Assembly: GCF_002896875.1 (NCBI RefSeq)
Contig: NZ_CP023278.1
Coordinates: 2,728,001 to 2,792,000, forward strand
Source: Nostoc sp. CENA543
Lineage (GTDB): Bacteria; Cyanobacteriota; Cyanobacteriia; Cyanobacteriales; Nostocaceae
Length of the DNA stretch: 64,000 bases
Direction: 5' to 3'
The stretch's first letter is position 1. Every line of letters begins with the position of its first letter. Below, in pieces: positions 1 to 64,000 of the stretch. The notes below the pieces were generated by a model. That model did not search any database and was not told the origin of the DNA. It worked only from the letters and a program-made list of their open reading frames with translations. The translations under genes and the position numbers were made by a program.

Positions 1-1831
1 ATCCTTCGGTTCGCAATCGAGACTCATCTAGCAAATTTTCTGCCCATTCCCGTAAAGACCCACGTAACCAGCTATCAATCGGCATATCAAATCCCATTTT
101 TGGCCGCTCAATTAATGCTTGGGGTACGTATTTATACAAAACTTGCCGTAATAACCATTTACCTTGATGACTACGTATTTTCATTGACAAGGGAATTTGC
201 CAAGCAAATTCTACAACACGATGGTCTAGATAAGGCACACGACTTTCCAAGCTAACGCCCATACTGGCACGATCTACTTTTACTAAGATGTCATCCGGTA
301 AATAGCTAATTAAGTCCCAATACATCATGCGTTCTGTGAAATCTGATAAATTTGCCCACAATTTGGGATTGTTCAACACGGTGCTGAGTTCACAACTACC
401 AATGACCACTGCCTCTGGTGCTGGCCAATGGGATACCAAATTGGCATACATAGCATCGGGGTGAGGAACTCCTAAGATGCTGGCTAACTTATGTAATTTA
501 TCGCCGGAACCTGCTAGTTTAAGTTTTGCTGGCAAAATTGCATCTACAGCCGCAAAACCTCGATTCCAAGTCTGGGGGGAAACGCTGGTTAATGCTTTGG
601 CTAGGGAATGACGAACTGTTTTCGGTATCCAACCTATCTTTTGCCAAATACTGCGTCCCCAAACATAGCTGTTATATCCAGCAAATAATTCATCACCTCC
701 ATCACCAGAAAGAGTGACGGTGACATGATTTCTAGCTAGTTGAGATACTAAAAAGGTTGGCAGTTGGGAAGCATCGGCAAATGGCTCATCATATAAATTG
801 GGTAGTTTGGGTATAACTGCTAGTGCTTCTTGGGAGGTGACATAAAACTCTGTATGGTCTGTACCCAAATGCTGGGCGATAGTTTTAGCATATTGAGCCT
901 CATTGTAATCTTGTTCGTGAAAACCAATGCTGAATGTTTTCACTGGTTGCGGACTTTGAACTTGCATCAAAGCGACAATTGTCGAAGAGTCTACCCCCCC
1001 CGACAAAAAAGCACCTAAAGGCACATCTGCAAGCATTCGCATTTTGACTGCGTCCTTTAGTAGTGCCTCTAAATGTACTATGGCTTCTGCTTCTGAACCT
1101 GGGAAGGGAGAAGCAACACCCGATTCTACAACAGTTTTTGCAGACCAATAGGGTATAGGTTGGGAATTACTTGTTTTCTCATGGCAACTTAAGAGAGTTG
1201 CAGGTGGTAATTTATAGATGCCTTGATAGATTGAATAGGGTGTAGGAATGTAGGAAAAACGTAAGAATAAAGCCAAAGCATCGCGGTTGATTTCTGCTTG
1301 AAAGTGGGGATGGGCTTTGAGGGCTTTCAATTCTGAGGCAAACATAAAAGTATTACCGCACCACCCATAATATAAGGGCTTTTCACCCAGGCGATCGCGT
1401 CCCAAGTGTAAAACCTGTTCTTGACGATCCCATAAAGCAAAAGCAAACATTCCATTAAACCGTTTGGTAGCTTCTAAAACACCCCATTCACAGAAACTAG
1501 ATAACATCACCTCCGTGTCAGAATGACCCCGAAATTTATATCCCAGTTGTTGTAACTGCTTTTTTAACTCCAGGAAATTATAAATTTCTCCATTGAAAAC
1601 AATCACATACCGACCATCAAACGATATCATCGGTTGATGTCCTTCGGGTGAAAGGTCTACTATGGAAAGTCTTCGGTGTCCGATGGCAATACCAACCTCT
1701 CCATCTATCCAAATTCCGCTATCATCAGGGCCACGATGAATTAGAGATTGACACATATTTTCGACTATATTACCAATCTCGTCAGCAGACATTTGTCTTT
1801 CAACACTAAAAAAACCAGTTATTCCACACAT
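1..1831 (-). CDS. asnB: Asparagine synthase (glutamine-hydrolysing), C-terminus cut by window edge
   Basis: Open frame of 610 codons running off the left edge. It starts MCGITGFF, so Cys2 is the class II glutamine amidotransferase nucleophile once Met1 is removed. The N-terminal half carries the usual HRGPD and NGEIYN motifs; the C-terminal half has the PP-loop SGGVDSS of the ATP-dependent synthase domain. The last visible residues (WLRGSLREWAENLL, then ESRLRTEG) lie near the usual C-terminus, so only a few dozen residues should be missing. It is the last visible gene of a leftward exopolysaccharide cluster, 28 nt after the polymerase gene. AsnB-type enzymes in such clusters often amidate sugar acids or peptides rather than make free asparagine; that role is inference. 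Confidence 0.93.
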   Translation of the reverse strand, partial: MCGITGFFSVERQMSADEIGNIVENMCQSLIHRGPDDSGIWIDGEVGIAIGHRRLSIVDLSPEGHQPMISFDGRYVIVFNGEIYNFLELKKQLQQLGYKFRGHSDTEVMLSSFCEWGVLEATKRFNGMFAFALWDRQEQVLHLGRDRLGEKPLYYGWCGNTFMFASELKALKAHPHFQAEINRDALALFLRFSYIPTPYSIYQGIYKLPPATLLSCHEKTSNSQPIPYWSAKTVVESGVASPFPGSEAEAIVHLEALLKDAVKMRMLADVPLGAFLSGGVDSSTIVALMQVQSPQPVKTFSIGFHEQDYNEAQYAKTIAQHLGTDHTEFYVTSQEALAVIPKLPNLYDEPFADASQLPTFLVSQLARNHVTVTLSGDGGDELFAGYNSYVWGRSIWQKIGWIPKTVRHSLAKALTSVSPQTWNRGFAAVDAILPAKLKLAGSGDKLHKLASILGVPHPDAMYANLVSHWPAPEAVVIGSCELSTVLNNPKLWANLSDFTERMMYWDLISYLPDDILVKVDRASMGVSLESRVPYLDHRVVEFAWQIPLSMKIRSHQGKWLLRQVLYKYVPQALIERPKMGFDMPIDSWLRGSLREWAENLLDESRLRTEG

Positions 1832-1859
1832 TGATCACACTACTCTCTTGCTATATAAA

Positions 1860-3083
1860 TTAGTTTTGAGATATTTGATATCTACTTCTGTGATTTTGAA
1901 CAGTTAAAGAATTGATTCCTAGTAAATAAAACCAAAAAATTGGATGCCTTAATACATAATGAAAGCTACTAAATACTATCAATGCTACAATGGCACTTAA
2001 AAGGATAAATGATTGCTTATTCCACACTTGCCAAGCTATCCATCCTAGTATTGCAATATAGGCGATTATTCCCAAAATACCAGAACTACTACCCCAATCT
2101 ATAAAAGTATTGTGTGCTTCAAAATCCAAAAAAGGGGCGGTACTACCTGAATGTGCGCCAGGGCCAAGACCGAATAAAGGTGAGGCAGAAATTGCTGTTA
2201 AGCCATTTTTCCATAATGTTACTCTTAAGCTGCCTTGACCACCTTCATCGTATACATTGGCAGAAGCACTATATATTCCTTGATAGCTAATTTCTGTAAA
2301 AATTAATAAAGCAATAGCTAATAATACGGCTATAATCAATAGCCAAATAACTTTGATTTCTGATTTTATATAACGTCGCGATAAAATTTTGTGATTGAGC
2401 CATGAATATAAATTTAGAAGGATAGTTACAGTAAATCCAATCATCCATGCAAAAATTAACGCATCCGATTGTGTTGCTATACCTATAATTAAGCACAAAA
2501 TAATTAAAATTAAAAATTTTAATCTTGCGAAAACATTGCTATTAGTTAGAAAAAGATGTATAGACAAAAATGGTACTGCACTTAATAACAAGGCTAACTG
2601 ATTGGGATTTTGAGACCAACCCAGAAATCTCACGCCTTCATACCAAGGTGTTAAAAACGATATAGAAGATGGAAATAAAAATATAGTTGATAAGACTAAT
2701 ATAGAAAAACTCACTGCATAATCAAGCATCTGGTGTATTTGCGAGTAGAAAAAATGAGAATTAGTCAGACATATTGAAAAAACAAATAAAAAGCCAAAGG
2801 CAAAATAGTCATGATACCAAGTAGTAGATGTTAAATTCCTGGAGTCTGCTATTGATAAACCAAAGGTAAGAGAAGCTAAACCCACCATCCAAAACAAGCA
2901 AATATATTTTAAAGTTGGTGTAATTAAGTGCTGCTTGACAATCAATATTTTGACAATTGAAAATAGCATCCAAATACATAACATGACTTCACCTACCCCA
3001 ATCGGCAAGCTACTTAGCCTCATTTGAGTGGCACTTGTTAAGATAATCCCTATTGATAACCACCAAATTTCAAAATTTTTCAT
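1860..3083 (-). CDS. O-antigen ligase / Wzy-like polysaccharide polymerase
   Basis: A 407-residue protein that is almost entirely hydrophobic, with about 10-12 predicted membrane segments. Near the C-terminus is the Wzy_C/RfaL signature: Arg287 and Trp291, GLGPG at 305-309, then His324-Asn325 before another membrane pair. These enzymes join lipid-linked oligosaccharides to each other or to an acceptor on the periplasmic face of the inner membrane. It lies between the flippase and asparagine synthase genes with gaps of about 50 and 28 nt, so cotranscription is likely. The sequence cannot decide between polymerase and ligase. Confidence 0.8.
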   Translation of the reverse strand: MKNFEIWWLSIGIILTSATQMRLSSLPIGVGEVMLCIWMLFSIVKILIVKQHLITPTLKYICLFWMVGLASLTFGLSIADSRNLTSTTWYHDYFAFGFLFVFSICLTNSHFFYSQIHQMLDYAVSFSILVLSTIFLFPSSISFLTPWYEGVRFLGWSQNPNQLALLLSAVPFLSIHLFLTNSNVFARLKFLILIILCLIIGIATQSDALIFAWMIGFTVTILLNLYSWLNHKILSRRYIKSEIKVIWLLIIAVLLAIALLIFTEISYQGIYSASANVYDEGGQGSLRVTLWKNGLTAISASPLFGLGPGAHSGSTAPFLDFEAHNTFIDWGSSSGILGIIAYIAILGWIAWQVWNKQSFILLSAIVALIVFSSFHYVLRHPIFWFYLLGINSLTVQNHRSRYQISQN

Positions 3084-3132
3084 GACTACTTTCTCAATCT
3101 ATTCGTCAATATCAATTTGAATATTTTTGGCT

Positions 3133-4401
3133 TTAATTTCTGTAAAAAGGCTTCACAGTAGTCAGCTTGTTGATAGCGTGTAATATCACTAATGCGCTGA
3201 TAATGGCTCTAACAATACTAGCAATCAGTATGGAAACTACTGCTCCTTTAACTCCATAGAGTGGTACTAACCAAAGGCAGCTAATGAACGAGGTAGCAGT
3301 AACGGTGAGCAATACAGGTACTTGCACTCGTAAGTAACGAGCCGCAATCAAACCATAACAGAGGAAAGAGGCAACATATTCAACTGTCATGATTACCATA
3401 AACCAAACAAAGATTTCGGAATATTTCACATAGTCTGCGGTGTACAACAAACTCAGAATTAATTTTCCTCCCACTGTGGCCATAGCAGTAGCAATTACAC
3501 CTATGAATAAACCCAAGCTAATTAACTTCAAAAGCAAATTTATGAAGGCCTTTGTTTGTCCATTCATGTAATATTGAGCCAGTCGAGAGCTAGTAGATTG
3601 TTCTAATGCTCCTTCTAGAGTTTGTCCTGCATAGGTGATGTATGCAATCGGGGCAAATAAGCCCAGTTCACGCTCTCCTAAATGGTATTCAATAAAATAA
3701 CGAGGTATGTTGCTATTAAATGCAATTAGCATCATGACTAACCCCAAGGGTAGACAGAGTTTTATTAACTTCCCAACAGTTTTGATATACAGCCTTGGTT
3801 TTAATCTCGTCTTATCCTTGAGCAACAATATGCCACTAGGAATATCGTAGGTTAGTAAAACAAAAGCCCAAGCAAGAATTAACCCCGTCACACCCCACAC
3901 TAATTGTCCGGTGAAATACAATCCTAAATATAGAAATAGTAGTGATAAAACACCTTTAATAATCTGTGATATCCCAATTCTATCCATCCGTTCTTGTTGC
4001 TGGACGAGTCCATACAAGACATCACTAATACATTCAAATGCTCTAGCCACAGCAATCAATAAGATAATTGCGGATATTTCACCGCGATATAATCCTGAGA
4101 AACTAATGCTTGTAATTATCACTAATGCCACAGCTGTTGACAGTAGCCTCAAGCCCAAGTAATCACTGAAAAGATATTGTTTTTTAGCATCGGTGGCTTG
4201 AATGACACGTAATTGCAGATTTGTAAACATAATGATAGGTGTCGTGACCGCCAGTCCCAAGCTAAACTGTCCTACCATCTCTGGACTACCGAATTTAGCC
4301 ATGACTACCAACATTCCCCATTGACAAGCTGCGTAAACCGCATTACCAATGAATGTCCAAGAAAAGTTACGTCGTAGAGTTATGGGTTGATTTTCTGACA
4401 T
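3133..4401 (-). CDS. Polysaccharide flippase (Wzx/MOP superfamily)
   Basis: About 422 residues from the chosen start (MSENQPITLRRNFSW). The frame is open 15 residues further upstream, but that extension is polar and unlike the family start. There are 12-14 hydrophobic segments with the short charged loops of the MOP (multidrug/oligosaccharidyl-lipid/polysaccharide) exporters. Such proteins flip undecaprenyl-linked repeat units to the periplasm, where the neighbouring Wzy-like protein could polymerise them. There is no catalytic motif to read; the call rests on topology, length and neighbours. Confidence 0.78.
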   Translation of the reverse strand: MSENQPITLRRNFSWTFIGNAVYAACQWGMLVVMAKFGSPEMVGQFSLGLAVTTPIIMFTNLQLRVIQATDAKKQYLFSDYLGLRLLSTAVALVIITSISFSGLYRGEISAIILLIAVARAFECISDVLYGLVQQQERMDRIGISQIIKGVLSLLFLYLGLYFTGQLVWGVTGLILAWAFVLLTYDIPSGILLLKDKTRLKPRLYIKTVGKLIKLCLPLGLVMMLIAFNSNIPRYFIEYHLGERELGLFAPIAYITYAGQTLEGALEQSTSSRLAQYYMNGQTKAFINLLLKLISLGLFIGVIATAMATVGGKLILSLLYTADYVKYSEIFVWFMVIMTVEYVASFLCYGLIAARYLRVQVPVLLTVTATSFISCLWLVPLYGVKGAVVSILIASIVRAIISALVILHAINKLTTVKPFYRN

Positions 4402-4478
4402 ATACTGCTGTAAAACTAATCCTTTTTGTTGCTCACGATGTAACAAAATTTAGGGGTTTACCCTGCATTTCTCACAAA

Positions 4479-4545
4479 CAGTAGGGGCGGGTTCGCAGAT
4501 ATACTCGGATTATTCACGAAGATTTCGCTCAATCCGCCCCTACTG
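4479..4545. repeat. Inverted repeat, MITE-like
   Basis: Two 15-nt arms (CAGTAGGGGCGGGTT and AATCCGCCCCTACTG) pair with one mismatch and enclose about 37 nt. It sits in the 424-nt gene-free stretch between the flippase and dehydratase genes. Repeats with GTAGGGGCGG ends are common between genes in Nostoc-type genomes. It may be a non-autonomous mobile repeat or act as a hairpin in the operon mRNA. Confidence 0.6.
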
Positions 4546-4677
4546 ACTCTGGAATGAGGTTGCATGAATTGTTGAGAAATCCAGGGTTACGTCCTCAGCT
4601 TCTATCAAGGCGCAAGTGTTGTGGCTCTTTTTAAATCCCCCTTACAACACGGAAAAAGCGTTAGCGTAGCGGGACTA

Positions 4678-4766
4678 ATACCAATTCACAAAAAATTTGA
4701 TTCAGATGTAAACGTCAAGAGCTTTGCTGAGTCTCAATTTCTTAATTTTGAATTTTGAATTGGTAT
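4678..4766. repeat. Inverted repeat with ATACCAATTCA ends
   Basis: Perfect 11-nt inverted ends (ATACCAATTCA / TGAATTGGTAT) lie 67 nt apart in the same spacer as the preceding repeat. A related element with ATACCAAATT / AATTGGTAT ends lies at 32602-32688, so this looks like a small dispersed family. The rest of the spacer holds GC-rich fragments (GCGTAGCGGGAC and similar) and no gene. Confidence 0.55.
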
Positions 4767-4825
4767 AAAGCCTAGGGCATAGCTGCGCTTAGAGCAAAGC
4801 GGGACGTAGCCTATTGCGAATTGGT

Positions 4826-6871
4826 TTAAACGCCTTGTACTTCGGCTTTGGTTAATAAAGTTTCTGGTGAATTTGAAGTTGAATAGTTACTGGTTTTTAC
4901 ATTTGATACAAAATTATTTTCAGAAGTTTTAACTTTGTAACCTGAAACTAATTCTTGTAATAACAACATGATTGATTTGACATCATTTCTAGCAGCCGCC
5001 ACGCATAATAACTCTACATTCATAGATAATTTATGGGGCAAGATTTTACTAGCATTTTTGACAACAAACAACTTCTCATGCTCAGTTTTTTCATATTCTT
5101 CTCCCTCAATAAACAGTTCCTCAAATAGTTTTTCTCCTGGTCTTAAACCGGTAAATACTATGTCAATGTCTTTATAAACTTCATATCCTGATAATTTAAT
5201 GAGTTCCTTAGCCAAGTCTACAATTTTTACAGGTTCACCCATATTTAGCATTAACACTTCACCACCACGACCTAACACTGCTGCCTGTAAAACTAATTGC
5301 ACCGCTTCTGGAATAGTCATAAAATAGCGGCAGATATCTGGATGAGTGACTGTTATTGGCCCACCAGCCGTAATTTGTTTTTTAAAGGTAGGTACTACAC
5401 TGCCACGACTACCTAAAACATTACCAAAACGTACAGCGACATAAGATTTACCACTATCTTTGGCAGCCTGTAGAACTAACATTTCTGCGACTCTTTTACT
5501 AGCCCCCATAATGTTAGTAGGATTGACGGCTTTATCTGTGGAAATCATCACGAAATTTTGAACATCATATTTTAATGCCATATCCAAGAGGTTTTTTGTA
5601 CCTAGCACATTATTAGTAATGGCTTCTGGGGAATTTAATTCCATTAAAGGAACGTGTTTATGTGCGGCTGCGTGAAAAATTACATCAGGTCGAAATTTTT
5701 CAAAGGCGTGTTTAAGTCGCTCTTGAAACCGAATATCAGCGATGAAGGTATGTATACGCGGTGTGTATCCTTGAGCTTTGCCATCTTCTTTGAGTATTTT
5801 GATTAACTGTTCTAATTCTTGATGAATATTGAAAACAGAATTTTCTCCATGTCCTATGAGCATGATTTCGGCAGGACGACATTTACAAATTTGACGGCAA
5901 ATTTCGCTACCAATTGAGCCACCTGCACCTGTAATTAGTACGGCTTTACCTTTGAGAAATTGGGATACCTGTTCAATATCTGTTTGTATTGGTTCACGTC
6001 TTAGTAAGTCTTCAATTCTTACGTCTCGAATGCTGTCTACTCTGACGCGACCATTAAGGATTTCATGTATTCCTGGTAAAGTGCTAGTTTGGATACCAGT
6101 TGCTTTGCAAATATCTACAATTTCTCGAATAACTGTACCTGCAACTGTCGGCATAGCTATGATAACTTTCTGAATTTGTAATGATTGTATAACATCAGGA
6201 ATAGTGTAGCGATCGCCTACTACTGAAATGCCGCGAATCTTGGCGTGTAGTTTACGCGGATCATCATCAATAAATGCAATAGGATTGAAACCAAGTTGTG
6301 GATTTCTTTGCATTTCTTCTACAAGTCTAATGCCTGCATTACCCGCACCTATAATCAGTACACGCTCTTGCAAAGAAAATCCTATATACTTTTGATTAAT
6401 CCTCTCTAAAATCCGAATACTAAAACGTACTCCACCTACAAGAAAAAAAGCAAGTAAGCCATCCACTAAGGGCAATGATGGTGGTAATTTAGCTGCAATA
6501 AAATACGGCAGAAAATCTAAATTATAAAAGATTAATTTTTGAATAACTACCGTAATACCCATAGAAAAGCTCAAATTGATTAACTCTTCAATGCTTGCGT
6601 ATCGCCAGTAAAGGTTATAAAAGCGTAAATTCCACAATACAACTATTTTGACTATTAAAAAAACTATTGTGACTCTGCCTAAGTCAAATATATAGGTTTG
6701 CAACCCTATTTTGCTATCAGCAGTCAGGAACAATGCTAATAATGGCGTATTAGCAAAGATAACCGCATCAAGAATAATTAAATATTTGTTCCTAAAATTC
6801 AGCAAGCCTTGATGAGAGCCACGAAAATATTTTTGCAAGTGCCGATGTAATTTTAAAAATAGATTACTCAT
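4826..6871 (-). CDS. FlaA1/CapD-like nucleoside-diphosphate-sugar dehydratase, membrane type
   Basis: A 681-residue protein of the long WbpM/PglF/CapD type. Four N-terminal membrane helices (about 30-150) lead into a first Rossmann domain (GAGNAG 175-180) and a second catalytic one (GAGGSIGSE 315-323). The catalytic region has STDK at 444-447 and MGASK at 455-459: Met replaces the usual SDR Tyr, as is normal in the FlaA1 group of UDP-HexNAc 4,6-dehydratases. It would make a deoxy-keto sugar nucleotide at the cytoplasmic membrane, the first step toward rare sugars of the exopolysaccharide. It is the promoter-proximal gene of the leftward cluster. The exact sugar cannot be read from sequence. 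Confidence 0.88.
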   Translation of the reverse strand: MSNLFLKLHRHLQKYFRGSHQGLLNFRNKYLIILDAVIFANTPLLALFLTADSKIGLQTYIFDLGRVTIVFLIVKIVVLWNLRFYNLYWRYASIEELINLSFSMGITVVIQKLIFYNLDFLPYFIAAKLPPSLPLVDGLLAFFLVGGVRFSIRILERINQKYIGFSLQERVLIIGAGNAGIRLVEEMQRNPQLGFNPIAFIDDDPRKLHAKIRGISVVGDRYTIPDVIQSLQIQKVIIAMPTVAGTVIREIVDICKATGIQTSTLPGIHEILNGRVRVDSIRDVRIEDLLRREPIQTDIEQVSQFLKGKAVLITGAGGSIGSEICRQICKCRPAEIMLIGHGENSVFNIHQELEQLIKILKEDGKAQGYTPRIHTFIADIRFQERLKHAFEKFRPDVIFHAAAHKHVPLMELNSPEAITNNVLGTKNLLDMALKYDVQNFVMISTDKAVNPTNIMGASKRVAEMLVLQAAKDSGKSYVAVRFGNVLGSRGSVVPTFKKQITAGGPITVTHPDICRYFMTIPEAVQLVLQAAVLGRGGEVLMLNMGEPVKIVDLAKELIKLSGYEVYKDIDIVFTGLRPGEKLFEELFIEGEEYEKTEHEKLFVVKNASKILPHKLSMNVELLCVAAARNDVKSIMLLLQELVSGYKVKTSENNFVSNVKTSNYSTSNSPETLLTKAEVQGV

Positions 6872-7440
6872 TTTGCCACAAATTACTAATGGTTGATAGT
6901 TATTTATAGCTTGGGAAAAGAATAAGCTTCACATGAACCTTCTCATCTACTATCTATAGGTTTCATATTTGATTTTTGCAATATCTGTATGTCACTACTT
7001 GATCGCGATTTTGTCAGGTAGAGCAGCTATTTATAGATAGTAAGTTTTTCTCAAATAAAACGGGATTGTTAGATATATGTACTGGCAATTATATTTGACT
7101 TATTCTTCTCATTAGCTATATCGCGCTAATTTTGTCTATTACGACCCTTAGATATAAAAAATGTGTCAGACTTAATTTAAGACATTATTTTTATAACAGT
7201 TGATTACTAATTAAGTCTCGCCAGTTTGGCACAGAATGTAAACACAATGATTCAGCTTCCAGAGTATTGACAAAGGGGACACTTGAGGAGGTGTATCACC
7301 AATATAAATAAAAGCCTGTCTCAAGATTGAGACAGAGAAAGCTTAGACCAGTTATTGCCAGAAAAGCTGGCAGAGATAATTATTGTGCTATATTATGTTA
7401 TGTCGTCTTGTGATCTCAAGATTTACTTGATAGATAGTAT
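6872..7440. other. Gene-free spacer upstream of the exopolysaccharide cluster
   Basis: About 570 AT-rich nt between the dehydratase start and the AllA-like stop. No open frame with coding character was seen. It must hold the leftward promoter of the polysaccharide genes; I could not pick a convincing -35/-10 pair. A 20-nt palindrome is listed separately. Confidence 0.5.
7316..7335. repeat. 20-nt perfect palindrome
   Basis: CTGTCTCAA followed by GA and TTGAGACAG gives a 9-bp stem. It lies 106 nt beyond the stop of the AllA-like gene in that gene's direction. It could be a terminator stem, though no clear U-run follows, or an operator for the cluster on the other side. Confidence 0.45.
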
Positions 7441-7935
7441 TTAAATCATCTCAAACTCCAATTGATGACTTTGCAAAAAGTCATGAGTGAAATGATCTAC
7501 CACATTGGTATCAGCCAATTCTAAGTTATAAAAATCTACAAAATCATGCTCAAAATATGGCCCAGCGTGCCAAGTTCCCGCATTTAACTTAATAAAACAA
7601 TTACCAGGAATGCGAAAAGCGGCAATTTCTGCCAACACTGGCTCAACTAAATCATTATAGGGAGGACAAACAGCCATGAGCCAATCCTTCCCCTCTAGAG
7701 AACCTAAACATTGTGTACACTGCAAATGACGAGTGATTTTATGAAACTTTCGTCCGCGCTTTTGTAGGTGCATAATATAAAAACGCGGTGTGCCATTTTG
7801 TAAGTTTAATTGAGCGTCTTCATTATCAAAAGTTTTACCATCACGACTAGGAAAAATGACTTGCCCATAACGTTGAAAATTCTCTGGGCTAATCCATTGT
7901 GCTTGTAATTTTTCTACTGTTTTTGTTTTATTCAT
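7441..7935 (-). CDS. Ureidoglycolate lyase (AllA) family protein
   Basis: A 164-residue cupin-fold protein. The family pattern is visible: HLQCTQCLGS, a WLMAVCPP strand, AAFRIPGNCFIKLNAGTWH with its metal/substrate His, then FYNLELADTNVVDH. AllA-type enzymes cleave ureidoglycolate to glyoxylate and urea at the end of purine degradation. The gene starts 12 nt after the DoxX-like stop, so the two are probably one operon. No other allantoin-pathway gene is adjacent, so the substrate is inferred from family only. Confidence 0.82.
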   Translation of the reverse strand: MNKTKTVEKLQAQWISPENFQRYGQVIFPSRDGKTFDNEDAQLNLQNGTPRFYIMHLQKRGRKFHKITRHLQCTQCLGSLEGKDWLMAVCPPYNDLVEPVLAEIAAFRIPGNCFIKLNAGTWHAGPYFEHDFVDFYNLELADTNVVDHFTHDFLQSHQLEFEMI

Positions 7936-7947
7936 ATCACTCTATGA

Positions 7948-8388
7948 TTACCATTGCAATTCTCTAGGAATTATTGACTTAGGAATGAGAGAAGCTTGTT
8001 TTTCTCTGTCACTAGGTTTTGTGTACCACCAAGCCCAAGCAATAAACACTGCTTGTAAGGGAAGTCTAATTACCTGAAACAAATTTGAATCAGAATAAGG
8101 TATGTTTTCAATTTTAATATGATTTATGGCTTGGTTAATATTTGCTGGGAAAACTGCAATAAATAATGCAATTAATCCCCAAGCCGCAGCTTGACTAACA
8201 GGCGGGACTAATAAACCAATACCACCCAGTATTTCATAAAAGCCACTCAGATAAACTAACTCCAACGGGTAAGGAAGTTGTGGTGGCATAATTTTTACAT
8301 AGGGTGCGGGGATAGCAAAATGTGTAATACCAACTATGATCAGAGATATAGCCAAAATGACGCGTAAGAGTTCTTTGTGCTTGTTCAT
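7948..8388 (-). CDS. DoxX-like small membrane protein
   Basis: About 146 residues from MNKHKELLRV; the frame continues 33 residues upstream, but that part is polar and lies outside the family. Four hydrophobic helices with the GITHF...P...MPPQLP...VYLSGFYEILGG pattern fit the DoxX/DUF4345-like quinone-associated membrane proteins. Function is not established. It is the first gene of a two-gene unit with the AllA-like gene. Confidence 0.75.
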   Translation of the reverse strand: MNKHKELLRVILAISLIIVGITHFAIPAPYVKIMPPQLPYPLELVYLSGFYEILGGIGLLVPPVSQAAAWGLIALFIAVFPANINQAINHIKIENIPYSDSNLFQVIRLPLQAVFIAWAWWYTKPSDREKQASLIPKSIIPRELQW

Positions 8389-8550
8389 GGGTTGCGGCTG
8401 ATTGTTAATTTCTACGGCTCTAGTTTGACGCACTAATATCAGCCTGTCCTCACTCAGCAGTGGGAAAATGAGGATATATCTTCCCAAAAAACACTTACGA
8501 CTTTAGAGTAGTTGAGTAACAAAATGACTTTATAATTTTCAGGTTAGTTT

Positions 8551-9594
8551 ATGACGCTCAATTTTACTCGCCGTCGATTCGTCCTGTATGGTTCTGCTAC
8601 TGTTGCTACCAGCCTACTACTAAAAGCTTGTAGCCAATCAACAACCCCAGTTGCGAAGACTGGCGACGGAGGATTTAAAATAGCGATCGCACTCCCTGGA
8701 GTCATCACTGATCAAGCGTGGAATCAGTCTGGTTATGAAGGGGTAAACCTGGCTAAACAAAAGCTAGGTGCAGAAGTCGCCTATGTGGAACAAGTCGCCC
8801 AAGCTGATCAAACGGAAGCTTTATCAGACTTTGCCCGTAAGGGTTATAATTTGGTATTCGCCCACGGTGGACAATTTGACGCTGCTATTGAACAAATCGC
8901 CGCACAATTTCCTAATACTTTTTTTGTGGGTGTGAATGGTAATCTCAAAGGTGAAAATATTGCATCCTTGCGAATAGATCATCTACAAGGTAGTTATCTG
9001 TGCGGTATTATTGCCGCAGCGATGACCAAATCAAATCAATTAGCCTACATCGCCGGACAAGAATTTCCCGCTACCCAGGAAGAATTGAGAGGTTTTGAAT
9101 TAGGGGCGAAATCAGTCAAACCTGAGATTAAAATTACTTCTACATTTACAGGCGATTGGAATGATGTGGCGAAAGCCAAGGAAGCGACATTAGCTTTAAT
9201 TTCTGCTGGTGCTGATGTGATTTATCAGTGGTTAGATAGTGCTTCCCCCGCAGTTTTGCAAGCAGCAAGTGATAAAGGTGTTTATGCTTTTGGGAATACC
9301 AAAGACCAGTTAGATATTGCGCCAAAAGCGGTGTTAACTAGTGCTGTGAAAAGGTTAGATGTTGCTATAGCTTATTTAGCAGAAGTAGCACGAAAAAAGC
9401 AAATTAAGGGACAGATTTATACAGTCGGGTTGGAAAGACCAGACATATTAAAATTAGGTAATTTCGGTGCAGTCGTACCAGAAAAAATTAAGCAAGATGC
9501 TCTCAAAGTTAAACAAGAGATTATTGCTAAGAAAATTTATTTTGAAGATTGTCAAGAAGCGGGTAAAAATACCCGTTGTGCGAAGAAATCATGA
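8551..9594 (+). CDS. BMP-family nucleoside-binding lipoprotein of an ABC importer
   Basis: A 347-residue protein with a TRRRF twin-arginine-like signal, a hydrophobic stretch and a lipobox LLLKAC, so Cys27 should be lipidated after export. The mature part has the BMP (Med/PnrA) pattern, with VFAHGGQFDAAIEQIA and SLRIDHLQGSYLCG. Family members bind purine nucleosides outside the cytoplasmic membrane. The gene lies 90 nt before the matching double ATPase. Binding of guanosine, adenosine or another ligand cannot be told from the sequence. Confidence 0.88.
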   Translation: MTLNFTRRRFVLYGSATVATSLLLKACSQSTTPVAKTGDGGFKIAIALPGVITDQAWNQSGYEGVNLAKQKLGAEVAYVEQVAQADQTEALSDFARKGYNLVFAHGGQFDAAIEQIAAQFPNTFFVGVNGNLKGENIASLRIDHLQGSYLCGIIAAAMTKSNQLAYIAGQEFPATQEELRGFELGAKSVKPEIKITSTFTGDWNDVAKAKEATLALISAGADVIYQWLDSASPAVLQAASDKGVYAFGNTKDQLDIAPKAVLTSAVKRLDVAIAYLAEVARKKQIKGQIYTVGLERPDILKLGNFGAVVPEKIKQDALKVKQEIIAKKIYFEDCQEAGKNTRCAKKS

Positions 9595-9610
9595 ATAAAT
9601 AGTTAGTAGT

Positions 9611-9650
9611 AAGGACTTTAGTCCTTATTTTATCAGCACTAAAGTGCTGA
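9611..9650. repeat. Two adjacent short hairpins
   Basis: AAGGACT-TT-AGTCCTT (9611-9626) is followed by TCAGCACT-AA-AGTGCTGA (9633-9650), between the binding-protein and ATPase genes. The double stem may damp read-through and so give more binding protein than ATPase. Related GGCTTTAGTCCTTTATTT text at about 24605-24622 suggests a dispersed repeat. Confidence 0.55.
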
Positions 9651-9684
9651 CTACAAACCAGAATATTTATATCCAATTAATGAA

Positions 9685-11145
9685 ATGTCTTTACGATTAG
9701 AAAGCATTACTAAGTGTTTTGGCTCATTTGTCGCTAATGACAACATTAGTCTGAGCGTTGATACTGGTAAGATTCACGCAATTCTGGGTGAAAATGGCGC
9801 AGGTAAGACTACTTTAATGAATATTATTAGTGGTCTATATCAACCTGATGCTGGTCAAATTTATCTCAACCATCAACTAGTCAAGATAACTTCAACCAAT
9901 GCAGCAATTAAATTAGGAATTGGCATGATTTACCAACATTTCATGCTTGTGCCTCAATTAACTGTTACAGAAAATATTATTTTAGGTAGAGAAAAAACAT
10001 TACATTTAAACCTGCGCCAAAAACAACAGGAAATTGCGGCTTTATCCCAGAGTTATGGCTTAGAAATTGACCCCAGTGTTAAGGTTGAAAATTTACCTCT
10101 AGGTATACAGCAACGGGTAGAAATTCTCAAGGTGCTTTACCGCCAAGCGAAAATATTGATTCTCGATGAACCAACGGCGGTTTTAACTCCTCCAGAGGTG
10201 GAATCATTAATGATGATTTTGCGTCAACTGGCGGCGGCTGGAAATACGATTATTTTTATTAGTCACAAGTTAGAAGAGGTAATCAATCTCTGCGATACAG
10301 TCACCGTGTTACGTCGGGGAAAAGTCGTGGCTAATACCCAGACTGAAGCTGTCACACCCCAGCAGCTAGCGGAATTGATGGTGGGGCGCGAAGTAACGTT
10401 GCAAGTTAATAAATCACCTGCGTCACTGGGAAAGGTTGTCTTGTCGGTGGAGAATTTGCAAGTGGCGGATGATAGAGGTGTAACGGCTGTGGGTGGTGTG
10501 TCTTTTGAAGTGCGGGCTGGGGAAATTTTGGGTATTGCGGGGGTAGATGGAAATGGACAACGGGAATTAGCTGATGCAATTACAGGTTTGCGGCGGGTGA
10601 AAGAGGGGAAAATTACTACAGAAAAAGCTATCGGTTATATACCAGAAGATAGGCAAAAGATGGGGTTGGTGTTGCAATTTAGTATTGCCCAAAATCTGAT
10701 TTTAAAGATGTTTAAAAACTTGCCTTTTTGTCGTTATTTTTTATTACAATCAGCCGTGATTAAAAATCATGCCCAAGTTGCAATGCAAGAGTTTGATATT
10801 CGGGCGACTGGGGAAGATATTCTAGTGAGTCAGCTATCAGGAGGAAATCAACAAAAGGTGGTGTTAGCGCGAGAATTGGCGCGAGAACCAGATTTAATTG
10901 TGGCGATGCAACCAACACGGGGTTTAGATGTGGGGGCGATCGCGTCGGTACATTCACGGCTATTGAGAGAACGCGATCGCGGTGCGGCAATTGTGTATAT
11001 TTCTACTGAGTTAGAAGAAGTGATGGCGATGAGCGATCGCATCGCGGTAATGTACAAGGGTGAGTTTGTGGGAATTTTGGACGCAAAAACGGCAACAATT
11101 CAGGAGATTGGTTTATTGATGGCCGGAGGAAAGATTAATTCTTGA
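9685..11145 (+). CDS. Nucleoside/sugar-type ABC transporter ATPase, two fused ATPase domains
   Basis: A 486-residue tandem ATPase. Domain 1 has Walker A GENGAGKTT near residue 36 and a degenerate signature (LPLGIQQRVEILK) before ILILDEPTAVL. Domain 2 has a degenerate P-loop (GVDGNGQ) but a good LSGGNQQKVVLARELA signature and the QPTRGLD motif typical of RbsA/MglA/YufO proteins. It would power the importer whose binding protein is encoded just upstream. The two permeases expected in this family are not in the window: the next gene is a histidine kinase. Part of its 3' end is repeated at 13743-13859. Confidence 0.9.
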   Translation: MSLRLESITKCFGSFVANDNISLSVDTGKIHAILGENGAGKTTLMNIISGLYQPDAGQIYLNHQLVKITSTNAAIKLGIGMIYQHFMLVPQLTVTENIILGREKTLHLNLRQKQQEIAALSQSYGLEIDPSVKVENLPLGIQQRVEILKVLYRQAKILILDEPTAVLTPPEVESLMMILRQLAAAGNTIIFISHKLEEVINLCDTVTVLRRGKVVANTQTEAVTPQQLAELMVGREVTLQVNKSPASLGKVVLSVENLQVADDRGVTAVGGVSFEVRAGEILGIAGVDGNGQRELADAITGLRRVKEGKITTEKAIGYIPEDRQKMGLVLQFSIAQNLILKMFKNLPFCRYFLLQSAVIKNHAQVAMQEFDIRATGEDILVSQLSGGNQQKVVLARELAREPDLIVAMQPTRGLDVGAIASVHSRLLRERDRGAAIVYISTELEEVMAMSDRIAVMYKGEFVGILDAKTATIQEIGLLMAGGKINS

Positions 11146-11257
11146 CAATGCCGCTTCCCCAGTCCCCATTTTCCTAGCTACTCGATGTTCCGACTTTACA
11201 AGAAAAGGGCATTCTATGTATAGAAAGGAACGTTGATATCGAGCAGCCACTAAACGG

Positions 11258-13252
11258 ATGATTCAACCAAAAGCCCTGATATTTCCTGATGTGCTAAGGC
11301 AAATCGGAGGAACCGTTGTTTTGGCGATCGCCTACTATGGGATGGCTGAAATTTCACGCCATCTTGCCTCTACACCCCAAGATGTGACTCCAGTTTGGCC
11401 ACCGGATGGGATTGCATCTGGGGCTGTTTTGTTGTTTGGTAACTGGATGGGGTGGGGTGTGTTGGTGGGTTCATTTCTCGCCAATTTCTGGGCATTCCGA
11501 GATTCAACAAGTTTTTTATCCTTGGTAGTTTCCACCTTACCAGTTATCTTAATTGCGATCGGTACAATGCTAGGGACTCTGTTGGGTGCTGTCTTACTGC
11601 GGAAAACTACCAACTATCGTTATCCCTTAGAACGTGTCAAAGATGTATTCAAATTTTTGCTTTTAACTGGCATGGTGGGGCCAAGTATCAATGCAACTGT
11701 GGGAGTAGCTTCCTTGGCGTTGAGTGGTAAAGTTCCCTGGACAGCATATTGGACAGTTTGGTTAACTTGGTGGATTTCTAATGTTTCGGGAATTTTTATT
11801 GTGACTCCGATTCTGTTGAGTTGGGGACAATTCAGGGAAAAAAATCGACATTCCAACTGGCAATGGTTATCTCTCGGTTCAACATCAGAGGGTGATCTTC
11901 TACAATTCCCCAGCAACTTACAGTTTTTAAGATTCTGGTTAATCGTATTAGAACCAAGTATCCTCATCGGGTTGGTTATTCTTGTGAGCAAAGTTGCTTT
12001 TGGTGAGGGGTATCATCTGGAGTATATGTTGATTCCGATGTTGATTTGGTCTGCCTTTCGACTGGGACAACCAGTTGCCACCCTGTTGACTTTTATTGTG
12101 GCAGCGATCGCTGTCATTGCCACAGTTAATGGCAAAGGTGGTTTTGTGACGGAGGATCTCAATCAATCTTTGCTTTTACTACAATCTTTTATTGGCGTAA
12201 TTACACTCACAATTCTGGTACTGACAGCAACAATTGCAGAACGAATACAAGCACAAACCAAGCTCAGTTTAGCCTTTGCCGAATTAGCTAGAACTAATGA
12301 AACTCTAGAAGTTCGAGTTAACCAAAGAACAGAAGAATTAAATGAAAAGAATACAACCCTGAAGCAAACCCTAGAAACCCTGAAACAAACTCAATTACAA
12401 ATGCTTCATAGTGAAAAAATGTCTGCATTAGGACAGATGGTGGCAGGAATTGCCCATGAAATAAATAATCCGGTGAGTTTTATTCATGGCAACTTAATTT
12501 ATCTTTCTGAGCATATCCAAGGTTTGTTGAGAGCATTGCAAACTTACCAAAAACACTATCCCCACCCACCCGAAACCCTGCATAAAGAATTGGATAAATT
12601 GGAACTTGATTTTTTACAGGAAGATTTAACCAAGATTATTCAGTCCATGAAAATTGGGACTGAGCGCATCCATACTATTGTGTTATCACTGCGTAACTTC
12701 TCGCGCTTAGATGAAGCAGAATGGAAGGCGGTAGATATTCATCAAGGAATTAACAGCACCTTGGTGATTTTACAACATCGATTGCAGGCGACAAGCGATC
12801 GCCCTGAGATTCAGGTAATTAAAGATTATGGTGAGTTACCACCAATTGAATGTGATGCTAGCTCCCTGAATCAAGTGTTTATGAGTCTTTTAAACAACGC
12901 TGTTGACGCTTTAGAAGCATCTAATCAGGGGCGTTTGTTTGATGATATTGTCAACAACATCTGGATTCAGACTCGTCAAATGGACACTAACCAAGTGATG
13001 ATTATGATTTCTGATAATGGTGCAGGCATTCCCGAAGAGATTCGCTCTAAACTATTTGATCCTTTCTTCACTACCAAACCTGTTGGTAAAGGTACAGGCT
13101 TAGGTTTATTTGTCAGCTATCAAATTGTCACCCAGAAGCATAACGGTAATCTTTGGTGTGACTCCACACTAGGACAAGGGACAAAGTTTGTGATTGAAAT
13201 TCCTGTAAAAGCTCAGAGAATTGCGTCAGATGCTTCTCTGAAATCTAAATAA
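11258..13252 (+). CDS. MASE1-domain sensor histidine kinase
   Basis: A 664-residue membrane kinase. The first 320 or so residues have about 8 hydrophobic segments, with [17 protein letters not shown] typical of the MASE1 sensor. A coiled coil (about 335-385, rich in Glu, Thr, Leu, Gln) leads to the HisKA phospho-acceptor [15 protein letters not shown] (His about 399). The HATPase domain shows [17 protein letters not shown] and GKGTGLGL. There is no PAS, GAF or receiver domain and no response-regulator gene next to it, so its partner is elsewhere. The ligand of MASE1 domains is generally unknown. Confidence 0.9.
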
Positions 13253-13321
13253 GAGTTTGATCCGAAAACGCAGGAAGCTGTGCTGTAGAGCATATTAGCA
13301 AATCATCGAACAGTCTATATT

Positions 13322-13669
13322 ATGTTTAACAGATTAACCGTACCCGCACTAATTGCTACTCTCGCTGTTGTACCTATTGTTTCTAGTTGTAGTGCTAATA
13401 AAACGCCCCTAAGTACAGAGCAACAAATTTACACCGGTAATTGGGTGGCTAAGGATGGCACGTTTGTCAAAATTTATCTAGATGGTGGTGGCGACTTCAA
13501 GACTTCCAATAGTTCAGTTACAGGTGGTGCAACAACTTTTACAGATAAAACTCTGACAATTGGTTTAGGCCCGATTAAAAGGGAGTTTCAAATTACTCAG
13601 CCACCTCAAGAAAAAAATGGTGTAGTGACGATGCAGCTTGATGGCATAACTTATACATACCAACAGTAA
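13322..13669 (+). CDS. Small hypothetical lipoprotein
   Basis: 115 residues. A signal peptide with lipobox IVSSC points to a lipid-anchored protein. The mature 90 residues are Gly/Thr-rich and predicted mostly beta, with YTGNWVAKDGTFVKIYLDGGGDF resembling small lipocalin-like folds. I do not recognise the family. It follows the kinase by 70 nt on the same strand and could be cotranscribed. Confidence 0.6.
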   Translation: MFNRLTVPALIATLAVVPIVSSCSANKTPLSTEQQIYTGNWVAKDGTFVKIYLDGGGDFKTSNSSVTGGATTFTDKTLTIGLGPIKREFQITQPPQEKNGVVTMQLDGITYTYQQ

Positions 13670-13697
13670 TTAAATCAATTCGCTGTTAAGTTTTTTC

Positions 13698-13716
13698 ATC
13701 GGGATTTCACCCCGAT
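13698..13716 (+). terminator. Hairpin after the lipoprotein gene
   Basis: ATCGGG and CCCGAT pair over a 7-nt loop, 29 nt past the lipoprotein stop. A T-run lies before rather than after the stem, so it is a weak candidate. Confidence 0.4.
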
Positions 13717-13742
13717 ACAAAACTTGCTAGTTAGCAGCAGTT

Positions 13743-13859
13743 ATGATGAGCGATCGCATCACGGTAATGTACAAGGGTGAGTTTGTAGCGATGTTGGACG
13801 GACAAAGGGCGACGGTTGAGGCTGTTGGGTTTTTGATGGGTGGAGGGAGGGTTAAATAA
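13743..13859 (+). pseudogene. Relic of a second ABC ATPase C-terminus
   Basis: A 38-codon frame (MMSDRITVMYKGEFVAMLDG, then a tail ending FLMGGGRVK) aligns to the last 40 residues of the ATPase at 9685-11145. A 39-nt stretch (13748-13786) matches 11031-11069 with one mismatch; after that the two diverge while keeping the same reading frame and stop position. Nothing upstream of it resembles the rest of the gene. The likely reading is a leftover from duplication or recombination that separated the transporter genes, with the kinase and lipoprotein now in between. Confidence 0.75.
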
Positions 13860-13992
13860 CTTTGGCTGTGTGGGATGAAGTATTATTTTTGCCTCACGCA
13901 TTCGCCGCCAAGCGTTCCGCTTGCGGTAGGCGCAGAGGCGCAACGAGAGAATTTTCATCAAATTTAGTAATTTTTGTCTCAGAAATTCAGCA

Positions 13993-15156
13993 TTACTCAT
14001 TAGGAAAATCACTGTAAGCAATATCCAGAATGTGCGAAGCAAAGTAAATTTTTGGACGTTCCTGTATATCTGACTCTACGAGAATCCCAACATTTACTAG
14101 TCTTTCAAGGTCAGCGCGCGCCGTAGGATAAGATATGTTACACATTTGTGCTAATTGTGGAATGGTGATGGCTGGTGATTCAAACAGGTGATCAATAAGC
14201 CGATTGAGTCTAATGTTTCCATTGGATTGGGAAAGCAACTCCATGTATTGAGTACGGAGGTTGAGCAGCATATCAAAACGCCTGATTGCGTCTCGTGACT
14301 GTTCGATAGTCCCACGCAGACAAAAAGCAATCCAATCTTTCCAGTTTCCTTCTGCACTGACTTCAAACAAGAGATTGACATATTCGTCTTTATACCGATC
14401 AAAAAAGGCACTTAAATATAACCAGGGTTGGCTGAGTTTGCAATGTTCGTAAATCATTAATGAAAGTAATAATCTACCTACCCTACCATTGCCATCAAGA
14501 AACGGATGAATTGCTTCAAACTGATAATGCACCATAAAACATACAATCAAAGAGTCTATATCTTTTTCCTGATGTATGTACTTCTCCAAAGCATCCAAGC
14601 AAGGCATGATTTCGTTGGGAGGTGGCGGAACAAATCGTCTGTCTGAACCGATATGAACTTGAGAACGGCGAAAATTGCCCGGATCTCTTTGGAATCCACG
14701 AACTCCAGATAAAAGTTCTTGATGAATACTTCGGATAAGGTTTAAAGACAGAGGCCTCTCTTCCAATAAATTTAATCCTAGCTCCAATGCTCTGTTATAG
14801 TTCCAAACTTCTTGCCAAGCATTTACAGGATCATCTGCCGAGCGTGGTTCTCTGGGTTCAATCTCAAAAAGTAAAAGTTGTTGGGGTGTAGCATAAGTCC
14901 CTTCTAGACTAGATGAACGCAATGCTTCTCGTCTTTGCAAGGGACGCAACAATAAATTATAGTTTGGCATATATCTGCCAACACCATCCAATCTCGCTAG
15001 TTCCTCACGCGCTTGAACTAGTAACGACCAAATTTCAATAGGCATTTCCCAATTTTCTGGTAAGGGGTTGGGAATAAAAGACCAATCCTTGCTGCCCTCT
15101 ACCGATATCTCCCAAAGTTTTCCTGAACAATTCTCCGTAAAGACCGATTTGTCCAT
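13993..15156 (-). CDS. Fic-domain AMP-transferase-like protein
   Basis: 387 residues. An N-terminal Fic_N region carries the inhibitory motif S-x-x-x-E-G at 81-86, which holds the enzyme off by blocking ATP. The Fic core HPFLDGNGRVGR begins at His217, with all active-site residues intact. The C-terminal 90 residues look like a winged helix (ITIPQLAQMCNISYPTARADLERL). Fic enzymes of this class AMPylate protein targets, or act as toxin or self-regulated modifiers. No separate antitoxin gene is visible, which fits a self-inhibited class II type. The target is unknown. Confidence 0.9.
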   Translation of the reverse strand: MDKSVFTENCSGKLWEISVEGSKDWSFIPNPLPENWEMPIEIWSLLVQAREELARLDGVGRYMPNYNLLLRPLQRREALRSSSLEGTYATPQQLLLFEIEPREPRSADDPVNAWQEVWNYNRALELGLNLLEERPLSLNLIRSIHQELLSGVRGFQRDPGNFRRSQVHIGSDRRFVPPPPNEIMPCLDALEKYIHQEKDIDSLIVCFMVHYQFEAIHPFLDGNGRVGRLLLSLMIYEHCKLSQPWLYLSAFFDRYKDEYVNLLFEVSAEGNWKDWIAFCLRGTIEQSRDAIRRFDMLLNLRTQYMELLSQSNGNIRLNRLIDHLFESPAITIPQLAQMCNISYPTARADLERLVNVGILVESDIQERPKIYFASHILDIAYSDFPNE

Positions 15157-15439
15157 GTCTGATATTTATTTTATAAATAAATTTTAATTGTGATAACTGA
15201 ATTAAAATTTAGGGCATTTTTTTTTAATTCGCAAGATTGAATTAAAGTGTTATATCAGAAATACCCATCTATCCGTTGTGAATTAAAGACTTGAGGTATT
15301 TAAAATTTTTGCTCTAAAAATCTATCTTTACGATCTGATAAGAGGATTATTTAATGACTTAAGTATTTATTCTTTGTAAAAAAGTATATATTTTATTTAG
15401 GATACGGTAAGTACAATTTGTTTAGAAGGTAAATATAAA

Positions 15440-15467
15440 GATGGGTTAAGCAAAACTATAACCCATC
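15440..15467 (-). terminator. Probable alaS terminator
   Basis: GATGGGTTA and TAACCCATC form a 9-bp stem with a 10-nt loop, followed on the minus strand by TTTATATTT, 48 nt past the alaS stop. The rest of the 358-nt spacer 15157-15514 is AT-rich, with no gene seen; it also holds the promoter side of the Fic gene. Confidence 0.6.
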
Positions 15468-15514
15468 ACAAAAATTCTTAATATATTTACCTGGCTAGTT
15501 AGAAGAATTTACAA

Positions 15515-18157
15515 CTAACCCAAGGCGGAATTTAAATCACTCTGTGCTTGTTCTAAGGCGGTTGGTAATTTGCTTGCGTCGCGTCCGCCGGCTTGGGCGA
15601 GGTTTGGTCTTCCACCACCACCACCACCGCAGATTTTCGCGATCGCACCCACAAATTTACCCGCCTGTAACCCTTTCTTGTTAACTTCGGGGCTAAAGGC
15701 TGCAACTAAGCTGACTTTTCCGGCTTCGGGAACTGAACCCAGGACTACTGCACCGTTACCGATTTTTTGTAATAAGCGTTCGGCGGCGGTTTTTAGGGAT
15801 TCGGGGTCAACGCCTTCCAATTCGGCGACGATAATTTTATGTTCGCCTAGAGTTGTTGCGGTTTGTAACAAGCTGTCGGATTTGGCGATCGCTAATTGTC
15901 CTTTGAGCGTTTCTAGTTGCTTTTCAGCGTTTCTCAATTCGCTTTGTAGGGTGGTGATTCTGTCTGGTAGTTCTTCGGGTTTGACTTTAAAGCGATCGCT
16001 TAAATCTTTAACTACTTTATCCCGTATATTTAAGTAGTCTAAGATAGCGGGGCCAGATACCGCTTCAATTCGTCGCACTCCAGAAGCCACACCAGCTTCA
16101 GTAATAATCTTAAATACGCCAATCTCAGCAGTATTACTTACGTGCGTACCTCCGCATAATTCCATAGATACACCAGGGAAATCGATGACGCGGACTTCAT
16201 CACCGTATTTTTCTCCAAACATCGCCACAGCACCCCTCGCTTTCGCCTCGGCTAAGGGTAATACTTCGATTTTGGCGGAGTGGGCTTCAGAAATCCAGGT
16301 GTTAATCTGTTCTTCTACTTGTTGAACTTCTTCTGGTGTTAAGGCGCGGGGACAGTTGAAGTCAAAGCGTAGTCTGTCGAAGGATACCAAAGAACCGGCT
16401 TGAGATATGCCCTCATCGACGATTTTCTTTAACGCCGCTTGTAGCAGGTGGGTGGCTGTATGGTTGGCTTGGGCGCGACGACGACAAGCCCAATCAATTT
16501 GGGCGGTGACGATATCGCCTACGCACAGTGTTCCGCGTTCGATGCGTCCGAAGTGGACAAAGAAGTCGGATTCTTTTTTCACATCTTCGACGCGCACAAC
16601 TACGCCATCGCCGGAAATATAACCGCGATCGCCGATTTGTCCCCCAGATTCGGCATAGAATGGGGTCTGGTTGAGGACAATCTGCACGTCTGTTCCGGCT
16701 TCGGCGGCTTCTTGGGAAACACCATCAACTAATAAAACTTCAACTTTCGCTGTTGCGGCTGGTTGGGTATAACCTAAAAATTCGGTGGCGTGAATATGTT
16801 CCGCAAGTTTGTCGAGAGAACCTTGTACTGTTAAGTCGATGGTTTCGTGGGCGGCTTTGGCGCGTTCGACTTGCTTTTGCATCTCGACATTAAAGTCGTC
16901 TTCATCAATAGTGAGGTGATTTTCCGCCGCGATTTCTTGGGTAAGTTCCAGGGGGAAGCCGTAGGTGTCGTACAGTCTAAACGCACTTTCACCACTAATC
17001 ACGGTTCTACCTTGCTTTTTCACCTCAGCGATGATTTCCGCTAGGAGTTTCTCACCCCTATCTAATGTTTTGAGGAAATTCGCTTCTTCGCGTTGCAGTT
17101 CGGCTTTGATTGTCGCTTCTCTTTGGCGCACATTGGGGTATGCTGATTCCGAAAGAGCGATCGCAGTTTCCGCCACTTGGTTAATAAATTCGCCTGTAAT
17201 GCCAATTAATCTGCCATGACGCACCACCCGCCGAATTAATCGCCGCAATACGTAACCCCTCCCCACATTAGAGGCGCGGATTTCATCTGCAATCATGTGA
17301 ACCACGGAACGGACGTGATCCCCGATGACTTTTAAAGAAACTTTGGTGTTCTCGTCGCTGCTGTGGTAATTGATCCCCGCGATTTTGGCGGCTGTTTCGA
17401 TAATCGGGAAAATTAAATCTGTTTCATAATTATTCGGTACTTGTTGGAGGATTTGCGCCATTCTCTCCAAACCCATACCAGTGTCGATGTTTTTATTTTG
17501 CAGGGGTGTTAAGTTACCTTCGGCATCCCGATTGTATTGCATGAAGACCAAGTTATAAAACTCGATGAATCGGGTGTCATCTTCTAAATCTATATTGTCA
17601 TCGCCCCGTTCTGGGTGAAAATCGTAATATATTTCGGAACAAGGGCCACAGGGGCCAGTCGGGCCAGATACCCAAAAGTTGTCATCTGCACCCATACGCT
17701 TAATTCTGGCTGCTGGTACACCAATTTGATCCCGCCAGATAGCAAAGGCTTCGTCGTCTTCTTCAAAAACGCTGACTACTAAACGTTCCTTGGGTAAGCC
17801 AAACACCTCCGTAGAGATTTCCCATCCCCAAGCGATCGCTTGTTCTTTAAAATAGTCACCAAAACTAAAATTACCCAGCATCTCAAAAAATGTATGATGC
17901 CGTTTCGTGCGTCCGACGTTCTCAATATCATTAGTACGGATGCACTTTTGGGAAGTTGTCGCCCGCTTAAATTCTGGTGTGCGCTGCCCCAGGAATATCG
18001 GTTTAAATGGTAGCATCCCCGCGATCGTCAGCAGCACAGTAGGATCTTCTGGTACTAGGGAAGCACTGGGTAAAATTTGGTGTTCCCTTTGAGCATAGAA
18101 GTTAAGGAATTTAGCGCGGATTTCGTTACCGCCGATGGACTGGGGGTTTGAAGACAT
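15515..18157 (-). CDS. alaS: Alanyl-tRNA synthetase
   Basis: 880 residues from [10 protein letters not shown]; the frame is open 19 more residues upstream, but the chosen Met gives the usual family length. The catalytic core begins [19 protein letters not shown] and has the motif around [15 protein letters not shown]. The editing site keeps its zinc-type ligands: HTATH in the middle and CGGTH further on. The C-Ala domain ends with the glycine-rich [18 protein letters not shown]. It charges tRNA-Ala in the cytoplasm. It appears to be transcribed alone, with a terminator stem after it. Confidence 0.98.
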
Positions 18158-19589
18158 GGGAAGAAATGACAAACTAATTTTATTTAACGAGTAGGGGTTA
18201 GTAGAAGCAGGCAAAAGTTAAGAAAAAAGAATAGTTATTTAATCAGCTTTTTGCCTATGTCATGATAAGGGCTTTATTTACGCCTTGCTGTAATAGGAAC
18301 TAGAGCCTAAAGTCTAGTATGTTTACGGGCTTAACACCCCGCCACCGCTAACAGCACACTAGTCAACATCCCGCTACTGCTCACAGAACTCTATATATTT
18401 TTGCATTTTGTTTCCCTTTGCTGCCACAAATTTGCGGTTTTTCAGCAGTTCTATGTCTGTATGATTTCTGGAATCTGCCTGACAGCAGATGTAGAACTCA
18501 ACCATCATTGCATAACTACTAATTCAGTTAAACCTTGACTTACGTAATAATTCTTGATTTTAAAGTGATTAATATAGCTATATAAAAATACGTATTACAG
18601 GAAATACTCGGTTGAATTTAAATTCAGCATTAAAAATATATCCAGTACGTAAATCTGCAATATCTCAAATCTGACACAAACAATGTATATACACCAGGAT
18701 TTTCCCCAATGCCAGTAGATTCCTATAAGTAATTTTGACTGATTCCAGGTGCTAATTCATAGGTTGCTGGAACAGTTAACAGTTGATAAGTAATATTTAA
18801 CAGCCTACACAGAAGAATTTAAAATTTAGATGCGGGGCAAGCCATTTATCTTACAAAAATTTTGATCCCCAATTTTCTTTTACAACTTGCAACATATCCA
18901 TACACAAATACAATTTCACCACACTGTGGCTTACTAGTTTGATTACCGCATTTACCCAGCTTCACTAGATTATTGTTCGACTAGCTTTTCATAGAAAAAA
19001 GAGTGAATATTCCTTCAGGATATTTGCTTGGTTTTTACTCAAATTTTACATCTGTATAGAGGTATATAACTTTACAGTAAAATTTATATTTTTTGTGTGA
19101 ATTCCATAATAAAGCGATGTTTTTACGCGAAAGCACGTATAGATGTATTGTATATGTGAAGCAAAAAAATATGTATTTTTCATTATTTATACTGATGCTT
19201 TAGACTTGAGCATTACTATCATAATTGTATGTATGTAATATTTGATTTTTTTGAAGTTTAAACCATACATTTATGATTGTTTTAAGCTGTCTTAAATAAT
19301 CACACATTTACAAAAAAAGATATTAATACGATTCCCTAGTAATGTTCAGTATTTTCACTGTTTAAAAAATAAAAAACTGGATTAATTTGTTAATTAAAAT
19401 CAGTGAATATAATTCGGCTTCCATTATGTTCATGCACAGGTATTAAGAGGATATTAAGCTTTCAGAATTTTAGTTTTTTTGAGTTAAGAATGTATATATA
19501 TATACAAGCATAATTGGAGAAGAGTAAATCCATAGATTTGGCAGAAATAAACTCAAATATTAGCAAGAATAAAGGCGAAAAGCACAGCA
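18158..19589. other. 1.4-kb AT-rich gene-free region
   Basis: No coding frame, tRNA or known RNA motif was recognised on either strand. Text between about 18500 and 19590 is strongly AT-rich. A 16-nt palindrome, TGTATATATATATACA (19491-19506), lies 84 nt before the diguanylate cyclase start and could be part of its promoter or an operator. The region also holds the alaS promoter at its left end. Confidence 0.5.
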
Positions 19590-20627
19590 ATGAAAACCAG
19601 CATTCTGGTCTTTGGAAGTCATGAATTTCTTGCCACGCTTCCTGATCAGATTCATGATGCCAGCACTTTTAATTTAAAAGTGTCTATTGACTTTAATCAG
19701 GCAGTGTTGCACATCCAAATTGTGCAGCCAGATGTCATATTTGTGCAGGCAAGTTGTCAGGATAGCATCAGAGTTTGTCGGTGGTTGAAAGAACAAAACC
19801 AGCTATCCTGGATACATTGTATTTTGCTAGAGGATCGTCCTCAGCAGCTAATCGATAAAAGCCTAAGCAGTTGGGAGTGGGAGTTCGAGATGATGGCTAA
19901 TGCACTAAATCAAGGTGCAGATGCCTATATTTGGTTATTAACTGAAGAGACTAATAATCGTCTAACAACTGCCACCAAAATTTTAATTCTCAGTCAATTA
20001 ACAGTTGGTGTGCGGAAAGTCAAAAAGTATCGTGAGTTGATGAACACAAATGATATTCTCTCAGCGATCGCCCTAGCAGATTCACTCACAGATTTAAATA
20101 ATCGTCGCGCCCTAGAATGGGATTTACCCAGACAAATCAATAAAGCCCGTAGTCAAGATACTCCCCTAAGCTTGATTATTTTGGATGTAGACTTTTTCAA
20201 AAAAGTAAATGATCAGCATGGGCATTTAGTAGGCGATCGCCTGTTGCAATTACTGTGTAGTCGGCTACGTCATAATTTACGTAGTCAAGACACAGCTTTT
20301 CGCTATGGAGGAGAAGAATTTGTTGTACTTTTACCCCACACCAACGGTGACGAAGCTTTAACTGTCGCAGAACGTCTGAACCGGATAGTTAGAGAACAAA
20401 CCTTTGCAATTAACAGTCAGTTACATTTGCAGATCACCATTAGTTTAGGTGTAGCCATTTTGCAACCCGACGACGACGAAAAAGGGATAAATTTGTTACA
20501 TCGTGCTGACCAGTGTCTCCTGGCTGCAAAAGCATCTGGTAGAAACAGGGTCATTACTTGGGGACAATATTCTCAAGCTTCCAGTTTAGAGACTGTTTCT
20601 GGAATCAGTAGGGGTATGGGGGTGTAA
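19590..20627 (+). CDS. Diguanylate cyclase with receiver-like N-terminus
   Basis: 345 residues. Positions 1-130 look like a degenerate receiver fold (KTSILVFGSHEF...PDVIFVQA...). The GGDEF domain starts with DSLTDLNNRRALEWDL and has the active-site GGEEF at 240-244. The inhibitory I-site RSQD (231-234) is five residues earlier, so product feedback is expected. It should make cyclic di-GMP in the cytoplasm. The receiver-like part lacks an obvious phospho-Asp pocket, so activation may not use phosphorylation. It stands alone after a long AT-rich leader. Confidence 0.92.
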   Translation: MKTSILVFGSHEFLATLPDQIHDASTFNLKVSIDFNQAVLHIQIVQPDVIFVQASCQDSIRVCRWLKEQNQLSWIHCILLEDRPQQLIDKSLSSWEWEFEMMANALNQGADAYIWLLTEETNNRLTTATKILILSQLTVGVRKVKKYRELMNTNDILSAIALADSLTDLNNRRALEWDLPRQINKARSQDTPLSLIILDVDFFKKVNDQHGHLVGDRLLQLLCSRLRHNLRSQDTAFRYGGEEFVVLLPHTNGDEALTVAERLNRIVREQTFAINSQLHLQITISLGVAILQPDDDEKGINLLHRADQCLLAAKASGRNRVITWGQYSQASSLETVSGISRGMGV

Positions 20628-20632
20628 GGGTA

Positions 20633-20675
20633 TGATGCTATAGGGGTATAGGGGTATAGGGGAACGAATGAATAT
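20633..20675. repeat. Short G-rich tandem repeat (TATAGGGG type)
   Basis: Several copies of an 8-nt unit GTATAGGG/TATAGGGG directly follow the cyclase stop. A C-rich relative lies at 59205-59247. It is a simple repeat between convergent genes. Confidence 0.6.
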
Positions 20676-20856
20676 CAAGTATTCTTCCCCTACACCCTTA
20701 TACCTATTTTGGATTTTGGATTTTGCGTTCGCGTAGCGTGTCGAAGACAAAAGTTCTGTAGGCGGGTTTCCCGCCGTAGGAAACTTTTCAAGACGGATTT
20801 TAGATTGAAAGCCCAGATTTATAGGCTATTCCAGAAGCTCAAAACAATACTACCTA

Positions 20857-21534
20857 TTACACCTCTGTCACAATAGCTTTTTGGCAGTCTGCAACTGTAC
20901 CGCGTTGTCTCATCGCCTGGACTAAAGCTTGGTAACTAGACCAGTTTTCTTGTAAAAGAGTTTTCGCTTGTAGGGCGTGAAATCTTTTCTTTTGTTGATA
21001 GGTTGATTCTGAAAAACCCAAAACTTTTAACACACTAGCTAACTTGCTTTGATCATCATTACCACCTTCCGCACGTTCATAAACTAAGCTTTCTGCGGCG
21101 ATCCCCGCCATCCAAACAGTGCAGTAGCGATCTAGCATTTGGGTGGTGATTTTGCCCTGCTGTAGTTGCAAAGCTATTTCTTGATCATCAAAAGTTACAC
21201 CACCAAGGCCTGATTGTCCTTGTTTTAGGGCTTCCCACGCGCTGAGGGTATAGCCTGTGACGGGAATTCCCAACAAGTGGGCGACTAGGAAATGTCCAGC
21301 TTCGTGGTGAATAATGCGATCGCGATGTTGTGGAGAAAATCCCGCAATCCAATCTAACAGCAGCGCACCACCCTTACCTTGCAAACTGAAACTATCAATA
21401 GTAGCTATACCCAAAATTGTGAAGGTCGTAATTGCCGGAATTGCAGGGGATAAGTTAATTAAAGGCCCCAACAATGCCGATAACGTCATCAGAAACACGG
21501 ATATGGCAACTAGATTCAGGGCAGTTTGGCTCAT
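20857..21534 (-). CDS. Membrane zinc-protease-like protein (FtsH peptidase-like, no ATPase)
   Basis: 225 residues. Two N-terminal hydrophobic segments (about 5-25 and 30-50) precede a domain with HEAGH at 77-81, the zinc site seen in FtsH/M41 peptidases. Acidic residues in GGNDDQSK (158-164) could supply the third ligand. The AAA+ ATPase of FtsH is missing entirely. Similar short proteins are common in cyanobacteria. Whether it cleaves proteins or acts only as a partner is not known. Confidence 0.75.
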   Translation of the reverse strand: MSQTALNLVAISVFLMTLSALLGPLINLSPAIPAITTFTILGIATIDSFSLQGKGGALLLDWIAGFSPQHRDRIIHHEAGHFLVAHLLGIPVTGYTLSAWEALKQGQSGLGGVTFDDQEIALQLQQGKITTQMLDRYCTVWMAGIAAESLVYERAEGGNDDQSKLASVLKVLGFSESTYQQKKRFHALQAKTLLQENWSSYQALVQAMRQRGTVADCQKAIVTEV

Positions 21535-21578
21535 AATGGGGGCTGGGGATTGGGGATTGGGGACTGGAGACTGGTAAA
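21535..21578. repeat. GGGGATT/GGGGACT heptamer repeat
   Basis: A run of heptamers (GGGGATT, GGGGACT and variants) ahead of the protease-like gene. The reverse complement (AATCCCC units) lies at 21719-21745, so the two face each other across 140 nt between divergent genes. These are short tandemly repeated repetitive (STRR) heptamers known from heterocystous cyanobacteria. Confidence 0.7.
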
Positions 21579-21718
21579 GCAGGGGAAGAATGACTTCGCA
21601 CTCAGCACTTGAATACTTACTATATTTTGAGCTTAATCTTTCTTAAATTATATTAATCAATGCGTTGCATATCTCAATGTTAAAAATGAAAAAGGAGCTT
21701 CAAAATCAAATTTAGTCT

Positions 21719-21745
21719 TCAATCCCCAATCCCCAATCCCCAACA
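21719..21745. repeat. CCCCAAT heptamer repeat, inverted partner
   Basis: Three copies of CCCCAAT just upstream of the DUF4336 gene, reverse complementary to the array at 21535-21578. The pair could fold into a long hairpin in transcripts that cross it. Confidence 0.7.
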
Positions 21746-21752
21746 CTGAAAG

Positions 21753-22961
21753 ATGATGACATCACGGGTAAAGTCAATAAGTGAGAATCCTCAAGATTGG
21801 TTTTGGCCGTTCTGGTTGGCTTTGCCACTTTATCCCTACTACAAACGGCGGACAATTTGTCAAGAAGTAGTTAAAGATACTATTTGGACATTTGATCAAC
21901 TGCATGGCATTCTCTACGCTATAGTTCCCATTCGCATGACGGTGATCAAACTAGATGCAGGTGGTTTGTTAGTTTATGCACCTGTAGCGGCAACGTCAGA
22001 GTGTATCAAACTAGTTAAGGAGTTGGTCGCTAGGCACGGAGAAGTTAAGTACATTATTTTACCAACTAGTTCAGGTTTAGAACATAAAGTATTTGTAGGG
22101 CCATTTGCGAGATGTTTTCCCCAAGCCCAAGTATTCATTGCCCCTCACCAGTGGAGTTTCCCCTGGAATATGCCCCTGAGTTGGCTAGGATTTCCCCAAA
22201 AACGCACACAGATATTACCAGAGGATAGTAGTCAAGCTCCCTTTGGTGATGAGTTAGACTATGCAATTTTAGACATTAATTTGGGGGGAGGCGCATTTGT
22301 AGAAGTGGCGATGTTGCATAAGCGATCGCGTACTCTCCTGGTTACTGATACAGTATTATCCATACCCGAAGATCCACCCACCATTAGCCAATTAGACCCC
22401 TACCCTCTGCTATTCCACGCCAGAGAACACGCACAGCAAACAATAGCAGATAACCCCACCAACCGCCGCCAAGGATGGCAACGCATTTGTTTATTTGCCG
22501 TTTACTTCCGTCCTAGCGCGCTGCAAATCACTGGTTTATGGCAGATGTTTCGTGATGCGATGCAAGCACCAGATCACTCACATAAAGCTTACTTTGGCTT
22601 ATTCCCGTTTCGCTGGCAAGAAAACTGGCAGCATTCATTTAACGCACTGCGAGGTCATGGTAGACCATTTGTCGCCCCTATTTTACAAACTCTGATTCTG
22701 CCCCAAGACCCGAATCAAGTAATTGACTGGGCAAATCGAGTTGCCAAATGGGATTTTCAGCAGATTATCGCCTGTCATTTTGATGCACCATTTGCAGCTA
22801 ATCCTGATCAATTTCGCCAAGCCTTTGCTTTTTTGGAGAACAACCCCTCTAGGATAAATTTGCAACCTCTACTAGAAACAGATATGCAATTCATCAAGGA
22901 TTTAGAAAACAATCTAGTGCAGCGAGGTATCGCCACGCCAGCTAAGGGACTTTCAAATTAA
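21753..22961 (+). CDS. DUF4336 domain protein
   Basis: 402 residues with no signal peptide. The pattern VIKLDAGGLLVYAPVAATSECIKLV...HGEVKYIILPTSSGLEHKVF is that of DUF4336 proteins, which resemble metallo-beta-lactamase folds but lack the full HxHxDH zinc motif. Family function is unknown; it is widespread in cyanobacteria and plants. The start could be either of two adjacent ATG codons. The gene is divergent from the protease-like gene. Confidence 0.78.
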   Translation: MMTSRVKSISENPQDWFWPFWLALPLYPYYKRRTICQEVVKDTIWTFDQLHGILYAIVPIRMTVIKLDAGGLLVYAPVAATSECIKLVKELVARHGEVKYIILPTSSGLEHKVFVGPFARCFPQAQVFIAPHQWSFPWNMPLSWLGFPQKRTQILPEDSSQAPFGDELDYAILDINLGGGAFVEVAMLHKRSRTLLVTDTVLSIPEDPPTISQLDPYPLLFHAREHAQQTIADNPTNRRQGWQRICLFAVYFRPSALQITGLWQMFRDAMQAPDHSHKAYFGLFPFRWQENWQHSFNALRGHGRPFVAPILQTLILPQDPNQVIDWANRVAKWDFQQIIACHFDAPFAANPDQFRQAFAFLENNPSRINLQPLLETDMQFIKDLENNLVQRGIATPAKGLSN

Positions 22962-23200
22962 GAGGGTGTTTGAACTGTATTCGGCTGTAATATTTAGTAC
23001 ATTCATATTCCCCCTAACCCCTAGGGTTAATTGATTGTAATCAGAGAAAAATTAAACTAGAAATCATCCTGACCTCAAGTCTAGTGTGGTGTGAAATTGT
23101 CAATGTTGTCTCGTTATACAGTCATCACAAAGGAGTGGTCGTAGACTTGAAGCAATTCCAGAACAATGAACAGAGATTTAGAGAGAGGTTTTCCATACAA

Positions 23201-23656
23201 TTAGCAAGACACTAAAGCATCTAATCTCCCCAAAACAGCCAAATCTTCTGCATCTAACTCCAAGGGTATACCACTGCGAATTAGTTCCGAGAAATCTTCA
23301 TTAGGAACCATAATTGTTAATGTGTACAATCGACTATTACCTGTATTTCTAATTAAGTGAGTTCCAGTTGGCGGTACTAATAAACTATCTCCAGCTTGAA
23401 TCGGAACTCTCTTCCCATCGCAAATCGCCATTCCTTCACCCTTTAAGACGAAAAACATTTCTATCGCCCACTGATGGCGATTTGGTGGTGTTTGTCCACC
23501 CACATCAAAAATTTCTAAACAGCAAGTCAAAGAAGTGTTAGCATTTGTGGAATCAAAGATAATTGCTAACCGATTCGTATCGTGGGGGCTAATGCGATAT
23601 ACTTGATAATCTTGAGGAGATTTAATAATCGGAATTACACAACGAGTAGCGCGCAT
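23201..23656 (-). CDS. Cupin-domain protein
   Basis: 151 residues with one cupin barrel. The first motif region NRHQWAIEMFFVLKGEG has His and Glu as possible metal ligands, and the second has LVPPTGTHLIRN. Its start lies 3 nt after the stop of the cysteine hydrolase, so translation is probably coupled. The pairing suggests it acts on, or stabilises, the same small molecule; that is inference. Confidence 0.75.
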   Translation of the reverse strand: MRATRCVIPIIKSPQDYQVYRISPHDTNRLAIIFDSTNANTSLTCCLEIFDVGGQTPPNRHQWAIEMFFVLKGEGMAICDGKRVPIQAGDSLLVPPTGTHLIRNTGNSRLYTLTIMVPNEDFSELIRSGIPLELDAEDLAVLGRLDALVSC

Positions 23657-23659
23657 TGA

Positions 23660-24451
23660 TCATTCCCCTCCTGTGCTTTCAGGATGATTTATAGCTGTGA
23701 AAATTGCTTGTGAATCACTGACAAAACCAAAACATTGTTTGACGTTGTATAACGTTGCTAGCCAACAATAATCGGGAGATGTTGTAGCTGTACAATCTTT
23801 AATTAAAATGCAGTCATAGCCTAAAAAATTGGCATCACACAGTGTTGTTAATACACATTGATCCGCATTCACACCAGCAAAAAATAATGTTGTTATTCCT
23901 AAATTGCGGAGGATGCTATCTAAAGGCGTATCCCAAAAGCCACTCATGCGGTATTTATCAACACAAATGTCTTCTGGTAATTGGGTAAGTTCTTCAACTA
24001 CAGCCGCCGCCCAACTCCCTGCTGTTAGTACCTTAGCACTATTTTTCGGCAATGGATCACCCAAACCCACACCATCACCTGTGGGGTTGTAGACATGGCG
24101 AGAAGCCGCGCTGATATTGAGTAAGTCGGGACGATTCCCCCAATTAATCCAAATTACGGGTACATTGACTGTGCGTAGTTCTGGGAGTAAATTTTTTAAA
24201 GGTGCGATCGCCTGACGCGCCGGAGTCACATCCACACCGATATGCGCTAACCACCCATCAGGATGGCAAAAATCGTTTTGCATATCAATGACGAGGATGG
24301 CTGTTTTTGCTAAGTCTAAGCGTAGGGTTTTGGTTTCTGTGGAAAGGATGACAGGATATGGAGTTTTTGGGGGACGGGTGATATCTGCGATCGCCTGATT
24401 CACCATCCACGCATTCGGTGCAACTCCCAACATCCGCAAAGGCTGATTCAT
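23660..24451 (-). CDS. Isochorismatase-like cysteine hydrolase
   Basis: 263 residues. The catalytic triad of the family is readable: Asp56 (ILVIDMQNDF), Lys166 (VDKYRMSGFW) and Cys199 (GVNADQCV). The long N-terminus and KYRMSGFWDTPLDSILRNLGI resemble amidohydrolases acting on ureido compounds (RutB, biuret/triuret hydrolases) more than true isochorismatases. It is the first gene of a tight pair with a cupin. The AllA-like gene 16 kb away would fit a wider interest in ureide nitrogen, but that link is speculative. Confidence 0.82.
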   Translation of the reverse strand: MNQPLRMLGVAPNAWMVNQAIADITRPPKTPYPVILSTETKTLRLDLAKTAILVIDMQNDFCHPDGWLAHIGVDVTPARQAIAPLKNLLPELRTVNVPVIWINWGNRPDLLNISAASRHVYNPTGDGVGLGDPLPKNSAKVLTAGSWAAAVVEELTQLPEDICVDKYRMSGFWDTPLDSILRNLGITTLFFAGVNADQCVLTTLCDANFLGYDCILIKDCTATTSPDYCWLATLYNVKQCFGFVSDSQAIFTAINHPESTGGE

Positions 24452-24666
24452 AAATTGCCATACCCAACAATATTTCTATTTTGTAGCGTGAAATCATGTT
24501 GAGAGTTAAATTACTTAACTAAACTTGAATTGAATATCTTGGAATCAGTAGGATAAAAATACAAGCTATTGGTCTATGGCATTAGTTTTAAAGTTTGTAG
24601 TTAGGCTTTAGTCCTTTATTTAAGCGATCAATCGCAACTACGAACCCCTCAGCATAAATAAAAGCA

Positions 24667-25419
24667 ATGATCAAATACTATATCACTATCTTTTCCATAG
24701 CTTCGGTTATCACAGGGATTTTATTTTTAACTAGTCAAACACTGTTGAGTAACAGTGAAAATAGTGAAAAAGAAACTCAAGTTTCTGGCCAATCAGTCGC
24801 AAATGTCAACTCACAAACTGAAAATCCCCAAGATGCCAATAATCTCTTAGCTCAAAAAAATCAGTGGCAACAACAATTAGGGATATTGCAACAAGATTTA
24901 AAAAAATATCGCACCAACGGCAATATTGAGCAAGAAATCCGAACACTAAATAACATTGTGATTATTTATATCGAAATCAATGACTATCCAAAAGCAATTG
25001 AATATTCATATTTAGCTCAATCAAAACTCAATCAATCAAATTTATCGGCAGAGAAAAAATCTTTCATTGAACCCGAATTACTAATTGCTCTAGGAACTAT
25101 ATATGCTGATCAGGGAAATTATCCTCAAGTTTTAAAAATTACTAGAAAAATAGCTGAAATCCAAAATATTCGCATAGGCTCGCTAACTGCTGGAATAGGT
25201 GATGTCGAGCAGAAACCTGGCAAAAAACCAGTACAACAAGATGTCAGAAAAGATGCCCAAAGTCTTTATCTAATAGCCACTACACAACAAAAACGCGGCA
25301 AAATTAGGGAAGCATTACGCACAGCCGAAGAAGCTTTAAAAATACTGAAAGCCGGAGGAGAGAAAGAGGGTGAAAGAGAAGTTAGTGAATTTATTAATAC
25401 CTTGCATCAGCAGTTATAG
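24667..25419 (+). CDS. Exported TPR-like protein
   Basis: 250 residues. A single N-terminal hydrophobic segment (about 5-27) serves as signal or anchor. The rest is alpha-helical, with TPR-like units: LNNIVIIYIEINDYPKAIEY, then ALGTIYADQGNYPQVLK, then IREALRTAEEALKILKAGG. Such proteins hold partners in the periplasm or at the membrane. No specific role can be read. Confidence 0.65.
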   Translation: MIKYYITIFSIASVITGILFLTSQTLLSNSENSEKETQVSGQSVANVNSQTENPQDANNLLAQKNQWQQQLGILQQDLKKYRTNGNIEQEIRTLNNIVIIYIEINDYPKAIEYSYLAQSKLNQSNLSAEKKSFIEPELLIALGTIYADQGNYPQVLKITRKIAEIQNIRIGSLTAGIGDVEQKPGKKPVQQDVRKDAQSLYLIATTQQKRGKIREALRTAEEALKILKAGGEKEGEREVSEFINTLHQQL

Positions 25420-25434
25420 TTATAAGCAAAATTC

Positions 25435-25959
25435 TTAAGTAGTGCCTACAAACAAATTCGCCAATTTACTTGCAAGCCAGGAACTGGCTACCCCAGCAAC
25501 CATTGCACAAACAGGTACAATCAAAAAATTACTAGTGATTCCACTCACATCTGTTGTTGTTCCGAAAAATAATGGCAGCTTTACGATCGCAGATGGGATC
25601 AATCCAGCCAGTACAATGGTCAAACCAATGGCGATCGCCTGAAATAAACAAGATGAAGAATGATGTCTGCTGTAAATAGCTAAAATAGCTACTAGGCAAG
25701 CTCCAGCGATCGCCCCCGTATAAGCAAAAAAAGGTAGTACAACAGGCAGGAAAATAAACCCCGCAGCTTGGGATTCTATCCATTCAGCGTGAAGCATTTG
25801 CAGCCAGAAAATCCCCGACAGCACAGTCAAAATTGCTCCGGCGATCGCTCCTAACAGCACCAGCACCACCGATACCAGAGATTGGCTAGATATAAAAGCA
25901 ATGACTCCAGCGACAATCAAGGGACTGACAATGAAAACTAGCAGTAGGTAATCTTGCAT
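25435..25959 (-). CDS. Hypothetical four-helix membrane protein
   Basis: 174 residues, mostly small hydrophobic residues, with four or five membrane helices and no catalytic motif. It converges on the TPR gene with a 15-nt gap and lies 24 nt after the start-side neighbour (DUF1963), so it is probably the second gene of that operon. I do not recognise the family. Confidence 0.6.
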   Translation of the reverse strand: MQDYLLLVFIVSPLIVAGVIAFISSQSLVSVVLVLLGAIAGAILTVLSGIFWLQMLHAEWIESQAAGFIFLPVVLPFFAYTGAIAGACLVAILAIYSRHHSSSCLFQAIAIGLTIVLAGLIPSAIVKLPLFFGTTTDVSGITSNFLIVPVCAMVAGVASSWLASKLANLFVGTT

Positions 25960-25983
25960 GGTTTAATCACACCTGTTTTCTTC

Positions 25984-26784
25984 CTATGTACGCATAAAAT
26001 AAGATTCGACCTTGCTAAAGTCTAAATTGGCTAAATCACTATCCTCAATAAAAAAGTAAAAATAATCACAACTGTCATATGGGTGGTTAAGTTCCAAGAG
26101 CAATTGTCCTTTCGCCTCTCCTACCGTTTCGCTGACATAGGAGTGAAACTCTACTTCTCCACCGAGTTTATTGACACGCAGATCACTTGTTACCTGTCTA
26201 TCAACTTCAAATTCGTGATAGAGCGTTTTCAGTGCTTCAGGAATATCGAAGGTCTTACCATACCCATCGCGAGTAACACAAAATACACCTAGTTGTACAG
26301 AAAAGGTTAATGAGTAAATTTCCTCATACCACTCTCGTTGGTAAGCAAACTCTGCTAAAAAGCTGAAGTCAGTGATTAAGTTATTTCTGTCCTGAATAAT
26401 TTCAGGGAAGTAGAGAATACGATGTTGTTCAGGACTCAGCTGATCCATCGGCACATCTAAGCCAGAGTAAAACTGCAAAATCCCCTTTCGTGGTAAGTTC
26501 AACCCGTCGATGATTGGCAATTCCGCACAGTTTACCTGCATCAGAAACATCATCATCTCACCTGTTTCGCGATCGCGGGGATAGTCTGTTCCTGGCGGTA
26601 GGTAAGGGTAGCCTCCAATTTTACTCTCCCAGGGTGCTAAGGGATCTCCATCCCAAGCCGCATTCAGCCATTCAACCTCTTCTCCCACATGGATTTTGAT
26701 ATAGGGTTGCAAGTCGGATTCTAGAAAAGGTCGCAGTGGCTCGAACTGAGATGGTAAATCACGCAGAAGAGGTGGAGTATCCAT
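25984..26784 (-). CDS. DUF1963 (YwqG-like) protein
   Basis: 266 residues, soluble. The family pattern is visible: KIGGYPYLPPGTDYPRDRETGEMMMFLMQVNCAEL, here with its middle ILQFYSGLD and the end NHPYDSCDYFYFFI. DUF1963 proteins are common in bacteria and often sit beside toxin-immunity genes, but their role is not established. The small membrane gene follows 24 nt later. Confidence 0.78.
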   Translation of the reverse strand: MDTPPLLRDLPSQFEPLRPFLESDLQPYIKIHVGEEVEWLNAAWDGDPLAPWESKIGGYPYLPPGTDYPRDRETGEMMMFLMQVNCAELPIIDGLNLPRKGILQFYSGLDVPMDQLSPEQHRILYFPEIIQDRNNLITDFSFLAEFAYQREWYEEIYSLTFSVQLGVFCVTRDGYGKTFDIPEALKTLYHEFEVDRQVTSDLRVNKLGGEVEFHSYVSETVGEAKGQLLLELNHPYDSCDYFYFFIEDSDLANLDFSKVESYFMRT

Positions 26785-27096
26785 TGTGTTCTTATTTTTA
26801 GAGTCTTTATGGTTTTCAAGCTGTTTTTAATGCAAATTGTCTGCCGTTGCTTTTGTCATTAATCAAGCCTTCTGTTGATAACACAACTGTAAACGAAGAG
26901 ACAACTAACGTCAGTAGGGTGTCCGCCAAAATACGGATACCGTTAGCGCAATATTAGACAGAATTTCATTAGTCTATCAAGCTGTAAACTCTCTCCCCTG
27001 CACCCCTGCGAACACTAATAAAGTACAACAGCTGATTGCGGTTATCCTCATGTATGGCATATAACCGACGAAACCTCGATAAGTTTTATATAATCA
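26785..27096. other. 312-nt spacer between divergent genes
   Basis: Divergent promoters for the DUF1963 gene and the exported repeat protein must lie here. No repeat, RNA or open frame stood out. Confidence 0.5.
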
Positions 27097-29238
27097 ATGA
27101 TTTTCCGCCAACTCAGGCGATCGCTGCCACAACCAATTACCCAATTAATCCTCACTAGCTTACTGGTATGCTGGCTTGTAATTTCTGGATACAGTGCTAA
27201 TGCCATAACTACGGAATATTTAACCGAACAAGGCGCATTGTTTCGGCAAGCACTAGCATCTGCTAAATTAACGCCTGATGATCTCAAACGAGATCAAAAA
27301 GATATGGCTTTATGGGGTGGCGATCAATATCGAGTTAAAATGCTGGATTTGTTTTTTGACAATCCTTGGAAAATTAGTAGTTACACCCGCACCATGAGTC
27401 AAGACTTATTAGCGGCTAAATCAGATTTAGCTTTAGTAACTGCTAGTGTCCACAGAAGAATTGATGCTGGTATGAATCCGGCGTTGAATCGAGATTTATT
27501 AAGCAAATACCAACAAAAAGTTAAAATATTGGGCGATGATGCCTTGGCTGTGAGTTTAGGTCAATTAACTGGTAAATCTGTTGAGAGTTTCAAAACAAAG
27601 CAATATCAAGCCTTACCATCACAATTACGCTCTGAGATAGCCCAGTTTTTATTCACAATACCCGATGTCCTGCACTACAGAGAATTGGGAATTTTGCGAT
27701 CGCTCAAAAAATTACAATTGGATGCCGACACGACTTATCGTAATGTGGTTGACTACGTACTTCAAACTGTCAACCAAAGCACTGCTCAAGCACAAGATGA
27801 GACTCCAGAACAGGTAATTTTAATCGAATCTCTACTTGATAACGTTGATTTTAAATTCCTCAATACAGGAGCTATCTTAGCTATTAGTGCCACACAACGA
27901 TTGCAGAATCAATTGAGTCAACTAAATTTCAGTTCCTGGTTGGGTGATGAAGATTACATTGTAGATACACCCCAAGGACAAATTGTCATCAGTGGTCAAG
28001 GTGATCATGTCTATCCTGCTGGTGATTATTTACTCATAGTCGATTTTGCAGGTAACGATACTTACTCTGGTGGTGCGGCAAATCGAAATATCAGCCACGG
28101 TGTCAGCGTCACCATTGACTTAGCAGGTAATGATCATTATTCCAGTCCCCAGGGAAAAGTTCCCAGTTTTGGTGCAGGGATCTTCGGCTATGGGGTGCTA
28201 ATGGATATGCAAGGTAATGACACTTACGAGGCAGAGTATACCAGCCAAGGTGTAGGGATTTTTGGTACAGGCATTCTGAATGACGCGCAAGGTGAAGACA
28301 CCTATCGCGGCCTGGCTAACTTGCAAGGTAGTGGTAGTTTCGGCACAGGAGTGCTAATTGATCATCAAGGCAGCGATCGCTATTCTTTATATAGATACGG
28401 CCAAGGCTACGGCTTTACTAAAGGAGTAGGGCTACTTTTAGATAGTGATGGTGATGATCATTACGTCGGCATGGAAGATAAATATCCTAATGGTGGCCCC
28501 TTCGGTTCAGAAAAACACATTCATTTTGCTCAAGGTGCTGCCTATGGTAGACGCGCAGATTACAATGATGGTCATAGCTGGGCTGGTGGTATCGGGATGT
28601 TAATAGATGCTACAGGCAATGACCGCTACGAATGTGATATTTACTGCCAAGGAACAGGTTATTGGTATAGCTTAGGCGTATTAGTAGACAAAACCGGAGA
28701 TGATTACCACCGTAGCGGAGTCTATAGCTTGGGAGGTTCACCCCACTTTGCTATCGGTATTTATCAAGATGATAGTGGCAGCGATCGCTATAATGTGAGA
28801 ATTTCTCAGAGTTTAGGTCAAGGTCGTGATTGGAGTATTGGTTGGTTTGAGGACAGTGCAGGCAACGATTATTACTTAGGACATCACGGAATATTAGGTA
28901 GTGCCGATGTTAATGGCGTTGGCGTTTTCTGGGATAAAAAAGGTGATGATACTTATCTAACTTTTGCCGAACCCGCCTATGGACAATCTTCTGTTGAGGG
29001 TGCATCTGGTTTGCGCCAAATTATGCTCACTTTAGGCTTATTTATTGATGGTGGCGGCAACGATAATTACTTCTTAGTTCCAGAAAAATATAACCAAAAC
29101 AAGCTGGAGGAAGTAGATATCAATCTGCAAGATTTAGTAATTAACCATGCAGTTGGCAATAATCGAGTTTGGTGCCGTCCTTCTATTCCTCGTAATGTTA
29201 AAAGAAGCTACGGTTGTGGTATTGATAATCAATCATAA
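27097..29238 (+). CDS. Exported protein with about ten D-x-x-G-x-D-x-Y repeats
   Basis: 713 residues. The signal peptide (about 1-35, ending near SANA) indicates export. Residues 40-290 are alpha-helical, with no motif I know. From about 295 to 690 the chain is built of 33-50-residue units with the pattern G-x-G-V-L-x-D-x-x-G-x-D-x-Y-x(10-15)-Q-G-x-G. Examples are GVLMDMQGNDTY, GILNDAQGEDTY and GVLIDHQGSDRY. This looks like a regular beta-solenoid or a calcium-binding stack, but it is not the RTX nonapeptide. Function is unknown. Confidence 0.7.
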   Translation: MIFRQLRRSLPQPITQLILTSLLVCWLVISGYSANAITTEYLTEQGALFRQALASAKLTPDDLKRDQKDMALWGGDQYRVKMLDLFFDNPWKISSYTRTMSQDLLAAKSDLALVTASVHRRIDAGMNPALNRDLLSKYQQKVKILGDDALAVSLGQLTGKSVESFKTKQYQALPSQLRSEIAQFLFTIPDVLHYRELGILRSLKKLQLDADTTYRNVVDYVLQTVNQSTAQAQDETPEQVILIESLLDNVDFKFLNTGAILAISATQRLQNQLSQLNFSSWLGDEDYIVDTPQGQIVISGQGDHVYPAGDYLLIVDFAGNDTYSGGAANRNISHGVSVTIDLAGNDHYSSPQGKVPSFGAGIFGYGVLMDMQGNDTYEAEYTSQGVGIFGTGILNDAQGEDTYRGLANLQGSGSFGTGVLIDHQGSDRYSLYRYGQGYGFTKGVGLLLDSDGDDHYVGMEDKYPNGGPFGSEKHIHFAQGAAYGRRADYNDGHSWAGGIGMLIDATGNDRYECDIYCQGTGYWYSLGVLVDKTGDDYHRSGVYSLGGSPHFAIGIYQDDSGSDRYNVRISQSLGQGRDWSIGWFEDSAGNDYYLGHHGILGSADVNGVGVFWDKKGDDTYLTFAEPAYGQSSVEGASGLRQIMLTLGLFIDGGGNDNYFLVPEKYNQNKLEEVDINLQDLVINHAVGNNRVWCRPSIPRNVKRSYGCGIDNQS

Positions 29239-29261
29239 AAATTCCAAATCCCAAGTTGGTA

Positions 29262-30734
29262 TTATATGAGGTTAATTAAATTCATCAACCCCAAGAATAA
29301 AATCAATATAATTAATCCTCCCAACACCCATAACAATTGAGTAGTACGCTCACTTTTAGCGAGAATGTCTGAATAAGAAAGTTCATGATTCTGAATCAAT
29401 AAAAAGGAGTGGTTACTGAATAAAAAAGGTAATAAACGATTCAAAATTAAGCGTGCAAAAAAATTAATACTCCACAGTCTTTTTTGCAAAATATCTTGAT
29501 TATATTGCCAAGGATAACTAATTTGTACTAAACGAATTAAGGCTTTAATATCTGGATGTCTTAGGTCTTGATAGCGAGGCAGTGCTTGAGAAATATTATC
29601 TTGATTGGTGTTTAATAAGTCCCATAAAATATAGATATCTTCTAAGGCAGAATTAACACCTTGTCCGATGTCGGGAGGAAAACAATGAACTGCATCTCCC
29701 AATAAAATTACGGCTGTTCCTTGGTTGATTTCCGGTTTACCCCAGATTTTATACAATCCTGAACAGTATTGAGGCATGGGAAATTTACCCCCTTCACTGG
29801 ACGTAAATCTAGCTATTTCTTCAGGAAGCATAATTTTTTCTATGGGTAACTGGGGAAAAGCTCGTTTAAAAAAATCTTCAACCTCTTCTTTGGTTTTTAA
29901 TTGCCAGATGTCATGATCTCCATAGGTAATAATATTTGCCGTTCTTGGCTGTTCCTGATTCTTTAATGGTAATAATCCCAAAGAAATGGCTTTTTTACGT
30001 TCCTTAAAAGCGGATCTAATAGCATAAGCCATCGTAGATTGTGATACATCCCCTTCGCTTTCTGATAAAGGGAATTGAGGCGGTAAGGTAAGGACTTTAT
30101 ATTTTAGACCAGCACTAGGAGAGGAAAATTTTTGCATCCCAAATAAATCTGATTGACCTGTCATTTCATTAAGAGTTTGACGGACAATAGAGTTTAATCC
30201 ATCACAACCTACTATCAAGGTTGGCATGAAGGTCTGTTTTTCCCCTGTGGAAGATTGGGTAACAACTTCTAAACGCTCTAGATTTTGTTTAATCTCTACA
30301 CATTCAGTATTAAATAGAACCTGAATATTATCTGACCAACGCTGTTGAATTTCTTGATAAAGTAATTGTACAAACGATGCTCTTGGTAGCCAGTAGGCTG
30401 TTTTGCGTTGAGAATCGGCAATGGGTAGTTTACTTGTTTTGCGTGTGCCGTCTTTTTGGATAATGGTTAAGTAAAAGTCAGTGTTAGGGACGCTCAAATC
30501 AGCGAGTTTAGTAGTTAGCTCTAATAAATCGGTGAATTTCTGACCTCGACCATCAATTTGATAACTAAATGATTTATCTGGTTCATAATAATCTGCTGAT
30601 GGTCTTTTTTCAATAACCGTAATCTCTTTCCAGCCTCTTTTAGCTAACATTAAAGCTGCACCTAATCCCGCAGGGCCTCCTCCGATAATGACAACATTTT
30701 TTTTGTATAAATTATTCATCTGCTGATTGATCAT
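29262..30734 (-). CDS. FAD-dependent monooxygenase with C-terminal membrane anchor
   Basis: 490 residues; a second Met five residues in is an equally good start. The FAD-binding GGGPAG motif is at about 18-23, the middle DG motif reads VGCDGLNSIVR, and the second FAD motif is LLGDAVHCFPPDIGQGVN. This is the pattern of PHBH-type and kynurenine-3-monooxygenase-like hydroxylases. A hydrophobic helix at the end (LLWVLGGLIILILFLGL) anchors it to a membrane, as in kynurenine 3-monooxygenase. No kynurenine-pathway gene is adjacent, so the substrate is open. Confidence 0.83.
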   Translation of the reverse strand: MINQQMNNLYKKNVVIIGGGPAGLGAALMLAKRGWKEITVIEKRPSADYYEPDKSFSYQIDGRGQKFTDLLELTTKLADLSVPNTDFYLTIIQKDGTRKTSKLPIADSQRKTAYWLPRASFVQLLYQEIQQRWSDNIQVLFNTECVEIKQNLERLEVVTQSSTGEKQTFMPTLIVGCDGLNSIVRQTLNEMTGQSDLFGMQKFSSPSAGLKYKVLTLPPQFPLSESEGDVSQSTMAYAIRSAFKERKKAISLGLLPLKNQEQPRTANIITYGDHDIWQLKTKEEVEDFFKRAFPQLPIEKIMLPEEIARFTSSEGGKFPMPQYCSGLYKIWGKPEINQGTAVILLGDAVHCFPPDIGQGVNSALEDIYILWDLLNTNQDNISQALPRYQDLRHPDIKALIRLVQISYPWQYNQDILQKRLWSINFFARLILNRLLPFLFSNHSFLLIQNHELSYSDILAKSERTTQLLWVLGGLIILILFLGLMNLINLI

Positions 30735-30871
30735 TGGATCAAAAAACGCAAATTTTAGATATTAATTCTAGCACTTTCATTTCTGGTAGAAGTACAACTA
30801 AGGGATAATTAGGTTGAGACGATAGGGGTGTTAAAAAATAACGCTACGCTAACACCAACGCAGTGGCTACC

Positions 30872-30916
30872 CTTAAAAAAAAGGGGACTTTGATTCTTGT
30901 TACCCCCTTTTTTAAG
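30872..30916 (-). terminator. Hairpin between monooxygenase and antiporter genes
   Basis: CTTAAAAAAAAGGGG and CCCCCTTTTTTAAG pair over about 16 nt. It lies upstream of the leftward monooxygenase gene and downstream of the antiporter, so it could end antiporter transcription on the minus strand. The spacer 30735-31128 holds no gene. Confidence 0.5.
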
Positions 30917-31048
30917 CTATGCGTTATCCACATCTTTCTTGACAATCCGAAAAACCTTGTTCTCTCAGCATCTTAGAGACTGAAAGTTTAGACCATTTGG
31001 GTTTTAGAATGAGCCTAATTGTAAAATTAAACACACAGGTATAGAAAA

Positions 31049-31086
31049 GGCATGAGTAAACTTGAGCTTTCACCCAACCTCATGCC
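31049..31086 (-). terminator. Hairpin after the antiporter gene
   Basis: GGCATGAG and CTCATGCC pair over a 22-nt loop, 43 nt past the antiporter stop on the minus strand. No strong U-run follows. Confidence 0.45.
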
Positions 31087-31128
31087 TCAATCATCCATTG
31101 AGTAAACAGCCGTCATCTCGTCAAACCG

Positions 31129-32544
31129 TTACTCACTTGCTGTTTCTACAGCCTTGGTAGATTCTGGGATGGGGTTTGTGGATGAACCAAAGGCAACCCG
31201 TAAAAAAGGTGGAGCCAGGAAAGTCGTCAAAATTACCATGATAATAATCGACACTTCCAGTGGCTTATCCAAAATGCCGCTAGCTGAACCGATGCCGGCA
31301 AACACTAGACCTACCTCACCTCGTGGAATCATTCCAACCCCGATCGCTACTCGATTGATGCCAGGTTGTCCAAACACTGCCCAACCTGTGATCAGCTTGC
31401 CGATAATCGCCACGGCGATCAAAAACGTTGCAATCAACAGACCCGCCCGATTCTCCGGTACCGCCGGGTTTAAAACACCGAGGTCGGCACGCGCTCCCAC
31501 CGTCACAAAAAAGATGGGTACCAGTAAATCGGCGATCGGTTTAATTAATTCATCCAATTCGTTCCGGGGATCTGTTTCATCGAGTACCAAACCCGCAGCA
31601 AAGGCACCCAAAATCGCTTCGAGATGAATGGCGTTACCTAAAAATGCCATAAAGAAAGCGAAGATGAATGCTGGAATTACAATATTTCCACGAGTTTTGA
31701 GCTGTTCCACAACCGCCACAAAACTTTTGTTAAAGACACCCCCCAATAAAATTGATCCCATCAAGAATGCCGTAGCACTGACAATCAAGTAAATGACATT
31801 GGCAACATCAATCTCACCGGTTTTGGCTAAACTTGCAACTACAGCCAAGACAATAATGCCGAGGACATCATCAATTACCGCCGCGCCAACAATGATTTGC
31901 CCTTCTTTGGATTTGAGTTGACCTAACTCTGACAATACTTTAGAGGTAATACCGATACTCGTTGCCGTTAACGCCGCCCCCGCAAAAATCGCTGGAATTG
32001 CTGCAACATGAAAGAATATCATTAACCCTGCCGTACCTGCCGCAAAAGGTGCTGCGACTCCGACACAGGCGACAACCGTAGCTTGAATTCCCACTTCCTT
32101 CAGTTGCCGCAGATCGGATTCTAGTCCAATTTCAAACAGCAGAATAATCACACCGATTTCAGCTAGAACCGAAATCACTTCACTTTGCGACTCAAAGATT
32201 CGGGTCAGCGCATCCGGTGCCAATTGATTCAATCCTTGCAACGCCCTCATAATCACTGAGTCAGAGGCAGATAGCCCCCCTTCAGGAAAGATCACCAAGT
32301 GCAACGCCGAAACGCCGACAATCACACCGGCTACCAGTTCCCCCAATACGGGCGGAAAATCCAAGCGTCTAGCGACCTCTGCGCCGAACTTGCTGGCCAG
32401 ATAAATCACTACCAGCGTCAGCAATACGCTAGACAGAATAATGGGTGAATCTTCAGCAACAACAGTCCCCAGGGATGGTATTGGAGCCATGAGAGGGGAT
32501 ATCCCCCCACTGAAAGCAGGAGGCAGAATATTGGACAAAATCAT
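31129..32544 (-). CDS. Cation:proton antiporter, CPA2 family
   Basis: 471 residues with about 12 membrane helices. The family signature in the fifth and sixth helices is AALTATSIGITSKVLSELG and VGAAVIDDVLGIIVLA, with the acidic pair Asp-Asp used for proton/cation exchange. It should swap Na+ or K+ for H+ across the membrane. It follows the SbtB gene, with a strong hairpin (32738-32765) between them. SbtA imports HCO3- with Na+, so a Na+ extruder next door makes functional sense; that link is inference. Confidence 0.88.
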   Translation of the reverse strand: MILSNILPPAFSGGISPLMAPIPSLGTVVAEDSPIILSSVLLTLVVIYLASKFGAEVARRLDFPPVLGELVAGVIVGVSALHLVIFPEGGLSASDSVIMRALQGLNQLAPDALTRIFESQSEVISVLAEIGVIILLFEIGLESDLRQLKEVGIQATVVACVGVAAPFAAGTAGLMIFFHVAAIPAIFAGAALTATSIGITSKVLSELGQLKSKEGQIIVGAAVIDDVLGIIVLAVVASLAKTGEIDVANVIYLIVSATAFLMGSILLGGVFNKSFVAVVEQLKTRGNIVIPAFIFAFFMAFLGNAIHLEAILGAFAAGLVLDETDPRNELDELIKPIADLLVPIFFVTVGARADLGVLNPAVPENRAGLLIATFLIAVAIIGKLITGWAVFGQPGINRVAIGVGMIPRGEVGLVFAGIGSASGILDKPLEVSIIIMVILTTFLAPPFLRVAFGSSTNPIPESTKAVETASE

Positions 32545-32601
32545 GAGTTTAAAGCAATGAAGGTTAATGGTTTAAGGAAGTTATAAAACTGCGGGGGAAT
32601 G

Positions 32602-32688
32602 ATACCAAATTGGGATAGGTAGTATTGTTATGAGTTTCTGAAACAGTCTCTGAATCTCGGTTTTCAATCCAAAATCCAAAATTGGTAT
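32602..32688. repeat. Inverted repeat with ATACCAAATT ends
   Basis: The end arms ATACCAAATTGGG and CCAAAATTGGTAT pair at 11 of 13 positions. It is related to the element at 4678-4766. It lies upstream of the antiporter gene, in the 313-nt spacer. Confidence 0.5.
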
Positions 32689-32737
32689 GATTTCTGCGCG
32701 AAGGTCAACTTCCTGCGGACACGAAACGCGCTCACTT

Positions 32738-32765
32738 AAAAGCCGAGGTCATGGCCTCGGCTTTT
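32738..32765 (-). terminator. Strong hairpin after sbtB
   Basis: AAAAGCCGAGG and CCTCGGCTTTT form a perfect 11-bp stem over a 6-nt loop, 93 nt past the sbtB stop. The stem ends in U residues on either strand, so it is a likely factor-independent terminator that partly separates sbtAB from the antiporter gene. Confidence 0.75.
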
Positions 32766-32776
32766 GGGGTCTGTGT

Positions 32777-32812
32777 CGTCTCGATGCAACAGCCGTCTGA
32801 CCCACAGAAACT
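32777..32812 (-). pseudogene. Degenerate copy of the sbtB 3' end
   Basis: This 36-nt stretch matches 32849-32884, the end of sbtB, at 27 of 36 positions in the same orientation, offset by exactly 72 nt. On the minus strand it would read S-F-C-G-S-D-G-C, against H-F-C-G-P-E-G-C in SbtB. The stop after the last Cys is lost. It looks like a decayed tandem duplicate of the C-terminal loop. Confidence 0.55.
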
Positions 32813-32857
32813 TGCACTAATGGCTTGCTTGTTCCTTTCGTGGCACATCATCTCGAC

Positions 32858-33244
<387 letters not shown>

Positions 33245-33281
33245 TCAAGGGAGTGCTGACAGACCGCGATTCCGTCTGGGA

Positions 33282-34394
33282 TTAGCCGCCGATCGCCTGA
33301 GCAAGTCCGAGGAAGAACGGTATACACAAACCGATCGCAACTGGCGTACCGATGGCTGTGGACGCTCCTATATAGGCGGATGGATTGGCTGATGGGATAC
33401 CGGCTCGCAAGGTGGGCGGGCCTGAGATGTCAGAACTAGAGGCAGCGATCACAGCCAGAACCACGACACCACCCATGCTGAATCCCGCCAATTTGTGGGC
33501 AATCATACCAAGACCGAAGGCAATTAACCCATGCACAAACGGTGCCACCAAACTATACACAACGTACCACTGAGCTACCTTACGCAGTTCTCCAACCCTT
33601 GACCAAGCCTCCATACCCATGACCAGCATCAAGATCGAAAGTAAGCCACGAAAAGCAGGATCATAGAAGCTTTTATAGACACTTTCCGGTTGGGCGAACA
33701 GTCCCAGGGCAAGACCAAGCAACATTGCCGATAGGGCAGGGCCTCGGAGGCTTTCCTCGATAATTGGCCATATCTTGACCCGATTATCGCCTTCCCCTTT
33801 CTGCTGGCTGAGATACTCCTGCCGACTGCTGGGATAATCTTTTTGATCGGGATAATCACCAGCCGCAACAAGCTGATCGCTGAAAGAGTGGGCTGCTTCT
33901 TTACGCTTCTTCTTGTTGATGTAAATGTTAGCCACAACAATCGCAGTTACGAGCGCGGGGATATCCATGAAGGGATAAAGTGCGCCCGCCCATGCCTCGT
34001 ATGCCATTTTTTGTTCGTCCAGTACCGTCAGAGCGGCAGCCATCGTAGAGCCACTCACGGCACCAAACAAACCCCCAGTAGCGATCGCATCAACAACTTT
34101 GACCTTCGGCAGCTTGGCTAATGTATAGCGCGCAATGAATACAATCGTAATCCCTGTTATGACAGCAAAGATCATGGGAAAGACCATAGCCGCTAGGTTG
34201 GAATTGCGGATCGCAATTCCACCAGTCAGACCGATTTTGGTGAGCAGCATGAAGACGATGATCGAACAAATCGCCTCTGGAATTACCAATTCGCTACCAA
34301 GGGCGGCAATGACCATCCCACCAATCAGAAACGCCAGCGTTGGGGACTGCAACTGCTTAATAAAGTCCGTGAAAAATAAGGACACAAAATCCAC
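33282..34394 (-). CDS. sbtA: Sodium-dependent bicarbonate transporter SbtA
   Basis: 370 residues with about 10 membrane helices in two inverted halves. The start MDFVSLFFTDF uses a GTG codon with AAGGAGG 6 nt upstream. The sequences LQSPTLAFLIGGMVIAALGS and the C-terminal IAASSSDISGPPTLRAGIP are typical of SbtA. It imports HCO3- with Na+ at high affinity in the cyanobacterial CO2-concentrating system. The central loop between the halves is the known contact for SbtB, encoded just downstream. Expression is usually induced by low CO2; the regulator site was not identified here. Confidence 0.95.
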   Translation of the reverse strand: MDFVSLFFTDFIKQLQSPTLAFLIGGMVIAALGSELVIPEAICSIIVFMLLTKIGLTGGIAIRNSNLAAMVFPMIFAVITGITIVFIARYTLAKLPKVKVVDAIATGGLFGAVSGSTMAAALTVLDEQKMAYEAWAGALYPFMDIPALVTAIVVANIYINKKKRKEAAHSFSDQLVAAGDYPDQKDYPSSRQEYLSQQKGEGDNRVKIWPIIEESLRGPALSAMLLGLALGLFAQPESVYKSFYDPAFRGLLSILMLVMGMEAWSRVGELRKVAQWYVVYSLVAPFVHGLIAFGLGMIAHKLAGFSMGGVVVLAVIAASSSDISGPPTLRAGIPSANPSAYIGASTAIGTPVAIGLCIPFFLGLAQAIGG

Positions 34395-35310
34395 GAATAC
34401 CTCCTTGTAACTCCTTTGATGAGGAGTAGTGAAATAAATAAACTAAGTGAACTCTCAACAGTTAAAGAGAGTAAGAGTGATGCATTTCACCTCTACAACA
34501 CAGCAGGGTCGTTTCATTGGTAGTTAAATGTATTTTTTCAATGTCATTGGCGATAAATCTCAGGGCAGAAGGAGGTAAATGAACGGTAGATACAGCAAAG
34601 TAGAACCAACCCTTTTGATAGAAAGGATAGGTTGTAGATAAAAGTCGGCTGGAGAATGGAATCTATCATCTGCGATCGCCCACTCAAAGGAGTATCAACA
34701 GCAGACTGCCGATCATGATTGCCGAGCGACTTTAAGCTTTGAAAAACTAAATCGTAATAGTTAAATCATTTGGATATTTTTAACTTTACGCTACTTTGGG
34801 TAGTAATACTTACCTGGGTGAGCAAAAAAAAAGTTTTTGTATATATAGAGATTATTCTATGGTTTTTAGATTACTGACACTGCAAAGCCATTGATCGGGG
34901 GCAGCAGCCAATGTAATTTGAAAGTTGACATTGAAAAGATTTGAGCTATTTTGAAAAGTCGGGTTCACAAGCTTTTACCCACATCAGATCATCTACGTGA
35001 TGCCATTGAAATTGTTCTCAAACAAGCAGCGTCCTAAGCAAGATGGCTACTGTATATCACTACAGCTAAATGAAAGTGAAGACCTGCGGTAGTATCGCTA
35101 CACCTGGTACAAATTGATAAGCCATAACGGTTTCTAGTAGTCCACCACACAAATTATGACAAGTCATAGCTCCCCGACTTTTTTAAAAAAGTCGGGGAGC
35201 TGAACACCCGCAACCTGTCAAAATCAATCGGGTGGAACACTAAGTATAGTTCTTGCCGTATGTATTATTTCCCAATTAGTAGCTTTTAATACTGTTTTAC
35301 CCGAATTACT
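34395..35310. other. 916-nt spacer between sbtA promoter and rpaB 3' end
   Basis: It contains the leftward sbtA promoter region (34395-34700), with a GTGATGCATTTCAC inverted repeat at about 34478-34491 that could be an operator. Around 35030-35135, + strand text reads as a short frame interrupted by stops (KQDGYCISLQLNESEDLR then a stop, then YRYTWYKLISHNGF). It may be a decayed gene piece, but I could not name it. The palindromic repeat at 35168 is listed separately. Confidence 0.45.
35168..35232. repeat. Dispersed repeat headed by a 34-nt perfect palindrome
   Basis: AGCTCCCCGACTTTTTT and its exact reverse complement abut with no loop (35168-35201). A tail follows, CTGAACACCCGCAACCTGTC, then AAAATCAATCGGG. 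A second copy in the same orientation is at 42500-42563. It lies 80 nt beyond the rpaB stop and could double as its terminator. Confidence 0.7.
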
Positions 35311-36042
35311 TTACTCATGATCTGTTGCAGAAATTCGTTGAAACAGATACCCACTCCCCCTGGCTGTCAGTATGTATTCTGGATTGTCTGGGTCTTTTTC
35401 CAACTTTGAACGCAACCTAGAGATATGCACATCCACTACACGAGTATCTGCGTTTTGTTCTGCGTTGTAACCCCACACTTGCTGTAAAATTTCCTTCCGA
35501 GAGAAAGATTTGCCACTGTGGCTCATCAGTAACTCTAATAAGCTGTACTCTACGCCTGTTAAGCGAATCTTGTCATTACCTCTGTAGACTTGTCGCTTAT
35601 TTGTATCTATTTTCAGCGTATCTGTTTCAATTACCCCAGAACTGGGAACACCTCCACTATTTGCTTTATTACCTCGCCGACGTAATATTGAGCGGATTCG
35701 TGCTTCTAGTTCTTTGGGCGAAAATGGTTTAACTATATAGTCATCAGCACCCAATTCTAAACCAGTAATGCGGTCTGCGACATCTGACAATGCTGTCAGG
35801 AGAATAATGGGAATATCAGATTCTTTGCGTAGTTCTTGACAAACACCGTAACCATCTAACTTTGGCATCATCACATCTAGAACTACTAAATCTGGCGAAC
35901 ACGAGCGAAAAACTGTCAATGCTTCTTCACCATTGCTAGCCGTTACGACATCGTAGCCAATCATTGCAAGACGAGTCTCCAAAATTCGGCGAATACTTGC
36001 TTCGTCGTCTACCACCAAAATTTTTTCTGCACTACTTTTCAA
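35311..36042 (-). CDS. rpaB: OmpR-type response regulator RpaB
   Basis: 243 residues. The receiver domain has VVDDEASIRRILETRL, phospho-acceptor Asp in LVVLDVMMPKLDGYGVCQEL, and KPFSPKELEARIRSILRR. The winged-helix domain ends VVDVHISRLRSKLEKDP...ILTARGSGYLF. The sequence follows cyanobacterial RpaB/Ycf27 almost throughout as I remember it. RpaB binds HLR1 sites and controls photosystem and high-light genes with the kinase Hik33/NblS, which is not in the window. It diverges from the MprF-like gene. Confidence 0.93.
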   Translation of the reverse strand: MKSSAEKILVVDDEASIRRILETRLAMIGYDVVTASNGEEALTVFRSCSPDLVVLDVMMPKLDGYGVCQELRKESDIPIILLTALSDVADRITGLELGADDYIVKPFSPKELEARIRSILRRRGNKANSGGVPSSGVIETDTLKIDTNKRQVYRGNDKIRLTGVEYSLLELLMSHSGKSFSRKEILQQVWGYNAEQNADTRVVDVHISRLRSKLEKDPDNPEYILTARGSGYLFQRISATDHE

Positions 36043-36155
36043 ATTGCCTACCGCTCCCTCAAGGCAATAACTTTAACTCATCACTATCATCCCCAAGTAG
36101 ATCAATTTTGCCAGTCGTACTGCAACATATCTTAATTAAAACACTGAGTCATTAA

Positions 36156-36217
36156 AATTACATTTATAGTATTGTGCTGATTTTAGGTCACATCCATATC
36201 ATGGCAAAAATGTAATT
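36156..36217. promoter_or_regulatory. Inverted repeat in the rpaB/mprF divergent spacer
   Basis: AATTACATTT (36156-36165) and AAATGTAATT (36208-36217) are exact inverted copies 42 nt apart. TTACA is the core of HLR1, the site bound by RpaB, but the direct-repeat spacing of HLR1 is not met. Self-regulation of rpaB is therefore only a possibility. Confidence 0.35.
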
Positions 36218-36257
36218 AAAATCACCATCTATCTACTTAAAAACAATCTCTTAAATT

Positions 36258-37928
36258 ATGAACAGTAAATTAAAAACTCAACTCAGTTTGTGGAGTATTG
36301 CCATCTTGACGGGGATAGTGGGAATCGTCAATTTGTTATCAGCAGTTACTCCTAGTTTAGCCCAGAGAAATCATTGGTTAAAAGAATTCCTGCCTTTTGA
36401 AGTTCGGGCGACTGGTCATATCTTTGCAGCATTGACGGGATTTATTTTATTAACATTAGCTACTAATTTATGGCGTAGGAAAAAAGTAGCTTGGATAATG
36501 ACTATCTGTCTATTAATTATTTCTATAATCAGCCATTTAATTAAAGGATGGGATTATGAAGAAAGTATTTTATCTGGCGTTTTATTAGTGCAATTAATTT
36601 GGATGCGCCGTCTGTTTACAGCACAATCTGACCGTCCTTCAGTGGCGCGGGGTGTGCGGGTATTGATGGGTGCATTACTGTTTACCCTCGCTTACGGCAC
36701 AGTGGGATTTTATTTATTAGATGGCAAATTCACCGAAAATTTTAATTGGGGTGAAGCTATTTTGCAAACCTTTGCCATGTTTTTTACAGAAGATAATTGG
36801 GGGTTAAAACCCAAAAGTCAGTTTGGGGTATTTTTTGCTGATTCTATTTATGTTATTGCCGCTAGTACAATCACATTTGCTGTGGTGATGTTGTTACAGC
36901 CAGTATTTTTACGCAATCCAGCTACCGTAAAAGAACACAGAAAAGCTGAAGATATTGTACGGCAATATGGACATTCTTCTTTAGCAGCGATCGCACTTCT
37001 AAATGACAAAAGCTATTATTTCAGTCCTTCTGGCCAGAGTATTATTGCTTACGTTCCCAAAGGTAGAGGTGCGATCGCTTTAGGTGATCCCATTGGCCCG
37101 ATTGCAGACAGAAAAGAAGTGATTGTGAGTTTCCAAGCGTTCTGTCAACGCAATGACTGGTATCCAGCTTTCTACCAGACTTTACCTGATCATCTTGACC
37201 TATATACCTCGTTGGGGTTTAGAGTTCTCAAAATTGGTGAAGAGGCGATCGTGGATCTGAAAACTTTTAGCTTACAAGGTAAAGCAGGTAAAAACTTTCG
37301 CTCATCCATTAACCGTTTAACAAAATCAGGCTATCGAGTCAGTTTCTATCCACCACCAATTACAGACACATTATTACAGCAACTCAAATCAGTGAGTGAT
37401 GAATGGTTAAAAATGGTGCAAGGTTCAGAAAAACGCTTTTCTGTGGGATGGTTTGATGAAGCTTACTTACGAGGCTGCGAAATAGGCATTGTACACAATC
37501 CCGATGGGGGAATCGATGCTTTTATCAATATTATGCCCAAATACCAACGTAACCAAGGAACTATTGATTTGATGCGCCATCGTCAATCAATGGAAAATGG
37601 CACAATGGATTTTTTATTTACATCCCTACTACAACATCTGCAAAATCAGGGTTACGACAGTTTTAACTTTGGGTTATCTGCATTGGCGGGAGTAGGGGAA
37701 AAACCAGAATCACGACGCTTAGAGAAGGGATTGCGCTATTTATATGAACATTTAAACAGTTTTTATAATTTTCAGGGATTACACGCCTACAAAGACAAAT
37801 TTCATCCCCAGTGGGAAGGACGTTATTTGATTTATCCCAGTTTAACTGCTTTACCTGATGTGATTGTGGCACTAATTCGCGCTGATTCAGGCGATCGCCT
37901 CCTTGATTATTTCCAACCAGGCGCGTAA
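36258..37928 (+). CDS. MprF-like phosphatidylglycerol lysyltransferase domain protein (DUF2156)
   Basis: 556 residues. About six membrane helices (15-225) are followed by a soluble DUF2156 domain, with GHSSLAAIALLNDKSYYFSPSGQSIIAYVPKGRGAIALGDPIGP as its start. It is shorter than full MprF (about 840), lacking much of the flippase part. Enzymes of this kind move an aminoacyl group from tRNA to phosphatidylglycerol. Cyanobacterial members exist, but the amino acid cannot be told from sequence. Confidence 0.8.
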   Translation: MNSKLKTQLSLWSIAILTGIVGIVNLLSAVTPSLAQRNHWLKEFLPFEVRATGHIFAALTGFILLTLATNLWRRKKVAWIMTICLLIISIISHLIKGWDYEESILSGVLLVQLIWMRRLFTAQSDRPSVARGVRVLMGALLFTLAYGTVGFYLLDGKFTENFNWGEAILQTFAMFFTEDNWGLKPKSQFGVFFADSIYVIAASTITFAVVMLLQPVFLRNPATVKEHRKAEDIVRQYGHSSLAAIALLNDKSYYFSPSGQSIIAYVPKGRGAIALGDPIGPIADRKEVIVSFQAFCQRNDWYPAFYQTLPDHLDLYTSLGFRVLKIGEEAIVDLKTFSLQGKAGKNFRSSINRLTKSGYRVSFYPPPITDTLLQQLKSVSDEWLKMVQGSEKRFSVGWFDEAYLRGCEIGIVHNPDGGIDAFINIMPKYQRNQGTIDLMRHRQSMENGTMDFLFTSLLQHLQNQGYDSFNFGLSALAGVGEKPESRRLEKGLRYLYEHLNSFYNFQGLHAYKDKFHPQWEGRYLIYPSLTALPDVIVALIRADSGDRLLDYFQPGA

Positions 37929-37968
37929 ATGAGCAACATTAGCCGCTAAAGCTAATGTTGGCTCACCA

Positions 37969-39198
37969 TCAAGATTTATCAACCTCAAACCACTTATCAT
38001 AGAGTGCTTGATAAGTGCCATTTTCCTTTAAACTCAGTAAAACTCTATTGATTTGTTTACGGTAGGGACTATCATTAGGCAAAACAATGCCGTAATTTTC
38101 CTCACGGAAGATACTACCCACTACCTCAACCTTCCCTTTACCTTCATTGGCAGCATAAAACAGCAGTACCGGCGAGTCAAACACCACAGCATCTGCTTTT
38201 TTACTCAGTAAAGCCTCATAAGCCTGCTCAATTTTGCCAACTTCCTGCACCGGAATTCTGCGTTCTTTGAGGTAAGTTGCAGCCGTACTACCTGCGGTAG
38301 TAACAACAGTATGACCAGGTAAATCACTTACACTTCTAATATCTCCCTGTAGCTGCTGCACAGTTAAGGAAGTAGTAGCACTGGCTGTAAAGTAGGCAAC
38401 AAATAAAACACCGATAAACATCCAGATAATGGCGATAAACCTACCAATAGCACCTTTGGGCATTTCATCGGCTTGAGTCGCTAAAGTTGCAGCCGCCCAC
38501 CAAGAAGCCTTGAAAATCCCAGGAATGTATGATTTAGATATCATCCCTTCGTCATGATTCCGTTCTGATAACCAAATTACATGAGCTGCAAAAATAATTA
38601 ACACCAACGCCAAAGCAATAACCTGCAACAAAGAAGCAGAGAAAAACAGTTGGAAAATATTCGGAACACCGCCACCGCCATTATCAGAATTTCTCACCAT
38701 GATTTGTAAACCCCCAGCAAACATGGGTAAAGAAAAATCAAATTGCTGTTGGCGTTCGGCAGTAATGGAGATAGCTGCAATCCCGACATTGGCTTTACCA
38801 TCTTTCACCGCAGACAGTAAATTTGCCACATTGGGATATTCCACAAACTGATAATTTAAACCTATTTCCTTAGCAATACTTTGCCAAAGGTCAATACTAA
38901 ATCCTGATAGTTTACTTTTATCCTTATCTGCAATCACAAAAGGTGGGATGATTCGTGTTGCCACTAACATCTTATCTGTAGCGGTAGCTGTTGGTGTTGA
39001 TGTTGGTGTTGTCGGTGTTGGTGTTTGAGTCAAACCTGGGTGCAATACCAAAAACAAAACTAGTATGAAACTTCCCAACCCCAGACTAATATGTGGTATT
39101 AATGAACGCCTACCTTTGTGAGTAGTAGGAGTGACTAATCGCCTAAAACTATTGATACATAGGCGAAATATTCTAGCGATCGCAATGAGCATAGGCAT
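37969..39198 (-). CDS. GluR0-like ligand-gated ion channel
   Basis: 409 residues in the order of prokaryotic ionotropic glutamate receptors. A signal/anchor helix (about 35-55) and a Thr/Pro linker come first. Then follow ligand-binding half S1 (75-170), membrane helix M1 (about 188-210), a pore loop (231-250), helix M3 (about 255-278, ending TASATTSLTV), and half S2 (280-405). A plain periplasmic binding protein would have no inserted helices. The pore reads TLATQADEMPKG (238-249) in place of the TVGYG-type K+ filter of GluR0. An amino acid ligand is likely; the ion is uncertain. Confidence 0.85.
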   Translation of the reverse strand: MPMLIAIARIFRLCINSFRRLVTPTTHKGRRSLIPHISLGLGSFILVLFLVLHPGLTQTPTPTTPTSTPTATATDKMLVATRIIPPFVIADKDKSKLSGFSIDLWQSIAKEIGLNYQFVEYPNVANLLSAVKDGKANVGIAAISITAERQQQFDFSLPMFAGGLQIMVRNSDNGGGGVPNIFQLFFSASLLQVIALALVLIIFAAHVIWLSERNHDEGMISKSYIPGIFKASWWAAATLATQADEMPKGAIGRFIAIIWMFIGVLFVAYFTASATTSLTVQQLQGDIRSVSDLPGHTVVTTAGSTAATYLKERRIPVQEVGKIEQAYEALLSKKADAVVFDSPVLLFYAANEGKGKVEVVGSIFREENYGIVLPNDSPYRKQINRVLLSLKENGTYQALYDKWFEVDKS

Positions 39199-39249
39199 AT
39201 TCTTGCAGTAAAATCCAATACTCCTTTATAGTGCAATGCTTACCTATGA

Positions 39250-39384
39250 GCAACAGAGGAATTGGGGATTAGGGATTGGGGACTGAGGACTCGGAAGATG
39301 GGGAAGTGTGGGGAGTGTGGGGAGTGTGGGGGGAAAGATTTCTTCCCTATCCTCCCACACCTCCCACCCCTCCCACACTTCCTG
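39250..39384. repeat. G-rich/C-rich simple repeats forming an inverted pair
   Basis: GGGGATT/GGGGACT heptamers are followed by GAGTGTGGG units (39301-39332). The complementary CTCCCACAC/CTCCCACCC units (39351-39380) come next. The two halves can pair in a long imperfect hairpin. A C-rich relative lies at 42639-42690. Confidence 0.65.
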
Positions 39385-39493
39385 CTTGCCCCATGCCCAA
39401 TGCCCTAAAAACACTTTTTTTACTGGGTACACTGAAAGACAGAGCATATGATCAAGCTAACTACTGTTTAACAATCATTCCAAGGTGGAAAAT

Positions 39494-41347
39494 ATGATTA
39501 AAACAAGTTACGCATTTGACCCAGCTATCTTAACTGTCGGTTCTTCATTAAAAACAAACGCGTTGCTGCGCTTTCGGGCTGATATACCAGAGTCTCCCCG
39601 ACGGGATCTTAACCTGTCCCTGGTAATTGACCGTTCTGGTTCTATGGCAGGCGCGCCTTTATTTCACGCACTCAGGGCGGCTGAATCTGTGGTAGACCAA
39701 CTAGAGGCTAATGATATCCTCTCAGTAGTTGTATACGATGATGCTGTAGATACGGTAGTTCCACCCCAACCAGTCACTAATAAATCTGCGTTGAAAAATG
39801 CTCTGCGTCGGGTTCACGCAGGCGGTATTACTAATCTATCTGGGGGATGGCTCAAGGGTTGTGAATATGTCAAGCAGAAACTTGACCCACAAAAAATTAA
39901 CCGTGTACTCCTACTCACCGATGGTCACGCTAATATGGGGATTCAAGACCCCAAAGTCCTCACAGCTACAGCCGGTCAAAAAGCTGAGGAAGGTGTAATC
40001 ACGACTACGTTAGGGTTTGCCCAGGGTTTTAATGAAGATTTGCTGATTGGAATGGCGAGGGCTGCTAGTGGTAACTTCTATTTTATTCAAAGTGTTGATG
40101 AAGCCTCGGAAGTATTTAGTATTGAATTAGATAGTCTTAGAGCCGTAGTCGGGCAGAATCTCAAAGTCACCTTAGAACTAGCTAATGGTGTGAAACTGGT
40201 TGATATTTTAAGTCTGGCTAAAGTCAGCCAAAATCAAAAAGGTCAATCGGTAATTACTCTAGGAGAACTCTACGAGGGTGAAGATAAACTTTTAGGGTTA
40301 AGTCTGGAAGTCTCGGCGGCTCAAGTTGGTGAATTACCTTTGATGAAACTGCATTACAGTGCCGATGTGGTGCAGAATAATGTCATTCAAAGTGTGTCAG
40401 GTATAACCGATGTGATCGCTAAAGTCGGTACAGTTGAGGAATCTGCTTTTGCTGCTTCTAGTGATATTCTCCTTGACTTGAGCCGTTTGACTATTGCCAA
40501 GGCAAAAGAAACTGCCCTTGATTTAGCAGAACATGGTAAGCATCAAGAAGCTGAGAAAATCTTACGTTCTCTAATTGAGGAATTGCGAAACAAAGGCTTG
40601 AATGAGAACTTTGAAATTGCTGAGGAGATAGACCAACTAGAGTATTTTGCTAGCCGCATTGCCCAAAGAACTTTAGGTAACGCAGGACGTAAAGAACTAT
40701 TAGATCAAACCTATCAGGCGATGAACCGCACCCGTACTGATTTGGTGGGTCGTGGCGTAACTGTGGGTGATGAAATATACGCTATGCCCACCGTCAATGA
40801 TGTGGGTTCTGGTGTGGAATTACAGTGTGTGCGGGAAGGTGGTAAGCTGCGGGTCAAAGTCCTGTCTGCTGGTTATGATGCTACCAAAAATGTGCAATTT
40901 CCCCGCGCTATTCGCGCAGAGGGGGCGCGCTATGTTGTGGAAGGGGTGGAACTGTCAACGGATGGTAGTTTTTATCGTGTAACTGGTCAAATTAACCGTT
41001 TAACTAAACCTGGCGAAGCTGATATTTTCGTTGCACCCAGACAATCAAGGTCTGTGAGTACAGGTAAAGCCTCTAAAGGCCCTGCAAGTGCGGCGGATTT
41101 GCCTACTACTGACACTGTCAATGATGGCATTTTGGTGCAGTGTGTCAAAGATGGCAGCAAGTTACGGGCTAGAGTGGTTTCTGATGGGTACGAACCTGAT
41201 TGGAATATGCGTTTCCCTCGCTCAGTGCGTGAGGAGGGAATGCTCTATGTTGTAGATGAGGTGAAAACTGGCCCTGATGGCAAGTCTTATATTGCCTGTG
41301 GCGAAATTAAACGTTTCGTACAGCCGAGTACGACTAATGTTTCTTAA
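39494..41347 (+). CDS. VWA-domain protein with two C-terminal repeats
   Basis: 617 residues from the ATG that follows AAGGTGG by 5 nt; a GTG three codons earlier would hide that ribosome site. The VWA domain has a full metal site: D-R-S-G-S at 46-50, Thr113 and Asp143. There is no signal peptide. The middle (about 170-430) is predicted beta then helical. The C-terminal 200 residues hold two copies of a 65-70-residue module, each starting (E)LQCV/(V)QCV-K/R-E/D-G-x-KLR and ending I-x-R-L/F. I do not recognise that module. VWA proteins of this shape bind partners in a Mg-dependent way. Confidence 0.8.
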   Translation: MIKTSYAFDPAILTVGSSLKTNALLRFRADIPESPRRDLNLSLVIDRSGSMAGAPLFHALRAAESVVDQLEANDILSVVVYDDAVDTVVPPQPVTNKSALKNALRRVHAGGITNLSGGWLKGCEYVKQKLDPQKINRVLLLTDGHANMGIQDPKVLTATAGQKAEEGVITTTLGFAQGFNEDLLIGMARAASGNFYFIQSVDEASEVFSIELDSLRAVVGQNLKVTLELANGVKLVDILSLAKVSQNQKGQSVITLGELYEGEDKLLGLSLEVSAAQVGELPLMKLHYSADVVQNNVIQSVSGITDVIAKVGTVEESAFAASSDILLDLSRLTIAKAKETALDLAEHGKHQEAEKILRSLIEELRNKGLNENFEIAEEIDQLEYFASRIAQRTLGNAGRKELLDQTYQAMNRTRTDLVGRGVTVGDEIYAMPTVNDVGSGVELQCVREGGKLRVKVLSAGYDATKNVQFPRAIRAEGARYVVEGVELSTDGSFYRVTGQINRLTKPGEADIFVAPRQSRSVSTGKASKGPASAADLPTTDTVNDGILVQCVKDGSKLRARVVSDGYEPDWNMRFPRSVREEGMLYVVDEVKTGPDGKSYIACGEIKRFVQPSTTNVS

Positions 41348-41367
41348 TTTTGAATTTTGAATTTTGA

Positions 41368-42066
41368 TCAAGCTTCAATTAAGGGCTGATAATCATTGGG
41401 GTGGTCAAATCCAGCAATCCAGGCGGCTGCTTGATGGCAAGTCTGCATATAGGGGGGAACACGTAATACATGAATGTGTCCTGTGGATGGGCAAATGACC
41501 TTTAATACCATGAGGGGTTCGTCATCCTCGAAAGGAATATAGATGAGTTGGCGTTCTCCTCCGGCATCGCGATCGCGGTGACGGATTAATCCTCCCACTT
41601 GCTGGATAAATCTTTCGTATCCCACACGCTCAATCAGCACACGACGTAATTCCACATTCTCTGTGTTGAGGATATCTTGCCCAGTGATACTATCTCCAGC
41701 AAAGGCGATTTTGTCACTAACTTGTACACCCCGCCACCGCAAAATAAAACCATGTCCAGGTTCTAAACTAGTAATCCCACTTCCGGCTAACTCAATCCAA
41801 TGGGTGACATGAAGACCTATCGGAAGCTGAGTTAAATTGACACAATCGCTAATATCCAAACTTTCACAGGTGAGATTTTCCGGTAAATGGTAAAGCTGTG
41901 GCGCATCGCTTAAATCCAAATGACCTAAAACCCGCATCCCAGGCTCGGCGCGATGCTCAAGAATCAGTCGGCGTGCAAGTTCAGGTGATACAGGCTCATT
42001 ACTGACTTGTGGTTGTTGTTTTGTTACTTTTTTGGGTATACGCCCATTTGACATTAATCTGAGCAT
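41368..42066 (-). CDS. Hypothetical protein with leucine-rich start and DUF6745-like end
   Basis: 232 residues. Positions 45-110 read as two or three leucine-rich strands (LGHLDLSDAPQLYHLPENL, then LDISDCVNLTQLPIGL). The end (LKVICPSTGHIHVLRVPP...AAAWIAGFDHPNDYQPLIE) resembles DUF6745 C-termini, remembered rather than checked. Its ATG overlaps the stop of the upstream 113-residue gene by one base, so the two are translationally coupled. It is convergent with the VWA gene, 20 nt apart. Confidence 0.6.
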   Translation of the reverse strand: MLRLMSNGRIPKKVTKQQPQVSNEPVSPELARRLILEHRAEPGMRVLGHLDLSDAPQLYHLPENLTCESLDISDCVNLTQLPIGLHVTHWIELAGSGITSLEPGHGFILRWRGVQVSDKIAFAGDSITGQDILNTENVELRRVLIERVGYERFIQQVGGLIRHRDRDAGGERQLIYIPFEDDEPLMVLKVICPSTGHIHVLRVPPYMQTCHQAAAWIAGFDHPNDYQPLIEA

Positions 42067-42407
42067 TAATCTTCCACCTCTACATAAGCATCAGGACGAT
42101 ATTCCCGTTGTTTCCAAACACGGTAAATACCTGGGGGTAATTCAATTGCCCGATGCTCTTCATGAATCAACGTCGCGCCTGTTTGTTTCACCTCCAGAAA
42201 CATCTCATTTCCATGCGCCCATAACTGTACAGCATGAGACGGCTGGACACGGTGGCTGTGTCCTGTGACTTCACCATGAGCAAGAACAGTACCTATACGC
42301 TTTTGGGCATGATTGGGTATAGTTCCTATCCGTCTTAGTAGAACGTCACCATGTCTATAAAGGGGATTAGCTGAATTAACTGGAGAGTTTTGACGATGAT
42401 TCAGCAT
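42066..42407 (-). CDS. Small conserved hypothetical protein
   Basis: 113 residues. A compact, likely beta fold with the pattern YRHGDVLLRRIG, VLAHGEVTGHSHRV, LIHEEHRAIELPPGIYRV and QREYRPDAYVEVED. The many His residues (HGEVTGHSH, HEEH) could form a metal site. I have seen this pattern in unnamed bacterial and phage proteins but know no function. It is the first gene of a coupled pair with the leucine-rich protein. Confidence 0.6.
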   Translation of the reverse strand: MLNHRQNSPVNSANPLYRHGDVLLRRIGTIPNHAQKRIGTVLAHGEVTGHSHRVQPSHAVQLWAHGNEMFLEVKQTGATLIHEEHRAIELPPGIYRVWKQREYRPDAYVEVED

Positions 42408-42499
42408 ATTTACGCAATATTTTTGGTAATGGGGAGGAATAATTTATTATAGTACATTAATACTAAAAATATCTGGTGATTTTTTGTTATTCTCTCCCT

Positions 42500-42563
42500 A
42501 GAACCCCGACTTTTTGAAAAAGTTGGGGTTCTGAACACCCGCATCCTGTCAAAATTAATGGGA
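42500..42563. repeat. Second copy of the palindrome-headed repeat
   Basis: AGAACCCCGACTTTTT-G-AAAAAGTTGGGGTTCT, followed by the same tail as at 35202 (CTGAACACCCGCA, CCTGTCAAAAT, AAT, GG). The stem sequences differ from copy 1 in matching ways while the tail is kept. Confidence 0.7.
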
Positions 42564-42638
42564 TATTTCTCCCTAACCCCTGCGGGTGAACGAAATTTTA
42601 TGTGGGATTTCTAGCTACGTATCCAAAAAATTACCCTT

Positions 42639-42690
42639 CACACTCCCCACACCTCCCACACCTCCCACACTCCCCACACCTTTTTTCGCT
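42639..42690. repeat. CTCCCACAC minisatellite
   Basis: Five or six 9-10-nt units (CTCCCCACAC, CTCCCACAC) in the spacer after the RodZ-like gene. The rest of the spacer 42408-42713 holds the repeat at 42500 and no gene. Confidence 0.65.
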
Positions 42691-42713
42691 CACCTGCCCC
42701 CTGCCTGAAGTCC

Positions 42714-43760
42714 CTACAAAACTTCTGGTGGGGCGATATCGTTACCGACACGAATACCAGTTGGGGTAGTTTTAATTCCTGGTTTATTAGTGGCTCCTGG
42801 TTGAGATTTTGGCGAATCGGATACTGACGGAACAGGAGAATTTACCGGATGCTGATTTAAGAGATTGGTAGTGGCTGGTGGTTGAGATAGATGGGATAAT
42901 CCCCCTACTGCTCCAGCAACCAAGGCTGTATAACCTAGATATAAATGTAGTGGGCGAATTTCCCACCTCAAATCTAAAGATGGTTTCTGAGGCTGACACC
43001 ATAGGGGTAACATTGATTTGACTCTATCAAGTTGAGGGAGAGAAGCCGCTAAAATTATCCCATTCATTCCTAGTGCGTTACCCATGAGGCGGATGCAGTC
43101 ACGCAAATATACATCCTCTGAGAATAGTTCTAAGTCAGCATTTTCCACGGCTGCCATCTGGGAAATCGGAATATGAGTATATATATGTAGTTGTGCTAAA
43201 GTTTTATTTTGCAGTTCACGGGCTTGTTTGAGTTGTGAACCGACTTGGCGCATAGCCTCTAGACGCTGTTCTTGTGCTAATTGCTTGACTAATTCAGCTT
43301 TGGTAGGTTTAATGTTGGAAGTTAAATGTTGAATAAATTTACTAATTGAGTTATCAGCAGTATTATTTGTAGCTTCTGTAATTGTAGAAATACTAGTATT
43401 TGTATTTAAACTTGGTTGGTGTGTAGTTGATAATGCCTGTGTTGGCAAATCAGATAAGTTATGATCATCAACTTTTACGACATTGGTTGAAGTATCGGGA
43501 TTATCTAGCTGGGGGAATTCTTGAGAAAACTGTTGAAATGTTAAACCTATGGCTTCTCTACCTAAAGCTTTACATAACACCTTAGCTTGTTCACCAGCAT
43601 CACCTAATAATGTTTGTAATCTGTTTACTATGCGACGATAAACTTGACTACGATGCAGTTGAGCTTCAATTTGACCTAAGAGCGATCGCAATTCATCTTG
43701 AGAAAGGGTAATTACCGACTTTCCCGGCATATCTAATAAATATACAGACGCAGTAGACAT
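42714..43760 (-). CDS. RodZ-like helix-turn-helix membrane protein
   Basis: 348 residues. The N-terminal 160 residues are polar and Thr/Ser/Asn-rich in part. A HTH_25/RodZ-type helix-turn-helix lies at about 168-235 (VGSQLKQARELQNKTLAQLHIYTHIP), followed by one membrane helix near 275-290 (LYLGYTALVAGAVGGL) and a Pro/Ser-rich tail. RodZ links the MreB cytoskeleton to the cell wall. Here the extra N-terminal part and lack of the C-terminal beta domain make the role uncertain. Confidence 0.65.
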   Translation of the reverse strand: MSTASVYLLDMPGKSVITLSQDELRSLLGQIEAQLHRSQVYRRIVNRLQTLLGDAGEQAKVLCKALGREAIGLTFQQFSQEFPQLDNPDTSTNVVKVDDHNLSDLPTQALSTTHQPSLNTNTSISTITEATNNTADNSISKFIQHLTSNIKPTKAELVKQLAQEQRLEAMRQVGSQLKQARELQNKTLAQLHIYTHIPISQMAAVENADLELFSEDVYLRDCIRLMGNALGMNGIILAASLPQLDRVKSMLPLWCQPQKPSLDLRWEIRPLHLYLGYTALVAGAVGGLSHLSQPPATTNLLNQHPVNSPVPSVSDSPKSQPGATNKPGIKTTPTGIRVGNDIAPPEVL

Positions 43761-43868
43761 AATTAAAATAGATTTAAGTACGCAAACCAGATGATCCTGT
43801 ATATTTTCTCCCCTCGTCCTAAAATAGATCCGGACGTTTCAGTATTAATTTGCAGAATTTCTCAACAC

Positions 43869-43943
43869 ACGATACAGATGATGGGGATTGGGGATTGGGG
43901 ACTGGGGATTAGGAGACAAGGTAGACAAGGTAGACAAGGTAGA
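43869..43943. repeat. GGGGATT heptamers and GTAGACAAG nonamers
   Basis: Heptamers GGGGATT/GGGGACT (43879-43911) are followed by three copies of GTAGACAAG. It is a simple-repeat cluster directly before the GACTATT array; the whole spacer 43761-44128 is repeat, with no gene. Confidence 0.7.
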
Positions 43944-43966
43944 GCAGGGGGAGCAGAGGAAGAAAA

Positions 43967-44138
43967 ACTAATGACTAATGACTAATGACTAATGACTAAT
44001 GACTATTGACTATTGACTATTGACTATTGACTATTGACTATTGACTATTGACTATTGACTATTGACTATTGACTATTGACTATTGACTATTGACTATTGA
44101 CTATTGACTATTGACTATTGACTATTGACTATTGACTA
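43967..44138. repeat. Long GACTAAT/GACTATT heptamer array
   Basis: About 24 head-to-tail 7-nt units: first GACTAAT, then about 19 GACTATT. The stop codon and last three codons of the alpha/beta hydrolase gene fall inside the array. Because 7 is not a multiple of 3, the array puts a stop in all frames of both strands within about 21 nt. Confidence 0.9.
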
Positions 44139-45028
44139 CTAACCTTTGACTTCTCCACAAACTCTTCTATCCATTGCAAATATTGCTTTCCTGCTAATTG
44201 TGCTACGTTGTTATGTCCTGCACCTTCAAATAAAATTATTTTTTTGGGTTCTGGTGCAACAGCATATAATTTTTGACTCATAAAAGATGGTACTGTTTCA
44301 TCAGCAGTACCATGAATGAATAAAACTGGCATTTTTAATTGGGGTAGTTTCTGAATAGATTCAAATCGCTGATTTAAAATTAAATCTATCGGGAAAGCAC
44401 GAAACGTATTACGATAATCGATCATTTCTCGGATAGATGTAAATGAGCCTTGAACAATTAAACCTGCGGCTTGGGGTTGTTTGACTGCTAAATCAATTGC
44501 TACTGCACCCCCTAAAGAATGACCATAAATAAAAATATTTTTAGGGTTGATTTTTCTTTGATTTACTAAGTAATTCCAAGCAGTTGCAGCATCTTGATAG
44601 ACGTTCATCTCTTCAGGAAATGCACCTTCACTGCGACCATATCCGCGATAATCAATTAATAGTACCGAAAATCCTAGTTGGTGAAATCTGTTGGCATGAC
44701 CGACGTTAGCACCAATATTTTCACCATTACCATGCAAATATAATAAGACTTGATCATTTTTAGATTTAGCTGGTATCCACCAAGCATGAATACGTTCTAT
44801 ACGTCCTGAATTAGCTGTTACAGGTAGCCACACATCCTCATAGGACAGACTAAACTCTTTCGGTGTAACTTCAATAACATGGGAGGGAAAGAAAATAAAC
44901 CGAGTTTGTTGGCGTGCGAGAAATATACAGATTGTCAAATAAGCGATCGCTGCTACTGCTGTGACTAAAGGTAGCAATTTGAAACACATTTGTAATATAA
45001 GCGGCATTTTTTTAATGATTGTGGACAT
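44129..45028 (-). CDS. Alpha/beta hydrolase (BEM46/YfhR-like)
   Basis: 299 residues. One N-terminal membrane anchor (about 10-38) is followed by an alpha/beta hydrolase fold: HGNGENIG oxyanion loop at 99-106, nucleophile Ser171 in GHSLGG, Asp243 in HGTADE, His272 in GAGHNN. All triad residues are present. Members are membrane-tied serine hydrolases of unknown substrate. The last codons (VSSQ and stop) are made from the heptamer array downstream. It is divergent from a RodZ-like gene. Confidence 0.85.
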   Translation of the reverse strand: MSTIIKKMPLILQMCFKLLPLVTAVAAIAYLTICIFLARQQTRFIFFPSHVIEVTPKEFSLSYEDVWLPVTANSGRIERIHAWWIPAKSKNDQVLLYLHGNGENIGANVGHANRFHQLGFSVLLIDYRGYGRSEGAFPEEMNVYQDAATAWNYLVNQRKINPKNIFIYGHSLGGAVAIDLAVKQPQAAGLIVQGSFTSIREMIDYRNTFRAFPIDLILNQRFESIQKLPQLKMPVLFIHGTADETVPSFMSQKLYAVAPEPKKIILFEGAGHNNVAQLAGKQYLQWIEEFVEKSKVSSQ

Positions 45029-45227
45029 AGTGTGGTAGTTTCACAAAACTTGATGCAAAAATTATTCTGGAATAACTAAAAAAGGTTAATATTTTCCGAT
45101 TAGAATTTCTCATTAAAATTAAAATCAGTTAAACCCCTTACTATTTTAGGCAAAAGTAATACTATTTACTTTAGTTCAGTAGTCTCACTGGTGAATAGTC
45201 AACATTAGCTAAAACTAGGAGCATGCC

Positions 45228-46070
45228 ATGACGCTATTAAGTCAAGCACAACAAGAGAAACTACTTGAAATAAGTAGAGATTTACGAAAAATCAGAGAGG
45301 AAAAATCTATACGTCTAGAAGAAGTCGCTATCAAAACCAATATTCGATTAGCATTTCTCAAAGCTTTGGATGCAGGCTATTTTGAAGAATTACCAGAACC
45401 CATATACGTCCAAGGGTTTATCCGTCGTTATGCAGATATTCTGGGGTTAGATGGTAGTGCGATCGCCAATTCGTTTAATGTTAATGCTTCGTCATCTCCA
45501 GAGTCGCCTCAAGATGTCAAACACGAAGATACCAACGTAGACAAAAAGCCTAAAATTCGCATACCTCTTGTTGTCCCTTATGTTGTGTTGATAGGTGTTG
45601 CTTGTACTGGGCTAATTTACATACTTAATCCTAAACTCATAGCTGAATCATCAGCAAGCAAAAAAGGCTCATCATCTACTCAGGTAGAACAAGTCTCCCC
45701 ATCATCTCCAGAATCTCTACCACCAGATCAAACTATCTCTCAAACACCCGCACCCATAACTGCCGCGTCACCGCTTTTGCCTGAAGTTACCAATAATTCC
45801 AATCTGAAAATTACTTTAGAACTCCAAGGCGAATCATGGTTACAAGTCAAAGCAGACGGTAAAACGGAGTTTGTCGGTAATTTAACCAAAGGAGAACGCC
45901 GCACTTGGGTAGCTCAAAAAGAGTTGACTGTGCGTTCTGGTAACGCTGGTGCTGTATTAGTCGCTGTAGATAACCAACCCGCACAACCCCTGGGAGGACA
46001 AGGAGAAGTTAAACAAGTAACATATAATGCGGAGAATAATAGTGAACAGTCAACTGTCAATAGTCAATAG
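45228..46070 (+). CDS. RodZ-type cytoskeletal anchor protein
   Basis: 280 residues in full RodZ order: HTH_25 domain (about 15-75, LEEVAIKTNIRLAFLKALDAG), positively charged linker, one membrane helix (about 114-136), Ser/Pro-rich spacer and the C-terminal DUF4115 beta domain (about 188-270, LELQGESWLQVKADGKTEF). RodZ couples MreB to the wall-making machinery and sets cell shape. The end (STVNSQ and stop) lies within the heptamer array that follows. Confidence 0.82.
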   Translation: MTLLSQAQQEKLLEISRDLRKIREEKSIRLEEVAIKTNIRLAFLKALDAGYFEELPEPIYVQGFIRRYADILGLDGSAIANSFNVNASSSPESPQDVKHEDTNVDKKPKIRIPLVVPYVVLIGVACTGLIYILNPKLIAESSASKKGSSSTQVEQVSPSSPESLPPDQTISQTPAPITAASPLLPEVTNNSNLKITLELQGESWLQVKADGKTEFVGNLTKGERRTWVAQKELTVRSGNAGAVLVAVDNQPAQPLGGQGEVKQVTYNAENNSEQSTVNSQ

Positions 46071-46178
46071 TCAATAGTCATTAGTCAATAGTCATTAGTC
46101 AATAGTCAATAGTCATTAGTCATTAGTCATTAGTCATTAGTCATTAGTCATTAGTCATTAGTTAATAGTCATTAGTCA
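46056..46178. repeat. AGTCAAT/AGTCATT heptamer array, inverted partner
   Basis: About 17 heptamers that are the reverse complement of the array at 43967-44138. The stop codons of the RodZ-like gene (left) and the molybdoenzyme gene (right) both lie in it. Confidence 0.88.
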
Positions 46179-48440
46179 CGTGTCGCGGATTGTAATGCAA
46201 ACAGGTACTCTTTTATAAGCAGGTGTGCCGCTTTGTGGGTCAATTTTTGCTGTAAATAAGACATTAGCTTCAGGATAAAACATGAAAGCTACACCTTCAC
46301 GAATTGCTCCACAAATAATCTCAATATTGTCTAATTTTCCCTTATCACCTTTGACTGTGACTCGTTGATGTTCCTGAAATCCTGCTTTTTTTACATCCAA
46401 AGGATTCATTAAAATACAATGCCGATGGGGCATTCCTCGATACTTATCTTCACTACGATAAACTACAGTATTATGCTGACTGTAACTGCGTCCTGTGCCT
46501 AAAATAACTACAATCCCTGGCTGATTTTCTCTTACTCCAAAGGCTGCCTTATTTGGTGTAGATAGTTGTGGTAGAGGTGTCACAAACATCTGTGCTTTAC
46601 CATCTGATGTGGGAAATTTTGGTTGTTCTAAAATTCGCCCTTCAATGCAAAATTCTTGTTTTGTTCGGTCAATCGTACCAATTTTTTCATAACCAGGAAT
46701 GGTTTTAGCAATCAATTCTCTGACATAAACTGTATCTTGGAGTCTGCGCCAGTTTATAGGGGTTTCACCATGTAAGCGATGAGCAATTTCTGTGATGAAT
46801 TCTATTTCTGAAATCAAGTCAGCATTCGGTGGTTGCAAATGACTTTTACCTTCATCATTTAACCGCACAAAGTTATTACCTGATTCCGTTGTAGTTTTGT
46901 GGGGATTTTCAAAGCGATTAAATACAGGTAAGATTAAAGTGTGTTTTTTACCTAACCCGTGAAAATGTCCTAAATTTGGCTTAGTAGATATATAAAAAAT
47001 CGTTTCTATTTGTGATAATGCGTGTTTTGCTTGCTGCAAATCGGGGTTAGCTGCATAGAGATTTCCACCTAAACATAATAGTGTATCTATCTTGCCTAAT
47101 TCTGCTGCTGTGATTAAGTCACGGGTATGATAACCAGGAGTTTCATTGAGGGGTTTTCCTAATAATTGAGATAGTGCTTGTTTGATTTCTTCCTGTAGAT
47201 TGACGGTGACACCCATTGAACCAAATCCTTGGACGTTAGAATGTCCCCGAATGGGCATTGTACCCGCACCAATTTTACCCGCATTCCCTGTAATTAAGGC
47301 CGTATTAGCAATACTAAAAATATTGTCTACCCCGTTAGTTTGTTGGGTTATACCCATTGCCCAAGCAAAAACTACACGCTCTGATTTCCCAATTATATAA
47401 GCTGTGGCTGTAATTTCTTCTTGAGATATACCACAGGTGTTAGTTATGTCATTCCAGGATACATTCTTGGCGTAGTCTATAATTTTTTGCCAATCATTTG
47501 TATAAGCTTGTAAATATTCTGTTTTGATTAATTTTTGTTCAATTAGGGATTTTTGCAAACCCACAAATAATGCCACATCACTACCAGGAATTGGTTGTAA
47601 ATATAGAGAAGATATATCAGAACCACCTGTGAGCAAAGATTTGATGGGGAATGCAGGAGAGGCGAATTTAACTAAACCGATTTCAACTTGAGGATTAACA
47701 ATAATAACTTTCCCGCCTCTTTCCCGTAATTTAATTAATTCATTCATTAATCGGGGATGATTGGCGGGTGCATTAGAGCCGATTAAAACAATACAATCAC
47801 TGTGTTTGAAGTTTTCTAGACTCACCATTGATGTACCTGAGCCGAAAACCTTTTTCAAACCCACAGTTGAGGGTGCGTGACACAAATCGGAACAGTCTGC
47901 TAAATTATTGCTACCGAGCGATCGCATGAATAATTGTAATAAGTAAGCCGCCTCATTAGAAGAGCGTCCAGAACTATAGCTAGCAAGGCGCGCTGGTGGT
48001 ACATTAAAAGCTTGCGTAGCGATATGATAAACTTCTTCCCAGCTAAGGCGTTGATAATGAGACGAACCTGATCTGAGAATCAAAGGATAAGTTAATCTCC
48101 CCAAGCGATCGCACTCTTGAGAAGTCAGTTTTTGTAGTTCACTAATACTATATTCAGAGAAAAAATCTGGTTTAATTCCTGGTTGTAATTCTGCGGCGAT
48201 CGCCTCTACACTTTTAGCACAGCGTTGTAGATATTCTCCCGCTTCATTAACAAATCCCCCCTTCTGTCCACCCGTACCCCAAGCACAGGATAAACAAGCA
48301 CTTTTATGATTCAGAGTTTGCCATAATTTTAATCCCTGGGGTGAGAGAGTTTGTTCGACCCAATACTGAATCACAGGAAAACCACCGCCAGCCAGAGAGT
48401 CAGAACTGCTTTGAGATAAGTTATCCATAGTTAGCTCCAT
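46176..48440 (-). CDS. FdhF/YdeP-type molybdopterin oxidoreductase
   Basis: 754 residues; a second Met at position 5 is an alternative start. The N-terminus has only the pair Cys49/Cys52 (CLSCAWGTGG) in place of the four-Cys cluster motif of formate dehydrogenase, as in the YdeP group. Cys187 in CSDLCHAPSTVGL sits where FdhF has its Mo-ligand Sec/Cys. The C-terminal dinucleotide-binding domain (VVILGTGRSYSQHNTVVYRSEDK) is intact. It should bind a bis-MGD cofactor in the cytoplasm. The substrate is unknown; YdeP has been tied to acid resistance in E. coli. The stop comes from the heptamer array. Confidence 0.85.
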   Translation of the reverse strand: MELTMDNLSQSSSDSLAGGGFPVIQYWVEQTLSPQGLKLWQTLNHKSACLSCAWGTGGQKGGFVNEAGEYLQRCAKSVEAIAAELQPGIKPDFFSEYSISELQKLTSQECDRLGRLTYPLILRSGSSHYQRLSWEEVYHIATQAFNVPPARLASYSSGRSSNEAAYLLQLFMRSLGSNNLADCSDLCHAPSTVGLKKVFGSGTSMVSLENFKHSDCIVLIGSNAPANHPRLMNELIKLRERGGKVIIVNPQVEIGLVKFASPAFPIKSLLTGGSDISSLYLQPIPGSDVALFVGLQKSLIEQKLIKTEYLQAYTNDWQKIIDYAKNVSWNDITNTCGISQEEITATAYIIGKSERVVFAWAMGITQQTNGVDNIFSIANTALITGNAGKIGAGTMPIRGHSNVQGFGSMGVTVNLQEEIKQALSQLLGKPLNETPGYHTRDLITAAELGKIDTLLCLGGNLYAANPDLQQAKHALSQIETIFYISTKPNLGHFHGLGKKHTLILPVFNRFENPHKTTTESGNNFVRLNDEGKSHLQPPNADLISEIEFITEIAHRLHGETPINWRRLQDTVYVRELIAKTIPGYEKIGTIDRTKQEFCIEGRILEQPKFPTSDGKAQMFVTPLPQLSTPNKAAFGVRENQPGIVVILGTGRSYSQHNTVVYRSEDKYRGMPHRHCILMNPLDVKKAGFQEHQRVTVKGDKGKLDNIEIICGAIREGVAFMFYPEANVLFTAKIDPQSGTPAYKRVPVCITIRDT

Positions 48441-48624
48441 CTCAACTCGTTTTATTCACTATATTGGCATAGTCCCACCTTGAGAACATGGGGGAGTATA
48501 GGGTTACACCGCTTTGCTCCGAATTCAAATCACCTTACTGTTTCATGAGAAAAAACACTAGACAAATAATTTCCTTGTGATATAATTAGAAATCGGTGAG
48601 TGATTAAAACAAACTCTCGAAATT

Positions 48625-48696
48625 GCCAGCATAGCACAGTGGTAGTGCATCCGACTTGTAATCGGAAGGTCGCAGGTTCAAATCCAGCTGCTGGCT
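48625..48696 (+). tRNA. tRNA-Thr (anticodon TGT)
   Basis: 72 nt fold cleanly: acceptor GCCAGCA/TGCTGGC, D-stem GCAC/GTGC, anticodon stem TCCGA/TCGGA with loop CTTGTAA (TGT at 48657-48659), and T-arm GCAGG-TTCAAAT-CCAGC. The T-stem has an A-A mismatch at its middle pair. No CCA is encoded. The 3' half is repeated at 58140-58186 with a perfect T-stem. It is the insertion site of the decayed element that follows. Confidence 0.95.
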
Positions 48697-48716
48697 TTAA
48701 CTAAAAAACGCCGCAC

Positions 48717-48736
48717 AACCCCTAATTGTAGGGGTT
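48717..48736 (+). terminator. tRNA-Thr terminator
   Basis: AACCCCTA-ATTG-TAGGGGTT stem followed by TTCGCTTTTC, 20 nt past the tRNA. A typical factor-independent terminator. Confidence 0.75.
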
Positions 48737-48763
48737 TTCGCTTTTCTTAGCGTACCCATCTTC

Positions 48764-48796
48764 GGAATTTAGCACAATATTATTGTGCTAAATTCC
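48764..48796. repeat. 33-nt near-perfect palindrome before the integrase relic
   Basis: GGAATTTAGCACAATA, one T, then its exact reverse complement. It stands 49 nt before the integrase start and 67 nt after the tRNA, where arm-type or excisionase sites of integrative elements lie. It may also be an operator or terminator. Confidence 0.75.
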
Positions 48797-48844
48797 CTCA
48801 AATTATGCTCAAATACAGAAAAGATTTAGCTCAGGATTAGCGCA

Positions 48845-49396
48845 GTGAAGTGGACTATTGAGGCTGTTAATGAGAGGTTAAAAGCAGGCAAGGTAGGCGT
48901 AAAAGTTGAGCAAAGGGGCGATCTCGCTTATCTCTGAGAGCTACATTTCCACCCAAGCCAGGAAGCGGTAAAGATAAACCCTATCAGCAATATTTGGCAC
49001 TGGGCATCTACGCCAATCCCGCAGGACTGCAACGGGCTGAAGCGGAGGACAAGATAGTTGGTGGGTTGTTGGCTAGAGGGGAATTTGACTGGGCAAGATA
49101 TTTAGGCGAAGAGAAAAAACCGCAGCAGACTTGTGGGCATTGGGTAGAGAAATTTAAGCAGGAATACTTTGCCGCCAACGGGGATTGGTAAAACTAAGGC
49201 AAGAATCGCATTCCCCTTACCTCCTGAGTGGGTGCAAGAGTGGAAGTTATGGGAAAACAAAAAACCCTCCAAAGTGAATGTTGAGGAGGTGACGTGGAAG
49301 GATTTGGGAAACCGAGTTTACAAAGCATTAAAAAGATATGACGTTAGTTTCCCGACTTATGATCTTCGCCATGCTTATGCTATCGGCAATCTCTAG
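48845..49396 (+). pseudogene. Broken tyrosine integrase
   Basis: Pieces of one integrase in shifted frames. The start (GTG) reads VKWTIEAVNERLKAGKVGVKV up to a stop at about 48936. The frame then shifts to RATFPPKPGSGKD and runs through ALGIYANPAGLQRAEAEDKI to a stop at about 49191. A third piece follows a large internal deletion and ends PTYDLRHAYAIGNL, carrying the catalytic R-H motif of box II. The catalytic Tyr and the first Arg box are gone. It cannot make a working enzyme. It lies next to the tRNA 3' end, as integrases of tRNA-targeting elements do. Confidence 0.88.
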
Positions 49397-49503
49397 CACC
49401 ATCTGAGATAGAAACAATATCAAAAGAACTGGAATCAGATTTACTAGAAGAAAAGCCACTTCAGATAAAAATGAATCAGACAAAATATTATAAAATTTAC
49501 TAG
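49393..49503 (+). other. Short open fragment after the integrase relic
   Basis: 36 codons open in another frame from the integrase end (LAPSEIETISKELESDLLEE, ending QTKYYKIY and a stop). It could be the tail of a further lost gene or part of the integrase's own C-terminus. No start codon and no family seen. Confidence 0.35.
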
Positions 49504-49527
49504 TATTTTTTTATAGAGCATAAAAAA

Positions 49528-49563
49528 GGACATCAAATTCTTGTGAATAACGCTTTGATGTCC
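49528..49563 (+). terminator. Hairpin after the integrase region
   Basis: GGACATCAAA and TTTGATGTCC pair over 16 nt. It could end transcripts from either side, as relic genes converge here. Confidence 0.55.
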
Positions 49564-49589
49564 GAAATTAATTTACCGTAATTACCTTG

Positions 49590-49808
49590 TTAATCCAATG
49601 TTCTAAATTGATAAGTTATGCCCCCCATAAGTCGTTTTTGGTCTATCCGTTCTTGGGTTATGATCACGTCTTGGATAGTTGCAGATTTTTGGGGCGTTAT
49701 CTTGATAGTCATTAAGATTTCTTGATTTGGTTTCAAATCAAAAGGTTGGTTAAATCCAAACTTATCTAACTCGATTTTCCAACTTTTTGGAGCATTAAGT
49801 CTTGCAAA
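49590..49808 (-). pseudogene. C-terminal fragment of an unidentified protein
   Basis: 72 open codons on the minus strand with no usable start: an in-frame TAG lies just upstream. It reads FARLNAPKSWKIELDKFGFN, continues QPFDLKPNQEILMTIKITPQ, and ends GGITYQFRTLD. Its alternating hydrophobic pattern resembles the last Ig-like beta domain of secreted bacterial proteins. It is most likely a gene tail left by deletion inside the element. Confidence 0.5.
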
Positions 49809-49894
49809 CTATTAACGTTAAACTTCTCCAAGCGGCCTTGCTAATAAATGGCCATTTTGACTTAATAACTCTGTAGAACAGAGTATCAATTCTC

Positions 49895-51385
49895 CTATGC
49901 GTAGAGGGAGAAATCAGAAGCAATCAGAGAAGGGTTGCCTGTCAGGGTTGCAAAATGTCCACCTGCATCAAGCGTTGCCGCAAAGCCAGAGGCACTGCCG
50001 TTGGGGTTGTAAAAAAGTTTACCGTTAGAGGAGTTGTAAACAATAAAGGCACTGCTTAGTGCAGCAGCAGTATCGCTGTTGACACGCGCAAATTCGCTAC
50101 CTATGCTAAAGCCTGTACCCGCAATACTTCTTAAGGCAGTGAAGGTTCTTTTGCCCAGGCCAATCTTATCTCCTTCGCTCCGGCTAAAATCAGTAATAGT
50201 ATCTATTCCTAGTTCTGAAGCTCGGAATTGCCCAAAGAAGCTACCAAAGAAAAACTCATCCGCCCCTGTCCCTCCTGTTAAAATATCATTGCCGTCCTCT
50301 CCCATAAGCAAATCATTACCTTGACCACCGAAGAGAGAATCATTTCCGTTGCCACCGGCTAAATAATCGTGGCCCGTATCTGAGTCAGGAGCGAAGAGTG
50401 AGGAGAAATCGCCGCCATACAGAGTATCATCACCATCGCCTCCATAAAGAGCATCATTGTCTTGACCCCCAAAGAGAATATCTTGACCAGAACCTCCCAA
50501 AAGACTATCTCTACCTTCTTCGCCAAATAGCCAATCATCTCCACCCCCTCCATGTAAGTAATCGTTTCCAGCACGACCATAAAGAAAATTGTTAGCTGAG
50601 TTTCCTAGAATGTTGTTCGCCAACTCATTGCCAGTTCCATTAATTCGCGCTGTCCCAGTTAGCTCTAATTCTTCCACATGAGCAGGTAAGGTATAGGTAA
50701 TCGAAGAGAAGACCCGATCAAATCCTTGTCCGGCAAATTCAACGACCAAATCCCCACTATTATCAACATAATAAGTGTCGTTGCCTAGGCCTCCTCTCAT
50801 TTCATCTTGTCCTGTGCCACCATCAAGAATATCGTTTCCACTACCCCCGTCTAAGTAATCGTTGCCTCCTTCTCCAAATAGCCAATCATCTCCGTTGCCT
50901 CCATAAAGAAAGTTTCTAGCTGAGTTTCCTCTAATCTGATTTGCCAACTCATTTCCCCTTCCAATCAGTGCTTCTGTCCCAGTTAGCACTAAATTTTCCA
51001 CATGAGCAGGTAAGGTGTAGGTAATCGAAGAGTAGACCAAATCAGTTCCTCCTCCGGCAAATTCAACGACTAAATCCCCACTATTGTCAACATAATAAGT
51101 GTCGTTGCCCGCGCCTCCCCTCATTTCATCTTGTCCTGTGCCACCATCAAGAATATCGTTTCCATTACCCCCGTCTAGATAGTCGTTGTCTCCTTCTCCA
51201 AAAAGTAGATCATCACCGTCGCCTCCATAAAGGGAGTCATCACCATTACGTCCAAACAGGGTATCATTCCCTCCGTAACCATAGAAAATATCTCTGCCAT
51301 CATTAATGCTAATAAAACCGAAGTTTTCAGGGTCTCTACCAACTTTATAGTCAGAGCCGGAAGTTCCATACCAGTAGTTAGGCAT
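49895..51385 (-). CDS. RTX (hemolysin-type) calcium-binding protein
   Basis: About 496 residues from MPNYWYGTSGS; the frame runs 27 residues further upstream but that part is unlike the family. Many GGxGxDxL nonapeptides (for example GGNGDDWLFGEGGNDYLDGG) bind calcium on a beta-roll. A 108-residue unit (GNDTYYVDNSGDLVVEFAG ... LANQIRGN) is present twice in tandem. The end (ITDFSRSEGDKIGLG...) resembles RTX secretion tails recognised by type I systems. No type I exporter is adjacent. It is cargo of the decayed element. Confidence 0.88.
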   Translation of the reverse strand: MPNYWYGTSGSDYKVGRDPENFGFISINDGRDIFYGYGGNDTLFGRNGDDSLYGGDGDDLLFGEGDNDYLDGGNGNDILDGGTGQDEMRGGAGNDTYYVDNSGDLVVEFAGGGTDLVYSSITYTLPAHVENLVLTGTEALIGRGNELANQIRGNSARNFLYGGNGDDWLFGEGGNDYLDGGSGNDILDGGTGQDEMRGGLGNDTYYVDNSGDLVVEFAGQGFDRVFSSITYTLPAHVEELELTGTARINGTGNELANNILGNSANNFLYGRAGNDYLHGGGGDDWLFGEEGRDSLLGGSGQDILFGGQDNDALYGGDGDDTLYGGDFSSLFAPDSDTGHDYLAGGNGNDSLFGGQGNDLLMGEDGNDILTGGTGADEFFFGSFFGQFRASELGIDTITDFSRSEGDKIGLGKRTFTALRSIAGTGFSIGSEFARVNSDTAAALSSAFIVYNSSNGKLFYNPNGSASGFAATLDAGGHFATLTGNPSLIASDFSLYA

Positions 51386-51714
51386 TGCTTTTTCCTCACA
51401 TTTGATGATTCTGAAGTTATTAGAGCTAATTTTTTTCGCTCTCAGTTTCAACAACAGATGAGACAAGCAAAATATTCCGAAACTTGCTCAAAAATTTTTA
51501 CCTGGCATGAAAAAAGTCATCAAAACCTGACTAATAGAACTTTGGCACCCATTCATTCCCCAGTGAGTGCATAAAATTCAATACTCACATCTATATAGCA
51601 AGTGTTTTTAACCTGAAAAATACCAGGTAAATCTGGCACAGGTACAGCAGGGAATAAATGTATTATCTTACAATACATTTTGGTTACATAGTTGGGGGTT
51701 GAGATAATATACTC

Positions 51715-52356
51715 ATGCAGTCACAACCAGTAGCAGAATCGCTTACACCTCTAATAATTGATGCCAAGCATCAAGAGCTAATTACCAAGATTGCTCGTAA
51801 ATATACTAGAGGCAGTTCGGTATCGTGGGAAGATGCAGCACAAACTGCTATGATGAAAGTTTACGAAGCTGTGAAAGCTGGGAAGTTTCATCAGGGGGGA
51901 GTTGCAGAGTTTCAGCGTTGGGCTACAGTGGTGGCGCGATATGAAATTATTAACTTTGTCAAAAAAGAACGTTTGCGTAACCACCACAGCCTAGATGCAA
52001 ACATTTTTGGCACAGATTTATCTTGGGTAGAAACAATTCCTGATGAATCTAACTTGTGGGATGCTGTCACCCGTGCAGATTTAATGAGCAGGGCAAAACA
52101 AGCCATTATTGATCTAGATTCGCATTATAGCGATCGCGGTTATCTGCAATTATGGCAGCTTATGGTTGCAGGCAAAACCCAAACCCAACAAGCGTCTGCA
52201 TTGGGAATTAGTCAAGGAGAAGTTTCCAAGCGTTGGAAGGAATTAGTCGGGCGTGTCGCTATAGAATTAGGGTTACTGGAAGCCGAAGCTGTTAAACATA
52301 CACAACAAAATACTCAACTCAAACATACTCGTAGACGTTCCAAAGCTACATGGTAA
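51715..52356 (+). CDS. Sigma-70-like RNA polymerase factor
   Basis: 213 residues. A region-2-like helix bundle (about 15-80: VSWEDAAQTAMMKVYEAV...FQRWATVVARYEIINFVKKER) is followed by a linker and a region-4-like HTH (about 145-180: MVAGKTQTQQASALGISQGEVSKRWKELV). It is short, like ECF factors. In cyanobacteria such factors are often found beside DUF1822 and CHAT genes, as here: the DUF1822 gene begins 105 nt downstream. It likely directs transcription of the module or of host stress genes; that is inference. Confidence 0.78.
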   Translation: MQSQPVAESLTPLIIDAKHQELITKIARKYTRGSSVSWEDAAQTAMMKVYEAVKAGKFHQGGVAEFQRWATVVARYEIINFVKKERLRNHHSLDANIFGTDLSWVETIPDESNLWDAVTRADLMSRAKQAIIDLDSHYSDRGYLQLWQLMVAGKTQTQQASALGISQGEVSKRWKELVGRVAIELGLLEAEAVKHTQQNTQLKHTRRRSKATW

Positions 52357-52461
52357 GCCTTTTGTTAACTCTTTGAATAAATTTATTATTTGTTGGCATA
52401 GAATAATCTGCTCACTTGTTAACACAATTAACGCTCCTTCTATATTGGGCAATGTCAAACT

Positions 52462-53829
52462 ATGCGTAGAGAATGTGAAAAATCTAAATCTGCTAATATG
52501 CGAAAACCTTTAGCATCACCGCAACCTGGACAAATCTGGGAATTAAGCCGTCAGATACGATATTATGGGGAATTTTATCCAAATGAGTCACATCAACTCT
52601 ACTCCAGCCAGGCTCAAAGCTTTTTACAAGGAAAAACTCCACCCCGCTATGTGATGATTGTGACTGAACCAGAAGCAGAGATTGTTTCTGTAATGGTATT
52701 ATCTGCGGAAACCAATTTTATCTCCAATGTTGATGTACTTATACCCGCAGATATTTCTGGTTCAACACAAGATTTATTAGCTGAAACCTGGCACATACAA
52801 CCGATGCTTGTGGATAATTTATTGCAGCCAATTGGCAAGCGGTTATCTCGTGATATTTATGACAGCTTACTAAGTTTAGGAGATTATTTTCATGGTTTAG
52901 CTAATCAGCAGCCAGAAACTAATTATCTGGAGCAATTGGGGTTAATTTTAGGCGCGAATGAAGCTTTAAAAAGTTCTGAAATATCCCTCTTTCACCAACG
53001 AGAAGCAGCTTGGAGTGATATTTTAACAATACCAGTAGCAGTTTACCACACTTATCTTAAAGGTGTAGAACTGACCAGTCAAATTTTGAAAGAGCAATTA
53101 CAAATAGAGCAAGAGTTAGCAGAATTTGAGTTAAGTCAAAATAATTTACTATCTAAGTTCTTGAATAAAACCCCTACTATTCTTAGTCAGTGGGTACAAC
53201 ATATTTTTGCAACAGAATGGCAGGCTGTTTCTACATTACCAAACTTAGCTCTAGCAACGCGCAGTTCATCAGGTAACTTGCAAAACTTTCCATCAAACCC
53301 CGATGAAATTGCATCACTCATTCAGCAATTATCATTTGTGAATGACGAAACACAACGCCAAAGTGCAATTAAGCAGTTAGGAGAAATTGCTGTCGGTAAT
53401 TCTGAAGCAATTCAAGCTTTGGTAAATCTGTTGCGAAGCACTTCCGATGATGAACTGCTGTGGATAGCTGTAGAAAGTTTACGAAAAATTGACCCAGAAA
53501 ACCCTGCTGCTGGTGTCAAGAGAATGAAATTGATTGATTTAGGTATGGAGATTGCAAGTAAGACAGTAGCTTTGGCTGTAGCTTTTTTACAAAAAATTGA
53601 TGGTGATGTTAGTGTACTTTTGCAAGTTTATCCTACAGGTAATGATGATTATTTACCACCAGATTTAAAACTAATATTGCAAGATGATTCTGGAGAAATA
53701 TGGCGTGAAGTCACCGCTAGACGTGCAGATGTTTGTATCCAACTGAAATTTAGTGGTGAAGTGGGAGAAAGATTTAGTGTACAAATTAGCTTAGGAAATA
53801 CTAATTTTAGTGAAAACTTTGTGATTTAA
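52462..53829 (+). CDS. HEAT-repeat protein with DUF1822 C-terminus
   Basis: 455 residues; a Met at position 13 is an alternative start. Residues 20-230 are mixed, with PQPGQIWELSRQI at the front. Two HEAT-like helix pairs lie at about 285-350 (RQSAIKQLGEIAVGNSEAIQ, then LVNLLRSTSDDELLWIAVES). The last 90 residues (VSVLLQVYPTGNDDYLPPDL ... IQLKFSGEVGERFSVQISLG ... ENFVI) match the end of DUF1822 proteins as I know them. DUF1822 proteins neighbour sigma factors and CHAT proteins in cyanobacteria. Its stop overlaps the stop of the convergent LuxR gene by 3 nt. Confidence 0.75.
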   Translation: MRRECEKSKSANMRKPLASPQPGQIWELSRQIRYYGEFYPNESHQLYSSQAQSFLQGKTPPRYVMIVTEPEAEIVSVMVLSAETNFISNVDVLIPADISGSTQDLLAETWHIQPMLVDNLLQPIGKRLSRDIYDSLLSLGDYFHGLANQQPETNYLEQLGLILGANEALKSSEISLFHQREAAWSDILTIPVAVYHTYLKGVELTSQILKEQLQIEQELAEFELSQNNLLSKFLNKTPTILSQWVQHIFATEWQAVSTLPNLALATRSSSGNLQNFPSNPDEIASLIQQLSFVNDETQRQSAIKQLGEIAVGNSEAIQALVNLLRSTSDDELLWIAVESLRKIDPENPAAGVKRMKLIDLGMEIASKTVALAVAFLQKIDGDVSVLLQVYPTGNDDYLPPDLKLILQDDSGEIWREVTARRADVCIQLKFSGEVGERFSVQISLGNTNFSENFVI

Positions 53830-54956
53830 AAATTGACAATACCTAATTTCTGGAATGCGTACATGACTGCACCAAGGCGAGTTTGAACGCCAAATTTATG
53901 ATAAACATTCTCCAAATGTTTCTTAACTGTACGATGACTGATTGCCAACTGTGTTGCAATTTCATGCGTCGTGCAATCCCTCGCTATCCAAAATAGCACT
54001 TCTGCTTCCCGCTTCGTTAATCCCAGCATTTCTAAAGATGTGAGTGAAAAACTATGAGGCTGAATCTCTACCAACATTAGGTAAACTCGTTCGAGTGTCG
54101 CATGATAATTTAGTGTCACTGTCAATCGACTACCATTATGTTCCAGATAAAGAGGGTGCAAAGGAGAAAAAATTTCGTTTGATTGTATTAGTATAGATAG
54201 TTGCTGATTTACCCATCGTTGCAGGATATCAGGTAGTGCATTTGACAGCTTCGATAGTGGACAATATTTAGCTAGTAATTTTGCTGCCTTTTGGGTGATC
54301 AATTCTATTTGACCGTCAATAGATAAAGCAATTAACCCTACTTGATCGATAGCCTGATTGGTATCGATAAGTTGCTCTTGTACTTGAGCCAATGTAGCAA
54401 TGTTCTGGTATGCTTGTTCTAAGTGTGGACGAATTAAATTTAGAATCAAGCGATCGCGCTCATTGAAGTTTCGGCGATCGCGGCAGATTGATAACATTAA
54501 GTGATTTTGTCCTTGATGAAACCGATCAGCATTCGCTATATAGGGAATCTCAAAGTGAATCCCCATTTGATCTTCCAAGCCAAAGGACTGAAAAAAAGCA
54601 TAAAAAGCTTCTCTGCGTTGAAATTCTGACTCACTCAAAAAATCGGAAATTGCCAGTGCTTGTCTATCCAGTGTTTGGAAATAATATTGTGAAACTGGAT
54701 GAGTCAAAAAATTTTGACGTTGAGATGTAAATGATTCCGCCGCCATACCGACTTCAGGATGGGGGAAGGTATACATCCGGGGTAAGAATGGTGTACCTCG
54801 GATGATGAAACTAGTTATTGCGAATGTTTCTGCACCTACTAACTTTGGTAAAGCCGTGAGTATTTGTATAGGCAATCTATCAATACTGCAAGAAGCATAA
54901 ACCGAGCGCAAAAACAAGATAATTTGCTGCAAATCATTGTCTGACAAAATTTTCAC
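53826..54956 (-). CDS. LuxR-family transcription regulator
   Basis: 376 residues. The N-terminal 240 residues look like a GAF/PAS-type sensing region with no ligand motif I can name. The C-terminal 65 residues are a LuxR HTH: LGLTKREAEVLFWIARDCTT...IATQLAISHRTVKKHLENVYHKFGV. No receiver domain is present, so it is not a classic two-component regulator. It is divergent from the CHAT gene across 122 nt, and a role in controlling that gene is plausible. Confidence 0.85.
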   Translation of the reverse strand: MKILSDNDLQQIILFLRSVYASCSIDRLPIQILTALPKLVGAETFAITSFIIRGTPFLPRMYTFPHPEVGMAAESFTSQRQNFLTHPVSQYYFQTLDRQALAISDFLSESEFQRREAFYAFFQSFGLEDQMGIHFEIPYIANADRFHQGQNHLMLSICRDRRNFNERDRLILNLIRPHLEQAYQNIATLAQVQEQLIDTNQAIDQVGLIALSIDGQIELITQKAAKLLAKYCPLSKLSNALPDILQRWVNQQLSILIQSNEIFSPLHPLYLEHNGSRLTVTLNYHATLERVYLMLVEIQPHSFSLTSLEMLGLTKREAEVLFWIARDCTTHEIATQLAISHRTVKKHLENVYHKFGVQTRLGAVMYAFQKLGIVNF

Positions 54957-55078
54957 AGTGTTTATCAGTAAAAATTAACTATTTTACAATTCACTACGGC
55001 GATCGCCGTATTGTTTTCGTAAAAATATTTTGTCATTCTACTATTCAGTATTCTTCCTAAACATGATCCTACTCACAA

Positions 55079-57853
55079 ATGTTTCCTAACTTTTCTGGCA
55101 AAAATCTTCAAGGTTGTGACTTTAGGGGTCAAAATCTGACAGGTGTAGACTTTAGTAACTCTGACATTCGCGGAGCAAATTTTACTAATGCTATTCTGAA
55201 AAATGCGAATTTTCAAAATGTCAAAGCTGGATTACCTAAAAAGCAATTCTTGGGATTAGTCTTGGTAACATTATTAATAAATATAATTTTAGGATTAGTG
55301 TCAGGATTTGCACCAGTATTTACGGGTTATTTACTTTTTCCATACTCAATTAGTCCAGACAATTTTTTTGCTACTATTGTAGTTTTAAGTATTTTTATAG
55401 TTTTTGCTATTACTACTACTTATAAAGGTTTATCACCTGCGTTTTTTGCTGTTGCTTGCGCTGCTATAATCTGTGGTTTTGTATTGGGAATCATGACCGG
55501 TGAAATTGTCGGTATTCCCTCTGGAATAGTCGGTGTTACCGTCACTACATTGATTATTTATGTCATGTTAGTAATTATGGTATTTCTAGTGACAGTAACT
55601 GAACAAATTGCCGGGATGAATATAGCTATTGTGGCTCTATTTCTCATATTTATAGATAGTATTATTGGAGCTATAACTGGTACGATAATTGGTGTTGAAG
55701 TTGCTAAAGTATTGTCAGGAACTAACAGGCTGCCAAACTTAAAAGTGCAAGCAGTTCAAGAAGCTGCGATCGCAGCTACAGTTGGTAGTGTTGCTGTAAT
55801 ATTATTCGTGAGTTATATCAGTTGGCGAGTCCGTGCTGGGGATGAAAAGTTTGTCTGGATAAGAAAACTAGCTATTGCTGTCTCTAGCATCGGTGGAACA
55901 AGCTTTCATCAAGCAGACTTAACTGATGCTGATTTTACTTCTGCCAAGCTAAAAAATGTTAACTTTAGCAACGCCAAACTCATTCGTACTAATTTTCATT
56001 TAGCGAATTATCTTTCTTTAGCCAGAGTAGATAACACTATTTTAGTCAATCCAATAGTTCAAGATTTAGCTGTTACTAAAAGAGGTACTAATAAATCTTA
56101 TATCGGCTGTAACCTCAAAGGTATTAATCTAGATTATGCTGACCTGAGTTATGCTGATTTAAGCGAAGTAGATATGAGTAACTCTACTTTAGACTGTGCT
56201 AATTTAGAAGGTGCAAATCTGACGAAAACTCAAGCATTAGGTACAAACTTTCACCAAGCGACTTTAACAGCAGCTTGTTTAGAAGCATGGAATATTGACA
56301 GTACAACTCAACTTGATGGGGTAATTTGTCAATACGTTTATCTTTTAAATAACCAACAAGAACGTCGTCCCAGTAGTGGAGAATTTGCTGCTGGAGAATT
56401 TACTAAACTCTTTCGAGTAGTTATCAATACTGTTGATTTGATTTTTCGTAATGGGTTAGATTTAGAAGCTTTATCTGCGGCTTTGTCGAAAGTAAAAATA
56501 GAGAATGAAGGTATTCCTTTAGCTATTAAAAGTATTGAAAATCAGGGTGACGGTGTGGTAATCGTACGCGTAGATGTACCAGAATCGACAGATAAAGCGA
56601 AAATCCACGCTTCAGTTACTCACAATTATGAATTAGCTCTCCAGCAGATAGAAGCAAGATATCAAGCCGAATTAAAAAGTAAAGATGAACAAATTAGTCT
56701 TTATCGCCAACATCAAGCGGATTTAAAAGAATTAATTCAAATTATAGCTCCCACCGCCAAGAAATCCACCCAGGAAAAGCTAGTAATTTTAAAATTGGGT
56801 CAAGGGGATTTAAGTACAGGATTCCCAGTTATAGTACAAATTAGTAGAGAAGGCGATCGCCCATATTTTGAATCTCATGCACAATTACCGTCAGCCTCCG
56901 AATTAGTTTTAGCATACTATAAATGGCAAGCTGCATATTTCCATAGCTTACAAGGAAGTTTGCGAATCAAGTTTCCAGAAACACAAGTTACCAATATTAG
57001 TCGGCGAGAATTATTTAAAGAATGCGATAAATTAGCAGATAATTTGAAAAAACAAGTAAATTTATGGTTAAACTCAGAACTATTTCGTCCTATTAAAGAG
57101 CAACTCCTAGAAAAACTAGATCCGTCAGAATCTATTCGGATACTTCTACAAACAGAAGATAGCCAGTTACGGCGGATACCCTTGCAGATTTGGGATTTTT
57201 TTGAACGCTATCCTCATGCTGAAATGGCTCTTTCTTCAACTACTTATGAGAGAAAAGAAAAGTCTATTTCCTCAAAACCCCATGTCAGCATATTAGCGGT
57301 ATTGGGAGATAGCACTGGTATTAATATTCAACAAGACAAAGTTTTACTTGAACAATTACCTCATGCAGAAATCAAGTTTTTAGTAGAACCACAACGCCTG
57401 ATGCTCAATGATGAACTTTGGATGCAACCTTGGGATATTTTATTTTTTGCTGGTCACAGCTTTACTCAAGCTGAACGAGAAATTGGTCATTTTCACATCA
57501 ATGACTCTGATAGTTTAACTATTGCCGAGTTAAAAAATGCTTTGACGAAAGCTATTGAACGAGGTTTACAATTAGCAATTTTTAACTCCTGCGATGGTTT
57601 GGGATTAGCTACTAATTTAGCGGATTTACATATTCCGCAAATGATTGTTATGCGCGAACCAGTACCTGACAAAGTAGCACAGGAGTTTTTGAAGAATTTC
57701 CTTGCAGAATTTTCTAGTAGTAAACCTTTATATCAATCAGTACGTGAGGCACGTTTGAAACTACAAGGTTTGGAGGATGAGTTTCCTTTTGCAAGTTGGC
57801 TGCCTATAATCTGCCAAAACCCAGCAGAAATTCCTTTTAAATGGCATTTTTAA
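55079..57853 (+). CDS. Pentapeptide-repeat, membrane, CHAT-protease fusion
   Basis: 924 residues in four parts. Pentapeptide repeats (about 5-50, NLQGCDFRGQNLTGVDFSN) are followed by six or so membrane helices (about 58-265). A second pentapeptide block (about 275-420) follows, with a coiled linker. A C-terminal CHAT caspase-like protease domain has its catalytic pair at His793 (FFAGHSF) and Cys838 (FNSCDGLG). CHAT proteases cut target proteins, often as effectors in cell-suicide or conflict systems. Here it is tied to the membrane. It completes the sigma/DUF1822/CHAT set in the element. Confidence 0.85.
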   Translation: MFPNFSGKNLQGCDFRGQNLTGVDFSNSDIRGANFTNAILKNANFQNVKAGLPKKQFLGLVLVTLLINIILGLVSGFAPVFTGYLLFPYSISPDNFFATIVVLSIFIVFAITTTYKGLSPAFFAVACAAIICGFVLGIMTGEIVGIPSGIVGVTVTTLIIYVMLVIMVFLVTVTEQIAGMNIAIVALFLIFIDSIIGAITGTIIGVEVAKVLSGTNRLPNLKVQAVQEAAIAATVGSVAVILFVSYISWRVRAGDEKFVWIRKLAIAVSSIGGTSFHQADLTDADFTSAKLKNVNFSNAKLIRTNFHLANYLSLARVDNTILVNPIVQDLAVTKRGTNKSYIGCNLKGINLDYADLSYADLSEVDMSNSTLDCANLEGANLTKTQALGTNFHQATLTAACLEAWNIDSTTQLDGVICQYVYLLNNQQERRPSSGEFAAGEFTKLFRVVINTVDLIFRNGLDLEALSAALSKVKIENEGIPLAIKSIENQGDGVVIVRVDVPESTDKAKIHASVTHNYELALQQIEARYQAELKSKDEQISLYRQHQADLKELIQIIAPTAKKSTQEKLVILKLGQGDLSTGFPVIVQISREGDRPYFESHAQLPSASELVLAYYKWQAAYFHSLQGSLRIKFPETQVTNISRRELFKECDKLADNLKKQVNLWLNSELFRPIKEQLLEKLDPSESIRILLQTEDSQLRRIPLQIWDFFERYPHAEMALSSTTYERKEKSISSKPHVSILAVLGDSTGINIQQDKVLLEQLPHAEIKFLVEPQRLMLNDELWMQPWDILFFAGHSFTQAEREIGHFHINDSDSLTIAELKNALTKAIERGLQLAIFNSCDGLGLATNLADLHIPQMIVMREPVPDKVAQEFLKNFLAEFSSSKPLYQSVREARLKLQGLEDEFPFASWLPIICQNPAEIPFKWHF

Positions 57854-58139
57854 GCAATTATTTTTTAGTTATTTTACTATACTAGTTAGGTCGTTTCTAT
57901 TGGTAAACAAACCCCAGTTTGACAACCTACCTCCTATCAAGCTTATCCCTGTTGTGTCACTATCGCGGTAGTATAGGGATGTCAAAACCTCAAAACGAAG
58001 ACACAGAGTACGGTAGAGGCGTTCGTGCAGCGTCACACGACGAAAAAATTTTCCAAGAACCAATTAGCTCAAAATTAGCACTATGATTTTTACTAATTCC
58101 CTCCCACTTGATGGATTCTGCTTTTTGCCTTTCATTCTC

Positions 58140-58186
58140 TCCGACTTGTAATCGGAAGGTCGTCGGTTCAAATCCGACTGCTGGCT
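58140..58186 (+). pseudogene. tRNA-Thr 3' half: right attachment site of the element
   Basis: 47 nt copying tRNA-Thr from the anticodon stem to the discriminator base, offset from the intact gene by exactly 9,490 nt. The first 23 nt (58140-58162) are identical, then GGTTCAAATCC and CTGCTGGCTTTA also match. The differences are two pairs of changes in the T-stem. Here the stem GTCGG/CCGAC is perfect. No 5' half is present, so it is not a gene. Confidence 0.9.
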
Positions 58187-58314
58187 TTATTGTACAGTTG
58201 TTGTACATTATTCAAGAAACGACATTTAATGTGTGAATGTACAGCTGTACCTCGCTTGAGTTGGCAAGGAGCAAGTACGCACTAAAAGGCTACGTAATTA
58301 CTAAATAATGAACT

Positions 58315-58668
58315 ATGAAAGCTGACGCAGAAAACTATGAAAGGCTCACTTGTGAAGTAGAAACTACTTTAAAAGTCATTGGCGGACGCTGGAAGGTTTT
58401 GATTATTAGAGAACTTTTATCAGGGATGAAAAGGTTCGGTGAGTTGCAGCGTTCTCTACCAGGAATTACACAGAAAATGCTCACTCAACAATTACGAGAA
58501 TTAGAAGAGGACGGAATAATACATCGAGAAGTATATGCTCAAATCCCCCCAAAGGTAGAGTATTCTTTAACACCTTTAGGATTAAGTTTACAACCAATTC
58601 TCTATGCAATGCACGAGTGGGCTGTTAAGCATTTTTATCAAAAGAAGGGAATGGGGAATGAGGAATAG
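58315..58668 (+). CDS. HxlR-family winged-helix regulator
   Basis: 117 residues. The family core is clear: [55 protein letters not shown], and the wing [16 protein letters not shown]. HxlR regulators sense redox or aldehyde stress, sometimes through Cys. The only Cys is the one before the core (position 13). It lies just outside the element, 129 nt past its right end. Its target gene is unknown. Confidence 0.9.
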
Positions 58669-58686
58669 GGCATTGGGAATATTAAT

Positions 58687-59139
58687 TTAATTAGACTTGA
58701 GATACTCAATTGCTGCTTCTAGCTTGGAAGGATAACTTTCAGCGAATCTTTCAAACCAAAGTCCTTCAACAGATAGAGGATCTAATTTCGCTAGCCAATC
58801 TTGTGCTTGTTTTTTCAAAGCGGCTTTTTGTTGAGCTTTAATTTTTTCTTGTTTGATTCTTTCTTGTTCTAGTTCTTGTTGCTTTTTCAGTTCCTCAGCT
58901 TGGGCTTGGGCTTCAATATCAGCTTTAACTTCTTCTAAAATATTATCTATAAAAGAATCTGGTTTATTGGTATCTCCTAAAAGATCATCTAAGAGAGAGT
59001 TTGCTGAATTTATAGGCAAATTTATCGGTAAATTCGTAGACGGTATATCTAAATTAGGTTGTGGTGATTGCGTCTGTTGTGATTTTTCACCACTGTATTC
59101 CGCTTTAATTTGCTCTAACAATTTATCAATAGAGTCCAT
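58687..59139 (-). CDS. Slr1339-like salt-stress family protein
   Basis: 150 residues. Charged coiled coil at about 70-110 (AEELKKQQELEQERIKQEKI), preceded by a short disordered part. The family call comes from memory of cyanobacterial proteins with the same MDSIDKLLEQIKAEY start and WLAKLDPLSVEGLWFERFAE end. Function is not established. It precedes two VWA genes on the opposite side of a repeat cluster. Confidence 0.6.
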   Translation of the reverse strand: MDSIDKLLEQIKAEYSGEKSQQTQSPQPNLDIPSTNLPINLPINSANSLLDDLLGDTNKPDSFIDNILEEVKADIEAQAQAEELKKQQELEQERIKQEKIKAQQKAALKKQAQDWLAKLDPLSVEGLWFERFAESYPSKLEAAIEYLKSN

Positions 59140-59143
59140 AATT

Positions 59144-59250
59144 ATTAGTTATTAGTTGTTAGTCATTAGTCATTAGTCAACAGTCAAGATTTCTTCACGT
59201 AAAACCTTAAACCCCTATACCCTTACACCCCTAGACCCCTACACCCTTAC
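59144..59250. repeat. TTAGTCA heptamers and CCCCTACACC repeats
   Basis: Heptamers of the GTCATTA type (59144-59181) are followed by C-rich units (CCCCTATACC, CCCTTACACC; 59205-59247) between the Slr1339-like and VWA genes. A few more GACTAAT units lie at 59887-59920 between the two VWA genes. Confidence 0.65.
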
Positions 59251-59253
59251 TTC

Positions 59254-59859
59254 TTAGTCAGTAATTGCATTTAATAGCACTTCTGACAGGCTCATATCTT
59301 CCATATCTTCCATTGTAATGGTGTCGCAAATATCAAATTTTGCGCCAGCACTTTGTAATTCATCGTCCAAAATTTTGAGGAAGCGAGATGCTTGGGGGTC
59401 TTGACCGACTTGAATGAAGGAAATGGCTAATTCTTCATCTCTATCCATCCGTCGGGAAGCTTCAATAATGACCTTCATTACTGCTTTGCGATCATCTGGT
59501 TCGCCGTCAGTCACAACTAAAATTGTTTCACCATTGGCTTTGGTTTGACCAGATGCTTTACGTTGAAAATAATCATCTGTGGCGTGTTTTAAAACTCCTG
59601 CTAAATCAGTCGTTCCCGCAGGATCATTTTCCATAAATATTTGCGCTACTCTAGCAGCCGTAACGTTTTCATAACGCTTAAACCTGCCAGAAAAGACATA
59701 TACAGTAATGCCATCTGGGTCAAATTGTTCGCACTTACTGGCTAAAGCTAGAGTAGATTCTTGAGCTGTAACCCACCTATTTCTACCACCCTTTTGATCG
59801 GGAGTAGCCATGCTACCACTTTTGTCAATAATGAGAGTGTAATCGCGATTGTCTAGCAT
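59254..59859 (-). CDS. VWA-domain protein, copy 2 of a tandem pair
   Basis: 201 residues, a stand-alone VWA domain with no signal peptide. The metal site is complete: D-K-S-G-S at 12-16, a Thr in AGTTDLAGVL (83-84) and Asp118 in TDGEPDD. It is very similar along its full length to the gene immediately upstream. The stop lies in a heptamer-like TTAGTCA. A TerY-like role in stress or metal response is possible but not shown. Confidence 0.85.
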   Translation of the reverse strand: MLDNRDYTLIIDKSGSMATPDQKGGRNRWVTAQESTLALASKCEQFDPDGITVYVFSGRFKRYENVTAARVAQIFMENDPAGTTDLAGVLKHATDDYFQRKASGQTKANGETILVVTDGEPDDRKAVMKVIIEASRRMDRDEELAISFIQVGQDPQASRFLKILDDELQSAGAKFDICDTITMEDMEDMSLSEVLLNAITD

Positions 59860-59915
59860 AATCTTTATTTCAACTCATAATTAACAACTAATGACTAATG
59901 ACTAATGACCAAAGA

Positions 59916-60521
59916 CTAATCAGTAATTGCATTCATTAACACATCTGCAAGACTCATCTCTTCTAAATCATCTAAGGTGACAGTATCGCAAATATCGAAT
60001 TTAGCCCCTACGCCTTGTAATTGGTCATCTAATGCTTTGAGAAATTTTGTAGCTTGGGGGTCTGAACCGACTTGAATCATGGAAATAGCTAATTCTTCAT
60101 CACGTTCCATTTGGCGTGTAGCACTAATAATAACTTCAAAGACGGCTTTGCGATCGTCTGGTTCGCCATCGGTGATCACTAAGATGGTTTCACCATTAGG
60201 TTTAGTTTTACCGGCGGCTTTGCGTTGAAAGTAATTAGTGGTTGCATCCAGAAGGACACCTGCTAAATTGGTTGTTCCGGCTGGGTCATTTTCTTGAAAT
60301 ATTTGGGAGACTTTAGCGGTGGTAACGCCTTCATAGCGTTTAAACCTACCAGAGAAAACATATACAGTGATGCCATCTGGGTCAAACTGTTCGCACTTTC
60401 TAGCTAAAGCGATAGTTGATTCTTGGGCAATTTCCCATCTGCTTCTACCACCGGCTTGGTCAGGGGTAGACATACTGCCGCTTTTGTCGATGATTAGTGT
60501 GTAGTCGCGATCGCTCATCAT
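59916..60521 (-). CDS. VWA-domain protein, copy 1 of a tandem pair
   Basis: 201 residues; the start is either of two adjacent ATG codons. Same architecture and metal site as its neighbour, with most positions identical, as in CEQFDPDGITVYVFSGRFKR in both. Both end AITD. The 56-nt gap holds GACTAAT heptamers. The pair is a recent duplication. Cytoplasmic; partner unknown. Confidence 0.85.
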   Translation of the reverse strand: MMSDRDYTLIIDKSGSMSTPDQAGGRSRWEIAQESTIALARKCEQFDPDGITVYVFSGRFKRYEGVTTAKVSQIFQENDPAGTTNLAGVLLDATTNYFQRKAAGKTKPNGETILVITDGEPDDRKAVFEVIISATRQMERDEELAISMIQVGSDPQATKFLKALDDQLQGVGAKFDICDTVTLDDLEEMSLADVLMNAITD

Positions 60522-60658
60522 AATTTTCCTTCAATTTAGTATCCTGTCGTTATAAGTCTAGTCTAGGTCTCTTACGTACTGACAGGCTTTTTAAGCTTTC
60601 GTATTAATTAGAAATTACACATATGTCTTATGGGGTGTGCTAGACGGCTCAAATGCTT

Positions 60659-62491
60659 TCAAATATCTGCCAGTTGCGTCATTGCTGATTGCAGTGATAG
60701 TTTTTGGGGAAATTGCCTAGCGTGTAGATCAGCATATCTACCGCCTTGAGCAAGCAATTTATTATGCGTGCCAGTTTCTTGAATGCGTCCTTGTTCTATG
60801 ACTACGATTAAGTCTGCATTTTGAATGGTTGAAAGTCGATGAGCAATCACCAAGCAAGTACGATGTTTGAGGAGTTGTTGTAGTGCTTGTTGAATTAATT
60901 GTTCTGACTCTGTATCAAGGGCAGAAGTAGCTTCGTCAAGTATAAGGAATTGGGGGTTTTTAATCAAGGCTCTGGCGATCGCTAGTCTTTGTCTTTGTCC
61001 TCCCGATAGTTTCATCCCCCGTTCCCCAATTACAGTGTCATACCCTTGGGGTAAGTTGATAATGAATTGATGAGCATGGGCAATTTTGGCTGCTGACTCA
61101 ATATCTGCATTTGTCACCCCAGGTTTACCATAAGCAATATTGTCTTTAATGCTTCCATGTAAAAGTAAAGTTTCCTGAGATACAATCCCCATCTGACTGC
61201 GTAATGATTGTAAAGTGACATCGCGGATATCTATACCATCTATGAGAATTGTGCCTTGTTGGGGGTCATAAAAACGGGCGGCTAAATTGGCTATGGTACT
61301 TTTCCCCGCGCCGGAAGCACCAACTAACGCCACAGTCATTCCCGGTTGGATATCTAAATTAAAGTGATGAATCACCTGTTGACCGGAATTATAGGCAAAT
61401 TCTACACCCTGCCAACGGATGTTACCTTGAATTGGGGGCAGTGCGATCGCATCTGGTTTTTCTTTTACTTCTGGCTGGGTGTCCAACACTTCATAAATCC
61501 TCTCTAGTGCTGTTGCACCTTTTTGAATAACGTGCATGACTTTACTAAACCGTTTCGCTGGTTGATTGAGATGATTTAAATAAGCTAAAAACGCTGTTAA
61601 ATCACCTATTGTCATGTGTCCGCCAATTACCTCCCAAGCACCATAGGCAAGAACGGTAATAAAACCCAAGTTATTCATGAAATCTATCACGGGTGCAAAA
61701 CCAGACCACAAACGCACCGCCCGAATATTAGCATCCATATTTTGCTGATTATATTCAGAAAATCGGTCGATTTCGTAACCTTCGTTGGCGCAGGCTTTGA
61801 TTAATTTAATATTAGTTAAAGTCTCTTGTAGATGATTATTAATTTCTGCACCTTGCTTTTGTACTTCTCGGTAAGCTCCCCGCATCTGTTTACCAAAAAA
61901 CTGTGCGATGTAAACCATTATCGGTAAGGTGATTAATATTAATAAGGTAAGTTGCCAGTCGGCATAAATTAAATAAATAACAATAACTATAAAAGTGAAT
62001 ATTTCGGCAATAATTTCGGCTACATCTGTGGTAATTAGTTTTTCTAAAGCATCCACATCTTTTGTTACCATTGCCATTAATGCCCCTGTACGCTTATTTT
62101 CAAAAAAGCTGAGGGATAAAGTTTGGAGATGCTTGTATAACTCATTTCTGATATCAAATAGGGTTTTTTGTCCCACTAGAGACATCATGTAATTACGAGC
62201 AAAATTTAAACTCCCAATCAGTAAGGTAATCACTGCAATCCCTAAACCCAACCAGGGGAGTAATTCAATTTTTCTTTGGGGGATAACTACATCTATAACA
62301 TAGCGGGTAATTTGGGGAATGATGACTTGGAGAAATGAGAGGAAGAAAATTGTACTAGAAGCTAATATGAGTTGAATTTTGTGTTTCCAGACATAAGTAA
62401 AAAAGCGTTTGTAGAGTGATATTGCAGATAAATTTACTTGAAATTCTGATGAGTCTTTTTGAGCAATTTGGCGGATGAAGTTGGCTTGCAT
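60659..62491 (-). CDS. MsbA-type ABC exporter, fused membrane and ATPase domains
   Basis: About 610 residues from MQANFIRQIAQ; upstream in-frame text overlaps the PepSY gene and is not family-like. Six membrane helices (about 30-310) and an ATPase domain: Walker A GASGAGKST, signature LSGGQRQRLAIARAL, Walker B FLILDEATSALD, H-loop AHRLS. All motifs are intact. Half-size exporters move lipids, drugs or siderophores out of the cell. The PepSY and second exporter genes beside it suggest a metal/siderophore context; the substrate is not known. Confidence 0.9.
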   Translation of the reverse strand: MQANFIRQIAQKDSSEFQVNLSAISLYKRFFTYVWKHKIQLILASSTIFFLSFLQVIIPQITRYVIDVVIPQRKIELLPWLGLGIAVITLLIGSLNFARNYMMSLVGQKTLFDIRNELYKHLQTLSLSFFENKRTGALMAMVTKDVDALEKLITTDVAEIIAEIFTFIVIVIYLIYADWQLTLLILITLPIMVYIAQFFGKQMRGAYREVQKQGAEINNHLQETLTNIKLIKACANEGYEIDRFSEYNQQNMDANIRAVRLWSGFAPVIDFMNNLGFITVLAYGAWEVIGGHMTIGDLTAFLAYLNHLNQPAKRFSKVMHVIQKGATALERIYEVLDTQPEVKEKPDAIALPPIQGNIRWQGVEFAYNSGQQVIHHFNLDIQPGMTVALVGASGAGKSTIANLAARFYDPQQGTILIDGIDIRDVTLQSLRSQMGIVSQETLLLHGSIKDNIAYGKPGVTNADIESAAKIAHAHQFIINLPQGYDTVIGERGMKLSGGQRQRLAIARALIKNPQFLILDEATSALDTESEQLIQQALQQLLKHRTCLVIAHRLSTIQNADLIVVIEQGRIQETGTHNKLLAQGGRYADLHARQFPQKLSLQSAMTQLADI

Positions 62492-62522
62492 GGTTTTTTG
62501 AAACGCAAAGGTAAGCTGAGGT

Positions 62523-63614
62523 TTACGCGGATGTACGCTGAGGTTTAGTTTTGTGGTTGCGTCCCCACCAAAGGGTAAAACCAGTGATGGATAATGCAGA
62601 TGAGATGATACCAATTAATATATATAGTCCCATTGTTGCTAGTCCGCCGTAATTACCTGTATGTATCGCATCCATCCAGGCTTTTAGTTGTTCTACTTTG
62701 GGGGTGTTAAAGAAGTTATCAATGCTGATAACTTCGCCAGTATATTGATTGATAAATACAAAACTTTTTCCTTCTGGGGTAATTTCGTGAGGTAAGCGAA
62801 AACGTATCCTGACGGCAGCATTTTCATCTTTTGGGGTATGTAAAATTGTTGGCTGTCCTTGAGGAAGTGCGTTTTTAGCAGTTTGTAAAAACTGGTCTAG
62901 GGTTAATTGTGAGTGATTATTTGATATGATAGAAATAGGCGGTGTAATTTTTGTTTGTCCTGTCATCCAATAAGCTAAACTTTTGATGGGTTTATCAAAT
63001 ACCATCACACTACCGCTAACAGCAATTAAGACGAGAAAGACTGCTGATAATACTCCGGCTACTTTGTGGATGTCATATTGTAGTATGCGCCATTTTGCTT
63101 GCCAACGAATTTTAAATCCAATAGAGAATTTTTTCCAACCATTCCACACAATTAAACCAGTCACAGTTAATATCAATAACGATACACCGCATACACCAAC
63201 GATAACAGCACCCACTTTACCTGCTAGTAAATGAGTGTGTAATTGACTGACAATTTTGATCATGGGTGTATCACGGGGATATATTCCTAGTAATTCTCCT
63301 GTATAAGTGTTGATATAAATATCTGATTTGATTTTGTTGGGATATTTAATCAACACATGGAATGGCTGATTAACAGTTTGAGGAATGGTAATAGATTCTA
63401 GTTTAGTGGTGGGATATTGTTGATGAATAATTGCAGCTACCTGTTGTAGTGTAATTTTCTCTTTTTGGGGTACAACTTGGTGAGTTTGCAGGTGTAGTAT
63501 AGGGTTAATTTCTTTATCAAAAACTAGAATGCTACCTGTCACACAGATAACAATCATCAACACACCGACAATAATACCAATAATTCGATGAATAGCAACC
63601 ATAGGGCGTTGCAT
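62523..63614 (-). CDS. PepSY-associated membrane protein (PiuB-like)
   Basis: 363 residues with four membrane helices: MVAIHRIIGIIVGVLMIVIC at the start, two in the middle (about 125-220), and one at the end. Periplasmic PepSY-like parts lie between them (YINTYTGELLGIYP and FINQYTGEVISID repeats). Such proteins are linked to iron-siderophore uptake and reduction in other bacteria. An AGGAGG ribosome site 8 nt before its ATG is formed by the last codons of the upstream exporter gene. Confidence 0.82.
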   Translation of the reverse strand: MQRPMVAIHRIIGIIVGVLMIVICVTGSILVFDKEINPILHLQTHQVVPQKEKITLQQVAAIIHQQYPTTKLESITIPQTVNQPFHVLIKYPNKIKSDIYINTYTGELLGIYPRDTPMIKIVSQLHTHLLAGKVGAVIVGVCGVSLLILTVTGLIVWNGWKKFSIGFKIRWQAKWRILQYDIHKVAGVLSAVFLVLIAVSGSVMVFDKPIKSLAYWMTGQTKITPPISIISNNHSQLTLDQFLQTAKNALPQGQPTILHTPKDENAAVRIRFRLPHEITPEGKSFVFINQYTGEVISIDNFFNTPKVEQLKAWMDAIHTGNYGGLATMGLYILIGIISSALSITGFTLWWGRNHKTKPQRTSA

Positions 63615-63617
63615 TAA

Positions 63618-64000
63618 CTATACCTCCTGTTGGATTTGATGGTTAGCTGCAATTGTTGGACGTAATACTCGTAATAATGCCGGATAAGCTTCTCTGGCTT
63701 TGTTGTAAACTTTTACAATGTTCCCCAAGGGTTTAGAAAGGAGATTTAAATTACCCCAGAACAAAACTAAATCTCCAGCTTGAATTTCTTTCGGTACTAC
63801 ACCTATATGAAAAGCTGAAGAAAGTAAAACTAATACTAAAAGTCCAAACCAAGTTAATAAATCCATTAAGATTTCTGTTCCCGATTTGAACATTTCTAAG
63901 TGGATAGTATGGCGAAAAAATGACTCTTGATGCTCAATTAACTCTAATTTTTTCGCTTCGGTAGTAGACGCAGCAATATTTTCTTGAGCCGTGAGCATTT
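63618..64000 (-). CDS. ABC exporter membrane domain, end of gene, no ATPase domain
   Basis: At least 126 residues, continuing past the right edge. It matches the last helices of an exporter membrane domain (RHTIHLEMFKSGTEILMDLL, LVLFWGNLNLLSKPLGN, KAREAYPALLRVL). The frame then stops after 17 more residues (...TIAANHQIQQEV), where an ATPase domain should begin. It lies 3 nt before the PepSY gene. It may be a membrane-only subunit or a truncated gene. Confidence 0.7.
   Translation of the reverse strand, partial: MLTAQENIAASTTEAKKLELIEHQESFFRHTIHLEMFKSGTEILMDLLTWFGLLVLVLLSSAFHIGVVPKEIQAGDLVLFWGNLNLLSKPLGNIVKVYNKAREAYPALLRVLRPTIAANHQIQQEV

Follow-up and report, generated by a model that had tools for sequence, protein, structure and literature searches.

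Genomic islands that target tRNA genes are catalogued in Islander (Hudson, Lau, Williams; PMC4383910). In the islands described there, a fragment borne by the island restores the tRNA gene and the displaced 3' fragment lies at the far end in the same orientation; one class of site is centred on the anticodon, and the integrase gene adjoins the tRNA. The locus analysed here, part of a window of 64,000 nucleotides (the whole stretch of Nostoc sp. CENA543 DNA that was analysed), resembles these islands in each of these respects. It differs from them, as they are presented in that source, in that its integrase is dead and that the intact relatives of the integrase score below the Pfam PF00589 cut-off (four of four tested), and for these reasons a filter of the Islander type that needs a PF00589 integrase might miss it. 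The window element is a clear but ordinary genomic island, of a kind already known.

A 60-kb prophage with head, portal, terminase and tape-measure genes occupies the same tRNA-Thr gene in Nostoc sp. FACHB-110 (G202, NZ_JACJRU010000009.1). It has in common with the window element the target gene, the integrase family (82–86% identity in the remnants), the left and right ends and a variant T-arm in the tRNA, but differs from it in being 60 kb long, carrying phage structural genes and giving no match to the window cargo. Beyond the tRNA, sequence at both ends of the window element aligns with the ends of this prophage, with none of 1000 shuffles as good for either end. The island therefore has prophage ends, and the integrase family of that prophage is one found at tRNA-Thr and tRNA-Val genes. 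Taken from the tRNA-Thr(TGT) anticodon loop to position 58188, the interval is very probably a decayed integrative element of this prophage-type family. Its features are collected in Table 1; the motif behind the two candidate arm-type sites was defined from the very sequences in which those sites were scored.

Table 1. Features of the tRNA-Thr element and its borders in the window
Feature	Coordinates	Strand	Basis
tRNA-Thr(TGT), read as chimeric	48625..48696	+	ARAGORN; host 5' part, element-borne 3' part, T-arm GCAGG/CCAGC
attL-side repeat	48650..48698	+	anticodon arm TCCGA-CTTGTAA-TCGGA, then tRNA 3' half; 45/49 identical to 58140-58188
Inverted repeat ATTTAGCACAATATTATTGTGCTAAAT at left end of element	48767..48793	.	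sequence; aligned with FACHB-110 left end
Candidate left arm-type integrase site TTAGCTCAGGATTAGCGCA	48826..48844	+	motif scan; alignment
Integrase remnant	48845..49384	+	tblastn with FACHB-110 integrase; reading frame shifts after residue 26; lacks residues 114-246 and 313-360
Short open stretch, ~70 residues, debris	49592..49808	-	six-frame reading
RTX-repeat protein, 523 aa (cargo)	49895..51466	-	Pfam PF00353, 5.7e-73
Sigma-70-region-2 (ECF-like) protein (cargo)	51715..52356	+	Pfam PF04542; dN/dS 0.12-0.18
DUF1822 protein (cargo)	52462..53829	+	Pfam PF08852, 2.8e-36; dN/dS 0.25-0.29
LuxR-type regulator between DUF1822 and CHAT genes	53826..54956	-	Pfam PF00196
Pentapeptide/CHAT (caspase-like) protein, 924 aa, hydrophobic stretch (cargo)	55079..57853	+	Pfam PF00805, PF12770; dN/dS 0.21-0.26
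Candidate right arm-type integrase site TTAGCTCAAAATTAGCACT	58064..58082	+	motif scan; within stretch matching FACHB-110 right end
attR-side repeat, read as displaced native tRNA-Thr 3' half	58140..58188	+	T-arm GTCGG/CCGAC
Scar like a Tn7-like (V-K CAST-type) transposon end, TGTACATTCACACATTAAATGTCG...	58213..58243	-	23/24 first nt match end beside tRNA-Thr in G008

An earlier, sequence-only reading of the window had noticed a direct copy of the 3' half of the tRNA 9,490 nt downstream, giving it 47 nt and a 23-nt identical core over the anticodon arm. Alignment confirms the copy and its length to within two bases: the direct repeat spans 49 nt, of which 45 are identical, with starts 9,490 nt apart, and its exact core is the first 23 nt, over the anticodon arm. 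The tRNA and the displaced fragment lie on the same strand and within the 2–200 kb range of tRNA-targeted integrative islands.

The broken integrase reported right after the tRNA-Thr gene is also borne out. The remnant can be aligned to the FACHB-110 integrase over residues 1–26, 27–113 (in another frame) and 247–312, at 82–86% identity, and the candidate active-site tyrosine falls in a missing part. Because the gene is frameshifted and lacks two parts, we regard the island as decayed rather than active; the further claim that the element can no longer move stands as far as its own integrase is concerned, and does not extend to rescue in trans.

Intact integrases of the family adjoin tRNA-Thr in FACHB-110 and in two other genomes (G027 and G030). 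Among the matches listed (at least ten), a tRNA gene lies just upstream in 10 of 10 genome loci, five with tRNA-Thr and five with tRNA-Val; two of these loci are remnants, and some fall in genomes that also bear G handles (G202 is L174, and the L182 and G022 sequences are the same). The intact relatives have the fold and catalytic residues of a tyrosine recombinase. R225, K248, R307, H331 and Y340, which we take to be the catalytic residues, are invariant in all eight family members, five of which are matched by the PHROGs integrase family phrog_1; a XerC-like profile matches the family at 5e-4, and the top Foldseek match to a structural model (pTM 0.49) is lambda integrase (2.9e-5, TM-score 0.43). 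Searches of phage records with the integrase gave no match, an integrase profile found one relative in viral records (39%, with no tRNA on its locus) and the tRNA 3'-half pattern had no match in viral_contigs.

The tRNA-Thr gene, the only tRNA that ARAGORN finds in the window, had been called intact. It is indeed whole, but comparison of T-arms indicates that its 3' half is foreign and the gene chimeric. The displaced fragment has the T-arm of 10 of the 13 genus genomes and the whole tRNA has the variant of the remaining three, and we therefore take the 3' half of the tRNA to be element-borne. The T-stem of the chimeric tRNA contains one mismatch. The variant is present in 21 of 217 family genomes and in nine of the eleven in genus g69, the home of FACHB-110. 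In 16 of the 20 relatives' loci compared, the tRNA-Thr 3' half is identical to the fragment over 48–50 nt, which, together with the prophage-like ends, is more than chance would produce. A tree of the upstream gene, built from 21 of 30 sources (nine gave no hit, and the L182 and G022 rows are one sequence), places G010 and G001 nearest to the window genome (G000) and its sister G012, and both have the common T-arm. The tree splits the variant, with G004 apart from G000 and G012, giving two changes; two or fewer were seen in 40 of 500 label shuffles.

The polarity could be the opposite, with the variant T-arm native, strand exchange within the final 11 nt, and the common-T-arm fragment arriving with the element. 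G012, which has the variant and no element at its tRNA, would then be a never-occupied site. We consider this unlikely: the common T-arm prevails in the genus, G010 and G001 included, and it is at the anticodon arm that the identity of the repeat begins. G010 has a stretch of flank that looks like the left flank in the window, and is too short to interpret.

In G012, the element is absent from the tRNA-Thr gene (a comparison that draws partly on five first-look candidates per genome, where absences are weak), and this gene meets a flank like that after the window fragment. The site is not a clean one, because the variant T-arm, of the element-borne type, has been kept beside an element-free tRNA. 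The flank motif occurs once each in G000 and G012, with one-mismatch forms in G003 (two) and G008 (three); it is of transposon-end type, and similar ends could therefore have landed twice. To the right of the window fragment lie this transposon-end-like scar and a rearrangement junction. The expectation that tRNA-Thr would run straight into the HxlR gene in an empty-site strain failed: in G012, HxlR follows another gene (presumably holA) about 32 kb from tRNA-Thr. HxlR was also rejected as the native right neighbour, lying at least 140 kb from tRNA-Thr in those relatives whose contig carries the two genes together, where compared.

The CAST-type end after the fragment, and the Cas12k genes near tRNA-Thr in G007 and G008 (2 of 20 loci, in a scan of 10 chosen proteins; in G008, 1.3 kb downstream of the transposon end beside the tRNA), could suggest that the fragment is a tRNA-targeting guide or by-product of a Tn7-like CAST rather than an attachment site. 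This is highly improbable. CRISPR spacers are shorter than 49 nt, making the match to the native tRNA too long for a spacer; moreover, the stretch upstream of the fragment matches the right end of the prophage, and in G012 the scar motif is found after a whole tRNA as well. No CRISPR repeat was seen by eye before the fragment.

On the reading favoured here, a lambda-like tyrosine recombinase would have occupied arm-type sites at the left and right ends and carried out strand exchange within the anticodon loop. The 3' half of the host gene would thereby have been carried to the distant end (attR), and the tRNA would have been rebuilt with a 3' half supplied by the element, with a T-arm of a type common in another genus of the family. 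Integration would have preceded the split of G000 and G012. The window element would then have shed its structural genes and a large part of its integrase, and recombination within the final 11–12 nt of the repeat may have removed the element entirely from G012, where the foreign T-arm stayed behind. The locus offers a precisely bounded case of a prophage-type element reduced to its two ends, with host-type genes persisting, and an example of a tRNA gene retaining a foreign half. It also ties complete cyanobacterial prophages to a tRNA-Thr/tRNA-Val integrase family that lies below the Pfam cut-off in the four relatives tested.

The cargo was said to be intact, and four of the five cargo genes (sigma, DUF1822, LuxR and CHAT) are open and look selected, with dN/dS of 0.12–0.29 across 13 gene pairs; pairwise values over such long branches are no proof of selection since integration. 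That everything between the repeats is one acquired island stands in part. The att-type bounds and the absence of the element at the G012 tRNA speak for it; a single unit including the cargo is unproven because the cargo was not found in relatives' elements, with no match in the two complete elements (FACHB-110 and G030, both with phage structural genes) or in those portions of other family members that were retrieved, and because the LuxR gene sits between two genes that adjoin elsewhere. In the scanned cargo proteins, Pfam detected no phage structural gene and no relaxase or type IV secretion family of the sort that an integrative conjugative element would carry; PHROGs, run on three of them, gave nothing for RTX and DUF1822 and seven families of unknown function for CHAT.

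A possibility that we take seriously without favouring it is that the locus is composite: a prophage-type element worn to its ends, into which the sigma/DUF1822/CHAT, LuxR and RTX genes were later inserted as passengers by other routes. The lack of any cargo match in the family members compared fits this, as do the LuxR gene wedged into the sigma/DUF1822/CHAT module and a paralogous copy of that module elsewhere in this genome, at 3.43 Mb (five first-look candidates per genome were scored). In G030 and G229, the DUF1822 and CHAT genes adjoin with no LuxR gene between them, a weak absence with two first-look candidates per genome. Against the composite reading, no transposase was found among the cargo ORFs scanned, accessory genes do occur on prophages, and cargo GC varies (RTX 0.448, CHAT 0.359, window 0.403) with no clear boundary.

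By Pfam, sigma, DUF1822 and caspase-like gene types lie side by side with the LuxR gene in between; we take the CHAT domain to belong to the caspase superfamily. Conflict neighbourhoods of ECF sigma, DUF1822 and caspase-domain genes have been described (eLife 2021, PMC8195603), and the window genes resemble those set out there in having a sigma factor, a DUF1822 protein and a caspase-superfamily protein with pentapeptide parts. They differ from them in the C-terminal position of the caspase-like domain and in the extra LuxR gene. An EACC2 domain in front of the caspase domain is a further mark of such systems. At an E threshold of 1e-5, PADLOC recognised none of three cargo proteins (sigma, DUF1822, CHAT). 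The kept cargo (sigma/DUF1822/CHAT with LuxR and RTX) is probably a conflict system, set off by stress or by invaders, that repays the cost of keeping it.

We suggest tentatively that mobile elements leave a lasting footprint in Nostocaceae in the form of T-arm variants of the tRNA-Thr(UGU) gene, the swapped-in foreign 3' half outliving the element in G012 and perhaps in G004. If every integration swaps in a foreign 3' half that is kept after loss, then one half of an essential tRNA gene would be passed on horizontally. The T-arm type would then tell of earlier occupation of a site used both by tyrosine-integrase prophages, within the tRNA, and by V-K CASTs, just beyond it. The tRNA-Thr neighbourhood is a useful hotspot to survey because several relatives have CAST or defence-type genes there. 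On its upstream side, recA was tried and rejected as the conserved neighbour: it is upstream in G027, and elsewhere the tRNA is adjoined by another gene, which we take to be ornithine carbamoyltransferase-like, with a lexA-like gene beyond. The distance for that gene is about 173 kb.

The 9.5-kb interval between the tRNA-Thr gene and the displaced tRNA 3′ fragment is an island of a family of tRNA-integrated elements, as observed in the repeats that bound it, its two ends, its broken integrase, its absence at the tRNA of the sister genome G012 and the complete prophages of the same family found in the same tRNA. The tRNA-Thr(TGT), the only tRNA that ARAGORN finds in the window, is repeated directly from its anticodon arm (TCCGA-CTTGTAA-TCGGA) onwards at a spacing of 9,490 nt, with 45 of 49 positions identical and the first 23 nt exact. 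All four mismatches fall within the T-stem (GCAGG...CCAGC, with one A-A mismatch, in the tRNA; GTCGG...CCGAC in the fragment). Of the three matches to the tRNA query in the CENA543 genome (G000), the third, also a tRNA-Thr, has anticodon CGT; judging from these matches, tRNA-Thr(UGU) is probably encoded there by the chimeric gene alone.

The sequence-only reading, which had proposed an island with a dead integrase and intact cargo, is borne out on each count. The integrase remnant aligns with its intact counterpart of 360 aa in Nostoc sp. FACHB-110 at 82–86% identity in three blocks with a frame change, and lacks residues 114–246 and 313–360; gone with these is tyrosine 340, the candidate active-site residue.

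Positions of features at the island and at related loci (window = G000:C1:2728001-2792000)
Feature	Sequence	Position	Remark
Short tandem repeats, left of tRNA	window	43880-44150	7-nt step
Short tandem repeats, left of tRNA	window	46030-46170	7-nt step
tRNA-Thr(TGT)	window	48625-48696	
Direct repeat, tRNA copy	window	48650-48698	
TTAGCTCARRATTAGCRCW, left copy	window	48826-48844	
Integrase residues 1-26	window	48845-48922	
Integrase residues 27-113	window	48925-49185	other frame
Integrase residues 247-312	window	49187-49384	
Open stretch, ~70 residues, between integrase remnant and RTX gene	window	49592-49808	minus strand
TTAGCTCARRATTAGCRCW, right copy	window	58064-58082	
Direct repeat, fragment copy	window	58140-58188	
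HxlR block, start of match to G012	window	58261	
Paralogous sigma/DUF1822/CHAT module	G000	C1:3432719-3438003	
Cas12k gene	L037 (G007)	12358-14256	V-K CAST
Cas12k gene	L038 (G008)	13068-14999	V-K CAST
Defence-type genes downstream of tRNA-Thr	L034 (G004)	4635-7197	
Defence-type genes downstream of tRNA-Thr	L038 (G008)	8194-11523	
Defence-type genes downstream of tRNA-Thr	L043 (G013)	12245-15457	
Defence-type genes downstream of tRNA-Thr	L039 (G009)	6894-7694	

Five of eight intact relatives of the integrase match PHROGs integrase phrog_1, and a profile of intact relatives matches a XerC-like chain (E 5e-4). The top Foldseek match of the predicted model (mean pLDDT 76, pTM 0.49) is lambda integrase (E 2.9e-5, TM-score 0.43). 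In Pfam, one of four intact relatives scores 18.8 bits with PF00589, short of the 27.1-bit cut-off, and the other three have no match. Scanning genome contigs with the integrase profile gave at least ten loci; in all ten listed a tRNA lies within 300 nt upstream (tRNA-Thr(TGT) in five, tRNA-Val(TAC) in five), and two of these ten are remnants of ~30 residues. On the one viral contig found with an integrase relative (39% identity), the locus has no tRNA. At the tRNA-Val(TAC) loci L176–L179 and L181, similar inverted-repeat and arm-like sequences precede the gene.

In FACHB-110 the element spans 60 kb from tRNA to 3′ fragment and encodes major head, portal, terminase large subunit and tape-measure proteins; that of genome G030 spans 89 kb and includes tape measure, terminase, portal, major head and endolysin. 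A third genome, G027, has the tRNA-Thr and an intact integrase followed by the contig end. Outside the tRNA, both ends of the window element match those of FACHB-110, with scores of 101 on the left (146 nt) and 49 on the right (120 nt), against maxima of 30 and 28 in 1000 shuffles per end. The two TTAGCTCARRATTAGCRCW copies are the best two of four matches in the 64-kb window (≤5 mismatches); as the motif was derived from these same sequences, they serve as a lead to candidate arm-type sites rather than a test. Integration would have proceeded by lambda-like recombination in the anticodon loop; an anticodon-centred class is among those tallied for tRNA islands in PMC4383910. Among listings and abstract openings from literature searches, no account of a tRNA-Thr element in Nostoc was recognised.

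G012 is 94.7% identical to G000 over the 2.5 kb left of the element, and no stretch of ≥60 nt from window 48711-58260 aligns near its tRNA (57 kb compared); a search of the whole genome (five candidates scored) found only cargo paralogues, at ≤76%. CAAGAAACGGCATTTAAT starts 3 nt after the G012 tRNA. CAAGAAACGRCATTTAAT, allowing one mismatch, occurs once in each genome, in G000 starting 25 nt past the fragment, and given this shared flank the element is missing in G012 between flanks that look the same. Possibly, two independent insertions of similar transposon-type ends made the flanks alike, CAAGAAACGRCATTTAAT being of transposon-end type and having one-mismatch forms elsewhere (two in G003, three in G008). 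The G012 tRNA bears the element-borne T-arm type, which points to an element having been lost by recombination in the last 11–12 nt of the repeat.

The T-arm type of the fragment is that of 10 of the 13 genomes in the genus. The variant in the tRNA is confined within the genus to G000, G012 and G004, and occurs in 21 of 217 Nostocaceae genomes and in 9 of 11 of the genus that includes FACHB-110. In a phylogeny of the upstream gene, which covers 21 of the 30 sources, G000 groups with G012 (support 100/100) and G004 is placed elsewhere; the T-arm label requires two changes on it, equally few changes arising in 40 of 500 shuffles. From this distribution and tree, the fragment is most simply read as the displaced host 3′ half, the present tRNA 3′ half having been brought by an element. 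At the G004 locus (L158/L034) the tRNA-Thr carries the same variant T-arm, with no integrase match within 16 kb downstream; the variant may there be the footprint of a lost element.

The cargo, which may have arrived with the element or been added to it, encodes RTX-repeat, sigma-70-region-2, DUF1822, LuxR regulator and pentapeptide/CHAT proteins. The sigma, DUF1822, LuxR and CHAT genes are open over the full length of their homologues, with dN/dS of 0.12–0.29 in 13 pairwise comparisons of these four. The phage genes would have decayed and host-type genes been retained. A paralogous module at 3.43 Mb in G000 is 77–81% identical in DNA, and its CHAT gene matches that of the window at both ends and not in the middle. 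In both G030 and G229 the DUF1822 gene is the immediate neighbour of the CHAT gene, so the LuxR gene is most simply an addition here. The module may be likened to the neighbourhoods of ECF sigma factor, DUF1822 and caspase-domain protein described in PMC8195603 as predicted conflict systems, a function that is itself a prediction. PADLOC matched none of the three cargo proteins scanned (sigma, DUF1822, CHAT). Plasmid records, mostly cyanobacterial, hold relatives of the DUF1822 (18) and CHAT (96) proteins, none covering 80% of the query; in one, DUF1822-type and CHAT-type genes adjoin on opposite strands.

HxlR, which had been taken for the native neighbour, does not hold that place: in G012 its block follows another gene and lies ~32 kb away from tRNA-Thr. 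The flank past the fragment resembles a Tn7-like V-K CAST end, agreeing at 23 of its first 24 nt with the one found after tRNA-Thr in G008; its outer end faces HxlR. On the left, G000 and G012 lack the 3 kb preceding tRNA-Thr that 16 of 21 loci compared have in common, and the gene usually upstream lies ~173 kb off in G000, while in G012 it is on a different contig. Both flanks of the locus are rearranged, the element's own ends being unaffected. In G007 and G008 (2 of 20 loci) Cas12k lies 1.3–1.4 kb downstream of tRNA-Thr(TGT) (1.3 kb in G008), and similar transposon-end sequences begin within ~40 nt of tRNA-Thr in several relatives. Among the chosen proteins scanned, the defence-type genes there include DarG, a reverse transcriptase, HmaC, a type I restriction enzyme and SspD, and from these the tRNA-Thr site looks like a defence hotspot in relatives.
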